From the NCBI GenBank assembly GCA_949130485.1, contig OX422184.1, forward strand, positions 25,899,674-25,963,673: a stretch of DNA of 64,000 nt. Direction: 5' to 3'. A model generated the notes under the pieces. That model was not told where the DNA came from, did not search any database, and saw nothing but the letters and a program-made list of their open reading frames with translations. Source of the DNA: Agelas oroides (Eukaryota > Porifera > Demospongiae > Agelasida > Agelasidae). Both the position numbers and the translations under genes were made by a program. Numbering within the stretch: position 1 is the stretch's first letter; each line of letters opens with the position of its first letter. Shown one piece after another: positions 1-64,000 of the stretch.

Positions 1-2185
1 ATCTTTGATGTTTTACACTAATTGGAATACTAGGAACATTACTAGTGCTGCAACCATCCCACAATATAATTAGCTACTATGGAAACCAAGTGGTTTGTGG
101 TTGGGCAGAATTCCTGACTGCTGGAAGGAAGCCATGAGAGCACCAATACCTAAGTCAACTTCCAAGTCATCTGCACTGCTAAAAATGTGTCCCTACATGT
201 ACTATATAGCTGAATGATAATGCAAAATGTGATAATATTACAATGTTTCAATCTGGAGTATAAATGTGCTGTATCATAGACACCGCTGTCAATGTGTACA
301 ATCCATGTATGCAAGAGCATGCTGCCTAACCATAGAAACTCACACTATAATGTTTTACAATATTTATTCTTTCTAGCGCTATCTCAAGTTCATCCATCAT
401 GAATGAGCTTGTGGCCCTTGCGCTCTGTGCAGTACACACCCTACATGTAAATACAAATAGAAATTTCACATATTCCAAGATAAGGATGTTTGTCGGACAT
501 GTATTTAGAGGGACATATTTCACCACAAAGAGATCCAACAATAACCACAGGATAGGTCCGCTACTTAAAATTCGAGTCAAAGCATTTTTTACTTCGTAAT
601 TTAACAAGCCCAACATCACATCCAGGCAATTACCTTATACAATTATTAGTCTTCCATACCAATCACTGTCTCTCCAGCTTGTATGAAACCAGGGTATAAC
701 CATGCACTCTGCAGTTAAACCAACTTGTTGTTGCAGATAATGTACAAAAATGGTGCACAGAAAGTGGAGGGCCACAAAAGACATGCAAGATCAATAAAAT
801 CCTTAGGGACTGGGTATAATTCACTGTTGAAGAGGAACAATCATTATCTTCTCTTGCATTCCCGATTACACCCTATGGACCATGCAATGCAGGTAAAAGG
901 AAACGGTGGAGGTAAAGGAGGTAAAATGAGGAGCAGTCTGAGTTCATTGAGTAATACATCCACGTAGTAATACATAGCTACCCTTCTTATTATTAAAGCT
1001 CACCGTACATCAACGGCCATAAATCCTACTTGAAAGTATGCATACAGCTACCTTTAAAAATTGGAGGTCAAGCTATTTGCTTAAAATCAAGCTCACTCAA
1101 CTGCTTGTTCATGGCAATGCATGCTCACATTAGCAGCAGTAGTGTATAAATTTGTGGGGTCCTCCGGAGGTGTTATACAATTAACATTTCATATGTGCCC
1201 GAGAATACAACGCTACTTCCAAGCCTAGCTACGCTTGGATCACAATTACCAAGCCTCTACAGCTACTAGCTAGCTATGTCGTAGGTTACATCAGTTAGGA
1301 AAACCAAACATTTATGGCCTGAAAGTAAAGCAATTGAAAATTGTTCATGACGAAGTGGGAAATGGTACTAAGTCCAGGTGTACTGAAACAGCTAACGCTT
1401 GCTACAACACTGAAAGCAAAGGATATGAGAGAGGAAGTGATGGAGCCACAAATGTATTTACGTAAATGGTAGCAAACAACACAAACCACATCCTCAATGA
1501 AGATTATACATATAACGTCATTCAATAGCTTTACAGATACATGTTAGAAATGCACTCATGACTCTGGACTTTGTATTCACAATCATGCATTATGTAATAT
1601 TGCATCATTTTATGGTCACGCTCTCATCATGTGATTCCGTCTCATGCCATGCTTTTGATTTTTGTGTACTTCAAGTTATAATAAACTTTCTCGCTGCTAG
1701 TGCTGGCTGATTTCAACAATACACTCACTTATAAAGACATGTACACATACAGTAGTCATAAATTTAAGGTTTTATTAAAGTTGAAGTTTCAAGTGGCAAA
1801 CGGAAGCAACACTAATATATTCACATCCCTAACCCTAGCAGCACTATACTAACTGTGTGAAAGCAGGTTATGGTTCGTGGCAGTTGACACAGAACAGGCA
1901 AGTGTAGTACCGGTGGCTTGTATAACTTCCCAGTGTTCATTATTCCAAAGTTGATCACGCACTGAAGCTATACCTTTGAATGGTGATACTTCAAAGGTAT
2001 TGCTACACAGTGCATGAATCTTATGATCTACTGCTGTTGACTACTTTTGACTGCATGGTGATCATAAGTATAGCTAGGCCTACACGTCAGTTAAACATGT
2101 CATTGATGACCACTAGAAAAAGCTGGGACCTATTTAGCTGTTGCATCATCGGCATCAATCCATATCATTTAGCTGCAGGTCATAA
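1..2185. other. Gene-poor flank, no gene seen
   Basis: No open frame here has a recognisable domain, and those present are short (under 100 codons) and AT-rich. The stretch at about 645-742 is a diverged copy of the right end of the Tc1-like MITE at 6574-7012. Otherwise I see nothing I can name. Confidence 0.5.
645..742 (+). mobile_element. Diverged MITE end (same family as 6574-7012)
   Basis: It shares the word order of the right inverted repeat at 6912-7012: a 'cactgtctctccagcttg' block, then an 'accagggtataaccat' block, then a 'gcagttaaaccaacttg' block. The matching left end is not visible, so this is a solo or truncated end. Confidence 0.5.
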
Positions 2186-3741
2186 TAGCCTCGTCCCCAG
2201 GCCCGTTCGAAAAATCGGCCTGGTATCCACTGTTTGCGCATGCGCTTAATTTCCCGACATTCCGGGAATTCCGGATAATACCGTGTTACCTCCGTGTGCC
2301 GTGACGTCAGGTAGGTGTATTTGGCCGTATATTTAATCGTACAATGCTGACAATGGCTATTTGTGTGCAAGGCCTGGATTCTGCTGTGTTGTATGCCTTC
2401 CTGTGACTTCGAGGCGAAGCGACGGCGCTAAAACACGAAAAGAAAGCATCTGTGAAGCATTTATGCTGGCTGCTTATGGGTTTTGGCAAGTGATAATTCG
2501 TTTTTGTAGTGTGAAGATGGTCCTGCGTCGACAGCGCAGTCCAACGATAAGCGCTGGGGTCAGAAGGCCTGGGCAAAGGGCTAGGAGAGCAGCGCTCACC
2601 TCTTCGGCGATATAATATAAAAGCTGAGATAAACGTCATAGTTCATAACCCGACATGATATTGGCGGGATCCACTTTGTTCACCGCGCTTCATGCCCGAT
2701 GACGTCATACTGACGTGTGACATCGACAATGCAGGCCATGCGCCAGAAGAGCACAACAAATGATGTCCACCACATTTACAAAGAAGAAAATTAAAAAAAA
2801 GAAGGAAAGGATTCCATTCCCTGGCCCTAGCCCTAACCCTAACTGTAACACTAAGCCCTAACCATTCGGCTACGAAGCACTGCTGACGAATCCCTGCACT
2901 GCACCGGCGCCTAATGTGTACCGCGCTAATGCACCTACCAATATTACTAGGAGTACGCATGCGTATGATGCCTCGCGCGCGCCGCAGGTGTCAGGGGTTG
3001 CTCGTTTAGTATAGTGGGAGCCCAAAGTACAGTACAAAACAACGGTATAACGTGAAGGGTGAGCCTAAATACCTGGCTTGTGAAGAATCTCCAGTACGTG
3101 CTTTCTACTGTTGAACTCTATCTTGTGCTCTACTGTGGACTGACCTCTTTGTTTTTTTCTTTGTCAGAGTCGCTAGCCGTCGGCTGCGTTCAGTACTCGC
3201 TTCTGCACTTGACTCAGCCAAATACGTACGTTGCGAAGGCCCAGCCGCGCTGTCCTCTTGTCCTCCGTCGCCAAAAACGTCGTCCCAACGTCGTCGTGTA
3301 ATGCACGTGGTATCTGATATCCTGCCTGGGCGTGACCTCAAATTGACATTCCTAAGCGGTACCGCAAATTGACATTCCTAAGCGTGACCGACACGTACAT
3401 ACGTACGTACGTACGTACGTACGTACGCACGTACGCACGTACATTGCGAGAATAGATCCCTCATTCAGAGCCTCGCGCTAATGCGCTCGGCAATTACCGC
3501 TACAGCTAGCGCTACAGGGCAGACGACAGACGTCAGCATGACGTCATCGGGCATGAAGCGCGGTGAACAAAGTAAATACCGATATTGGCCGTCATTTGAC
3601 ACACCCTTGCGCAATTTCACGTGAGCTTTACGCACTAATTAAGCGCATGCGCGAACAGTGGATACCAGGCCCTTTTCTCCGATGTTTCGAACGGGCTCCG
3701 ATATTTCGAACGGGCCTGAACTGGGCCTGGGAACGAGGCTA
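2186..3741. mobile_element. MULE-like DNA transposon, non-autonomous, with 10-bp target duplication
   Basis: The ends are inverted repeats: TAGCCTCGTCCCCAGGCCC at 2186 and its complement ending at 3741. Similarity continues inward for more than 60 bp, through a GCGCATGCGC palindrome. The element is flanked by caggtcataa (2176-2185) and caggtcatca (3742-3751), a 10-bp duplication with one mismatch. A second nested inverted pair lies at about 2657-2722 and 3527-3593. No transposase is visible. TSDs of 9-10 bp are typical of Mutator-like elements, but the superfamily assignment is inferred from TSD length only. Confidence 0.75.
3393..3442. repeat. (ACGT)n microsatellite
   Basis: A run of alternating acgt units with a few gcacgt variants lies inside the MULE-like element. 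The unit is self-complementary, so the run can form a cruciform. Confidence 0.8.
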
Positions 3742-4095
3742 CAGGTCATCACAGATGGCCATCTTGAAGGTTTGTGGGTGGCATGGATTACACTACAGAC
3801 GTTAGTACTGATGCTGTGCAATCACCACCCACAATTAGTTTCCTGTGTACATAGCGTGGTTTCAGGGTTAGTGCAAACACGCTTGTACAAACCATAATTA
3901 TGATCTACACTATCAGATAACTACTCTGTCATTTTGGCTGGCAGAGTTTGATGCATGTAGCTGGCAGTCTGAAGGTCAGTTACTGCACTGGATATTAGAC
4001 TAGTAGCTCTTGTAAATTGCAAATAGTGTAGCTTTTCCCAAACAAGAACTCTCAGGATTGCTTACCTCTCATATTGTGTTTGTTCAATCAGCAGA

Positions 4096-6339
4096 ATGGC
4101 ACAGCAAGCCCAGGGAAAATTTGGATACCAAACAATCCAATTCCTCAAAACTGAACCTCTCGGATCTGGCTCTTACGGTGCTGTCTACAAGGCTATGTGT
4201 GATGACCTCCCCTGTGCTGGGAAAATCCTCCATCCCACTCTATTTCAGTCCAATGACCCTGGAGCGATGACTGTTATGAGACGATTCCAGCAAGAGTGCA
4301 ATTTTCTGAGTGCTATAAGCCATCCCAACATTGTACAGTACTTGGGCTCATACCAAGACCCAGAAACTCGACTACCAGTGCTTCTAATGGAGTTAATGGA
4401 TGACAGCTTGACCCGATTCCTGGAGCAATCCCAAGAGCCACTCCCTTACTGCACTCAAGTGAATATTTGTCATGACATAGCCCTGGCCCTTGCATACCTC
4501 CACTCAAATGACATCATACATCGTGACCTCTCTAGCAACAATGTCCTTGTGATTGGTGCAGGAAATAGGGCCAAGGTCACTGATTTTGGAATGGCAAAGC
4601 TTTTTGATGTGAATAGCTCTAACCGCACACCCTTAACCATGTGCCCAGGGACACTAGCATACATGTCCCCTGAGGCATTAGATGATCCACCAGTTTACAC
4701 CAAGAATTTGGACACTTTTTCACTTGGTGTACTGGGCATACAAATCATTACTCGGCAGTTTCCGAACCCTGGTCCTCGCATGAAGAAGGTCAGGGACCCT
4801 CGCTTCCCAGTTGGTATCCAGGTTCCAGTTCCTGAAACTGAACGCCGCAAGTCACACATTGACCTGATTGATCCCACTCACCCTCTCCTCCCCATTGCCA
4901 CTGACTGCCTGAGTCACAATGAGGAAGACAGGCCCTCAGCTCAGGATCTCTGCCATTGCCTAGCTGCACTGAAAGAAGCCCAACAGTACGGTGACAGTGT
5001 GCAGCAAGCTCAAGGGAGAAGCAGACCAGCACAAAGAGCCAGGGAGGACAGAGAGAGACAAATCAGGAAACTACAACAGGAGAAAGAAGAACTGCGGCAA
5101 GAGAAGCATAAACATGATAGACAAGTGCAAGACCTCCAGCAACAGCTCCAAGTCAGTGATAGTCAAATTCGAGAAAAGGATGCAGTAATAGCTGCAAGAG
5201 AACAAGAGATACAACGACTTAGACAAGAACATGAACTAGTAACTCAAGAGCAAGATCGCAATACTACATCCAGGGAGAACCGACTTCAAGAGTTGCTTGT
5301 AGCAACTGCACGATTTCAGCAAGACATTCTGCAGAGAGAAAAAAAGATCCAAGATTTACAGGAAGAGAACCAATATTTACAACACGAGTTGAGAAACATT
5401 TTGCAGCAGCCAATGGTCACACGGAAAGGGAAACAAACATTAAGGTGGAAGATGTGTAACGCAGCACCATACAAGATGAAAAGAGGATCAGCCAGTGGCT
5501 GTGGTAACATGGCTTTCTTTGGACCATATGATAGTAGCCATGTACATTCATACAATTCTGAAACAGAGGAGTGGTTTACCTTCCCACGGTGCTCTAAAGA
5601 GCATTTCAGCCTTGCAGCCATCAATGGCATTGTGACAGCTGTGGGTGGCAGGCAGTCAAGTAACTGCACCAACACACTGCTCAGTCTCACAGCTAGTAAA
5701 GGCGGAAAAAGAAAGTGGGTGGAGCATTTTCCACCTATGCCAACCAAACGTGAATTCAATGCTGTCACATGCAGTGGAAAGGACCTGCTGGTGGCTGGGG
5801 GTAGAGGTGAGGGGTACACTAAGCTGGCCACAGTAGAAGTGATGAACACTGACACGCTGCAGTGGTCAACAGCCAGCCATCTCCCTTACGCTCTCTCTGA
5901 TGCTACAGCCACCATCTGTGGGGACCGAGTCTACCTAGTAGGGGGTTTGGGTCAAGATGGCTATTCGTCAAACTCTGTTCTCACCTGCTCTTTGAGTACC
6001 CTCCTCCAAACACAAACAGTGGGAGCCAAGATGAAGACTTTGTCACTTCCGAGAAACCAGTTTATATGGCACACAATTGCTGATCTACCCATGAAATGTT
6101 CCACCTGTGTAACACTGAATGGACAGCTGCTAGCAATCGGTGGATACAATTCAGACAAGATGGACAGTAACAATATCCACTCATACAACACAGAGACCAG
6201 CTCCTGGGAGCTCATCAGTCACATGCACACCTCTCGACGCTGGTGTCTGGTGACAGTCCTCCCTGACAATAAACTGATGGTGGTGGGAGGCCAAACTAAT
6301 ACTGGTGACTTAGATACAGTAGAATTTGGCAAACTTTAG
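4096..6339 (+). CDS. Protein kinase - coiled coil - Kelch protein (747 aa, single exon)
   Basis: This is an uninterrupted 747-codon frame. Residues ~17-295 form a protein kinase domain: glycine loop GSGSYG (23-28), ATP lysine in AGKIL (K43), catalytic loop HRDLSSNN (142-149), DFG (163-165) and a MSPE activation-segment end (~190-193). The catalytic loop lacks the Lys of HRDLKxxN Ser/Thr kinases, suggesting a TKL/TK-like divergent class. All key catalytic residues are present, so activity is expected. Residues ~300-445 are a long charged Q/E/R-rich coiled coil. Residues ~480-747 hold Kelch-type repeats (GG doublets followed by spaced Y/W), predicting a beta-propeller for protein binding. The start codon follows a pyrimidine-rich stretch ending in CAG, so a 5' UTR intron is possible. 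Single-exon kinase-Kelch fusions are, from memory, expanded in sponges. Substrate and pathway are unknown. Confidence 0.93.
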   Translation: MAQQAQGKFGYQTIQFLKTEPLGSGSYGAVYKAMCDDLPCAGKILHPTLFQSNDPGAMTVMRRFQQECNFLSAISHPNIVQYLGSYQDPETRLPVLLMELMDDSLTRFLEQSQEPLPYCTQVNICHDIALALAYLHSNDIIHRDLSSNNVLVIGAGNRAKVTDFGMAKLFDVNSSNRTPLTMCPGTLAYMSPEALDDPPVYTKNLDTFSLGVLGIQIITRQFPNPGPRMKKVRDPRFPVGIQVPVPETERRKSHIDLIDPTHPLLPIATDCLSHNEEDRPSAQDLCHCLAALKEAQQYGDSVQQAQGRSRPAQRAREDRERQIRKLQQEKEELRQEKHKHDRQVQDLQQQLQVSDSQIREKDAVIAAREQEIQRLRQEHELVTQEQDRNTTSRENRLQELLVATARFQQDILQREKKIQDLQEENQYLQHELRNILQQPMVTRKGKQTLRWKMCNAAPYKMKRGSASGCGNMAFFGPYDSSHVHSYNSETEEWFTFPRCSKEHFSLAAINGIVTAVGGRQSSNCTNTLLSLTASKGGKRKWVEHFPPMPTKREFNAVTCSGKDLLVAGGRGEGYTKLATVEVMNTDTLQWSTASHLPYALSDATATICGDRVYLVGGLGQDGYSSNSVLTCSLSTLLQTQTVGAKMKTLSLPRNQFIWHTIADLPMKCSTCVTLNGQLLAIGGYNSDKMDSNNIHSYNTETSSWELISHMHTSRRWCLVTVLPDNKLMVVGGQTNTGDLDTVEFGKL

Positions 6340-6573
6340 TAACATCTTTGAAATGTATTGTGTTTGTGAGACATGGAGACTCCATTAGTGATCAGTTCAG
6401 AATGTATTGTTGCAGTGTCAGCAGGGACAAAAGGTTGTGACTTTGTTATAAACACATGCAACAGTGAGTTACGTTGCTGTCAATATTAACTTCATGAAAT
6501 GTGTAACATTCGCAGTATATTTTGACTATTGGCAAAGTTCTCTACAAAGGATCATAGATGCCTCCGTTGGGTA

Positions 6574-7012
6574 CACTGCAAAAACAAGTTGGTTGTTTTA
6601 ACCACAGAGTAGTTACCATGGTTGCAGACAAACTGGAGAGACAGTGGTTATGAGATGCTCGCTTTTGGTATTAGACACTAATTGCACAAAGGACAGCTTC
6701 CCAGTTCATCTTACAACCACAATACACTGAAAACCCTCATAACATCCGATTCCCTCACCTGATTCCAATTAAGAGCATGAAAGTTCCTTACTGCAACTTT
6801 GAAGTGCATTTGTAATGACTCCTTCACAGATGTTCTGAGGTTTGTCAGTGTATTGTGGTTGTAAGATGAACTGGGTAGCTGCCTATTGGGTTGCCTTATG
6901 CAGTAAGTCTTCAATACCAAAAGCTAACCTCTCATAACCACTGTCTCTTCAGCTTGTCTGCAACCATGGTAACCCACTCTGTGGTTAAAACAACCAACCT
7001 GTTTTTGTAGTG
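6574..7012. mobile_element. Tc1/mariner-like MITE with ~100-bp inverted repeats and TA duplication
   Basis: The left arm (6574-6677, beginning CACTGCAAAAAC) and right arm (6912-7012, ending GTTTTTGTAGTG) are about 90% complementary over ~100 bp. An inner pair is also inverted (about 6701-6735 and 6847-6880), so most of the element folds into a hairpin. It is flanked by TA on both sides (6572-6573 and 7013-7014). There is no ORF. It lies just 3' of the kinase-Kelch gene and could be in its 3' UTR. Confidence 0.8.
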
Positions 7013-7014
7013 TA

Positions 7015-7912
7015 ACGAGCTATGGCAATGCTGGGTATTTCATGGAGCTTGTAATGTGTTCACAGTATATGCTACCCAGAGCAAGTGCAAACAAATTAAC
7101 TACCGGCTTTCCACAACTAAACTTTCAGTGTGCTGGAGCCAGTTAGCCTTGTTCCCTGGCCTTGTTTTATACCATTCATTTGCACTCACTATACTATGTA
7201 CATGCATGGAAAAGGTTGGTCTCATTCATCATGTTAGCTACTGGACCTGAGGTCGACATAGGAAGGGAATTACCACTTGCTCAAGCTCACACCAGTAAAG
7301 GTACAACGTATGAGAAGCAGGGGGGGGGGGGGGACTGAAATGTGATGCTGTCTGAGGATTATGAATTGTTACTTCGAGACCCAGCATACTAGTGTTGAAG
7401 GATTACAAAGTAATGTACTGGAGGTGTACTGGAGCCACTTACATAAGTTATGGCAAGTTGGCCATGGCAACCACTATGGCCCTCTTGAAGTTTATATGCA
7501 TTGATTAGCGCTGTCATAAGGACTATGTGTGTCAGAGGGAGATGCATAGTATGTGGCAAAGGAGTGTGCATACATGTGAGAGAGAGAGTGGCATAAAATT
7601 TTGCAAAGCTGCATGATGTTTGCACCATACATAACAGTACAAAAGTAGCTATGCCCTTTCATCTTGAAATGCAAGCTCTAAAACCACTGCTCACATACAA
7701 TCACTCATTAGGGGAGGAGGGGAAGAGAGGAAGGTGTTCACTCATTAGGGGAGGAGGGGAAAGTGGAAGTTGAAGGGTGTTCACTCACTATGACAGCGAA
7801 AACGTTCAGGGTTGTCCAATCGATATGTCCAGTAAATATGCTTAGACAACTACTGCAATCAACAAACTGCTACAACCTCATACATGGTTTTGGCCATTGC
7901 ATATGGTTTTGA
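7015..7912. other. Intergenic, no gene seen
   Basis: It contains a G homopolymer (about 7320-7334) and a short direct duplication (the 'cactcattaggggaggagg' block at about 7700 and 7740). No coding signal was recognised. Confidence 0.5.
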
Positions 7913-8340
7913 GGAGCTGCTACCCTCCCATGCACTTACTGACCCGAGCTGCTACCCTCCTATGCACTTACTGACCCGAACTGCTACCATCTCATGCATT
8001 TACTGACCCGAGCTGCTACCCTCCCATGCACTTACTGACCGGTGCTACCCTCCCATGCGCTTATTGACCCGAGCTGCTACCCTCCCATGCACTTACTGAC
8101 CCGAGCTGCTACCCTCTCATGTGCTTATTGACCCGAGCTTCTACCCTCCCATGCGATTACTGACCGAGCTGCTACCCTCCCATGCGCTTACTGACCCAAG
8201 CTGCTACCCTCCCATGCACTTACTGACCCAAGCTGCTACCCTCCCATGCGATTACTGACCGAGCTGCTACCCTCCCATGCGCTTACTGACCCAAGCTGCT
8301 ACCCTCCCATGCACTTACAGACCCGAGCTGCTACCCTCTC
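7913..8340. repeat. 32-bp minisatellite, about 13 copies
   Basis: The unit starts gagctgctaccctcccatgc and ends acttactgaccc, with a few substitutions and 1-2-bp deletions between copies. No function is apparent. Confidence 0.9.
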
Positions 8341-9059
8341 ACGGAGTCAAGAAGTCTCACTGTGCCTGAAGTCAAAGGGTGAAAGATGACTACAATCATC
8401 CCCAAAAAAATGGATAACTAGGATCATCCAAAATTGGATGATATTTTACGTCATCCGTAAGTGGATGACTAGAATCTTCCAAAATTGGATGATTATTGCT
8501 TAAGGTAAGTCAGGGTAATTCTGAATACTGGGTAATTCTGAACATTCCACCACTGCTTCAGCTTTATAAACAACTGCACTCCAGTATTGCAGACACAGGT
8601 AGGTCTAGTAGGTAGCTACCTTTCAGCACAGGGTTTCTTGTCGGTGTAGATGAAATTTACACAGCATACCGCTACAAAACGTCAAGACAGTTAAAAATTT
8701 GCCTAGACCACATACCTCTAGAAATATTTTAATAACTTTGCAGCATTCTGATACCAAAACAACTCAGCAATGTTGACCATACAGCAATGAACCTACGATA
8801 ACAATTTGGCAAAAAACAACTGACTGGAGGGACCTGCAGTGTACTATTCATAATTACCCAAATCACGTAATTTCCACATTAGGTGATAATTTGTGTTTTT
8901 CCGTGGACAAGTCTGTAAATGTGAAGCAATCAAAATTATGCTGCTCAATGTCTGAAGGCTAATGAACCCTCCTGTGTAGAAAAAGTTTTGATATCTGCTA
9001 ACAGGGTTTGCAAACGCATGGCTTTTTTGTAAGTTTATTCAGATTTACCCTATTTTACC

Positions 9060-9175
9060 TTACTGTCCCCCCCAGACATTATTCACTAGTGAATACCGTC
9101 CCCCCCCCCCCCCGGACATTATTCACTGGTGAATACTGTCCCCCTATAGGACATTATTCACCGGTGAGCTTAGTT
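9060..9175. repeat. Palindromic 'GGACATTATTCAC' repeats, three units
   Basis: Three copies of a near-palindrome, GGACATTATTCAC followed by GTGAATA-type sequence, are separated by C tracts. The same motif recurs at 62309-62435 and 62948-63085. Confidence 0.7.
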
Positions 9176-9800
9176 GTAGTTTGTGAATAGTGATCACCAC
9201 TCTGAACATTGATATGTGGTGCCCTCACCTCCCCCCCCCCCCCCCCCCCCCTCCACAAAGCAAAGTCATCATCATAGCTGGAAGGTATTGTGTATCAACT
9301 TTGGTATCTGTTGCCCTGTAGGCCATGTCAATTGGTCTTACCTAGTCTCGCACAGTAGACCGAGGGAAGCATCATGCATGAGGAAGGCTTCCTTGACCAT
9401 CATGTGACTGTTGTGTGATAGTCTCAGAACCAGACTCAAAATCAAATAGGACAGTCTGGTAAATCGACTGGGGAGGAAGTGTACTCTGCATCCGGTATGC
9501 AGACGCACATGCTTCTGATTGGCTTTTGATTAGCATTCTGACATGTGTTTATTGGAAATGCAAACTGCACGTGAGCCGTCTTCGCAAGTGGTCAGATTTT
9601 GCTTCATTGTGGAAAGTTCTGAAGTGTAAAGAGTAGAATGCTTCTGCGAGTGTCTGGTTCTGCTGAAGCTCTACCGGTGACAAAAGGTTCAGCAATTATT
9701 AAAATCCTAACATTCTGCAGTGTACACTTCCACTCCAGCCCATTTATCAGACGCTCTTTTCCATTTTTGAGGAGACTCTGGGAACGAGACAAGTGGTGTG
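9171..9800 (+). repeat. Dispersed repeat, copy A
   Basis: About 600 bp similar to copies at 43440-45250 (B) and 59422-60345 (C). Shared words include 'tattgtgt', 'tctgttg(c/t)cctgtaggcc', 'gaccgagggaagcat', 'tggaaagttctgaagtg' and 'atttatcagacgctcttttc'. No coding frame is preserved among the copies. A C homopolymer at about 9231-9252 interrupts this copy. The nature is unknown; it may be a segmental duplication or an uncharacterised transposon. Confidence 0.75.
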
Positions 9801-9907
9801 AGGGGATAAGATTCTGCAGTGCACAAAACAGTCTCACTCCCTGAACAAATTTTATCTCATCGCTCCTCAAATATTAATGTCTAGACCCTTTCTGCTAGAG
9901 ATCTACA

Positions 9908-10272
9908 ACTACCAGACCTGTTGGTGACCCATTCTGTGAGGCTGTACACACAACTGCCAGACCTGTTGGTGACCCATTCTGTGAGGCTGTACACACAACC
10001 GCCAGACCTGTTGGTGACCCATTCTGTGAGGCCGTACACACAACTGCCAGACCTGTTGGTGACCCATTCTGTGAGGCTGTACAGACAACTGCCAGACCTG
10101 TTGGTGACCCATTCTGTGAGGCCGTACACACAACTGCCAGACCTGTTGGTGACCCATTCTGTGAGGCCGTACACACAACTGCCAGACCTGTTGGTGACCC
10201 ATTCTGTGAGGCTGTACACATGACTGCCAGACCTGTTGGTGACCCATTCTGTGAGGCTGTACAGACAACTGC
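9908..10272. repeat. 45-bp minisatellite, eight near-identical copies
   Basis: The unit begins ccagacctgttggtgaccca and continues ttctgtgaggctgtacacac. The copy starts run from 9913 at steps of exactly 45 bp to 10228. The unit is 15 codons without stops, so several frames are open on both strands. An isolated single copy sits at about 62123-62165. Confidence 0.92.
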
Positions 10273-11150
10273 ACCAAGGTACGTTACTGACTTCCATTCT
10301 CATTCTCCATCCATTAACCTTCCTTTGTCCCACTCCCTGTCTCCTCCCCTTTCTACCCTTCTTCTCCTCTCCTTCCTCCCTTCTCCTCAACCACATTTAA
10401 AGCATCTCACTTTTCAGAAATGTTCAGATGACCTCTTTTCACTGGCATCAAGCAAAGTCTTTTACCACCTTTTCACTGCCTCACTCCAATCACGCCCCCA
10501 ATCACACACACATGCACACTCATACACACACCGTTTCCTCACAGTTTCTCTGCCATGCTCATGAGGATTATTTCCCACCACACTCAGTCAGACACCAAGT
10601 TAACTGTGCTAGAACATTGCAGTGCAGTTTTGTATTGTTGTTGATGGTACGTACAAGTGGATGGAAGGACATTCCCACTACATGTTTGTATCTGTTCTTG
10701 ATAGTTTTCTGATTTCTGTTTCCCTCCCGGCAGTTCTCAGCGTACTTAAGTGGTGGTTCATTAATATTGTTGGAGACATTTTGAGATTTACTAATCTTGA
10801 CTTCATGACAACAGAGTGGGCACTAATAGGAAATAATGGAACTGATACCACATTGGGCGCTAATTAGAAATATTGGGATTCATAGATGCTATATGACCTG
10901 TTACCTAGGCAACATCACTGTAGAAGAGATATGAGCAACATTCTCATATGTAGCTAACAGGTTATATATCAAAGTCGGTAGATGGCGCCGACACGTAATA
11001 TATACAATACTTAATATATAGCAAAAGCCATGAAACTCAACCACGAACGTGTTTTACGCTCAAAGAAGTGCCCATCTTAGAGGGATTTTACAACCAGCAA
11101 AACTCACAAGCTTACATATTGTGACTGATTGTGAGGAGATGTTACACAAA
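10273..11150. other. Intergenic, no gene seen
   Basis: A pyrimidine-rich stretch (10310-10390) and a short CA-rich run (about 10505-10530) are present. I recognise no gene, RNA or element here. Confidence 0.5.
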
Positions 11151-11153
11151 TAA

Positions 11154-11346
11154 CAGTGGAGTAGGAACCAATTTTGGATTGGGGGGACCAAGGTGTATTG
11201 GGAGGGGTGGGGTTAGGGTTATATAATAATCAGCATGATATAGTATATTATATACTATAACATGGAGCCTGATTATTGGGGGGACCAGGCTCCCCCTGTT
11301 GGATTATCACCCCCCCCCCCCCCCCCCCCCCATTCCTACTCCACTG
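11154..11346. mobile_element. Short MITE with 14-bp perfect terminal inverted repeats
   Basis: The termini are CAGTGGAGTAGGAA and its exact complement. The flanks share aataa on both sides, a possible 5-bp target duplication. The interior carries G- and C-homopolymer runs and a palindromic AT-rich core. Confidence 0.65.
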
Positions 11347-11354
11347 AATAACTT

Positions 11355-11545
11355 TAGCACAAAACATACTCAAGTACTGCACAGTGATCACGAGAGACAT
11401 ACCGTGCAAAATACTGCACACATTATGGTACTTTACACTACCTAAAATACTGCACACATTATGGTACTTTACACTACCTAAAATACTGCACACATTATGG
11501 TACTTTACACTACCTAAAAATACTGCACACATTATCATGGCGTAC
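11355..11545. repeat. 36-bp repeat (three copies) of the 'tactgcacacattatgg' family
   Basis: Units of tactgcacacattatggtac followed by tttacactacctaaaa. The same unit occurs at 15470-15535, just 3' of NLR gene 1, and at 52510-52575, just 3' of NLR gene 2. A diverged copy of the surrounding sequence is at 51725-51795. Confidence 0.8.
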
Positions 11546-11815
11546 GGTAGTACGCCATATGTAGGGATGACCCCGAAAAAAATGGCCGCCACATTAAAAG
11601 TGCACAAATAACACGCTCGAAATGTCTTCGTTAGATTAGTCAAAGGCCTGTATGAGCCATATCAGGCATTATCGAGTGTTTTCATGAGCAAAAAGACTGT
11701 TAAGTTTGCTGGAAAGTATCGCTAAGCACCAGACCGGCAAGTCGCCAAAACGGACAAATCGTCTATCTTCCGAGGGGTCCGTCACGGCGCAGTTCGGCGT
11801 ACGAGATTTCGAAAT

Positions 11816-11975
11816 CCAGTGGATTTCAGGTGGATTTCTGGATTTCAGTTTGGATTTCTGGATTTCAGTTTGGATTTCTGGATTTCTGGATTTCAAAGTG
11901 GATTTCTGGATTTCAAAGTGGATTTCTGGATTTCAAAGTGGATTTCTGGATTTCAAAGCGGATTTCTGGATTTCG
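11816..11975. repeat. Left subterminal repeat array of the hAT-like element
   Basis: About eight copies of gtggatttctggatttcaaa. Both forward frames are open and give W/F/D/S-rich peptides, a by-product of the unit and not evidence of a gene. Confidence 0.8.
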
Positions 11976-12217
11976 CTATTTCTGAAGATACAGCTAAAAT
12001 ATACTCATGAACAATCATGAACCACATTCCTCTCAGCCTATATGCTAACAGAATACAATGTCACAGGCAGTTCACCGCTACATAGCGCATAGGCAGCGTG
12101 TTCGTTGATTGGCATACATATACATACGCATACTGCGTGTTCGTTGATTGTCATACATATTCATACGCATACTGCGTGTTAGTTTACATACATATTCATA
12201 CCGTACTGCATGTTCGT

Positions 12218-12673
12218 TAGCCTCGTTCCCAGGCCTACCCCGTTTTTTGTTCTTCGGTTTGCGTTCAGTATAATACACAGAGGCGGAAGAGCGCGAAAAA
12301 CGGGGAAGGCCTGGGAACACTTGTCACGTGAATGACGTCTGGTGGACGCGAGGTGGACGTAGGGGGGGCGGTTCCCAACTACAAATACCATACTAGACTT
12401 CATCATCGAACGCTCCAACGGTAGCCCGGACCCCAGACGTTCACGAGATCGACAGTACTTGACTTCACCGGTAAGAAACTCGCTCTAGGATTTATTGCAC
12501 ACGAATTTGTAGTTGGGCACCGCCCCCCCTACGTCCACCTCGCGTCCACCAGACGTCATTCACGTGACAAGTGTTCCCAGGCCTTCCCCGTTTTTCGCGC
12601 TCTTCCGCCTCCGTGTATTATACTGAACGCAAACCGAAGAACAAAAAACGGGGTAGGCCTGGGAACGAGGCTA
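12218..12673. mobile_element. MULE-like MITE with ~168-bp inverted repeats and perfect 9-bp target duplication
   Basis: The arms 12218-12385 and 12506-12673 are complementary with about two mismatches, starting TAGCCTCGTTCCCAGGCC. Both sides carry catgttcgt (12209-12217 and 12674-12682). The near-identity of the arms suggests a young insertion, nested inside the older hAT-like element. Confidence 0.88.
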
Positions 12674-12726
12674 CATGTTCGTCATACATAATACATCTGA
12701 CAATTGCAATTATATCACCTTGGAAG

Positions 12727-12776
12727 AATGACCTTTGTACCCGACCGCGAAGATCGGCCGGGTACAAAGGTCATTC
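12727..12776. repeat. Short hairpin
   Basis: A 17-bp perfect inverted pair (aatgacctttgtacccg and its complement) surrounds a loop of about 16 bp. No T-rich tail or promoter was recognised. Confidence 0.7.
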
Positions 12777-12884
12777 ATTGTGGTGACGTTCTATTACGTC
12801 ATAGAAAGTCGGTGCACGTGCACGTCCCTGTAGTGTAATTAATGTAAAGTATACGGATATTTGCGGAGTATTTTAATAGAATCC

Positions 12885-13016
12885 TGAATTGGATTTCCGG
12901 ATTTTAGAGTGGATTTCCGGATTTCAGTGGATTTCTGGATTTCAGAGTGGATTTCTGGATTTCAGATTGGATTTCTGGATTTCATAGTGGATTTCTGGAT
13001 TTCACAGTGGATTTCT
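12885..13016. repeat. Right subterminal repeat array of the hAT-like element
   Basis: About six copies of the gtggatttctggatttca unit, in the same orientation as the left array at 11816-11975. Confidence 0.8.
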
Positions 13017-13418
13017 GCCGACGGTGTACGAGATTTCTTTCGTGACGGACCCCTCGCTATCTTCTGACTTTCTTTCTTCTTCTGCCTCTCACCGCGATAG
13101 CACGATAACGGCTGGAGCTTTTACAACGATTCAAACGCAAAACAACAGGATAAATCACTAGGTATTGCACCTGCCACTTATCGGTCTAAAAGAAAGAACT
13201 CAAACTTGTCGGCGATTCTCAGGTAATCTCACACTTACGCTAGCTGCTACACGCCATTTTGCTCGAATTAAATATTACTCATAATTACGTCACCAGGGTT
13301 CAACTGAGCACGTGGTTCAGTACTTCGTAGAGAAGGTGAGAATTGAGCGTTGCAGTTTGCAAATCTGATTTCGTGGATCAGTTGACGTGGTTGTGCTGCA
13401 CTTTACATCGAACGCAAT

Positions 13419-13869
13419 ATGCGTAATGTCCGCAAGAAACGAGCGCAGGACAAGCAGAACTACCTGCGAAACAAAGGGGAAAAAAAGGCAAGCGTCCCGT
13501 AATAATTACTGGAAGGACCCGGAGAAACACAGGGCATCTTCCCGGGCGTCCTCCCATGCCTGTTATTGGAAGGACCCTGAGACGAAAAGGGCGTCCTCCC
13601 ATGCCTGTTATTGGAAGGACCCTGAGACGAAAAGGGCGTCCTCCCATACCCGTTATTGGGAGGACCCTGAGACCAAAAGGGCATCTTCCAGGGCATCCTC
13701 CCATACCCGTTATTGGGAGGACCCTGAGAAAGGAAGGGCAGCTTCCCGCGTATCCTCCCATAGTAGTTATTGGAGGAACCCTGACAAAAAAAGGGCAGCA
13801 GCTCGTATGACTAATTTGAAGGCTGCAAAAGCCAAGCTCAAGTGGTATAGACGGTACTATGCCAGCTAG
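13419..13869 (+). pseudogene. Basic YW-DPE repeat protein, frameshifted
   Basis: From an ATG at 13419 the frame encodes a Lys/Arg-rich start (MRNVRKKRAQDKQNY) and stops soon after an A run at about 13480-13490. A one-base shift in that run joins it to a long second frame that reads to the stop at 13867. The second part has five to six repeats of the type YWKDPE-x-x-RASSR-x-SSH, ending in a Lys/Arg-rich tail. From memory, arrays of 'DPEKKRA'-type repeats are common in sponge proteins, some of them N-terminal to Helitron-like helicases; that link is inference. The repeat is partly mirrored at DNA level as a 45/60-bp tandem array. Either a pseudogene, a sequencing error in the A run, or a programmed shift. 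Confidence 0.55.
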
Positions 13870-14642
13870 TGTTTTAACCATCAAGTACTTCATATGACTT
13901 AGAACACTAGCCACTGATATTCAATTTCAAGTTTTATTGTCAACTTTCACATTTCAAATTTGCTTGTTATAGTCATTTACATGCATATAGTACACATACA
14001 AAGTTTACTGCGAGTTGATGGTAGCACTTTGGCTGGTGTCTTCTTAACATCCTCCTTTTGTGTTGTGCCTGAGTCTTCATATTCCTCCAACAAAGCAAGT
14101 GGCAGCCTATTGGTAGCTTGGTATACTCAAACTCTAGTAGCACCGAGTCAACAGTGCATGGCTTCATTCCAAACTTCTGCACTAGAGGTGGCCACAGAAC
14201 TGGCAGTTGTTCAGCTCCACAGACCCCTATGCGTTCGTTTCAAACCGATTTAGACTATAGCTACTCACCATCAAACAGTTCTGTAATGTGGTCTTACGAC
14301 TCAATACTCTGGTGACAGTCTATGGAGAGTTTTTCGGTGAACCCATTAGTAGTCCACGTGAAATGAGCACAGGGTTTATAAGCTTGCATGCAAAGCCTTA
14401 TTAAACTCATCTGCTTTTCACTTGGTTTTTATGAGGCTTTGCTTGGACTGTACTTCTAAACCCCCCGAAGTTTGATGTTTGGATTGACGATTTCACTTCA
14501 AAGTGTTTGAATTTATGACAATTCTTAGCTCTTTCTACTATCATACTGTACACACCATGCATCTTCCCCTCGGCCTACCCTCCCATGTCACTTCTCTCTT
14601 ACCATTCCTAAAAAGCAATACAAAAAAAAAAAAAGAGCAGGA

Positions 14643-15466
14643 ACAAGTCACAAAAAAAGTTTTCTGAATGAAAACAAGTGCATGTAGGGATGGAACCCTC
14701 AAAAACCAACCAAACTAGATGGGAATGACACCACAACAATTTCACACCATCCCTACATCTTGTGCCATTTTGCCAACTATGCACACCAGTAAACTCTCTA
14801 GCCTATTCACACCCACTAAATGAATACTAGCTGTAGTTAGCACTGCTCACTCCACAGCCTTTTACATAAAGACAATCCATATCTGCCATGTTCAGCAGCA
14901 ATAAAATTTCACAACATAACTTACTCCAACAGACCCAGCTCATGCACTCGACAGTTTCTGCATTCAAGACTAGTCTCACAAGCCAGACCCTTTCCGTTCC
15001 ACAGTGCAGATTGCTTTCAGTATCGGCACGCAGAGGAAGACACTAAGAATCGTCATAAATGCTTTGAAGTGAAATTGTAAATCCAAACATCAAACTTCTT
15101 CCCTCTGTGTGCCGCATACTGAAAGCGATCGGTGCTGCGCAGAAAGGGTCTGGCTTGCAAGACTAATTCAAGACAGACCATACCTGCCATTCTCAGCATA
15201 GCAACTACATCACAGCCACCCACACCATAACTCACCCCCCATGCACATCAACATGCACTCCACACCCAGCACTACCCATCCCACTGCCTTCCACAACCCT
15301 CCTATGAACACAACTAACAAACACAAAGCATAGTTGGCAAAATGGCACAAGATGTAGGGATGGTGTGAAATTGTTGTGGTGTCATTCCCATCTAGTTTGG
15401 TTGGTTTTTGAGGGTTCCATCCCTACATGCACTTGTTTTCATTCAGAAAACTTTTTTGTGACTTGT
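14643..15466. mobile_element. Element with 140-bp essentially identical inverted arms
   Basis: Arms 14643-14782 and 15328-15466 are complementary except for one extra A in an A run. Between them lie a 195-bp MITE (14971-15165) and AC-rich sequence. Just outside the left arm, 14467-14531 is an inverted copy of 15044-15105, part of that MITE. I see no transposase and no clear target duplication. The right arm ends where the 36-bp repeat 3' of NLR gene 1 begins. Confidence 0.75.
14971..15165. mobile_element. MULE-like MITE (TAGTCTCACAAGCCAGACCC ends), perfect 9-bp target duplication
   Basis: The termini are TAGTCTCACAAGCCAGACCC and an imperfect complement ending GGCTTGCAAGACTA. Both sides carry attcaagac (14962-14970 and 15166-15174). 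It is the same family as 59848-59956. Confidence 0.85.
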
Positions 15467-15469
15467 GGT

Positions 15470-15540
15470 ACTTTACACTACCTAAAAATACTGCACACAT
15501 TATGGTACTTTACACTACCTAAAAATACTGCACAGTGAGA
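15470..15540. repeat. NLR-associated 36/37-bp repeat, two copies
   Basis: It contains 'ggtactttacactacctaaa' and 'atactgcacacattat'. The block runs straight into the 3' end of NLR gene 1, and the same arrangement occurs at 52510-52606 beside NLR gene 2. The repeat therefore probably travelled with the duplicated gene. Confidence 0.8.
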
Positions 15541-15568
15541 GACACATAATAGTACTTTGGTTACACTA

Positions 15569-18500
15569 TCACAGCCAACGTATTCTGTGGTCACTGGTTA
15601 CTGACTTGTACTTCTCTGGGAGCCACAGGTGCCTCAATGTCTGGTTGTGTTTGAGGCTGTTAATGAGCTGGTGAACCCCCTCTTCCCCGACTGAGTCATC
15701 ACACAGGGTGAGGTACTCCAGTGATGTGTTGTGTTGTAACATGTCTGACATTGAGGAGGCTCCCTCCACACTAATGGGGTTACGATCCAGGTTCAGATGT
15801 TTCAGAGTTGGGTTCTTGTAGAGTACAGCTGCCAGTTCCACTACACATTCGCTGCTGATGTGGCAGTCTTGCAAGTCCAACTTTGTCAGTGATTTGTTCT
15901 TTACTAACGTTTTGGCTACTGCAGTCGCTCCCTCCACATGCTCTCCAATAAGGTTACGGTTCAAGTTCAGGTATTCAAGTGTTGAGTTCTTGCAGAGTGC
16001 AGCTGCCAGTTTCACACCACCTTCACTGCTGATGTGGCAGTCTTGCAAGTACAAGTCTGTCAGTGTGCTCTTGGAGTGGTCTTTGAGTACTGATGCTAAA
16101 CTGTCCACATTCGCCATGCTAAAGTGAGAGTTTGAAATGTCGAGTATTGTCAGAGTACTGTTGTGATTGAGTCCAGTGATGATGCTGGCTACACTCCCTG
16201 AGGACAAGTTGTTCTGGTCAATGTGTTGAAGTGAGTGAGTTGATTTCAGTAGTTCACACAGAGCCTCACAGTCTGGCACCCCAATCCCAGTCATCCACAG
16301 TGATAGTAGTTTCACTCCACTGCCACAGAGTGCCTTGATCACCTCCACAGCACCACTACTGCCTATTGGGTTGTAACTAAGTGAAAGCTCCTCTAACCTG
16401 GACATTGATGGTACTGCCTTGGCCAACAGGTCACAAGCACTCCCATCCAGTTTGTTTTGACTCAGGTCTAGCACTCTCATGTTCTGTAGGATGTGTGGGG
16501 GGATGTTTACAAATGACTGTATGCTTTTGAAAGTGATGTTATTGCCACTGAAGTGAGCATATGAGATGTGTCCCCTGCATCCAGTTCCCCCAGGGGTAGC
16601 ACATCCCTGGCAGAACAGTTCAAACTTTTCATTGTCAATAGAAGTCATGAAAAAGTGCAGTTTCCAGGGGCAGATGGAATGGGAGATGGCATGACCCGTA
16701 ACATAGTAGTCCAGGGGAGTCCAGGAGTAGTGTGACCTGACAACCATCTCATCTGAACCTAGAGTTCTGGTAGTCATTGAAACGTCTTTTGCTTCAAACA
16801 AAAAGTGAAAATAGTTAAGTTTGGTATCCATCAACCTCATCTTAATGTCTGGGGGTATGTTTCCTAACTTTGTGCGACCAGCCAAGAATCTCATGGTCAT
16901 TTTGAAGTGGCCACTCTTAACATGTTCTTGAAACAGTCTTGTCTGCTCATGTGCAGGGAGTTGTGAGATGTGGATGGAGGCCAAGTATTCTTGAAGGGTC
17001 AAGTGGATGAAGTGGTAGGAGGAGGATCTGCCCACAGTGTACAGTTGAGGGACCTCCTGCATCAGGCCGAGGGGGGCAAACCCAGTGGGAAGGTGTGCCG
17101 CAGAGAAAACCAGCTGTTGCCTGTTCAGTATACCCTCATAGGCCATTCTGCACAGGTCCTGGAATTGCTTGTACACATCGGTGGGGAGGTCACTGAAGGT
17201 GGTGACCTTCAACTGCTGTTTGTGGTATACTGGGTGTGTTGAGAGATGGTCTACCAGGGTCTTGAGGGTAAAGGCAGTAAAGAGTTCAGTCATGGTGGTG
17301 GGAGGGGGTGACTCAGTGTGCTGGTTCCAGCCGAACGCTTCTGCTGCCATCTTCGCATTGAAGGTGGTATACAGTGCTGCTCTGATGGCAGGGGTAGAGA
17401 ACAGGTAGTCCTTGTACTTAATTGGGAGGGATGGGTCTGCTTCTTCCTCAGCTTTGTTCAGATACTGCTCTACTGATGGTAACAGTTTAACATGCTGTGA
17501 GATTTCATCCACACATTTCTCTCTGACATATTTCTTGGCTTTCATGGAGGAGGGGTGGTACTCTTGTCCATCAATGGTAATAGTTTCTATCTTTTGTTCT
17601 AAAAAGAACTCACTGCTGGTGCTTTCAATGGCTACCTGTAAGTCCTCCACAAATAGCTCAGGTATAAGCCAGATGATGGTGATGCAACCTTCTTTGATCT
17701 CTTTCAGCCGGAGGTCAAACTCACGCAGGAAAAATTTGCGAGTAATGACTCCCTTTAATTTCTCAAGGTCTTCCAGGGTGCAGTTGTCCCAGTGATGACC
17801 CACCTTTATGACAAACTCTCTGAGTTCTGTCTCAGGGGGAGTTTGTCCCCTCACTGGCCAGCAGTCAATAAAGTCACAGAGCCTGGTGGCCTTTCGGAAA
17901 GACTGGAGATCATGTTTGTAGGATTCCATCTTGTGCTTCAGGTCTTCACTGCCAAACCGGCTCACAACATGTTCCAAAAGGTCAAAGTTCAGGAAGTCCC
18001 AGTAGTTGCCTAGTCTTGCCCAGAGATTATTGAAAGTCATCTCTTGACCAATGTTCATGAGATGCTTATCTATAAACTCTTGGTGTTCGTGTCTTCGAAA
18101 AACATCAAGTGATACAAGCCGGGCATGAAGGCGATGTACATCAATGCCTTTCGCTACCAGTACTTCATATGTGCACTCCGTTAGTTCCAGGAAACGATCT
18201 TCAAGCTGCTTTACATGTTGGTTGACTGAATGTTTGTCCAGCAAAACTGTAGAGGGGTATAGAGAGTCAATTATTAACTCACACATAGCAGACTTAATAT
18301 AGTAATACGTTAGTCAACATTTGCTAGTCATTTCTGAAGGTATTGAACATGCAGACGGCTAACCAAAATGAATGCATTAAGATACCAGTGGTCATGTAGT
18401 AACAGCTAGGTCTGTTACTATAGTGAAATACCAGTTAGTGCTTGTGAGGGGGTGTGTTCACAGTGACAGGTTGTGTGGTTGCTGGTACCTCTGGACTGGG

Positions 18501-19361
18501 GGTGGGACAGTCTAGAGTGCGAGAGGGTGGTAGACTGGGAGGGCATGGAGTTGTGGCAATGGCCAAAGGCTGGGCAGTAGTAGTCCGCTGTGCAGGTACT
18601 GATGAAACAGGTTTGGGTGAGCAGTACTTGCGTTCCAAATCTGTAGCCAGCTTTGCTTCACCAACTACGTTTAGAGCATCTACAACATTTATCCATTTAT
18701 TAGGGATTGAGGATTTAAGCCATGCTGTAAGGGTTTCTCTAAGACAATCAGAGGGGTCACTGTACTGTTTCATGATAGCATCCAGTGTACCAACACTCAC
18801 TCCTAGCTGCACACCAATGTTGTTCCACTTTGCGCGCACATCGTTTAACTCTTTCATTACCACACCCAAGTCATCAACACTTAGCACTGGTCCTGGGTTG
18901 GTCTCAATGTCTCCACTCAACAACAGCAGTAGAGTCAACACCACACCCACCATCGTACTTCCTAGACCAAAGGGGAGGGTGGTGAGAACATGAGAGACAG
19001 CAGAGTGGGATGAGGTATACGATGGACACCCAATGTTTGACCTCACTACTCTGTCCTGGAGGGCCATGGCTGGTAGCACACTGTCGAGTGAAGGAAGCAC
19101 CAGGGGGGTATGTCTGAAGGTCATGTGACGAGAGTGAACACTCCACTGGTGGATAGGGTTCATGTGGTACATGGTTGTTAGCTGTAAATATTCTACTGCT
19201 AGCCCTAACATTGGTAGTATGAGAAGACACATAGAAACCAGGAGGCTGAGACCAGGAGACACATGACCAAGTTGAGAATGGTGGTAGGTGTACTCTCGTG
19301 GCCTTCGGTAACTCTTTATTTTGTTGGTCTTAACTTTCCGGTGTCCAATACTGATTGGCAT
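15569..19361 (-). CDS. NLR-like gene 1: 2A signal - DEATH - (NACHT deleted) - LRR
   Basis: The 5' block is complement(18435..19361), 308 codons. It has a basic start, a hydrophobic segment (~38-63), a second hydrophobic run (~137-149) leading into SGDIETNPGP (~149-158), a canonical 2A-like ribosome-skipping motif, a DEATH-type domain (~163-247), and then a Pro/Thr-rich linker. The 3' exon is complement(15569..18246). Its acceptor follows a good pyrimidine tract (ccctctacag), and its first residues align with exon 4 of NLR gene 2, phase 1. It carries the pre-NACHT helical region, the NACHT-distal helices (FSAAHLPTGFAPLGL, YHFIHLTLQEYLA) and at least six LRRs. Walker A and B are absent: relative to gene 2 about 200 residues are cleanly missing in frame. 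The phase-1 donor expected at the end of the 5' block is not visible where gene 2 has one, so the two blocks may not splice properly. Expected role: innate immune sensing, now possibly ATP-independent. Could be a functional variant or an early pseudogene. Confidence 0.8.
18888..18923 (-). other. 2A-like ribosome-skipping motif of NLR gene 1
   Basis: It encodes LLLSGDIETNPGP-type sequence, matching the consensus D(V/I)ExNPGP. The predicted skip is between G157 and P158 of the 5' block. From published work on sea urchin NLRs (as I recall it), such an N-terminal 2A also acts as a secretion signal when skipping fails. Confidence 0.9.
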
Positions 19362-19516
19362 CTGGAGGGGAGGAAATGAGGGAAGCTATTTATGCAGATA
19401 TCGTCTATGGCAGAAAGAGCTCGCCGCGCACCCGAAGTGACATGCTGCCAAGGACGCGTTATTACAAAGGAAACCTGGTGGCCACTAGGTAGTCTGTAGG
19501 TATAGCCCACCTTGCA

Positions 19517-19537
19517 GCAGCAGCAGCAGCAGCAGCG
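19517..19537. repeat. (CAG)7 microsatellite
   Basis: Seven CAG units lie about 160 bp upstream of the NLR gene 1 start codon, probably in its 5' leader or promoter region. Confidence 0.85.
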
Positions 19538-19659
19538 AGTGTATTGTGTCGTACCGTAGGAACGACAACTACGAAACAAGAACTCGACTTCACTGTCCTG
19601 CTGTCACACGAACCGCACCCACACTACAAAAAATTCATGGAGTGAACACCTGTGTTGTG

Positions 19660-21640
19660 GAATGTCTTCAAAAGGATGCGGAACCTAGTTACAATGAAGA
19701 TGAGAAGAGCTAAAAGGGAATACTATGCAGTTGTTTGTACTGATAGCAAAACCCTAAGAAAGGCTGGACTGCACTAAGAAGCCTTATGGGAAAGCATCAC
19801 AAGGAACCTATCCAAGCCATCCTGAGTGAGGATGGAGAAGTTACTGGCGATCAGCAGATAGCGGAGGTATTCAACAAATACTTCACAAGCCTGTTTGCCA
19901 GTAGTACAAGTGTGTGTGATTTACTCAGTGAGGAAAATGAGTGGTGTGAAACAAGCTTCAAGTTTCGTAAACTTACTATTGAAGATAACCAAAAAGAGCT
20001 AAAATCCCTTGATATGAACAAGGCGACTGGTCTTGACGGGATATCAGCTAAGTGCCTCCGAAAAACAGCCCCAGCAATTGCTGGTAGTTTGAACTATCTG
20101 TTTAATTTAAGTCTTGCAAGAGGAGAAATTCCTCAGGAATGGAAAGCTGCTAAAGTTACACCCATCTTCAAAGCTGGCAACAAGATGAACATAGAAAACT
20201 ATTGGCCAATCTCTGTCCTGCCTGTAGTTGTTAAGGTGTTTGAAAGACTGGTATATTGACAGTTGTATTCTTCTCTGCTAGAAAGAAATCTGTTAACAGG
20301 CTCCCAGTCTGGCTTCAGACCTGGGCACTCTGCATAGGACTTGGTACTCAAGGTGGTTGATGACTGGAGAGGATACCTGGATAATGATGAAATTGTGGGT
20401 TCACTGTTCATAGATCTTTCAAAAGCATTCGATTCAATTGACCACCAGCTGATGTTGCTAAAGCTACAGAATATGGGTGTTGATGGTATTGAGCTTGCGT
20501 GGTTCTGAAACTACCTCTGTGGTCGCATGCAGTGTGTCGCTATTGGTAAGGCGAGGTCCTCCGTAAAACCAATTAGCAGTGGAGTCCCTCAGGGCTCAAT
20601 ACTTGGTCCTTTGCTGTTTATTATTTTTATGAACAATCTGCCAGCTGTTGTCAGTTCCTGCGATATCCAGTTATATGCTGATGATACCATCGTGTACTGT
20701 CATGGTAAGACAGCAGATGAAGTGAAACAAAAAACAGTTGGCTTCAGGACAGTTGTACAATGGTTCCAACGAAATCGGCTTAAGGTCAATATTAAGAAGA
20801 CTCACAGTATGTTTCTAGGGAGGAAGAAAAGGCACTCTGAAATTGAACATCTGTGTGTCGAGCATGACGGCCATACTCTAAGAAACGAGCAAACAGCAAA
20901 GTACCTTGGTGTCTTCTTTGATGACAAGCTCTGCTGGGAACAGCACATTGACTCTGTAAGCAAGAAAGTCAGCAGGAGCCTGGCTGTACTCAGAAGAGTA
21001 AGTAAACATTTAACGTTGAAGACAAGAATGGTGCTATACAATGCAGTTGTGCTGCCTCATCTTGATTACTGTTCAGTAGTATGGGCAAATTGTACTAAGA
21101 AGCTTCAAATGAGGCTGGAAAGACTCCAAAACTATGGTATGCGAGTCATACTACAGGTACCTGCCAGATCACCAAGCAGCATTTCTAGAGCTAAATTGAA
21201 GTGGGTGACATTGGAGCAGCATAGAGCTCTACAACAGCTGAGAGCTGTACATCGATGTGTACATGGAACTGCTCCATGCAAGGTACCTACAGTCACTGTT
21301 CAAACAGCAGCCTGGAACAGTTGGTACACGTGGCCAGCTCAAGCTAAAAGTGCACAATACTGAGCTGTATAGGAAATCATTCCAACACAGTGGAGCCCGA
21401 AGCTGGAATCTTTTGCCAGACCATATCAAGACCACTCAAGACTATTATAAATTCTCAAAACATTACTCAGTACATGTAGCACATTCTCTTCACTGTTTTG
21501 TATGACTTTTGCACTTCCTTCTTATTCTGTTATAGTTTGCTGTGTTATCTGTACTCAGGGCCTCCTGGTAGATCAGCAAAATATGCTGAAGGAGCTACCC
21601 TGTGAAAATAAAGTTTCATCATCATCATCATCACCTATGA
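19660..21640 (+). pseudogene. CR1/L2-like non-LTR retrotransposon (LINE), 5'-truncated and dead
   Basis: The reverse-transcriptase region is clear: a KATGLDGISAKCL block, FIDLSKAFDSIDHQL (motif A), SSGVPQGSILGPLLF (motif B) and YADDT (motif C, ~20673). Three in-frame stops interrupt one reading frame (TGA 20257, TAG 20335, TGA 20506). A frameshift near 21270-21300 moves the C-terminal block (SFQHSGARSWNLLPDHIK) to another frame ending at 21505. Upstream, about 19690-19790, there is a further frame change. No endonuclease part is present. The 3' end has AATAAA-like sequence and a (CAT)n tail at ~21613-21635, as CR1/L2-type elements often have. Clade assignment is from memory of motifs. Confidence 0.88.
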
Positions 21641-21789
21641 CATGAATATTCATATTCAGATATCATCCACAACGCTAGGGCCTAGCCTGAACAGGTGGTA
21701 CAGCTGAGTTTACATTTAGCTGCAAGTCATCATCAGTTCCAAACTGAAACTGAAATGTCCCCAATAGCAGGTCTCGTCTCTTCTTGCTC

Positions 21790-21935
21790 TGTGGCTGAGT
21801 GTGTGTGTGTGTCTGTTCTGTTGTACAACAGTTGGTCTACTGCCATCACTCTCCTCCTGGGAATCAGACCTGTGTGCGTGAGGTGTGTGTGTGAGGTGTG
21901 TGTGTGAGGTGTATGTGTGAGGTGTATGTGTCGAG
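21790..21935. repeat. GT/GTGA-rich low-complexity run
   Basis: Alternating tgtg runs and 'gtgtgaggtg' repeats, followed by GA-rich repeats ('gtgaggggatgg') to about 22030. No gene. Confidence 0.75.
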
Positions 21936-23449
21936 GGTGAGGTGAAGGGTAAATAGGTAAGAGGGGGAGGATGAAGTGAAGGGATGGAGGGTGAGGGGAT
22001 GGATGGTGAGGGGGTAAAGAGGTAAGAGTAGGAAGGCTACATATGCTTAGGATCATACACACAGTCTTGCTATATATTCTTTTCTTGAAAACACTGTCCC
22101 TCCCTTTCTCACATTTTTACTTAGTTTTCCGATGGGCTTGTTGCTGCGTTGCTGTAGTTACTCATCAACAGCAGAGTGCAGGCAGAGGGTGAGGAAGATG
22201 GCAGCCTTACCAACGACAGTGACCCAGACCAGCTCATCACGAGACTGCTGGAAGTGGAAGGAGACCCAGTGACTGCCCTCCTGTGAGTGTGTGAGGATGT
22301 GAGGGTGTGTGAAGATGTGTCTGTGTGTGAGGAAGGGTGTTCAACAGGTGGCCCAATGATAATGAGTTGTAATGTCTTGATCAAGGAGTGGAGGATGGAG
22401 CATTTGCAAGGCAGCAGCTCATATGATCAAATGCAAAGTTGGAATTTTGATGGTTGGCACTGCCTCTCATGTCGTTCTCCTTCCCCCTCGTGTACGTCAC
22501 CACCTCCATACGACCCACACACACACACACACTCTGCAGTGCAGGACAGATACAAGTGCTCTAAATAGTGGCTCCAAAATTCTGTAGCTCGTGCCATATT
22601 CATAGCATTCCTGTAACCACTCTTAGTGAATGAACATGTACATTCATAGCATTCCTGATTCTTTCTGATACCTCATGATTCTCACAGGGTATGTTCTATG
22701 GGGTATGCTACACTCCCATAATGTAATACATTGGTGTGTACCTTCCAGGTCATTGCTGGGATGGTCAAAGGTCAGACTGTCCAACTGACGATAGCCAACA
22801 CCTTAGCTGACTCCAGATACTGAGAGTGCAAAGGTCAAATTGTACTTGTAACAACCTCTTCCCTTCCTCCTCTCTCCCTCTCTTCTTCCTTCCTCCATTC
22901 TCATTCCCTCCCTCATCCTGCCTCATCCACTCACTTCTTTCTTCTGCCCTTTCTTCTGCAGTGAGGTAAGCTCTCCCCTCCTCTCCCTCCCCTCCTCTCC
23001 CTCCCCACCTCCCAGTGACCTCTGTCAATATCTGCCACAGCCTCAATATACATCAAGTTCTTTGCCACACGATCACTCAACAATTCTGACACAAGGTTCG
23101 GATCCCAGAAACTGAGAGAAGCAATGATTTCACATAAGGCAGCTCACACATGCAAATTTCTCTTTCAAAATGTTAACTGTGGTAGAATGACAACGTGTGT
23201 CGTGTGGTTCAAAGGTCATGGACTCACTTCCTTCGGAGGGTAATCCGATGAGGTGATTGTTTGTTGGCCATCTCCATGGAAATGTAGGGTGCTTCAAAAT
23301 CCCGGAGGGGCCTAGCTCACCACTGGGGGGGGGGGGGGTAAGGCATAAGAATGCGCTCACACGCAAATGTGCGATTAGTCTGGCTAGTTCCCTGGTCCCC
23401 AACCTACCGTCACCACAAGACTATATGGGGCACACGACTAGTCAACAAA

Positions 23450-23956
23450 TGTTGCTTACTGGAGTCACATGACACATGACCACGCTTACTGGAGTCACAT
23501 GACACATGACCATGCTTACTGGAGCCACATGACACATGACCACGCTTACTGGAGTCACATGACACTCACATGACCACGCTTACTGGAGTCACATGACACA
23601 TGACCGCGCTTACTGGAGTCACATGACACTCACATGACCACGCTTACTGGAGTCACATGACACTCACATGACCATGCTAACTTGAGTCACATGACACTCA
23701 CATGACCATGCTAACTTGAGTCACATGACACATGACCGCACTCACTGGAGTCACATGACACACGACCATGCTTACTGGAGTCACATGACACACGACCATG
23801 CTTACTGGAGTCACATGATACATGACCACACTTACTGGAGTCACATGACACATGACCACGCTTACTGGAGTCACATGACACATGACCACGCTTACAGGAG
23901 TCACATGACACATGACCACGCTTACTGGAGTCACATGACACTCACATGACCATGAT
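23450..23956. repeat. 30/36-bp minisatellite, about 16 copies
   Basis: Unit cttactggagtcacatgaca followed by catgaccacg. Longer 36-bp units carry an extra ctcaca. It lies in an intron of the SNX17-like pseudogene. Confidence 0.9.
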
Positions 23957-24187
23957 GTCCCTCCCTCGTCCTCAACCTCCATAAAGAGTCCATAAGGTCT
24001 GCACTCAGCTCAATCTCTGACGCCACTTTCTGTGACGGAAGTCAACAGTGAGGAGTGTGCATGCACTGGAGGATCTGTTCATGGAAATTTTGTGTACTAT
24101 TATTATTATTCAGCAATGATTAAAGACAACTTTCCTTGGAAGAATTACATGCTGATAAAAGTACCATTAAGTGCATGCCCTGATGCT

Positions 24188-24233
24188 TAGCCTCATACTC
24201 AGGCTGTTCGGCCTGGATATGAGGCTATGCTGC
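24188..24233. mobile_element. Tiny palindrome of the TAGCCTC family
   Basis: TAGCCTCATACTCAGGC is followed by a short loop and its imperfect complement ending GAGGCTA. It resembles the 47-bp mini-element at 47742-47788, but I find no clear target duplication. Confidence 0.5.
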
Positions 24234-25070
24234 ACTAATACTTTTGACTGACATGCTGAAAAGTTGGTACTAATGTGAAAGCTATGCAACTCTACCCTTC
24301 ATTCACCAGCCCCTCCCCCACAGCCTGCAGAGTGGAAAAGTGGGAGGGGCTATGAATGGAACTAACCACATTCCACTACACCACTCCCACAGCTTCCTCT
24401 CACAAGTCATGCTGTACCAGAAGTGGCAAATCTTCTATACAACTCCCCCGTCGACAGTAGCTAGTGGTCCTCTAGAACAGCTGCATTGCTTACCTAGAGT
24501 ACCTGGTCACATCGGTCAGATGAGTCGACTGTGACCGTCACTTTCTTGCCATTGATGAAATACACCTCCAGAGGAGAGGGGTGGACAGGCACCTCTGTGG
24601 AGGCCTGAGGAGGGGGAGGGAACTGTGTGATAGCGTGACGGTGTGCCACTGGCTACACAATATTTACCAGTTGAGCCGTGAGGAAGAACTCTTTGAACAA
24701 GTCACTGGTGTTGATGAGCCGGTCCTGGCAGACTAGGAGCGTGAATACATTCAGTTATACTATAGTGTTACCTAGTGTCATTATGTCTGCATGAGGAGGT
24801 AGGCGTTACTACATGAACAGCAGACCACCTTTACTTGAATACAACTTATACCCACCTTCTTCCTCTCCCCCTTTCTCCTCCTCCCTCCCCCTCTCCCTCT
24901 CTCTTCTTCCCTCCCCTCACCCTCACCAGTATGGAGGTATCTCTCTAGCATGAGTCGTCTCTCCTCCAGCTCCACTCATTGAGAAAGAAGACTCTTGGAA
25001 GGAAACTTGTCCAAACGAGTCGTGTCAAAGTTCTGCTTCAGCTGAACAAGTGCAGAAGAGAACACAGTCT

Positions 25071-25556
25071 CATGCAGGCTCCCACCTCGTGCAGGCTCCC
25101 ACCTCGTGCAGGCTCCCACCTCGTGCAGGTTCCCACCTCGTGCAGGCTCCCACCTCGTGCAGGCTCCCACCTCACGCAGGCTCCCACCTCGTGCAGGCTC
25201 CCACCTCGTGCAGGCTCCCACCTAGTGCAGGTTCCCACCTCGTGCAGGCTCCCACCTCGTGCAGGCTCCCACCTCACGCAGGCTCCCACCTCGTGCAGGC
25301 TCCCACCTCGTGCAGGCTCCCACCTCATGCAGGCTCCCACCTCGTGCAGGCTCCCACCTCGTGCAGGCTCCCACCTCATGCAGGCTACCACCTCATGCAG
25401 GGTCCCACCTCATGCAGGCTCCCACCTCATGCAGGCTACCACCTCATGCAGGGTCCCACCTCATGCAGGCTACCACCTCATGCAGGGTCCCACCTCATGC
25501 AGGCTCCCACCTCATGCAGGCTACCACCTCATGCAGGGTCCCACCTCATGCAGGCT
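25071..25556. repeat. 17-bp minisatellite, about 29 copies
   Basis: Unit ctcccacctcgtgcagg, with later copies carrying 'catgcagg' and 'taccacc' variants. Because 17 is not a multiple of 3 and the unit lacks stops, long frames (up to ~250 codons) appear on both strands. It lies between the two PX exons of the SNX17-like pseudogene. Confidence 0.92.
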
Positions 25557-26112
25557 CACATCACAGCTTCTGATGCTCTTAACAAGCTTGCCATGTGCCA
25601 TAATGTACTCGGACTGTTTCTTCACAAAGGAGGACTTCAATCTTACATGAAAGACAACCTTTCAAGACCAACTGACAACATTCAGCAAACAATAAAGGTG
25701 GTCCCCCTCTTCCTTCCTCTTCCCTCCCTCCTCTCCCCCTACCCCTCTCCCCCTCACCAACACACCTCGTTGCTAAATGCCAACAGCTGGCTGTATCACA
25801 GTGAGCAGTGGTAGCTGCCATTGAAGCTGATGTTGAACACCTGAAGACATGCTTGCCTTCCACTGCCTCTGAGTGTCTGGGATCCGCACCAGCATGATTA
25901 CTGAGGAGGAAGAGGTTGAGGAGGGAGGGGGGGGGAGTGTGCATGGTGAGGGGGTGATGGTGGTGTGTGTGACAGTGTGCAGACAGTTCTGCCTCTTCTG
26001 CTTATTTCAATGATGTACAGTGTCTCATGAGGGAAGGGGGATATCATGCAAGATATGCAGATGAGTATTAAACCATCACCAATCGGATCATAGTGACACT
26101 AGATCATACTAG

Positions 26113-26243
26113 TCTCGCAAGCCGGTGGAAACACAAACATGGCTGGCTCGCGAGATTATCGAACAAGGGATTGTAGCACCATCAAGGTTACCAGACCCCT
26201 TCCCTCTCTTGCGGAACGGGGTGTGGCCACGCGAGACTACTCG
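26113..26243. mobile_element. Possible MITE with TAGTCTCGC ends
   Basis: It begins TAGTCTCGCAAGCC and ends GCGAGACTA, like other members of the TAGTCTC family. The inner parts are not clearly inverted and no target duplication is seen. Confidence 0.4.
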
Positions 26244-26560
26244 GCACCATCAATCATGCACACCTACACTACAGTGTACGGTACTACCACGGTCTATGGC
26301 AGATCTATTACCCTGCAGGTTGACATACACAAACACAAAAAGCCTTCCAACTTACTTCCTGCGAAGATCAGATCAACTCTGCCATGCCATAGCTTGTTTC
26401 AGTAGCCACGCCCTTCCGTGCGGTTGCACGTGTATGGTAATTTGGCGAATAATTAGAGTTAATTAGTCGTCCCAATCCATGCGCACCAAGGTCGAATCTT
26501 TTTATGACGCAGCTCACCCGAAGCCTTATCCAGCGCGTGAGGGCGTCTATTGTCTGTAGG

Positions 26561-27112
26561 ATGTCATTAGAGGGCGTGAGGAAGCGGGCGATGCAGCAGG
26601 AGCAGCCATCAGAAGCAGGGGAGCAGAAGGTAAGAGGGAGGGGGGAGGGGCGGGTGAAAGGCATTAGGAGCAGGGGAGCAGAAGGTAAGAGGGAGGGGGG
26701 AGGGGGGGGAGAAAGGCATCAGGAGCAATAGAGGCTGTTGGGCAAGCGTATCTTAGGTGCGTCTGTTTGCAGCATGTGTGGCTAGCAGTTTATGCAGAAG
26801 CTCTTGTGTTTCCCGTCATCGCATGATGCCAGATCGGCAACTAGCTAACTTGCATGTTCACTGTGTACCTGGAGATCTGGGTCAAACAACGGCTGATCTT
26901 CAGTTGTAGCAGTCCTTCTCTTTCCCTCCCTCCTCCTCCCTCCCTCTCCTCCTCCTTCCCTTCCCAGTCAGGGGTATTGCCTCCCTCCTCCCCTCAAAAG
27001 ACTCTCGCTGGCGCAACTGGTGGATAAGGGGTGTGTTCACCTTTGTCATGGTCAGAGGGTTCTGCGTGGTCATCTACCTTGGACCATTCTACCTCTCCCT
27101 GCTGTTCAGTTG
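26561..27112 (+). pseudogene. CDS1: CDP-diacylglycerol synthase (CDS1/2-like) 5' fragment
   Basis: Exon 26968-27112 (acceptor cccttcccag, phase 1) encodes SRWRNWWIRGVFTF followed by a hydrophobic helix with IYLGPFYL. This matches the first transmembrane block of animal phosphatidate cytidylyltransferase (SRWKNWWIRG...IIYLGP), the ER enzyme making CDP-diacylglycerol from phosphatidate and CTP. A likely first coding exon is 26504/26561-26629 (MSLEGVRKRAMQQEQ..., donor gtaaga). Its phase does not join directly, so a small exon may be missed. Coding similarity may run on past 27112 (LVLTIKC) and then stops. None of the catalytic C-terminal exons is visible before the LINE at 27789-31052 or after it. 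I read it as a truncated or interrupted gene; remaining exons beyond a long intron cannot be excluded. Confidence 0.6.
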
Positions 27113-27284
27113 GTTAGTGCTTACTATCAAGTGTTTGTTAGCAGTTGCACCCCGGACCGAATTTTGCTCAGGTTGCCCTGTCCCAGAAATAGAGTTTGGA
27201 CAGTAAAACTGGAGTCTGCGAAGTGAAATTACGTTTCACTGCTCATAATGTGATATGTTACCATTACTGACAGCAGTATTTGCT

Positions 27285-27608
27285 CCCCTGAGTTTAATGT
27301 CAACAGTTGGAAGGTTTGCTTCCCTGAGTTTAATGTCAGCAGTTGGAAGGTTTGCTTCCCTGAGTTTAATGTCAGCAGTTGGAAGGTTTGCTTCCCTGAG
27401 TTTAATGTCAACAGTTGGAAGGTTTGCTTCCCTGAGTTTAATGTCAGCAGTTGGAAGGTTTGCTTCCCTGAGTTTAATGTCAGCAGTTGGAAGGTTTGCT
27501 TCCCTGAGTTTAATGTCAGCAGTTGGAAGGTTTGCTTCCCTGAGTTTAATGTCAGCAGTTGCAAGGTTTGCTTCCCTGAGTTTAATGTCAACAGTTGGAA
27601 GGTTTGCT
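27285..27608. repeat. 36-bp minisatellite, nine copies
   Basis: Unit cctgagtttaatgtcagcag followed by ttggaaggtttgcttc. It is nearly perfect, with a cag/caa variant alternating between copies. It could be the 3' UTR array of the adjacent minus-strand LINE or an unrelated array. Confidence 0.92.
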
Positions 27609-27788
27609 CTGTCTTTTTGAAAACATCTCCTTTTATTGCATGTACGAGAGTACAAAACAGCAGGAGGCCTAGGTTGCCAGACCTGTCAATACATGTTGAG
27701 CTATTACATGGCACAGGATTATGCTCTGGACCTAGGGGCAACTAAGATTGTATAACTGATAACTAAATACATAGTGGAGGTATATGAA

Positions 27789-30700
27789 CTAAGTTATAAT
27801 GTTCCTCGTAGTCCAGATTCTTTGTGATTGGAGTATAGTTATTCTGCAGATGGTCTTTAAGAAGTTCCACGTGTTTTTCCGGGGACATCTTGTTAGTGTT
27901 TGAAAAAGAGCTTTAAATCCCTGGAGGTTCAGAAAGCCCCGGCTTCCAACTTCAAGTGTGATAACTTCCATGGTGAACCCATTGGCCTCCCCTGCATCAA
28001 CCAGGTCCTGGTATTTATCCGACTTGCGAGTTTGTGCCTGAACGTAGTTGGTCTCGTAGCAGACAGTCAGTTCTACCAGGGTGGCTGATTGCAGAGTCTG
28101 GCTCCATAGTACAATGTCTGGTCGCAGGTCAGTAGGGGTGATCATGAGAGGAAAGTTGTAGGGGAGGTCAGGGAGGTCAGCACTCATCTCGAAAGACTCG
28201 GGGAGGTGGTCTCTCACAAAGTCAGCAATCACTTGCAGCACACTGTCATGTCTAGTATTGTACCTCCGAAGCTCTAGTGCAGCTTTACAGTGATTGAGGA
28301 CATGCAAGAGGGTCTGCCTGCCTCTACAGAGTTTGCACTGGCTTGACAGACCTTCCTTCCTCCTCCAAACTGCCAGGTTAGCATTGTGTGGGAGGGTATC
28401 TTGGGCAGAATTTAAGGCAAACTTGAGGCAATCTGGTGGTAGCTGCTGCACTGTTTCAGACCATAAGGTCGCTGCATCATCTTCCACAAGATGGTGGAGT
28501 TCACCCTGGCTTGACAGACCCTTGGCATGATCTAGTCGCTCTGCCATTTCTACAGCTTTCACTGCTTTCTTCACTTGGCCTGTAAGGGCTTTCCTGCTAG
28601 CACCAGGGTCGGCTACCATGACCTCTCGAGCCACAAGCATGGGCTTAAACTGCAGCCTTTGCTGGTTCTCTTCCTTCTGTATCCTGAGTTTGGCTACGTG
28701 CTGGGTGATTGGATCTTGGGAGGTTAAGAGCTGGCAGGCATGGCTGACGTGGATCTTCTGGTAGAGGCCAGAGATTGATGGTAGGTCCAAGCCTCCATTT
28801 GGTTTCGGCAAGTAAAGTCGGGATGGGTCTGCAGAGCGTGCCAGTCCTGACCACCTCTTGAGGTAGCGTGTAGCAGTTGCCTCAAGACAGGACTTAATCC
28901 ATGAGATGGGGAGGTCTGAAATTCCCAAGTCCCAGAGAATTCTGGGACATATGGCGGCTCTGTACCGCAACAACTTCTGGTTACGGGTGACTGGGACAGT
29001 GTCCACCTTGTCCAGGAGCGAGGTTAGCTTCAAATGGAGATCCTCCCTGGTTTGGTTGGAGTTCTTGGGGACTTGGATGAATGCTCCGAGGAACTTGATG
29101 GCATTGTTCCCAATGGAGGGGATGCGTTCTCCTTGCAACATAAGGGATGGGTCGTATGTTTTCCCAGATGAGGCTTGGATTGCAAGTGAATGACACTTTG
29201 GCACTTTTGCTTTCATGCCAGACCACTGGAGCCACCTTTCCACACAGTTGAGGAGCTGTTGGCAACTGGAGGGGCCGTCGGCAATGAGGCATGTATCATC
29301 TGCATACTGCAGGATGTTGGTGGACCGAGAGCTCTTGGAGAACTTGTAGCCCAGATGTTGCTGGTGGTCGATAGAATCAGCAAGGGTGGCCATCACTGTG
29401 TTGAAGATTATAACAGACAGGGGGTCTCCCTGGTATACTCCAATCTGGAGTGGGATAGGGTTGGTTGTCCAGGATTGTGTGGTGACAACTGCACTTAGGT
29501 TGGAGTACAGGCTGGCTACCACATCTCTGAAACAAGAGGGGGCATGGTAATGCTGGAGGGTGAAATCTATCAAATCGTGGTGGACGCTACCATAAGCATT
29601 GGCTAGGTCCAGCCAGCAGACGGTGATGGATTTGTGCTTTTGTTTGGATTCTTGTATGGCTCCTAGCAGCTTGTGAAACTGTTCTGTGCAGCCAGGTATG
29701 TTCCTCATGAAGGCTTTCTGAATGTTGGTATTGAGGAAGCGATTTGCAAGCATGTATTCCAGCCACCTGTTCTTTAGGATTGATGTGAACACCTTACCCA
29801 CACAGGAGGTGAGGGCAATTGGCCGAAAATTTCCAGGCTCTTCAGGTTTACTCAAAGCAGCCTCCTTGGGGATTAGCCGCACTATCCCCTGTTTCCAGGC
29901 GGAAGGGACTGTGGCTGATACCCAACAGGAGTTGTAGAGCTCTGTCAGAGTGGCAAGTAGAGATGGGCATTTCTTCAACACTCTGTAGGAGACTTGGTCA
30001 ATTGGGCTGGGGGAAGATGAGCTTCTGGTGTTTTTGATGACCCGCAGCACTTCCTCAGTTGCAATTGGCTCATCATCAAACTCATAGGCTGGGGCTGGAG
30101 GATCTGGGAGCCACTCAGGGCGCTGAAAGGATTTAGGGGCACTACTATAGACGTTTGTGAAGAAGCTTTCTGCTGTCTGGGAGCTGAAGGCTGGAGTAGT
30201 GTTAGTGGGTCTGTCATCATCTAGGATCTTGGCTGCAAATCGCCACAATGACTTGGCACATTCGCTTCGGGCTTTTCTGGCTTCCAGGTTAGCTCTGGAC
30301 CTTAGAGACACCTTCTGTGCCTTGCTGTGCATCCTGATAAGCTTGTGGAATTGCTTAGCTATCTCCTGGATCACTAGCTCATCCTGGCCTTCTCTCCTTG
30401 CTCTTCTGAGGTCCCTCCTGGCCTCATTTCTCATCCTCTTCAGCTTCTTGAGGGATCGGTTGTGACTTCTGGGTTTGGGTTGTTTGGAACGTTTGGCCTT
30501 ATCCATTACACCATACTTGGAGGCAAAGTGGTTGTAGATGCCTTCACACAGGATCCTGCTCTTGTCATCCACGCTCTGTGCTTCAGCAACTGCTGGAATG
30601 ATGGATTCAGCCAATTGAGAGTCATCATCTCTCCACTCTTCATCAGTTTTGGGAGTCTTGAAAGGAGGAAGTAGCTCAAATACTGGCAGTTGGTTGTCCA

Positions 30701-31052
30701 AGACAGAGGTGTGAATTTCCTGACTAGTTCTGGTCTCTTCTGTTTGGTTGAAATCTGGAGGCTGGAACTGGTTAGCTTGCATAGGCTGGAGTAGAATGCT
30801 GCTCTTGCAGGTGGCACTGTTCTTAAGGTGAGTGTCCAATCTGATAAACAGTTTGCCACAACTAGGACAAGGTTTCTTCCTGGAGTTGCTAGCTCTGTTG
30901 TTGAGGGTCTTCTGGGAAAGATAGATGGTATAATCTCTTCCAGCTCTCTGTGGACAGCGTGGCAGGTGGTTGCCAACTCTCTTGAAGGAACAGTGACAGA
31001 AAGGGCAGCAGTTCTGGGAAGATGGATGAGGGTCTTCAGGGCTGGCTGGCAT
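27789..31052 (-). CDS. R2/NeSL-type non-LTR retrotransposon protein, intact 1087-aa ORF
   Basis: Single open frame. The N-terminus has two zinc-finger-like motifs (CPFC...H-x3-C at 16-33 and CPSC...H-x6-C at 62-82), expected to bind target DNA. A reverse-transcriptase domain spans ~340-680, with WLDLANAYGSVHH (motif A, ~480), GVYQGDPLSVIIFN (motif B) and YADDT (motif C, ~582). A CCHC knuckle (CKLC...H-x4-C, ~904) precedes a restriction-like endonuclease (RPDIVLW, VELTVCYE, then K...YQDL; ~975-1010). That order (ZnF-RT-CCHC-REL) is the R2/NeSL/Hero layout, which usually inserts at specific targets by target-primed reverse transcription. All catalytic residues appear present and there is no stop, so this copy could encode active protein. 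I see no 28S rDNA nearby, so the target is not the classical R2 site. Confidence 0.92.
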   Translation of the reverse strand: MPASPEDPHPSSQNCCPFCHCSFKRVGNHLPRCPQRAGRDYTIYLSQKTLNNRASNSRKKPCPSCGKLFIRLDTHLKNSATCKSSILLQPMQANQFQPPDFNQTEETRTSQEIHTSVLDNQLPVFELLPPFKTPKTDEEWRDDDSQLAESIIPAVAEAQSVDDKSRILCEGIYNHFASKYGVMDKAKRSKQPKPRSHNRSLKKLKRMRNEARRDLRRARREGQDELVIQEIAKQFHKLIRMHSKAQKVSLRSRANLEARKARSECAKSLWRFAAKILDDDRPTNTTPAFSSQTAESFFTNVYSSAPKSFQRPEWLPDPPAPAYEFDDEPIATEEVLRVIKNTRSSSSPSPIDQVSYRVLKKCPSLLATLTELYNSCWVSATVPSAWKQGIVRLIPKEAALSKPEEPGNFRPIALTSCVGKVFTSILKNRWLEYMLANRFLNTNIQKAFMRNIPGCTEQFHKLLGAIQESKQKHKSITVCWLDLANAYGSVHHDLIDFTLQHYHAPSCFRDVVASLYSNLSAVVTTQSWTTNPIPLQIGVYQGDPLSVIIFNTVMATLADSIDHQQHLGYKFSKSSRSTNILQYADDTCLIADGPSSCQQLLNCVERWLQWSGMKAKVPKCHSLAIQASSGKTYDPSLMLQGERIPSIGNNAIKFLGAFIQVPKNSNQTREDLHLKLTSLLDKVDTVPVTRNQKLLRYRAAICPRILWDLGISDLPISWIKSCLEATATRYLKRWSGLARSADPSRLYLPKPNGGLDLPSISGLYQKIHVSHACQLLTSQDPITQHVAKLRIQKEENQQRLQFKPMLVAREVMVADPGASRKALTGQVKKAVKAVEMAERLDHAKGLSSQGELHHLVEDDAATLWSETVQQLPPDCLKFALNSAQDTLPHNANLAVWRRKEGLSSQCKLCRGRQTLLHVLNHCKAALELRRYNTRHDSVLQVIADFVRDHLPESFEMSADLPDLPYNFPLMITPTDLRPDIVLWSQTLQSATLVELTVCYETNYVQAQTRKSDKYQDLVDAGEANGFTMEVITLEVGSRGFLNLQGFKALFQTLTRCPRKNTWNFLKTICRITILQSQRIWTTRNIIT

Positions 31053-31245
31053 CTTGAGGTGTGAGGCAGTCTGGAACTCGCAAAGTAGTACAGCTATTGA
31101 GCTAGGGCTTGTCCAGGTTATTCTCTACCACTAGCACAGCTGCTACAACTAGGCAATAACAGGTTATAAAGCCTAGTGGCTAGACTATCCTCCTTTCAAG
31201 AGCAGAGCAACTTTTCTAAACTTCAATTATATTTTCACACCTCTC

Positions 31246-31478
31246 TCTTATCCCCCTCTCCCTCCTTCTCTCTCTCCCTCTCCCCCTCTCCCCCTCTCCC
31301 TCTCCCCCTCTCCCTCTCCCCCTCTCCCTCCTTCTCTCTCTCCCTCTCCCTCTCCCCCTCTCCCCCTCTCCCTCTCCCCCTCTCCCCCTCTCCCCCTCTC
31401 CCTCTCCCCCTCTCCCTCCTTCTCTCTCTCCCTCTCCCTCTCCCTCACTCCCTCTCCCTCTTCTCCCTCCCTCTGTCT
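31246..31478. repeat. CT-rich (TCCCTC/CCCCTC)n microsatellite
   Basis: A long polypyrimidine run ends in ctgtctccag, the acceptor-like site of the first candidate KMT2 exon. Further pyrimidine-rich stretches lie at 31715-31823 and 32925-33030, each also directly 5' of an exon. Confidence 0.9.
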
Positions 31479-31482
31479 CCAG

Positions 31483-34400
31483 CTAATGGCGCAGTACTTC
31501 CCATGGTCCATCTGGATGGGTTTGAGGGAGACACTAACAAAGAGGAGGGAGAGAAGGAAAAGCAGAGTGAAGAGTACAAGGGTGAGGAAGGAAGAGTCAG
31601 GAGAGAGGACGAGTCAGGAGAGAGGACGAGAAGAAGTTGAAGGCACCGGAGCTCAATTGGTAAGGACCGTTTTATTTTGCCATTCTTGTTTATCCATATA
31701 CTTCACCTCTCCTCCCTCCCTCCCTCCCTCTCCTCCCTCTCTCCTCTCTCCCTCCTTCCCTTCCCCCCTCTCCTTCCTCCCTCTCTCCTCCCTCCCTTCC
31801 TCCCTCTCTCCTCCCTCCCTCCAGGCCCCCACTGCTCGTGCACGACCACTGCTATGCCTCTGGTGTACAGGTACAAGGAGACATGCCCCAGGACTCACTG
31901 GGCAGATGTGAGCCGGAGCAGCACCACACAAAGGATGGTAGACGGTGTGTGCTGTGTTCAGTGGAGGGAGACGCAGAGCCAATGGTAAGCACCATGTCTT
32001 GTCCCAATTCTAATTGTTCTGCACCATTTCATGATGTCTTGTTGCTGGTCCTGTAGGAGGCTGGGCGGCTCTTGCCATGTGCAGTGGACGAGTGGGTGCA
32101 TGTCAACTGTGCCGTGTGGTCGGCAGAGGTGTATGAGGAGTGCTCTGGGATTCTGTGCTGTGTGCACGCGGCCATCAGCAGGGGTGTGCGACGGGTAGGC
32201 TGCTAACTACAGTAATTTTGAGCTCAATATATCTCACATATCTGTAGGAGTCTCCTGTAGACATCAATCCATCATTATTCGAAACACTGTATTGAGATTT
32301 TTTCTCTTTCTTAAAAGCTTATATACATCAATTTTATTCCTGCCTACAAATTAATAGCTTCAAGAATTGTTGTTGCCAAGTGCAGCAAAGTTTAGCAAGG
32401 CTTGTTGTATCATACCATACAAGTTGCCAACTCTTGCAACATCTGGCATAGTGTGACATCCAGTGCTGAATTTTCAGTTGAGGATGACTTAGTAGACACG
32501 TTTACGCCCTAGCTTCCTCCTGTTATTTTTGATCGTAGTGTACACACGCTTTTTTAAACCAAGCTGTTCTCTTCCCCTCCAGCGTTGTGATGTGTGTCGT
32601 GAGGTGGGTGCGGCCGTGGGGTGTTGTGCAAGCTGGTGCACAGCCAACTACCACTTTCAGTGTGCCCGCAAGGCCAAGTGTCTCTTCCTCGAGAACAAGG
32701 AGGTCTACTGCGAGCAACACACCAGCCTCACAGAGGGCAAGGTACAGCATTTGATGGTCACTATGTTCCTTCCCTTCCTTGTTACATCCCTTCCTGAGAG
32801 ATTGTCGGTAGCAATTGAGTTGTAGCCACTCATGTGACTTCTCCGGATCCATGTACATCATCGTTTTACCCAGTAACAATTAAGTTGCAGCTACCCACAA
32901 CCTGGCAACATTTCACTCTTTTTCACTCTCCCCCTTCCTCCCTTCCTCCACTCCCCTCCTCCCCCTCCTCTCCCACTCCACTCCCTCCCTTCCTCCCTCT
33001 CTCCCCCCCTCCTCCCCCCCTCTCCCTTTACCAGGCTGTCTTGACTGATGCTGATATTGCTGTGTTACGGTGTGTGATAGTGGAGGTTCATCCAGACAGA
33101 ACCAGTCGCAAGATCCCACGCTCCCTTCAACCGGCCAAGACCAGCATTCAGATTGGTAAGATCTCGTCTCCTCGTGTGTTTGTTCCAGGGTCGCCGTGAG
33201 CTTAGCGATAGCGACCTTGTTTGTCTCCTCGTGTGTTTGTTCCAGGGTCGCTGTGATCTTAGCGACCTTGTTCGTCTCCTCATGTGTTCCAGGGTCGCCG
33301 TGAGCTTAGCGACCTTGTTCGTCTCCTCGTGTGTTTGTTCCAGGGTCGCCGTGAGCTTAGCGACCTTGTTCGTCTCCTCGTGTGTTTGTTCCAGGGTCGC
33401 CGTGAGCTTAGCGACCTTGTTCGTCTCCTCGTGTGTTTGTTCCAGGGTCGCCGTGAGCTTAGCGACCTTGTTCGTCTCCTCGTGTGTTTGTTCCAGGGTC
33501 GCCGTGAGCTTAGCGACCTTGTTCGTCTCCTCGTGTGTTTATTCCAGGGTCGCCGTGAGCTTAGCGACCTTGTTCGTCTCCGCGTGTGTTTGTTCCAGGG
33601 TCGCCGTGAGCTTAGCGACCTTGTTCGTCTCCGCGTGTGTTTGTTCCAGGGTCGCCGTGAGCTTAGCGACCTTGTTCGTCTCCGCGTGTGTTTGTTCCAG
33701 GGTCGCCGTGAGCTTAGCGACCTTGTTCGTCTCCGCGTGTGTTTGTTCCAGGGTCGCTGTGATCTTAGCGACCTTGTTCGTCTCCTCGTGTGTTTGTTCC
33801 AGGGTCGCTGTGAGCTCAGCGACCTTGTTCGTCTCCGCGTGTGTTTGTTCCAGGGTCGCTGTGATCTTAGCGACCTTGTTCGTCTCCTCGTGTGTTTGTT
33901 CCAGGGTCGCTGTGATCTTAGCGACCTTGTTCGTCTCCTCGTGTGTTTGTTCCAGGGTCGCTGTGAGCTTAGCGACCTTGTTCGTCTCCTCGTGTGTTTG
34001 TTCCAGGGTCGCTGTGATCTTAGCGACCTTGTTCGTCTCCTCGTGTGTTTGTTCCAGGGTCGCTGTGAGCTCAGCGACCTTGTTCGTCTCCTCGTGTGTT
34101 TGTTCCAGGGTCGCTGTGAGCTTAGCGACCTTGTTGATCTCGTGTGTTTGTTCCAGGGTCGCTGTGAGTTTAGCGACCTTGTTCGTCTCCTCGTGTGTTT
34201 GTTCCAGGGTAGCTGTGAGCTTAGCGACCTTGTTCGTCTCCGCGTGTGTTTGTTCCAGGGTCGCTGTGAGCTTAGCGACCTTGTTCGTCTCCTCGTGTGT
34301 TTGTTCCAGGGTCGCTGTGAGCTTAGCGACCTTGTTCGTCTCCGCGTGTGTTTGTTCCAGGGTCGCTGTGAGCTTAGCGACCTTGTTCGTCTCCGCGTGT

Positions 34401-37400
34401 GTTTGTTCCAGGGTCGCTGTGATCTTAGCGACCTTGTTCGTCTCCTCGTGTGTTTGTTCCAGGGTCGCTGTGAGCTCAGCGACCTTGTTCGTCTCCTCGT
34501 GTGTTTGTTCCAGGGTCGCTGTGAGCTTAGCGACCTTGTTGATCTCGTGTGTTTGTTCCAGGGTCGCTGTGAGTTTAGCGACCTTGTTCGTCTCCTCGTG
34601 TGTTTGTTCCAGGGTCGCTGTGAGCTCAGCGACCTTGTTCGTCTCCTCGTGTGTTTGTTCCAGGGTAGCTGTGAGCTTAGCGACCTTGTTTGTCTCCTCG
34701 TGTGTTTGTTCCAGGGTAGCTGTGAGCTTAGCGACCTTGTTCGTCTCCGCGTGTGTTTGTTCCAGGGTCGCTGTGATCTTAGCGACCTTGTTCGTCTCCT
34801 CGTGTGTTTGTTCCAGGGTCGCTGTGATCTTAGCGACCTTGTTCGTCTCCTCGTGTGTTTGTTCCAGGGTCGCTGTGAGCTTAGCGACCTTGTTCGTCTC
34901 CTCGTGTGTTTGTTCCAGGGTCGCTGTGATCTTAGCGACCTTGTTCGTCTCCTCGTGTGTTTGTTCCAGGGTCGCTGTGAGCTCAGCGACCTTGTTCGTC
35001 TCCTCGTGTGTTTGTTCCAGGGTCGCTGTGAGCTTAGCGACCTTGTTGATCTCGTGTGTTTGTTCCAGGGTCGCTGTGAGTTTAGCGACCTTGTTCGTCT
35101 CCTCGTGTGTTTGTTCCAGGGTAGCTGTGAGCTTAGCGACCTTGTTCGTCTCCTCGTGTGTTTGTTCCAGGGTCGCTGTGAGCTTAGCGACCTTGTTCGT
35201 CTCCTCGTGTGTTTGTTCCAGGGTCGCTGTGAGCTTAGCGACCTTGTTCGTCTCCGCGTGTGTTTGTTCCAGGGTCGCTGTGAGCTTAGCGACCTTGTTC
35301 GTCTCCGCGTGTGTTTGTTCCAGGGTCGCTGTGATCTTAGCGACCTTGTTCGTCTCCTCGTGTGTTTGTTCCAGGGTCGCTGTGATCTTAGCGACCTTGT
35401 TCGTCTCCTCGTGTGTTTGTTCCAGGGTAGCTGTGAGCTTAGCGACCTTGTTCGTCTCCGCGTGTGTTTGTTCCAGGGTCGCTGTGAGCTTAGCGACCTT
35501 GTTCGTCTCCTCGTGTGTTTGTTCCAGGGTCGCTGTGAGCTTAGCGACCTTGTTCGTCTCCGCGTGTGTTTGTTCCAGGGTCGCTGTGAGCTTAGCGACC
35601 TTGTTCGTCTCCGCGTGTGTTTGTTCCAGGGTCGCTGTGATCTTAGCGACCTTGTTCGTCTCCTCGTGTGTTTGTTCCAGGGTCGCTGTGAGCTCAGCGA
35701 CCTTGTTCGTCTCCTCGTGTGTTTGTTCCAGGGTCGCTGTGAGCTTAGCGACCTTGTTGATCTCGTGTGTTTGTTCCAGGGTCGCTGTGAGTTTAGCGAC
35801 CTTGTTCGTCTCCTCGTGTGTTTGTTCCAGGGTAGCTGTGAGCTTAGCGACCTTGTTTGTCTCCTCGTGTGTTTGTTCCAGGGTCGCTGTGAGCTTAGCG
35901 ACCTTGTTCGTCTCCGCGTGTGTTTGTTCCAGGGTCGCTGTGATCTTAGCGACCTTGTTCGTCTCCTCGTGTGTTTGTTCCAGGGTCGCTGTGAGCTTAG
36001 CGACCTTGTTCGTCTCCTCGTGTGTTTGTTCCAGGGTCGCTGTGAGCTTAGCGACCTTGTTCGTCTCCTCGTGTGTTTGTTCCAGGGTCGCTGTGATCTT
36101 AGCGACCTTGTTCGTCTCCTCGTGTGTTTGTTCCAGGGTCGCTGTGAGCTCAGCGACCTTGTTCGTCTCCTCGTGTGTTTGTTCCAGGGTCGCTGTGAGC
36201 TTAGCGACCTTGTTGATCTCGTGTGTTTGTTCCAGGGTCGCTGTGAGTTTAGCGACCTTGTTCGTCTCCTCGTGTGTTTGTTCCAGGGTAGCTGTGAGCT
36301 TAGCGACCTTGTTCGTCTCCTCGTGTGTTTGTTCCAGGGTCGCTGTGAGCTTAGCGACCTTGTTCGTCTCCTCGTGTGTTTGTTCCAGGGTCGCTGTGAG
36401 CTTAGCGACCTTGTTCGTCTCCGCGTGTGTTTGTTCCAGGGTCGCTGTGAGCTTAGCGACCTTGTTCGTCTCCGCGTGTGTTTGTTCCAGGGTCGCTGTG
36501 ATCTTAGCGACCTTGTTCGTCTCCTCGTGTGTTTGTTCCAGGGTCGCTGTGATCTTAGCGACCTTGTTCGTCTCCTCGTGTGTTTGTTCCAGGGTCGCTG
36601 TGAGCTTAGCGACCTTGTTCGTCTCCTCGTGTGTTTGTTCCAGGGTCGCTGTGAGCTTAGCGACCTTGTTCGTCTCCTCGTGTGTTTGTTCCAGGGTCGC
36701 TGTGAGCTTAGCGACCTTGTTCGTCTCCTCGTGTGTTTGTTCCAGGGTCGCTGTGATCTTAGCGACCTTGTTCGTCTCCTCGTGTGTTTGTCCCAGGGTC
36801 GCTGTGATCTTAGCGACCTTGTTCGTCTCCTCGTGTGTTTGTCCCAGGGTCGCTGTGAGCTTAGCGACCTTGTTCGTCTCCTCGTGTGTTTGTTCCAGGG
36901 TCGCTGTGAGCTCAGCGACCTTGTTCGTCTCCTCGTGTGTTTGTTCCAGGGTCGCTGTGAGCTTAGCGACCTTGTTCGTCTCCTCGTGTGTTTGTTCCAG
37001 GGTCGCTGTGATCTTAGCGACCTTGTTCGTCTCCTCGTGTGTTTGTCCCAGGGTCGCTGTGATCTTAGCGACCTTGTTCGTCTCCTCGTGTGTTTGTCCC
37101 AGGGTCGCTGTGAGCTCAGCGACCTTGTTCGTCTCCTCGTGTGTTTGTTCCAGGGTCGCTGTGAGCTCAGCGACCTTGTTCGTCTCCTCGTGTGTTTGTT
37201 CCAGGGTCGCTGTGAGCTTAGCGACCTTGTTCGTCTCCTCGTGTGTTTGTTCCAGGGTCGCTGTGATCTTAGCGACCTTGTTCGTCTCCTCGTGTGTTTG
37301 TCCCAGGGTCGCTGTGAGCTCAGCGACCTTGTTCGTCTCCTCGTGTGTTTGTTCCAGGGTCGCTGTGAGCTTAGCGACCTTGTTCGTCTCCTCGTGTGTT

Positions 37401-40400
37401 TGTTCCAGGGTCGCTGTGATCTTAGCGACCTTGTTCGTCTCCTCGTGTGTTTGTCCCAGGGTCGCTGTGAGCTCAGCGACCTTGTTCGTCTCCTCGTGTG
37501 TTTGTTCCAGGGTCGCTGTGAGCTCAGCGACCTTGTTCGTCTCCTCGTGTGTTTGTTCCAGGGTCGCTGTGAGCTTAGCGACCTTGTTCGTCTCCTCGTG
37601 TGTTTGTTCCAGGGTCGCTGTGATCTTAGCGACCTTGTTCGTCTCCTCGTGTGTTTGTCCCAGGGTCGCTGTGATCTTAGCGACCTTGTTCGTCTCCTCG
37701 TGTGTTTGTCCCAGGGTCGCTGTGAGCTTAGCGACCTTGTTCGTCTCCTCGTGTGTTTGTTCCAGGGTCGCTGTGATCTTAGCGACCTTGTTCGTCTCCT
37801 CGTGTGTTTGTCCCAGGGTCGCTGTGATCTTAGCGACCTTGTTCGTCTCCTCGTGTGTTTGTCCCAGGGTCGCTGTGAGCTTAGCGACCTTGTTCGTCTC
37901 CTCGTGTTCTTGTTCCAGGGTCGCTGTGAGCTTAGCGACCTTGTTCGTCTCCTCGTGTGTTTGTTCCAGGGTCACTGTGTGTGCAGGGTCTGGGCTCTCT
38001 CACGGAACTCTCAGAGATGCCAAACTTGCTGCTGCCAGACCAGTACAGGTACTGCTGTAGCCCTCGTGTGTGGGGAGGAGAGAAGAGAATGAAGTTTATA
38101 CTGTGTGAAGTTTCCTCCTCGTTCGCAGGTCCCTCCCTGGCTCTTTGGCCACATGATTACGATTGTATGATGGGGTTTAGTTGGGTAGGAACTTGCGCTC
38201 TTAGAACTTTTTCTCCCTCTGATGATGGGGAAGAAAGAGTGTAGGGGGTACACTTGAAATTTTCACTGTACTGAAGGGGAAAAGGATGTACATGTAGTTC
38301 ACTTTTTCTCCCCATCTGTAAGGTAGTATGCCCCGGCTTATTTGCCCCATCATAGAGGGAGAGAAAGTTCAAAAGACTGAGAAATATTAAGGCAGATTTT
38401 AGTTCAAGGTTCATGATTTGGTTGTGTGCGATCTCTGCAGGTGTCGCTGTGACTTCTGGAGTGTGCGTTGTCCCTCTGTCCCGTGTACCTACACTCTCAT
38501 ATTTAGTGCTCCTGAGGAGGAGGACTGGTGGACCAGCCACGCCCCCTCAATGGAGGGTACCACGGTGGAAGCTCCAGACCTCGGCTGTCCCTGTGTGACA
38601 GTCGGGGAGCTGACCACCACCTGGGACACCCTCCGCCACCGTGAGAGGTAAACCAGGGTTCTGAAACAAACTGGACACACTAGGAACTTTAATTGACTAA
38701 ACTTAGTAATTTTCACAAGCACATTTAGACACGGGTGCAGTGCAGTGTGAGAGTCTGTACGAGACACAAATTTGAGCATGGGTATGCATTATATGATACA
38801 GAGAAAGGTACATACCCCTGTAACACAAGATGTTCTAGCCTCGTTCCCAGGTTTTGATCGCTTGCAGTATGCAATAATGGAGGGTTACATAACATTTTGC
38901 AAGCTGTGATGTACATGTAGGTTAAGATTCAGGTTAAGGGTTAGCCCAATTTTCCCGCTATACGGCATATATGACAACATTTTGCAAGCTGTGATTCAGG
39001 TTAAGGGTTAACTAGAATGAGTGTCTACCTTAGAGATTGTTGCAGTGTTTGACAAAACTTCAAATTTCAGTCTTGGCATATTCTGTCTGTTGTTTATGCA
39101 GGAGACTCTCCAGCCCGCCACCACCAGCCGTGAAACCTGCCCTGGCACTGGACGGAATCACTAGTCTAAGATTTGTACCAGTAGTACAACACTCTCAGCT
39201 GGTCCTGTACGGCATCCCCGCCTCCCCTCCCACCACTGACGATCACAAGCTATCTCACTTCCCAAACGCAGAAGCAATCAGAAACTTTCGTATTCCCAAG
39301 CGTCGACCACCGCCCTCCTCTCCTTCCTCCGCTCTCCTCCTCTCCTCCCCTCTTCCTTCCCAGGACAGCTCAGATGCTGTACAGCGATCGTGTTGTGTGA
39401 GGCGGTTCCATGCAGGTCTCCCCTCCAACCCTCACAGCCTCACCTTCACCCTCTCCACCTCCCAGGGGGAGCAGTGGTCCAGCAACAACCTCGAAGGTCA
39501 GAGGTCAATGTGTGTCTTTGTCATATTGTGCAGACAACCGACTACTATGATAACATTGCAGCATTTTGATTGGTTGAGTGGAAATACTATTTGTCATCAT
39601 ACGAATTGCTATATTGTATGTATATCAGTATATTTTCAACAAACTGACTAATCTCGTTCCCAGGCACCTCCCAACTTTCGGTCTGTTTTTATACATTTTG
39701 CAACTGAAAAAAGCCGAGGGGGCCGGAGATGGGTGGGGGGTCTTAGAACCAAGATGTATGTAGTAGTAGAGGAGAGCAAAGCTACATGTGAAGTCTTTGG
39801 CTCTCTCCTTCAAATTAAAGCCCACCATGCTGACTAGGCCCCTTCCCTGCAGCCTGCACTGGTATTGTATGTCTTCTCATCTGCAGAGTTGTGGTGTTCA
39901 GTGATTGCTGAGCTTCAGCTGCAGAGAGCCAAACTAGACCTGCCCTTCGTCCCCTACACTGGTAAGTAAGAGGTGTACGTGTGTAGTGTGCTTGGGTCCG
40001 GCACCAACTACCTGGTCTCTTCCCTCTGTGCAGGTACAGACGTCTACCGTCAGTTTGGCCTCCGTCATCCTCTGGTGGTCCAACTGTTGGAGCAGCTGCC
40101 CAACTCTGAGAAGTGCAGTGGATATCACTTTACCTACCACCATCCTGAGAAGCTCTCCAGCTGGCAGGCAACCGTAAGCTCATTCATGGCCTGCCCTTCT
40201 CACTGTGTTTTACTCCATTTTCCTACCCTTCCTGGCCCTCTCATCCTTCCCTCCTCTGCTTCATTCCCCCTCCTTCCCACCTCCCCTCTCTTCCTCTCAT
40301 CCTTCCCTCCTCTGCTTCATTCCCCCTCCTTCCCACCTCCCCTCTCTTCCTCTCATCCTTCCCTCCTCTGCTTCATTCCATCCTCCTTCTCCCCTCTTCC

Positions 40401-41256
40401 TGCTCCTTTCTCCCCTTCAGAGAGCAGCATTCAACCCCAGTGGCAGTGCTAGGACTGAGCCATTTTGTGGGTAAGTCCCAAGCTTCTCTCTCGTAGCTTC
40501 TCTCTCGTAGCTTCTCTCTCGTAGCTTCTCTCTCGTAGCTTCTCTCTTATAGCTTCTCTCTCATAGCTTCTCTCTCATGGCTTCTCTCTCACATTGCTTG
40601 TTGCTTCCCAAGTCAAGTGCCTCTCCTTAAGTTGAAGATTGGCCTTTGGGCTGAACAGTCTTGGAGGTAAAATACTTTTTATATTTGTGCTTTTCTTCTC
40701 CAGTGTTCGCTCTCCACGGGACATGTTTAGTTTCCTGACGTCCTCCTTCCGCCCTCTCAAACCTGAGGTAGACACTGCGGCACTAGAGGCTGCAATGGCA
40801 GTAGCCGAGAATGCTGGAGTTACCAAGTGAGTTGTGTACACACGTGGCAGAAATCAAACAATTGCATATTTCAATCGTGTTACCACGTTCAAAGCACTGT
40901 AGAACTTCTGTAGAACTTCTGCAAAGAACTTTAAAATGGTAACACTATTGCCGTATGGAACAGAATAATGTTCGAGTTGTTCTCAGCAGTGATGTACTTG
41001 TGTACAATCTGTGAGTTGAGTGTCCAATGTGTTGCTCCACCCAGGATGCAGTCAGCATTGGATCTGCCGATGGCTATGCGCTACCGTAACCTTCAAAAGA
41101 CGTACAAGCAACATGTGCGTGTGTTCCAGTCGGGCATCCATGGTCTAGGGCTGTACTGCATTAGGGAGATTGAGCCTGGGGAGATGGTGATTGAATATGC
41201 TGGCACCGTCATCCGATCTGTGCTGACTGACAAGCGGGAAAAACTTTATGAGAGCA

Positions 41257-41354
<98 letters not shown>

Positions 41355-42468
41355 GTGTGTGGGTGGGTGTGGATACATATTCATTAAGAATTCCGTCTGT
41401 CCATTTCACCAGGGTATTGGATGTTACATGTTCCGCATCGACTTGGATGAAGTGGTGGATGCGACCATGTCAGGCAATGAGGCTAGATTCATCAACCACG
41501 CCTGTGAGGTGAGTATGTGAGGGGGAGGCCTGGATGGTCAGTCAATCAGCCTGTCTGTCTTAGTATGTCAGTCGATGTATTGAATGGTGGCCTAAGGGGT
41601 TCTAATCACTGATGCATGCTAAATCTTTGTATCTTAGCACTTACACATGTATGTATACCAGAAAGCAACTAATTCATTTAGAGTCTTGTTGTGGATGTGT
41701 GAGTGGAGGCCTGCGCAGTCACATTGTTTTTAGCCTCAACGAGCGGCCTGGGTAGCCTCGTTCCCAGGCTGCTCCCATTTTTTGCTCTTTGGTTTGCGTT
41801 CAGTATAATATACAGAAGAACCAAAGAACAAAAAAGGGGGGAGGCCTGGAAACGAGGCTTACATTGTGTTGTATTTCTCTCTGCAGCTAAACTGCTACTC
41901 AAAGGTCATCACTGTCGACGGACAGAAGAAGATTATGATATTTGCCCTCAGAAAGTAAGCAATCCCTCTCCAACCTCTCTGTGTTGCTGCCATGCATAGC
42001 ACAATTATTCACCTGAGCATGCAGATACTGTGGAATAATTATTGATAGATATGGACCTACATACAGTCTGTTAGTAAGCATTGCCTGGCGAGGCATGCTG
42101 TAGCAAGGATATGACGTGACTTCCATCAGCGTTTTGCCGGAGTTTGACCAAATATTTTTTTGGCCATTCCAGCTCTGTTATGTTGTTAATCCATCCACCT
42201 CAGGATCATTTTAGGGCACTTCTGAGTGAATTAAACTGTTTTGAATGGGAGTTTGCACACAGACATATCACCAAGATCCCATTTAAGATATTTTGTGCAC
42301 ATAAGCTTGTCCCCTCCTGGAACCACCTATAGTGAGTGTTCCTCCTCCCCTCTCTCCCGCAGGATTGTACCGGGAGAGGAGCTTACGTATGACTACAAGT
42401 TCCCCATTGAAGAGGCAAAGATCCCGTGCAACTGTGGCTCCCGGCGATGTTGCAAGACTTTGAACTAA
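31483..42468 (+). CDS. KMT2A: Trithorax/MLL-type histone H3K4 methyltransferase, C-terminal part
   Basis: Exons with consistent GT-AG sites and phases: 31871 (or 31825)-31984, 32057-32194, 32583-32741 (extended [43 protein letters not shown]); 33035-33155; 37970-38048 and 38441-38647 ([13 protein letters not shown]); 39102-39496; 39887-39961; 40034-40173 ([20 protein letters not shown]); 40421-40470 (Win motif GSARTE, binds WDR5); 40704-40826; 41045-41258, 41413-41508, 41887-41954, 42363-42468 ([50 protein letters not shown]; post-[16 protein letters not shown]). The architecture is that of KMT2A/B (Drosophila trx), which methylates histone H3 Lys4 with WDR5/RBBP5/ASH2L. A candidate upstream exon, 31483-31659, is open but unrecognised. 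No CXXC, PHD1-3 or bromodomain is visible upstream, so the gene is partial in the window, or truncated. Odd: NHACELN in place of the usual NHSCxPN, and a giant minisatellite in intron 33156-37969. Confidence 0.92.
33166..37969. repeat. 51-bp minisatellite, about 94 copies, filling a KMT2 intron
   Basis: The unit runs ggtcgctgtgagcttagcga, ccttgttcgtctcctcgtgt, gtttgttccag. Each unit ends in a pyrimidine-rich tract plus CAG followed by GGTC, exactly like the real acceptor at 37969/37970 (gtttgttccag then ggtcac). The first unit abuts the donor (gtaag at 33156). Variants (gag/gat, tta/tca, cct/cgc, ttcc/tccc and a 48-bp form with gatctcgtg) recur in blocks. Lengths are multiples of 3 without stops, so two plus frames and one minus frame stay open for over 1400 codons; the minus frame reads [17 protein letters not shown]. 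These are by-products unless shown otherwise. Confidence 0.97.
40238..40590. repeat. Two small tandem repeats around a KMT2 exon
   Basis: 40238-40380 is a ~56-bp pyrimidine-rich unit (ctcatccttccctcctctgc...) in about 2.5 copies, upstream of the 40421 exon. 40484-40590 is a 14-bp unit (agcttctctctcgt) in about eight copies, immediately after that exon's donor. Confidence 0.85.
41259..41371. repeat. (GT)n microsatellite starting at a KMT2 splice donor
   Basis: About 43 GT units followed by GGGT variants. The first GT is itself the 5' splice site after exon 41045-41258. Confidence 0.95.
41754..41849. mobile_element. MULE-like mini-MITE in a KMT2 intron
   Basis: It starts TAGCCTCGTTCCCAGGC and ends with an imperfect complement (GGCCTGGAAACGAGGCTTA). 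The inner 'tttgcgttcagtataatata' word is shared with the larger family member at 12218-12673. It sits ~37 bp upstream of the acceptor at 41886. No target duplication is apparent. Confidence 0.75.
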
Positions 42469-42746
42469 CAGCTCTTGTTTTGAGTTTTCCATCTTTTATT
42501 TTTATCACTTGGCATCACTTTTCTTTTTCTGATTTACATATATACGTTGGCCTGTAAACAATCTTCAGCACATTGTCTCATTGATGATATGGGAGGTTTG
42601 AGATCCTGTAAACTGTCACCGTTGGAAGGCACCATGTTGTTCACAGGTAACATCCATGGGTGTGACCAATTACCATGCATGAATGTGGAGTTTACAAGTG
42701 GCTTCTCAGTTGGCTCCTGCATAAATGAAGAGAAGGTCATCTGTTA

Positions 42747-43185
42747 CTGGATACTGAATGCTCCATACCGTCGTCATCAGGGTGAAAGTGACGACTGGAG
42801 CATTCAGTTGAAATGTTGGCAAGATATTTTCCGAGCTCAAGTTTTTTTTGTTTTTTTTTTTTAAATAAATTTCTGCATACAGCAGGGGTCCATGAGATAG
42901 CTGAGCTAATAGGACACTCGAACCTGTTCTCATTTTTCTGTACCCTTTGCTAGTATATAGTAATTTAGCATTTAAGAGACTTATAGAATCCTATGTATTG
43001 GTATAGGTTCATGTACCAAATTAGCTCAGCTATCTCGTGGACCCCTACTGTATGCATAAAAAAAAACAAAATAAAAACTTGAGCTCGGAAAATATCTTGC
43101 CAACATTTCAACTGAATGGAGCATTCAGTTGGAGCAGTCGTCACTTTCACCCTGATGACGACGGTATGGAGCATTCAGTATCCAG
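42747..43185. mobile_element. Inverted-repeat element just 3' of KMT2
   Basis: It begins CTGGATACTGAATGCTCCAT and ends with the complement. Long arms of about 150 bp (to ~42900 and from ~43020) include A- and T-runs. It starts 279 bp after the SET stop codon, so the KMT2 3' UTR may run into a hairpin. No ORF. Confidence 0.75.
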
Positions 43186-43439
43186 CACGCTGAGGGGAAG
43201 GGTGCCGCATACTGGAGCGATCGGCGCTGAAAGGTCTGGCTTGCGAGACTAGGACTATAGTGGAGCACGCAGTGTGATGGTAGAGCTCTGGCACTGTGAA
43301 GCTATTGAATGAACTACAGTGGCTGTTCAAATTATGATGTGATTGACTCATGAAAACATGAGAGAGTTATATTGACTTTATTCTTATGTATCTGCCAAAT
43401 TATGGTGAGTGTGATAGTGTGATAGTCATGACGGCTCCG

Positions 43440-45250
43440 GCAGCCAGCAGCTAGTCTCGCGTAGCCAGACTCTCGCAGGGAGGTATTGTGTGGTACATAT
43501 ATCAGCTTTGGTATCTGTTGTCCTGTAGGCCATGTCAATTGCAATAATGGTCTTAGCTCGTCTTGCACAGTAGACCGAGGGAAGCATCGTGCATCAGGAA
43601 GGCTTCCATGATACAGAAAGCTGGAGTTGGTTTGATCTTGCTTGTGAGTGATATATGATATCCTTTGCCCTGTAGATCATAAGGTTGAGGAGTGCAGGAG
43701 TGTGTTCTACTAGGGGCTACACTGACAAGTACAGTGGACAGACAGGTGCAGGTGAGATCATGTGACCATCATGTGACTGTTGTGTGGTAGTCTCAGAACC
43801 AGACTAAAAATCAAATAGGACAGTCTGGTAAATCGACTTGCCAGTGTACCAGTGACTGGGGAGGAAGTGTACACTGCACCGGTATGCAGACACGCTTCTG
43901 ATTGGTTTTGATTAGCATTCTTACAAGTGTTTATTGGAAATGCAAACTGCACGTGAGCAAGTGGTCATATTTTACTTCCTTGTGGAAAGTTCTGAAGTGT
44001 AAAGAGTAGAATGCTTCTGCAAGTGTCTGGTTCTGCCGAAGCTCTACTGGTGCAGCAATTATTAAAAATCCTAACATTCTGCAGTGTACATTTCCACTCT
44101 AGCCCATTTATCAGACGCTCTTTTCCATTTTGGGGAGACTTTGGGAATGAGACTTCACTAGCTAGAGAAGCTGGCATACCGTAGAATTTCTCTAATAATT
44201 AGTACACCTCAATATGACAATTCACATACACGTAAAAATGAAATGATTAGTCTAATATTCGTACAGCAGAAACACAAGCATAGTGTGATGGCATTTCTGA
44301 CATCCAGAAAACGTGAACAAATGCTATTTTGTGGCTGTTGGTGTCAACCATATGGCCATGCAGGCACAATGTTGAAATTCACTGGGGTTCCATCCATGTT
44401 CCCTGCAAAGCCTCACAAGATTAAAGTCAATGTACAGCTTGCCATAAAGTCACTTATTGGCCTCACAAGATTAAAGTCAATGTACAGCTTGCCATAAAGT
44501 CACTTATTGGCCTCACAAGATTAAAGTCAATGTACAGCTTGCCATAAAGTCACTTATTGGCCTCACAAGATTAAAGTCAATGTACAGCTTGCCATAAAGT
44601 CACTTATTGGCCTCACAAGATTAAAGTCAATGTACAGCTTGCCATAAAGTCACTTATTGGCGTCACAAGATTAAAGTCAATGTACAGCTTGCCATAAAGT
44701 CACTTATTGGCCTCACAAGATTAAAGTCAATGTACAGCTTGCCATAAAGTCACTTATTGGCCTCACAAGATTAAAGTCAATGTACAGCTTGCCATAAAGT
44801 CACTTATTGGCCTCACAAGATTAAAGTCAATGTACAGCTTGCCATAAAGTCACTTATTGGCCTCACAAGATTAAAGTCAATGTACAGCTTGCCATAAAGT
44901 CACTTATTGGCCTCACAAGATTAAAGTCAATGTACAGCTTGCCATAAAGCACTTATTGGTGTCAACTGAAGGTATTAGTGTAACTGATGTAGATGATGTA
45001 AAAGATAGCTAAGTTGTGCAAAACTGGTGATGGCTCAGAAATGTGCGGCTAACTTGGTGTACTGTTGATTTCTTTGAACACTGAAGTGGTGCATTTCACT
45101 GACTTCCATAAGTGGATCAGATAGGATTTGATGAGTCTTGTAGTTGATTCAATTAACTTCACTTTACGAACTAATTCAATTAACACCAATTGAACTATGA
45201 AGAACAAACAAATCTCAATGGTCAAAGGGAGTTGAAATCAACAGTATGCA
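43440..45250 (+). repeat. Dispersed repeat, copy B (with internal expansion)
   Basis: Similar to copy A (9171-9800) in its first ~700 bp and to copy C (59422-60345) over most of its length, including 'gctattttgtggctgttggt', 'aagatagctaagttgtgc' and 'cagaaatgtgcggct'. It holds the 11-copy array at 44411-44959. No intact coding frame. The family is unknown. Confidence 0.78.
44411..44959. repeat. 50-bp minisatellite, 11 almost identical copies
   Basis: Unit cctcacaagattaaagtcaa, tgtacagcttgccataaagt, cacttattgg. The starts run from 44411 to 44911 in exact 50-bp steps, with one substitution (44662) and a single-base deletion in the last copy. Copy C at ~60061 has a single, diverged unit. Confidence 0.97.
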
Positions 45251-45335
45251 TACGTATAGAATTCATGACACATTACAATGTTTTAGTAGCAATAACAGTA
45301 ACAATGACAAAAACCTAACACGAGATTGTTCACAG

Positions 45336-45623
45336 GGTTGGGCATGGCGATCGATGTGCCTACCTTCTTTCTACCTCATGTTACATGACATCACCACACT
45401 TGAAGAGATCTCCCATCCCACCATACTATTAAGCAATCAAATGCTGGAGACAAATTATGAAGGTCAGGAAATGAGGCTACATTCAGGGGGATCACAAGTC
45501 AATAAGCTAATTTTGTACGGTCACACTGTCAAGCTCTCATTTACTCTGAGCTCAAGCCGCCAAGCAGCCGAATGGTTAAACGCCGTTTGGAACCATTGTC
45601 TCGGCTGTGACTCGCTACAGTGA
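45336..45623 (+). CDS. Candidate terminal exon, unidentified
   Basis: After an acceptor-like gttcacag the frame runs to a stop at ~45621-45623 and encodes about 95 residues. The end (KLSFTLSSSRQAAEWLNAVW) resembles the last strand and C-terminal helix of a PH domain. No preceding exons were found, and the region follows dispersed repeat B. I do not recognise the gene; it may be a chance frame. Confidence 0.25.
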   Translation, partial: GWAWRSMCLPSFYLMLHDITTLEEISHPTILLSNQMLETNYEGQEMRLHSGGSQVNKLILYGHTVKLSFTLSSSRQAAEWLNAVWNHCLGCDSLQ

Positions 45624-47529
45624 CTCTGGGAGAATCCTTGACACATAAAATAATTTTATAGCGTAGAGGTTGACCAAGAAATGTCCTTTGTCAACCACTA
45701 CACTAGTTCAATCATTGTTGCAGACTTAGCATCTATTGTTCGATCACCTTTCATGATGTATGGAAGCCTGCATCTCCATTGTAGGTTCATGGGTGCAACT
45801 AGGGTTAGGGCTAGTTGCTCAGGCCATGGCCGGACCAATTTTTGAGACTTTCCAAGATTTTTCGAGCGGCCACATGCTCTTGCAGGCTGGAAATATGCGT
45901 GCTTGTCGCCTGCAAGCTAAGTGCCTGCGATGCCAGACTAATGTAGCATAGTTCGGCCCTATAGAATAGCATAGTTCGGTCCTGGCTGCAGCGTTCGTCG
46001 CCAAAAATGGCCTCAGAAGCCATCTCAGAGAATCAAATTTGAAAAAATTTCCCCTGGGGGAGCATGCCCCCAGATCCCCCTCGATGTAGGGATCAGCAAT
46101 AAGATCATTCATCTCCTCCAAGGGATTGCAGACGGGAATAGCTCTCTGTGCCTCTCACGGCTGCAATGGTGTGATTGCCTGTACAACATTTAAGGAAAGG
46201 AAGAATCTTCTGCCAGTCCAGTGTTTTAGAACACAGATCTCCAACTCCCTGTCTGCAAACTTGTCTGGATCATTCAGTATCTGCAAGGTATAAAGAAAAT
46301 TATGTAATCCACATATACACACTCAGCACTTAGCAGTTCACTGTACCTCATGAGCAAGGATGGTGGACAGAGTGGCCTTCAGTGGCCAGTACACTCCATC
46401 AGCTACAGGTACAACCTCCACACTGTCATTCAATTCCTTCTGCACTGCCTTGACTGTGTAGCTCCGTTGCAGAGGCGGACAGATCTGTATCAAATAATTC
46501 GTATTAGTTATATAACACCTGTGAGGAATGTTATAAGCACAAAGTATGAGGGCCACACAGTACCTGCTTATGAATGGCTGTGAACTAAATGATTTGCTTC
46601 CCACTCAAAGAAACCCTTGAAGCATATCCATACACAAAAATGATACAATCAATGCTGTATTAATCTTAGCAACAACAATGTGCAATAACATGTTACATCC
46701 ATCCATGGTGGGTGGTCGTTTTACACATCATAACAACAATGTATGCAAGACCACCAATCAGGGAGGGATAGACCTGATTATGTATTCACAATAACCTGTT
46801 ACCCAGGCAATAGCAGTCGTGTAGCCATCCGACCGGAAGTCCTATTTCCGCAATACATTTCCTATTTCAGCGATGACGTCATGAAAGTTGAATTCGAGAG
46901 CTGGAGTGGGTCCGCAAAAAGCATTCGCGCAGCCACAAGAAGCAACTCGAGCGCGCAAAGCGACCACAGTTCCATGGTACAGATGGTTGACCGTGTGTGG
47001 GAGTGGTAAATACCCGGATCGCGGCCACGAGGACGCAGAAACAGGAGAAAATGGACGTCTGCATGTACTCTGAAACAATTTGGCACATTTCATTCCGCCA
47101 CGACTGTAGGCTATGACATCACTACTTACTGTAGTACATGGATAGAAGTTTTATACCTGCAAGTTTGGTAACTGCAAAATAATGTATGTCCACATAATTG
47201 ATAATCAAAGTGATGACATTATCAACAAACAACAATGCATGCAGAACACAGGTAATTGTTGTGTGAAAGTTAATATCGGCCACATTTTGGGGCCTGTGTG
47301 GTGCCAAGCATCCTGGCCAATGCTGTGGGCCCTGATGTTATTGTCAACCTATCATAATCGTTCTTAAACTGGATAAGCAGCAACCATTTCAAACGGAAAA
47401 GTGGAGTTGTGAATGTCTATAGCCTGTGAAAAAAAGGAGATATTTTACAGTTAAAAACACCGGATAAGAACTGTCATAGTTATGCATACATGGTGAGCAC
47501 GGTTTGTTTGATGTTAGTATGAAAAAAGT

Positions 47530-47615
47530 GGCAGTTGCTGGAAATCAAATCCTTAGCCAAAGGTCTCTGGCTTAACAGCCAGTGTTTTACCACTCCAACC
47601 ACTAGCCTTCACAAT
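47530..47615 (-). ncRNA. tRNA-like degenerate sequence
   Basis: On the minus strand a box A-like GAGTGGTAAAACACTGG, a CTGGC/GCCAG stem and a box B-like GATTTGATTTCC occur in order. The cloverleaf is imperfect and the anticodon is unclear. It may be a SINE head or a tRNA pseudogene. Confidence 0.25.
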
Positions 47616-47741
47616 TCTCTATATGTACACTTGCACTACACAGATGGTATTGAATATCTCAGTCACGGTCTGCAGCTAGTGTTATATTCTTTTCCGTGTA
47701 GAACTGGGATTCCACCCATTAGGTGCCAAGTCTGACTAGGC

Positions 47742-47788
47742 TAGCCTCGTTCACCCCTCCTTAGCGGGGAGGCCTAGGAACGAGGCTA
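47742..47788. mobile_element. 47-bp mini-element with perfect 9-bp target duplication
   Basis: It consists only of the two inverted ends (TAGCCTCGTTCACCCC and complement GGGG-AGGCC...GAGGCTA) around a 4-6-bp loop. The flanks are tgactaggc at 47733-47741 and 47789-47797, identical on both sides. It has the same ends as the larger elements at 2186 and 12218. Confidence 0.88.
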
Positions 47789-49250
47789 TGACTAGGCTTA
47801 GTTCAACAAAGTTGCATATAGATTTGACAAGATAAAACGTTAGCCTTGTTCCCAGGCCATTCCCATCTCTAGCTTTTGACCACTTGTAACAAAAAGGAAA
47901 GGCCTTTCAAGATCTCATCAAGTGTGATGCTGTCAGATGGGACGTGGTGCCCAGTCAATATAATTCGCAAACTTTACGTTGATCAACCTCAAGTTTACCG
48001 CACAACGAGCTGTATTGACACTGCCATTCGAATGCCTTAGTCTGTAGTCCTTTGAAAAGATATTACAACTAGGGCCTTGAGATTCTTCATCAGGCACCCT
48101 TGTTTAACCTATATCAATATTTCACATCACCGTGCATGTGACGAGATCTTCCTGACCTTCCCCCTCACTTTAAGTAGGGGGAGGTTGCTACATTTTATTA
48201 GCCTCAATCCCAGGCTTCACCGCTGTCCAGTTTTTGTTGAAGTGGGAAGAGTCTGGGAATGTGACTGTGTACAAATTGCTCACCTTGCACATGATTCTTT
48301 GGAATTCTGAAATGATATTATACACTGCCCAATGTATACCTGAGGGAAATACATGGAATATGTTCTAGAGGAAGTGATACTGTGACGTTTTAGCAACACA
48401 GTAAGCCAATCACAGATGTTGTATGGTCATGCCTTATTTTGGCGTCACTAAGTCCATGCATTCATACCAGGGTGACTAACCCTCTCGGATTTTGGCTTGT
48501 CAAAAGTGTCGTAACCCTCCAAAACTACATACATCTGCCCCTAGTCACTTCTAAACCCAGATGCTGTTCAGATTCTGGCGCCCACTGAAGAGGAGGTTCC
48601 ACAAGTGGATACAGTCATACAGTTCAAGCTAACAGGAAGCACAAACAATTTGGCACATTTCATTCCGCCACAACATGCAGTCTATTGTGTCAAATAGATC
48701 TGCTCTATACTACTAGAAGTATCTGTAAATGGAATATTGTAACTGCAAACCTTTCCTTCTGGGAGCCAGACAGCCAAAAAGTTGACAGACCCTTCCATCA
48801 TCCCCATCAGGTCGGCAGAACATCGAAGCGGGATTTCCATTCAGCGTAATTTTACATATATACGCCATCAAATTAGCTTACTACAATCATCTCACTTTCG
48901 TTTGAAACGGCGATGTTCTTCGGATCGGTGGTGTGATACTAGCTGCACACGATCTCAGCTGGCCGGGCTCTTCGACACTTCCAGCGCCATTTTATGTCAT
49001 GACGTCACTTCCGCACTGCAATAGAAACACCGGATGGCTGCACGACTGCACGCTCTGTAACAAAAAGATACTTTAGTCTTTAATGTGTTGCCTAGGTAAT
49101 GGATATCCCTAGATTTACCTGTGTGAACTCATGGTAGAACTCATCGGACACCCCAAAGCGATCCAGTAAGTACAGAGTCTGCATTGCACAGAACTCATCT
49201 GGGATCCTGGTGGTGACGGGCTGTGGTGAAACTTGAGATGTGCCTTCTCC

Positions 49251-49382
49251 AAACTGGATGGTTATCTGTTCTCCTGATGTTGCAGTGTGGGTACTAAGTT
49301 GATCAGGCACCAGACCAAACTGGATGGTTATCTGTTCTCCTGATGTTGCAGTGTGGGTACTAAGTTGATCAGGCACCAGACC
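49251..49382 (-). repeat. 66-bp tandem duplication inside the AT-hook pseudogene
   Basis: Two identical 66-bp copies (49251-49316 and 49317-49382) add 22 in-frame residues. Confidence 0.93.
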
Positions 49383-50215
49383 AAACGACTCCGCAAACTA
49401 GAGGGCTGCCTCACTGACACTGTGGAAGTGGCTCAGCTTTCGCCTCCTGTGCCGCTCTGATGACTCCTCCACTGTTTTCCCATGGTTCATCACTGCAGCC
49501 CTATCCATTGCCATTTTCGCCATCGCTTCTTTTAAGGTCCTGCCTGTCTGCCATCTCCACAAGTGTATCAGTCAGTTCTATGCGAAGGCTGTCAACCTCG
49601 TCCAGCAGAGGCTGTGGTGACACTGTACTACCACGATACACAGGAATGTGAGCGTACCTCCCTAGTAATGCCTCTCTCTTTCCTGAGGTGGCAGTGGCAA
49701 CCTGGCTTCTCAAATGGCCAGCACGACAGGCTAGATTGTTGGCCACTTGGCTGCAATCAAACCGTATCGCTACAGCCTTATCAGCTATTCTGCTGTTTAG
49801 AAGTGGGATATAATCCCTCAGTTTGTGGACCATCCGATGCCACTGAAACAAGAGTTGGTTTGGCACGCTCAGGCTAAAAATAACCTCATTGGCTTCAGCT
49901 CTGTAATCCTTCCTTGTGGTCTGAAGAGCAAGCTCTTTCCCTTCTACCCTTACTTCCAAGTCTTCCTCTCTCGGATGTTTACGAGGTCGACCTCGTGCCC
50001 TTTTCTGCTTTGCAGGCTCATCGACATTAGAGGCTGTAGAATTCTCGGCCATTTTGCATGCAAAACTGTACCACTGTCTAAAGAGAAATCTAACCCGCCA
50101 GTAGGCATGCTTCATGACTGTAAACTATAGAGCGGCTGCAAGGGGTGTGGCCTAAAATTATTCCTGTTGCTATGGAGATGCCAATTTTTTATGTCAATTT
50201 TAGTAGCCTAAATTA

Positions 50216-50410
50216 CCCAAATCTGAAAGATGAAAGTCTTGGACCTTATGGTTGATTTTATAAAAAAATGTCCAAAGTTTGGTCCTGGAGTACTATGGCG
50301 CATGGCAAGAAGTTGCCATGCGCCATAGAACTCCATACATAAGGACCAAACTTTGGACATTTTTATAAAATCAATGGTAAGTCTCAAAATGTCCATACTG
50401 CAGATTTGGG
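50216..50410. mobile_element. 195-bp hairpin MITE with TTA duplication
   Basis: It begins CCCAAATCTG and ends CAGATTTGGG, with long inner arms (gtccaaagtttggtcc; tggcgcatggca) that make it nearly one palindrome. TTA lies on both sides (50213-50215 and 50411-50413), which fits PIF/Harbinger-type insertion. It sits upstream of the AT-hook gene. Confidence 0.75.
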
Positions 50411-50508
50411 TTACTTGGGCTTCCAAGATTACCTTTAAAAATTTGCAGCTCTGTAGCATCAAAATTAAGGGAAGCCACACCCCCTGTGACGTCACACGGG
50501 ATCATGTA

Positions 50509-50995
50509 GGATATCCGACTCCCGCGCCGAAACGAAAGGGGGCGTGGCCTACAGTCACGTGGTACCACGCCCACTCATTCCGTTAAACTGGTACAAAAAA
50601 GAGCGGCAATTGTGCGGGAAAGTATATGCACGTAAAATGGCTGGGAATATTTCTATCCTAGATATTGGCCCTGTTATATTTGGTAACACTGAGGAGCTGA
50701 TAGACTTCCTGCAGCAGAAGCGCTTGCTAGCCTCCAACATGGTGTGCAGCAACTGTGGCACTGCAATGACACTGAGACAGAAATCTGACATATCTGATGG
50801 CTGCATCTTTCGCTGTGCCTCTTGCAAGACCACCAAGTCGTTGAGAGCTGGAAGCTTCTTAAAGTAAACCTTCAGCAATGGCTTGTATTGCTGTATTGGT
50901 GGGTGCGGCCTTGCACATCAGCGGAATGGAGTGGGCGTGGCACACGTAACTGTAGGCCACGCCCCCTTTCGTTTCGGCGCGGGAGTCGGATATCC
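50509..50995 (+). mobile_element. Merlin-like DNA transposon remnant with N-terminal transposase fragment
   Basis: Terminal inverted repeats (GGATATCCGACTCCCGCGCC..., more than 45 bp, almost perfect) at 50509 and ending 50995. Flanks atcatgta and tccatgtc are a weak 8-bp match. Inside, 50637-50867 encodes ~76 residues: a helix (NTEELIDFLQQKRLL), a zinc ribbon (CSNCG...CASC) and LRAGSFL, then a stop. That is the N-terminal zinc ribbon of IS1016/IS1595 (ISXO2)-like Merlin transposases; the DDE catalytic part is absent. The lone domain could still bind the ends. The frame extends upstream to an ATG at 50544. Confidence 0.78.
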
Positions 50996-52509
50996 TCCAT
51001 GTCAGTCACACGCAGCCGCTCTATAACATACAAGTTTAACATCAACTGTCTGACTGGCTTGGGCTGGCTAGCTAGCAAAAAATTTCCTTTCTTGCCGTGG
51101 CACGATCAGCCTATCCTCAACGCTACATTAGTTTCTACATTATATCACATCACCTTACCTGATTTAAGGACAATCTAGCCTGCTGGCAAGCCAGGAAAGG
51201 CACAGGACTGCACTTTTCACTGCCGTGCTTACACATTTCTATGACGTATTTGGTATGTCATGACCAAATTTTTGCCACTTTGACGGCTCGGCGAAAAATC
51301 GGTGGGATAGTCACACGGCCCAGGGCTGGGATTTGTGGAGTAGACTACCTAAATAAACGATATAGATGATAAGAAGCGCAAAAAATATGTTTTATCCATG
51401 TCAAAAATTTATACAAAGAACGGTTTACAGTAAATTTTTACATCGGTTATAGGAAGTAAACTGAACAAAGTGCGGTGTGAAAATGGCTTTGTCGAAAAAT
51501 GAGGGTCATACTGTAGGGAACGCTGATTGTAGTTTCAGGCAGGTGAATAAATGTACTTCCATCGTGGATGATCAGAAGTGTGGTAGCTCCCTCCCCTGAG
51601 TGAGAAAACAGCAAAGTTTATGTAGCTCCGTAGACACCAATACAATTATTTTATAGTGTGCGGATAGGTGTACGAACTAGTTTACGAATAATTAACTTCC
51701 GTGTCCGACGAACGACACATCAGCACAAAACGCTCTAAAGTACTGCACAGTGATCATGAGATACATACTGTACAAAATACTGCACACATCATGGTAGCGA
51801 TGTCGGGGTGAAAACCAAAATTCGTTTATCACAACAACAACCTTTATTTTCGAAAAGAGCATAAAATGGCGAGTCCAACGGTACCCATATCAATGAGATT
51901 GGGTGAATACAGCAAGCGGTACGGTCTTCGAAATGTAACCGGTTTGCCAAATTTTTTCTACGTCATTTTAGCGCAATATTCCGGTCACTACCTTTCCGGA
52001 AGCCGCTGTAAGCCCGATCAGAACGAAACTCGCTGTGAAGGATAGTCTGTACCTATTCAGTCCAATGAAGGTTGTGGCTTTTAGCTATCTAGTACGTATA
52101 ATCCTTGCACTAGGCTTGATAAATGCTTAAAAAACGGCATTTTGTGGCCATAAATAGTTGCATTTCCGGGGAAGTTGGAGCAAGGTTCCAATCAAAAACC
52201 TGTACCATCCCATTGGACAACTACTCTAGTATACAGAACTGGTTGTGCTTTCTTGAATATTGAAGTAACTGTGAGCAGCATCACAAAATGTCTTAATACT
52301 TCAACAATTTGCAGAAAAGTAGCGAGATGTGACAAAAAATTGTGTGTAGTTTTGATCGAGGCAGATATTTTTAACAAAGCTGTGCAAGGAAATATACCCA
52401 AGCCTCTAAAGAACCTCTATATCAAATTTGATGTGAATACATTAAGACATTGTGGAGAAATGGCCTGTGTAGAAGAATATTTACATACTTTTGGAAACTC
52501 TGACATCAC
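50996..52509. other. No clear gene; one unidentified ORF and a repeat
   Basis: About 51725-51795 resembles 11355-11460 (the 'actgcacagtgatca' repeat). A 116-codon plus-strand frame (52175-52525) has no recognised domain and runs into the NLR-associated repeat. Nothing else was recognised. Confidence 0.45.
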
Positions 52510-52606
52510 TAATCATGGTACCTAAAAATACTGCACACATTATGGTACTTTACACTAGCTAAAAATAATGCACAGTGAGAGACACAATACTACTTCGGTT
52601 ATACTA
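52510..52606. repeat. NLR-associated repeat, second locus
   Basis: It carries the same words as 15470-15568 (cctaaaaatactgcacacat, tatggtactttacacta, actgagagacacaata-type), and is continuous with the 3' end of NLR gene 2. Confidence 0.8.
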
Positions 52607-55600
52607 TCACAGCCAATGTATTCTGTGGTCACTGGTTTGTGACTTGTACTCCTCTGGCAGCCGCAGTTCCCTCAATGTCTGGTTGTGTTTGAGGCTGTTA
52701 ATGAGCTGGCGAACCCCCTTTTCCCCAACTGAGTCATCACGCAGGTAGAGGAACCTCAGTGATGTGTTGTGTTGTAACATGTCTGACATTGAGGAGGCTC
52801 CCTCCACACCAATGGGGTTATGATACAGGTTCAGATGTTTCAGAGTTGAGTTCTTGCAGAGTGCAGCTGCCAGTTCCACTGCACCTTCACTGCTGATGTG
52901 GCAGTCTTGCAACACCAACCTTGTCAGTGTGCACTTGGAGATGTCTTTGAGTATTGATGCTAAACTGTCCACATTTGCCATATTGCTAAAGTGAGAGTTT
53001 GAAATGTCCAGTTTTGTCAGAGAACTGTTGTGACTGAGTCCAGTGATGATGCTGGCTACACTCTCTGAGGACAAGTTGTTCAGTTGAATGTCAAGGTGTT
53101 GAAGTGAGTGACTTGACTTCAGTAGTTCACACAGTGCCTCACAGTCTGGCACCCCAATCCCAGTGTTGTACAGCAACAGTTGTTTCACTCGACTGTCACA
53201 GAGTGCCTTGATCACCTCCACAGCACCACCACTGCCTACTGAGTTGTAATCAAGCCAAAGCTCCTCTAACTCGGACATTGATGGTACTGCATTGGCCAGT
53301 AGGTCACATGCAGTCCCATCTAGTTTGTTGTGACTCAGTGCTAGCACTCTCACGTTCTGTAGCATGTGTGGGGGGATGTTTATAAATGACTGTATGCTTT
53401 TCGAGGTGAGGCCATTAAAACTGAACTCAGCATGTGAGATGTGGCCCCTGCATCCAGTTTGCCCGGGGGCAGCACATCCCTGGCAAAACAGTTCAAACTT
53501 CTCATCATCAATGGAAGTGCGCAGAAAGTACAGTCTCCAGGAGCAGTTAGAATGAGAGATGGCATGTCCTGTCACATAGTAGTCCAGAGGAGTCCAGGAG
53601 TAGTCTGACTGGACATGCATCTCACCTGAACCCAGAGTTCTGGTAGTCATTGAAATTTCTTTAGCTTCAAACAAAAAGTGAAAATTGGTACCTTTCATAA
53701 TGTCTGGGGGTATGTTTGCTAACTTTGTACAACCAGCCAAGAATCTCATGGTCATTTTGAAGTGGCCACTCTTAACATGTTCTTGAAACAGTCTTGTCTG
53801 CTCATGTGCAGGGAGTTGTGAGATGTGGACTGCAGCCAAGTATTCCTGAAGGGTCAAGTGGATGAAGTGGTAGGAGGAGGCTCTGTCCTCAATGTACAGT
53901 TGAGGGACCTCCTGCATCAGGCCGAGGGGAGCAAACCCAGTGGGAAGGTTGGCTGCAGAGAAAACCAGCTGTTGCCTATTCAGTATACCCTCATAGGCCA
54001 TTCTGCACAGCCCCTGGAATTGCTTGTACACATCTGTGGGGAGGTCACTGAAGGTGGTGACCTCCAACTGCTGTTTGTGGGCCACTGGGTGTGTTGAGAG
54101 ATGGTCTACCAGGGTCTTGAGGGTAAAGGCAGTAAAGAGTTCTGTCATAGTGGTGGGAGGGGGTGACTCAGTGTGCTGGCTCCAGGTAAACACTTCTGCT
54201 GCCATCTTTGCTGTGACGGGTGTGTACATGGCTGCCCTGATTACAGGATTTGATGAGAGGTAGTCAGTGAATTTGGCAGCAAATGAACTAGGCTGTGCTT
54301 CAGCTTCAGCTTTGCTGATGTAATGTTCAATCTGGTCTTTTGCAGATGTCAGGACCTCCACATGCTGGGTGATTCGATGTTCATATTTCTTTCTAAGATG
54401 CTCACTGGCCCAGGGTCTGCTTGTGATAAACACAGTTGCAAGAGGTAGGATTCTACCATGAATGAGGTCAAGGAACACTGAGGCCTTCTGTCGTGGTTCA
54501 TGATCTAGTTCATCCCATGCCTCCAGCCAGATGGCCACTCCCTGGCCCTGGTTGCTGGTGACCTCCTGGACCACTGCCTGCTGGAGCTCTGAGTTTGGGT
54601 GGTAGAAGAGGTCTGAGAGAGTCTTGGCTGCTTTGAGGTTGTTGTCTCGCAGTGGGAGGAGGAGGAGCAGGGAATGGTCCTGCAGAATCTCACCCCTGCC
54701 CCATTTTCTGCAGAACTCCCAGCTGAAGGTGGTTTTGCCCACACCAGGGGCACCCTCTATCAGAACAAGATTCTGTTGGGGATGACTTGAGAGTTTGCCA
54801 ACTTCTTCAAATTTCATTGGAGACTTCTTATAGTACTCAATGTCAAGGGAACCAACATCGTCCATATCCCCTCGTAAGTACCGTCTTGTGAACTCATCTA
54901 TGCTGACTCTCTCTTTCTCAATCCTGGCTAGTTTGAAGGGGAGGAGTTTTTCTGGGGTGGGGGGGCCAATGCCCACTGGACGCTGCTCAGAGTTGTACAG
55001 ATCCCTCAGGTAGTCACTGTACTTTTTGACAGCGGTGAGGTAGACGTCCTGACCATCAATGGTCACCGCATCGATGCCGTGTTTCTTGAAGAAATTTGTC
55101 TCAATGTTCGCCAGGTTTTGCTGCAGCAGTGTGGCAATGGAGGGAGAGGTCAGCCATGTGACACAGACACAGCCCTCTATAGTCTTTTGGAGAAGAATGT
55201 CATATTTTGGAAGGAAGAACCTTTGAACCAGAGCTGTTTTGAACAACTCCACATCTTCCAGTGTGCACTGGGACCAGTCATGCTTCATTTTGACAACCAC
55301 TTCCTTGAGATGGTCTTCTGGTGGTTTCTCGTCCCTGCATGGCCAGTTTTTGACGAAGTCACAAAGCCGAGTTGTTTGCTTGAATATGGACAGTTCAAGA
55401 ATATAGTGCTGCATTTGCTGTTTCAAACATTCAGTTCCGCATTTATTGACAACATGTTCCAAGAGACCATAGTTCAGAAAGTCCCAGTAGAGGTTCAGAA
55501 TGGACCAGGTGCTCTCAAAGGTCACTGGTGGTGGAATATTGATCAACTTTTCTTCAATAAAGCTTCGATGCTGGTTGCGGGCTGATACTGGCAGGTATGT

Positions 55601-58122
55601 GATACGGGACAGGAAGAGAGGGGCTTCCATTTTACTGTTCACTTCTTGGTAGGCTTTGTCGACAAGACATCCAAACTTGTTCTCAAAATACTGAACTTTG
55701 TCTTCCACTGAAAGTGGTTTTGTGGGACCTGAATTGGTGGTGTGATGATGATTAGTGTGGTATTCCACAAATCATCTTGCATGCCCATTACTTAGGTATC
55801 TATCTCCATGGCAACCTAAATAGCTTAACCCTAAACACTACGTGCAGCCACCAACATGTTCCAGCATATGTAAATGGATTAGAGGAGGTTGGAAGCTAGT
55901 ACATCTATACTAAAACGTGAAATCTATTTACACTACGGCACCTTTGCTTGTCGCTCAGTAGACACTGCCAGGTGAGTTCTAGATGGCCCACTATGAGATT
56001 TGATGATGGGCAGAGTAGTCTAAGGGAATTCCCAAATTCTTCACTTATAACAAACGATTATAGCGGGTGATCTAGAGCTCACCTAGCGGTGTAGAGTTTC
56101 ATTCCGAACAAGCGAGGGCACCGTTCTGTAAATCGATTTCACATTTCAGTATGGGCCTCAATGGCAGCCCATATGGTTACGTCATCATGTAGCACTAATT
56201 GCTATCCCGCGTGCATCACTAATTACTAGGTCGTTACTAAAACCCAGAACTGGAAGAAACAATGGCGGAACACTCTGTCCCATTCCACCTACTAAAATAT
56301 GGAATGGTCAGCAAGTTCCGTCTGGTGTTTGACAAAAAATCAAAATCACTGGTATTTGTGAGCATGTAGCCTGCCAGGTAGCTTAGAAAAAGCCAAGGTA
56401 AGTCACCATGCATGCTACCAAAAGCTTATAAGCAGTGAATAAGTGTGATGCTGAACAGCTACAACTGACACAGCGACTAAGCACTTCGGCATTCTCTAAG
56501 TTATCGGAAGCTCCATGCTCACAGATAGCAGAGGTCGTCCCTTGTACGGATCGTCCTAGCTCCATATTGAGTGAAATGATTAATTTGGCAACGATGCTAC
56601 TGATCTGTGAAACCAGACTAAGTCACCATGCATGCATGTTAATTACGCAGCTGCCCAACTTGCAAACTCAAACCATGCAGTACAATCTTTAGTCATCACT
56701 GTCTTCTTCGTTCTGTGAGCTGCTTTTATCCACACACAGTTCCGTATTTTAGTAGGCAGAATGGGACAGAATGTTCCACCATCATTCCGGCCCATTTCAG
56801 GTTTTAGTAACAAGCAATTACTAGCTTCCAACCTCCTCTGAAATGGATATACTACACAAGCTCAGATATAGTCTTCCATCTCTAAACATCACCTTTTGCC
56901 ACAGGTGGCATACTTGTGTATTCTGGTGAGGGATGGGATGTGGTCAATGGATGTGAATTAGGCGATGTTTCAATAGGTCTGGAGTCACCGATGAGAGGGA
57001 AAGTACCTGGAGAAATGGAAAATTTATGTAACTTAAAATTTTGACGTGTGTTTAGCAAGGTGCCCTTCACTCCTAGTTTCACCTACCTTCCTGTGTGTCC
57101 ACCATTAACGGTTGTGGGGTGGGTAGCACCTGCTCAGGTACTGCAGAAGGAGGAGGAACATGAGTTTCAGGCTGGTTCTCAGATGTACCATTGTCCACTA
57201 AAATTTCCTCCATCACACAGTACTTTCTCTCCAGAACACTGGCCAACTGAGTTGCTCCCACACTTCGACTCCTGAGAGCATCTGTAAGAGTCTTCCAGCT
57301 GGTATTGTCACTGGTGGTCAACCAAGTCTTGAGCATCTCCAGGAGCTGGCGTTTGGGATCAGGAAACTGTGCTTGGATACTGTCTAGTGTCCCAATCCTC
57401 ACTTTGAGCTGAAGCCCAAGGGGATACCAGTGTGCAGACACATCCACAACCTCCTCCAGGACACGACCAAGGTCATCCAAGGTCAGCTTGGTCCCTGAAA
57501 GGTCAAGAAAAGATACATGTCTTTAATGTCGGTGTGAAAGGAACAGCAATGCTATGCACAGCTGCTGAGCAAACTTCTGCGTTATTTGTATACGTTTACA
57601 CAAAGCACGAAATAGTTTTACAACGAAAATTTCCAGATCTACGGTACATTAAAATAATCACTCACAGACAGGCCCTGGGTTCATCTCTATGTCTCCACTC
57701 ATCAGCAGCAGTAGAAGTACCACAACCCTCACCACCCTCTTCTCCAGACCAGTGGGAGCAGGGCTGAGGGAAACATGACGGACACTGGAGATATACGACA
57801 AACAGTTGATATTCACTCTGTTCTGGAGGACCACGGCAGGTAGCACATTGTTGAGGGATGGTAGTACAAGGGGGGTGTGGCTGCAGTTCATGCGAGATAG
57901 GTTGATGGGGTTTATGCGGAAGGCGATTGTTAGCTGCACATGTTCAGTTGCTAGCTCCAACATGGGTAGCATGAGAATACACACACTCCAAATAAGCGCG
58001 TGGGCGGAGGTCACATGGGTGATATGACACGGCTGGCAGTGGCGGTAGTTGTACTGCCGTTGCTTTCGGTATGCCTTCATGGCGTTGGTCTGAAATTTTC
58101 GGTTCCCACTACTGCTCGGCAT
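52607..58122 (-). CDS. NLR gene 2: 2A signal - DEATH - NACHT - LRR, intact
   Basis: Four exons, all introns phase 1: complement(57666..58122), (57087..57494), (56893..57006), (52607..55728), giving 1366 aa. Donors gtgagt, gtaggt and gtgatg and acceptors ctttcag, tctccag and attcag are all good. Exon 1: basic start, a hydrophobic segment (~42-66), a second at ~130-141, then SGDIEMNPGP; the predicted ribosome skip is between G150 and P151. Exon 2: DEATH-type domain (~157-240) and a Pro-rich linker. Exon 3: Pro/Ser-rich linker. Exon 4: helical region, NACHT with Walker A GAPGVGKTT (~652-660) and Walker B VAIWLEAWDELD (~724-735), TSRPW sensor, winged-helix region, then LRRs. Expected role: cytosolic pattern recognition and DEATH-domain signalling. 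Failure of the skip would leave the hydrophobic leader attached and could direct a second pool to the secretory route, as reported for sea urchin NLRs. The intron after exon 3 carries a hAT-like MITE. Confidence 0.92.
55880..56840. mobile_element. hAT-like non-autonomous element in the last intron of NLR gene 2
   Basis: The ends are (T/C)AGAGGAGGTTGGAAGCTAG inverted. A second inner inverted pair lies at 56232-56305 and 56738-56822. It is flanked by aaatggat at 55872-55879 and 56841-56848. The CAGAGG-type end and 8-bp duplication fit hAT. No transposase. Confidence 0.8.
57670..57705 (-). other. 2A-like ribosome-skipping motif of NLR gene 2
   Basis: It encodes LLMSGDIEMNPGP-type sequence and fits D(V/I)ExNPGP. 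The motif ends one codon before the exon 1 donor, so the whole leader plus 2A is one exon. Confidence 0.92.
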
Positions 58123-58490
58123 CTGGAGGGAGACAAAGGGAACTGAGGAAGCTAAACTGAACTAATTTCCAAGTAAGGACGCGCGTACTGGCGTTTAGCT
58201 AGCCTGGTCTTCGAGTCGTTATCGTCTCCAGGATTTGCGCACTAACCTCCTCTGACGGACCCTGAGAACGAGGCTGACTGCTAACGGTGAAGCAATGCAA
58301 ATGTAGGCGTAGCCTTCTGAATGTTTACAAGTCATTGGAATGAAGTTTTTGCTGTGTAGGAGCGGCTTGTACTTTGCGCTTAGTACTAGTCTCGTGCCTA
58401 GACCCACCCAGCTCACACGAGCTGGGTGGGGTTTGGGTTTGTGCAAACCATCGTGTCGCACTTGCCCCCGCCCGAACAATAGTTTGTGCG

Positions 58491-58618
58491 TGTCTTCTCA
58501 TCTGCAGAGTTGTGGTGTTCAGTGATTGCTGAGCTGCAGCTGCAGAGAGAGCCAAACTAGACCTGCCCTTCGTCCCCTACACTGGTGAGTGAGAGGTGCG
58601 TGTAGTGTGCTTGGGTCC
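58491..58618 (+). pseudogene. Stray copy of a KMT2 exon with flanking intron
   Basis: It matches 39872-40000 of the KMT2 gene almost base for base: acceptor tcttctcatctgcag, the [14 protein letters not shown] exon, donor and 'gtgtagtgtgcttgggtc' intron. It differs by a 2-base insertion (agaga) that shifts the frame and by a few substitutions. No neighbouring KMT2 exon is here. Confidence 0.88.
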
Positions 58619-58636
58619 TGTTGTTCGCCCCTCTGG

Positions 58637-59023
58637 CCCCATATCACTAGAGATAAGGGGTCCGGAGGGCCCTGATACACTATATAGCAAGGTGTAGTCA
58701 CTTATATGTCGCCTGTAGAAGCGTTTGCGACCGCGATCAATTTTTTGATCGGCAAGAAGTGTGCTTGATCGCTTGATCGGTCCCTTCTGAGGCTCTTGAT
58801 CGCTTGATTTCCAAGGGTCAAAGGTCAAATTGCAGCCGTGCGTTCTCGGTTGTTGATTTTAGTAGTTCGGAGGTCACCTTGATCCCTTGATCAGTCCCCC
58901 CAAATAGGGCTTTGATTGCTTGATTCAATTTTGATCCCAGTTGCAAACGCTTCTACATGGGGCATATAAGTGACTACCCCTTGTATGGGGCCTTGGGGGC
59001 CCCAGAACTCTAGTGATATGGGG
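58637..59023. mobile_element. MITE with CCCCATATCACTAG ends and 'cttgatcgcttgatc' interior
   Basis: The ends are ccccatatcactag and ctagtgatatgggg. An inner inverted pair is 'agtcacttatatgtcgcctg' against its near complement (~58692 and ~58975). The interior is rich in ttgatc words. No ORF and no clear target duplication. Confidence 0.7.
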
Positions 59024-59421
59024 ACCTTTCGGTGATTTTGGGGCCCCAGAACACTAGTAAAGAAATTATATTGTCAGTAACAAGCAAGATAATTATGCAC
59101 TAGTCTTGTAGGGGATGTAGCCATGAATGTATACTTCGCTTTTGCTGCATCTTCTTGGGCGTTCACGTCCTTTCCAATTTCCTTCGCCATTCTGACAACT
59201 GTAGGTACTTGTTATCTTCTTGGGCGTTCATGTCCTGAGCCCCAGATCACTAGCAATTTGGGAACTGGGGGGATTTACACCGGGACAGAGTGTTCATCAC
59301 ACCCAGTCCCCACGATATGTTAGGATGCATGCATACAACTTGGTAGCCATGCAGCCTCAATCTCCCACTGCTTCTAACACTAACTGGGGTACTGGAGGGA
59401 GGTGCGTGTGCCTTCATTCAG

Positions 59422-60345
59422 AAGTTGTAGTTTGTGACTCCAATAGTATAGTGACCACTGCTGAACATGTATGTGTGGTGCCCTCACCTCCCCCTTCCAC
59501 AAAACGAAGTCATCATCATATTAGGTATTGTGTGGTACATGCATCAGCTTTGGTATCTGTTGTCCTGTAGGCCATGTCAATTGCAATAATGGTCTTACCT
59601 AATCTGACCGAGGGAAGCATGATACATGAGGAAGGTTTCCTCTGATACAGAAAGTTGGAGTTGGTTTGTGAGAGATATACCCTTTGCCCTGTAGGTCATA
59701 ATGTTGAGGAGTCATCATGAGTGCAGGAGGTAGGAGTGCGTTCTACACTGACAAGTACGGTGGAGAAGTGGAGGTGAGGTCATGTGACTGTTGTTGTGAT
59801 AGTCTCAGAACCTCAAAATCAAATAGGACATCGACTGGGGAGGAAGTTAGTCTCGCAAGCCAGACCCTTTTCATTCTGCAGCGCTGAGCGCTTTCACATG
59901 CCAATACTGAAAGCGATCGGTGCTGTGTAACGGAAAGGGTTTGGCTTGTGAGACTAGGAGGAAGTGTAAAGAGTAGAAAGTGTCTGCATCCAGAAAATGT
60001 GAACAAATGCTATTTTGTGGCTGTTGGTGTACAACCATATGGCCATGGCATAGGTCTAGCCTCACAAGACTACAAGTCAAACAAACACTGTACAGCTTGC
60101 CCACTTATTGGTGTAACTGATGTCTCATCCAAAAGATAGCTAAGTTGTGCAAAACTTGTGATGCCTCAGAAATGTGCGGCTCACTTGGTGTACGGGTTGA
60201 TTTCAGCTCCCTTTGAAGCGGTACACAGTGACTTTCACTGACTTCCATAAATGGATCCGGCAGGTTTGTGGCTGATAAGTCCTCACTTTACACAAACAAA
60301 TCTTGTGGTCAAAGAGAGTTGAAATCAACAGTGTGCATACCTAGA
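59422..60345 (+). repeat. Dispersed repeat, copy C
   Basis: Similar to copy A at its start (from 'agttgtagtttgtga') and to copy B over the rest, ending near 'gttgaaatcaacagt' and 'gcatac'. It is interrupted by a MITE at 59848-59956 that A and B lack at that point. Confidence 0.78.
59848..59956. mobile_element. MULE-like MITE, perfect 9-bp target duplication
   Basis: The ends are TAGTCTCGCAAGCCAGACCC and GGCTTGTGAGACTA. Both sides carry ggaggaagt (59839-59847 and 59957-59965). Copies A and B read through this place without the insert, an empty-site confirmation. Confidence 0.9.
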
Positions 60346-61104
60346 TGGAAGCGCTACTAGCTGTTGTACACTAGTCTCGACCCCAGACCCTACACTCTCA
60401 TGAGCTCAGGAGCGTTAAGGACTGGGTCCAGCTGTTTTGCGCGCGCTGCCTAAATTACCCCTGGGGCGGGCGTTATCGCACCACAAACAGGAAGCCGGTT
60501 GTATCTATGTAAAGAATGCGGGACCTTGGAATGCAATTATGCACCTTGGCTATACGGTACCGAGGGATCGGCTTAGGCTTGTACTGGTCCTTACAACAAC
60601 GCTCAGTCTTGTCCTTACTTTTTTCGACTAAAGCGTGATGTGAGACGCACGTTTGTAACACTAGAAGTCGCTCTGCCAAGCGCTTTCAGCAAGTTTCAAA
60701 GCACACATAGTGGAGTCACGTGCACTGTGTAGTGTAGCACGTGCCAGCTATCTCTGAATAAGCCGCATAATGGCCGCTTAGCAGCTCTTTTTCCAGAAGT
60801 AACTTACGAGGAGTTTTTGCGAAGAGAACTGGAGTATACTGTTGGGTTAGATCGAGAAGAAATCCAATTGTCTTTGATTTCACCGTAGGAAAAGTTCGTA
60901 GCTTACCGCTAAAGGTGCGAAGTGGAAGTTTAAATGCCTGGTGGCATATTTGCCAGTTCCAGCGCTTTGGAAACAGATATCCACTATTCCCACGGATAAA
61001 AAGTTCAGCCAGCTGAAATAGAACGTAATGGTGTAGAAACAGTCCTTAATGCCCCTGAGAGTTCTGTCATTTGCATTCTGGTTAGTCCTGTGTACTCAAC
61101 GTCA
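60346..61104. other. No clear gene
   Basis: A TAGTCTC-family end lies at ~60371. A stretch at ~60784-60888 reads as 35 coding-like residues (FPEVTYEEFLRRELEYTVG) ending in TAG, with no start or neighbours seen. Nothing else was recognised. Confidence 0.4.
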
Positions 61105-61195
61105 TAAGGTATGAATACAATGTCCTAATAAGGTATGAATACAATGTCCTAATAAGGTATGAATACAATGTCCTAATAAGGTATGAATACAATAC
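61105..61195. repeat. 24-bp tandem repeat, about four copies
   Basis: Unit aaggtatgaatacaatgtcc followed by taat. Nearly perfect. Confidence 0.92.
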
Positions 61196-61591
61196 TTAAA
61201 TGTTTCCTGGAGTCAACCCATAGGTCATGAATATTCTCACAGTCCAATACAACTATGAATATAGCCAGAGTTCCAATTTAAAAATTAATGATTGCATTCC
61301 AAATAAACCTTGAGTGGACAAGGGCTGTAACCATGGTGACAGGAGGTGGGCATCACCTGGACCTGATGAACCCAATCTGCAGCTGAGAGACCTGCCTTGA
61401 TGAAATCAGCCTCTATTTAGCTTTTTTGGAAATTGAGTGACAACACGTTCTAGCTTGTTCTGGGCCTTCACACAATATATTTGATCACTTTCACTATACA
61501 AACATGGTGTGTGGGGAAATCCTGTGACATCTCATCACATGCGCTGATGTAGTAGCTCTCCCTCTCTACACATCACACTCTCACACACATG

Positions 61592-61596
<5 letters not shown>

Positions 61597-61661
<65 letters not shown>
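61597..61661. repeat. (CA)n microsatellite
   Basis: About 32 CA units, ending eleven bases before the acceptor-like site of the candidate exon at 61672. Confidence 0.95.
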
Positions 61662-61664
<3 letters not shown>

Positions 61665-61671
61665 AACTCAG

Positions 61672-61776
61672 ATATCTTCAAGATGAGGTTAACAAGGAGC
61701 TGTTTGGTAGTAGCAAGCCGTACTCTATCCCTAACAGCCTCCCACTTGTTGGAAACCTCCAGGAGGTGACGAACAG
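61672..61776 (+). CDS. Candidate exon, possibly M20 deacetylase-like
   Basis: Acceptor aactcag and donor gtgggt frame 105 bases encoding YLQDEVNKELFGSSKPYSI, then PNSLPLVGNLQE. The pattern resembles the 'KPYSI-x-GSLPL-x-x-LQ' stretch I remember from acetylornithine deacetylase-like M20 peptidases. No metal-binding residues or other exons are visible, so this is a fragment at best. Confidence 0.3.
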
Positions 61777-62122
61777 GTGGGTCATGTGATAGTCATGTAA
61801 TACAGACTTTGTGTCTCTCGTTGGTTTACTGTCAGCTTGTAAGTGCTGTTTGCTTCCTCCTTCCTAAGGCAAGTAGGCAAAACCATGTCAAAAGTTTTGA
61901 TAGGTGTATAATTAATACACCCATCAGACTGACATAATGCTTCTAATCTCTCCTCTCTCTCTCCCATTTTACTCTCCCTTCATCCCCCTCCCTTCTTGCC
62001 TTTCATCCATTCCTCTTTTATCCACCTCCGCTTCTTCCTTCCTGCATCTCTTTCAGTAGTACTTTTTCCTTTTCTCATAATTCCTTCTCTCTATCCCTGG
62101 CAAACCCCAGAAGTCTCTGTAT

Positions 62123-62165
62123 GCCAGACCTGTTGGTGACCCATTCTGTGAGGCTGTACACACGA
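62123..62165. repeat. Single orphan copy of the 45-bp minisatellite unit
   Basis: It contains ccagacctgttggtgaccca and ttctgtgaggctgtacacac, as in 9908-10272, here once only and bordered by a TAGCCTCG end. Confidence 0.85.
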
Positions 62166-62168
62166 CTG

Positions 62169-62250
62169 TAGCCTCGAACCCAGGCTTTCCGTTCCGGATT
62201 TTGTCTCGCAGCTTTGGAGAAAAATCGGGAGGGAAAGCCTGGACGGATTT
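62169..62250. mobile_element. TAGCCTCG-family element, partial
   Basis: It starts TAGCCTCGAACCCAGGCTTTCC. An inner complement 'ggaaagcctgg' follows at ~62238, but the expected terminal GAGGCTA is missing. Confidence 0.55.
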
Positions 62251-62308
62251 CTCACGTGATCGGTGGCACCGTCGTCACAGCAGGGCCTTGCAAACGCCAG
62301 TAACGTTG

Positions 62309-62435
62309 TCGGAGTGAATAATGTCCCCCCGTGAATAATGTCCCCCCGGACATTATTCACTAGTGAATATTGTCCCCCCGGACATTATTCACCGGTGAAT
62401 AATGTCCCCTCTAGTGAATAATGTCCCCCCTCGTA
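62309..62435. repeat. Palindromic 'GGACATTATTCAC' cluster, left
   Basis: About four units of GTGAATAATGTCC or its complement, spaced by C-rich tracts. Confidence 0.8.
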
Positions 62436-62947
62436 CATGCGCTTTCAAGGTGGTGTGCGGGCAAGGTGTCTGCGATTTTTATTTGCTAAGCTCAGAGCAC
62501 TACAACTGGCAGCCGGGAACATGCATGGACCTGACAACAGCAGCGTGACCCACAATCCGAGGTTAAATACAGCTCGCAAAGATACGCTTTGTCTCGCGTG
62601 GCCAGATCCAACTGCGAGATTAGCCTCGTAGGCTCGTACCCAGGCCTTCTGGACTTGTGTTTCACGGAAGCTTACCTTTCAGGCTTCTTTCCCTGTGTTG
62701 GCACTGCAAGCGACAAATGTCGGGTAAGAATGTCCAGGGTAAGAGTCTAGGAGACATCTGCATAAATCATCCCCAACTCCACTATCTATGCATAAATCGA
62801 GTGTGTGCCAAGAACGCCGTACGCATGGCTCCATAATCTTGCAAACCCGGGGGCTGTGTGGTTATTGAGGCCACTCCACTGGAATTACTTGCTTGTTTCA
62901 AAATGAACTCATCTTCCCACCTACTAGTGCCTGAATCCTTTCTTCTT

Positions 62948-63085
62948 CTAGGGGGGACAATATTCACTGAGGGGGGACATTATTCACCGGTGAATAATGT
63001 CCTAGGGGGACAATATTCACTAGTGAATAATGTCCGGGGGGACATTATTCACCAGTGAATAATGTCCGGGGGGACATTTTTGGGG
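62948..63085. repeat. Palindromic 'GGACATTATTCAC' cluster, right
   Basis: About four units of the same palindrome, here with G-rich spacers, i.e. the complement orientation of the left cluster. The two clusters bound 62436-62947, in which I recognise no gene. Confidence 0.8.
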
Positions 63086-64000
63086 GGGACACTGTACACT
63101 ATGACAACGTCATAACGTGATGGGTGTGGCTTTGTCGCGGAAGCGCTAAGAAGAGTTCTTCCCCAAGAATCCAGCTGCATATGGCCTTGTTAATCTCAAG
63201 AACTGGCGAAGATGGATATAAAACTGTGAGTTGAGATCTTGTACAAAGTAAAGGAAGTAGTATTAAGTGTGTGAATAAGTTGAGCATGAAGAAACTTTGA
63301 TGGGCAGTAATTAGAGCTGTTTTGGAACAATCTCAGACCACTAGATCCAAGGGTTGTGTCTAGTAGCCACACTGCTTTTCTCGCTGTTTAGCTGTTAGGT
63401 ATTCCTGGGCTTGGTAACAGGACATACAAATGTTGACAAAAATAAATTTGCCTGTAGTAATGATGATGTTGGTGCAGTGCTGAAGTTATGTGATCGTCAA
63501 GTCGGTTGAGATGGGAGAGCAAGCTAGGGGCCAGTCATATGACCTCAAAGAGCAATATGAAGAAGTTATCAGTCCTTCAAGAGATATGAATAAATGGATA
63601 TCAACCACAGCATTTCCTATCAACATCAATAGCTTCATGGTCTCTTGAACTGCACTGTCAGACTGATGAACTGGACCCTCTCAAGGTGAAAGAAGTCTGG
63701 CATATATCAGTGTCCTGGACATAAATGACGGACTGAATTGATTGATCGCAAGTCAACGTGGTGTGAGCAATGCTATTACTGCACTCTCTAATTCCAATGA
63801 CAAGAACACTAACAGTCTGTGACTGTGGCTGGAATGTTTGCCTTAGTACCCATGGTACTTCTCCCCAGGATGAGATCAGAAACCTATGTACTTCACGACC
63901 TACTCAAGTTCAGCAGACTCTTATGGACCCTACATGCCTTGGACCCCTTGTACATGTTGTTTCAATCTGCTTTGGCAATGTATTCATTATTAAACATGAT
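63086..64000. other. No gene recognised
   Basis: AT-moderate sequence without a long frame, repeat or RNA signal that I can name. Confidence 0.45.

Follow-up and report, generated by a model that had tools for sequence, protein, structure and literature searches.

How a spliceosome chooses among near-equal acceptors is usually studied with few competing sites. In a 64,000-nucleotide stretch of contig OX422184.1 of the sponge Agelas oroides (assembly GCA_949130485.1; hereafter, the window), one intron of a KMT2-like gene is filled with copies of its own 3′ splice site. We asked how these copies arose, which of them is likely to be used, and whether their number matters to the gene.

An intron filled with copies of its own acceptor

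Six exons of the window, e1 to e6, all on the + strand, can be joined by their splice sites and frame into a single open frame. Exons e1 (31825..31984), e2 (32057..32194) and e3 (32583..32741) together encode an ePHD-like domain (PF13832), which starts in e1 and ends in e3. Exon e4 (33035..33155), which has 11 places in the genome, lies upstream of the array intron, and e5 (37970..38048; 79 nt) and e6 (38441..38647) encode FYRN (PF05964), which starts in e5. Both domains scored above the Pfam cut-off in the joined product, and the joined exons matched KMT2D with an E value of 2.8e-28. An exon with the first part of a SET domain follows at 41043..41258 (+ strand, edges approximate), completing the KMT2 order of ePHD, FYRN and SET; this fragment scored below the Pfam cut-off and matched KMT2B (E 1.5e-25) and KMT2A (E 2.4e-25). 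The gene is KMT2-like (histone methyltransferase-like) and lies near a chromosome end, and this copy may be a C-terminal fragment. A protein search of the genome with e4 to e6 for an ordinary KMT2 gene returned only pieces of the 11 copies described below and one weak hit (E 0.84).

The intron that precedes the first FYRN exon (33156..37969, + strand) is 4,814 nt long and begins with the true donor GTAAGA (33156..33161). Exon e4 ends in phase 1 (ATT|G) and joins e5 in frame (ATT|G + GG TCA CTG, encoding IGSL). Tandem Repeats Finder (TRF) detected a 51-bp minisatellite of 94.7 copies at 33164..37979 (96% matches, score 8738), which places a tandem array with a unit of 10 to 100 bp inside the intron. 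The preliminary description had placed the array at 33166..37969; it does fill the intron almost completely, but its first base is 8 nt inside the intron and it continues beyond the true acceptor, its last 10 bases lying inside e5. A typical unit consists of a pyrimidine-rich tract, TTCCAG and GGTCGCTGTGA, and e5, which begins with GGTCACTGTG, is homologous to it. The true splice site is therefore inside the array and repeated by it, the last acceptor being recognized as the true one by frame and exon homology. That a KMT2 intron repeats its own 3′ splice site, as had been proposed from the letters alone, is borne out by the TRF result, the acceptor count and the KMT2D match.

The intron contains 95 acceptor words, i.e., the true one, whose AG is at 37968..37969, and 94 upstream of it, exactly the number of decoys that had been estimated. 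They read TTCCAG in 85 cases and TCCCAG in 10, and the AG is intact in all 95. The AG of the first decoy (33187..33188) closes a 33-nt first segment, after which come 94 units of 51 bp (87 units), 48 bp (5), 57 bp (1) and 47 bp (1). These fall into 17 types, and an 11-unit block recurs 23 units further on. The donor-like word noted earlier a few bases past the acceptor is present in 94/94 units, 7 bases past the AG, as GTGAGC (63 units), GTGATC (26 units, which lack the G at +5) or, beyond the two forms first reported, GTGAGT (5 units).

Copy number varies from 1 to 95 within one genome

The array intron was found in 10 further gene copies, making 11 in total, most of them near contig ends. 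In a genome search in which only the best candidates were scored, 11/11 unit-bearing places proved to be this one intron in members of one gene family, and the 51-bp unit was found in 0/10 control regions. An introner-like mobile element had come to mind when the unit appeared elsewhere with an identical 3′ end, and was rejected on these results. The other copies carry 1, 2, 2, 8-9, 10, 11, 12, 17, 25 and 52 acceptor words, compared with 95 in the window, confirming that copy number is a natural variable, here among 11 gene copies of a single genome. The single-acceptor copy, L018, is a gene fragment with a 60-nt intron.

In 9/10 other copies, e4 and e5 have 93-100% identity to the corresponding exons of the window, and the window and copy L015 have flanks 98.3% identical around 95 and 9 acceptor words. 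Copies L009 and L010 are 99.7% identical over 1267 bp of flank but have 17 and 52 repeat copies, respectively, showing that the array behaves as a hypervariable minisatellite. The e1-e6 frame is open in copies with 95, 25, 12, 11 and 2 acceptor words, and broken or partial copies carry 52, 17, 10, 8-9, 2 and 1. As long and short arrays thus occur both with and without an open frame, a required function is not suggested.

The AG is intact in 145/145 acceptor words of the five copies with an open e1-e6 frame and in 60/91 of the other six. We set this contrast aside as a sign of selection on the AG, because a single AT variant, found in L010 (29/52 AGs, in a broken copy) and L009 (1), accounts for almost all the losses, which perhaps stem from one event. 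The AG loss in L015 rests on one poorly parsed unit.

A probable origin by duplication across the splice junction

Comparison of the copies points to tandem duplication as the probable origin of the array, with one CACTGTG word in an older 60-nt intron and another in the next exon as its endpoints. In L009 and L010, whose first segments are 60 nt long, CACTGTG is the longest word common to this segment and the exon start, with a lag of exactly 51; its exonic partner in the window is at 37973..37979 (+ strand). In L018, ACTGTG is common to intron and exon start, again with a lag of 51. A 7-mer in common arises in approximately 5% of mononucleotide shuffles, and the match at a lag of 51 is more specific. 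The unit predicted from a duplication in L009 is found exactly in 13/225 later units and with at most two mismatches in 169/225 (the 225 include 15 units of other length), a fit that is not independent, since the first segment of L009 may have been homogenized with the units that follow it. The unit predicted from L018 differs from that of L009 at 5/51 bases. The donor-like word in each unit is accounted for as the intron sequence adjoining the proposed duplication point.

In the ancestral state we propose, a 60-nt intron had CACTGTG near its start and the next exon began with GGTCACTGTG, so that the two words were 51 bp apart. Tandem duplication between them would have copied the rest of the intron, the acceptor and 10 exon bases. 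The array would then have grown and shrunk by single units and multi-unit blocks, through unequal exchange or slippage, and these changes would have accompanied the copying of the gene among regions near chromosome ends. L018 could be a contracted array, and the order from one to many is unrooted.

The last acceptor as the likely site of splicing

By exon definition, the donor at 33156 would most likely pair with the last acceptor, because no other acceptor opens a 79-nt exon that ends at a donor; the 94 internal acceptors would be mostly silent. Ten arrays together contain 225 internal acceptor words, 194 of them with an AG. Whichever of the 225 is joined to e4, a stop codon is met after at most 5 residues, and after at most 3 residues for 94/94 in the window. 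Decoy-spliced messages would presumably be degraded, and quick stops with such degradation would allow long arrays to be tolerated rather than selected.

Donor scores, computed from base frequencies, were 0.6 for GCT|GTGAGC, -3.4 for GCT|GTGATC and 3.4 for the true e4 donor. Two other true donors, those of e3 and e5, have scores of only about 0. The argument from exon definition is weakened by the e5 donor (GTACTG), which scores lower than the most frequent decoy donor. The 7-base micro-exons envisaged in the preliminary description are possible on paper, but the donor-like words score low and 7 bases shift the frame. The units do not have the layout of recursive splicing through a zero-length exon (AG|GT), in which the acceptor directly adjoins a donor: 7 bases, mostly GGTCGCT, separate the AG from the donor-like word in the window.

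Neither the branch point nor RNA structure distinguishes the last acceptor of the window convincingly. A perfect yUnAy word is present in 8/11 terminal and 19/225 internal units (Fisher p 1.4e-6, with units that are not independent). The word is missing from the last unit in the window, in L011 and in L015. A branch point retained solely at the end of the array therefore does not account for the window, whose last copy is not set apart by any branch-point feature seen. The consensus unit is predicted to fold by pairing of GGTCGCT with AGCGACC (-13.6 kcal/mol). Among the last eight window acceptors, the predicted unpaired probability of bases +1 to +7 is 0.00-0.03 at the seven internal sites and 0.48 at the terminal one. 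Nevertheless, the AG is predicted to be paired at all eight, terminal included (0.02 unpaired), and the window has variants at stem positions 4 and 7 that disrupt pairing and are not compensated on the opposite side. A hairpin that hides the decoys was therefore dropped as an explanation and kept as a lead only.

The array does not look coding either, as only 3-4 of 11 window-unit variants are synonymous in any of the six frames. Open frames do cross it, two on the + strand (1,609 and 1,659 aa) and two on the - strand (1,486 and 1,563 aa); the true frame continued from e4 (ORF 32819-33199) stops at 33199.

Tolerated repeat or functional device

Taken together, these observations favor, with a probability of about 0.7, an intronic minisatellite that is hypervariable and originated at a 3′ splice site, with the last acceptor used and the others tolerated. 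If the decoys were used at some rate, the array could instead act as a brake, with more copies giving more stop-containing transcripts and less productive KMT2-like mRNA. Quick stops after each internal acceptor word and intact AGs (95/95 in the window, 145/145 over the five open copies) speak for such a brake, and the length of a donor-bearing repeat in human ABCA7 has been linked to splicing, retention of one unit shifting the frame (PMC5954066). AG invariance is not special, however, as 40/51 positions are invariant among the 86 internal 51-bp window units. Frame intactness is not tracked by copy number, and the loss of 29/52 AGs in the broken L010 may be one mutation spread through its array. 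We consider the brake unlikely. Slightly more doubtful is its extension to a dosage device, in which copy number, with up to 94 stop-giving decoys, sets the amount of productive mRNA from each KMT2-like gene near a chromosome end; if true, a family of chromatin regulators would be retuned in few generations as repeats are gained and lost.

The array might also matter as DNA, a recombination-prone minisatellite promoting exchange or copying among gene copies, with its position at a splice site incidental. Consistent with this, for 9/11 arrays the distance to a contig end is within 0.4 Mb, telomere repeats are present at 3/4 contig ends examined, and 16 of the 18 similar SET exons in the genome are in clusters on three contigs. 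Yet SET-bearing copies that do not match e4 (8/18) have multiplied as well, and no array was seen in the 4/8 of these inspected (4.5-5.5 kb each), indicating that it is not needed for spread and making a role of this kind improbable. Long tandem arrays are often mis-sized in assemblies, and the length of this one could in principle be wrong. Against such an artefact, the 94 units comprise 17 types, lengths of 47, 48, 51 and 57 bp and repeated multi-unit blocks, and 9/10 other copies of the intron have related arrays, with 2 to 52 acceptor words each. We thus regard it as very improbable.

On the preferred reading of a tolerated minisatellite, a short direct repeat across an intron-exon junction offers a simple route from a splice site to a satellite. 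One genome offers a natural test of choice among near-identical signals, its copies of this intron ranging from 1 to 95 acceptor words. In this series, at least for transcribed copies, choice could be scaled against the number of decoys, every error being flagged by an early stop.

Relation to known splice-site minisatellites

Intronic minisatellites have been described in other genes. CeRep25B of Caenorhabditis elegans is a palindromic minisatellite, mostly intronic and associated with genes that have multiple alternative splicing; the relevant part of that account discusses it for regulatory motifs and not for repeating a splice site, and it occurs in chromosomal clusters and several genes, unlike the sponge array (PMC4039745). 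In human IFI6 (6-16/G1P3), minisatellite units provide splice sites, some of which are used (PMC4526556, citing Turri et al. 1995). They resemble the window units in this respect, but are described there as donor sites, whereas the window units are acceptor sites that fill an intron. The variable number tandem repeat (VNTR) of ABCA7 intron 18, with approximately 12 to 427 copies of 25 bp, likewise starts at a splice site, which is part of the repeated unit, as outlined in PMC5954066. It repeats the donor at one locus that varies between people, with a unit of 25 bp, while the Agelas oroides array repeats the acceptor in 11 gene copies of one genome, with a unit of 51 bp that includes 10 exon bases. 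Among the matches listed in our literature search, we found no earlier report of an acceptor-repeating minisatellite. What sets the array apart from ABCA7 and IFI6 is that the acceptor, and not the donor, is repeated.

Structure of the array intron

The KMT2-like gene model was rebuilt locally from splice sites and reading frame, which placed exons e1 to e6 at 31825-31984, 32057-32194, 32583-32741, 33035-33155, 37970-38048 and 38441-38647. Joined, they encode 287 residues without a stop, with Pfam matches to an ePHD-like domain (PF13832, 5.7e-8) and FYRN (PF05964, 1.1e-5) and a PDB match to KMT2D (2.8e-28, residues 32-237) that spans the e4-e5-e6 joins. An exon further downstream encodes the first part of SET (best matches KMT2B, 1.5e-25, and KMT2A, 2.4e-25). 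This open frame and these matches place the 4814-nt array intron between e4 and e5 (33156-37969) well, with the true acceptor at 37969 as proposed in the preliminary description.

TRF identified a single array at 33164-37979 (period 51, 94.7 copies). The intron contains 95 acceptor words, the TTCCAG-like splice end-signals, with AG in every one, and 94 donor-like words, bearing out the earlier claims that a KMT2 intron is built from repeats of its own 3′ splice site and that the units carry a donor-like word. Among the 94 units are 17 types, and the recurrence of a block of 11 units 23 units further on indicates that multi-unit blocks duplicate. The array is real, unusual yet understandable: a minisatellite that probably arose across a 3′ splice site.

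The pyrimidine tracts of the gene are also repeat-rich, one C/T-rich tandem repeat (31706-31822) running right up to the e1 acceptor AG and another (32926-33026) stopping about 6 nt short of that of e4. A minus-strand ORF of 1111 aa (27789-31124), whose translation looks like a LINE reverse transcriptase, sits between minisatellites and e1 and may delimit this gene copy on its 5′ side.

Amplification of the gene and variation in repeat number

A search of the 259-Mb genome that scored the best candidates located the unit at a minimum of 10 places beyond the window, and e4 at those same 11 places and nowhere else; querying at the protein level with e4-e6, to a limit of E 10, contributed a single weak match (E 0.84). 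Each of the ten other places was read, and the same exons flank the array on either side in all of them, which therefore represent one intron of one amplified gene. The unit was absent from ten 9.9-kb control regions at hand-picked positions, four of which contained other minisatellites (period 10-100, at least 5 copies). Minisatellites are thus common in this genome, yet the 51-bp acceptor unit was found only in the array intron.

Nine of the 11 arrays lie less than 0.4 Mb from a contig end (about 233 kb for that of the window, on C2), and the remaining two, both on C5, at 0.54 and 1.31 Mb. TTAGGG telomere repeats were present at three of four contig ends inspected (C2 right, C3 left, C5 left) and were not found within 800 bases of the start of C1, the contig with five arrays. 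The SET exon search yielded 18 similar copies and one distant match. Sixteen of the 18 form three clusters (C1:45-229 kb, C2:25.94-26.02 Mb and C3:128-166 kb), each in a single orientation with neighbours about 16-51 kb apart, and the other two are on C5, showing that the KMT2-like gene is amplified in tandem near contig ends. Ten of these copies are accompanied by e4 and eight are not; in four of the latter (4.5-5.5 kb each), neither the unit nor a match to e4, e5 or e6 was detected. Conversely, L018, a further copy of the array intron, has e4 and e5 with no SET match.

In L042 and L043, two SET-exon copies, the FYRN exon is absent from the fetched stretch, and the sequence upstream of SET matches 2A-bearing stretches of the window at about 72-75% identity; their SET exon is located in other duplicated blocks. 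Those stretches are minus-strand ORFs with the 2A-like words SGDIETNPGP (18435-19385) and SGDIEMNPGP (57658-58161), adjoining large NACHT/LRR-looking ORFs (15569-18313 and 52607-55771, minus strand), all named from their translations. The window also contains palindromic GTGAATAATGTCCCCCC / GGGGGGACATTATTCAC repeats (9067-9144, 62314-62430 and 62950-63078) resembling the ends of a small inverted-repeat element, and a probably young minisatellite at 44410-44959 (50-bp unit, 11 copies, 99% matches).

Acceptor words number 95 in the window, 52 in L010, 25 in L011, 17 in L009, 12 in L013, 11 in L012, 10 in L014, 8-9 in L015 (one degenerate unit deciding), 2 in L016 and L017, and 1 in L018. Over 1267 bp comprising e5 and the sequence downstream, L009 and L010 share 99.7% identity, with 17 versus 52 words; between the window and L015 identity is 98.3%, with 95 versus 9 words. 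Repeat number therefore shifts far faster than sequence. Variant units B, C and D occur in the same order near the 5′ end in the window and L011, suggesting that both arrays derive from one ancestral array.

No sign was seen that array length follows function, as judged by open or broken e1-e6 among the 11 copies: open copies have 95, 25, 12, 11 and 2 words, and broken or partial ones 52, 17, 10, 8-9, 2 and 1. The SET match of L012 (11 words) contains a stop, and L016 (2 words) has one base altered ahead of the e5 donor. Constraint seems to have acted on the family during part of its history, pooled pN/pS being 0.22 for e1-e6 (15 non-independent pairs of 6 copies, two with a stop) and 0.45 for e4-e6 (28 non-independent pairs of 8 copies).

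Origin of the array

L018 represents a simple form, with an intron of 60 nt and a single acceptor. The first segment of the arrays is 60 nt and built in the same way in L009 and L010, and 33 nt in the other eight, as if the 60-nt form had lost 27 nt. In L009 and L010, the first segment and the beginning of e5 have CACTGTG as their longest common word, at a distance of 51, equal to the period; in L018 the corresponding word is ACTGTG, also at 51. Duplication from one word to the other, across the intron-exon junction, would account for a unit with the acceptor and 10 exon bases. Under this model, the GTGAGC after the acceptor would be former intron sequence next to CACTGTG rather than a selected donor.

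Of the 225 later units across the arrays, 13 match the unit predicted from L009 exactly and 169 match it with at most two mismatches; 15 differ in length. The second L009 unit is one base off the prediction. This fit is not fully independent, as the first segment may have been evened out with its array. The L018-predicted unit differs from the L009-predicted one at 5 of 51 bases. We infer that the direction was from one copy to many.

Predicted consequences for splicing

In all 225 joins of e4 to an internal acceptor word, counted over the 10 arrays, a stop follows after at most five residues; AG is kept in 194 of these words. For the decoys of the window, the stop falls at the fourth codon in 87 joins and at the second in 7; read-through of the retained intron meets one at 33199.

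The decoy donors are weak. Scored with human donor frequencies, they reach 0.6 (n=53), -3.4 (n=26), -0.8 (n=10) and 1.9 (n=5), compared with 5.1, 2.5, 0.1, 3.4, 0.0 and 2.5 for the true donors of e1 to e6; 58 of 94 outscore the poorest two of these, the donors of e3 and e5. All 95 tracts have 12-14 pyrimidines per 17 bases (13 for the terminal one), and no feature of the acceptor was seen that sets the last copy in the window apart. Its distinctive context is a 79-nt exon followed by a donor. We therefore think, on general principles of splicing, that exon definition selects the terminal acceptor; the e5 donor is weak. The acceptor array might also have a regulatory role, testable in RNA.

Comparison with known splice-site minisatellites

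Our literature search, of partial coverage, found no acceptor-side splice-site minisatellite, an absence that is not proof. The IFI6 minisatellite with multiple donor sites was reportedly the subject of a 1995 study. The nearest known cases found are this minisatellite, which yields multiple donor sites (PMC4526556), and the VNTR in ABCA7 intron 18, which has the exon 18 donor as its first two bases and influences splicing by its length (PMC5954066). Whereas the ABCA7 VNTR repeats a donor and the IFI6 minisatellite supplies donors, the array described here repeats an acceptor and is the acceptor-side mirror of both.
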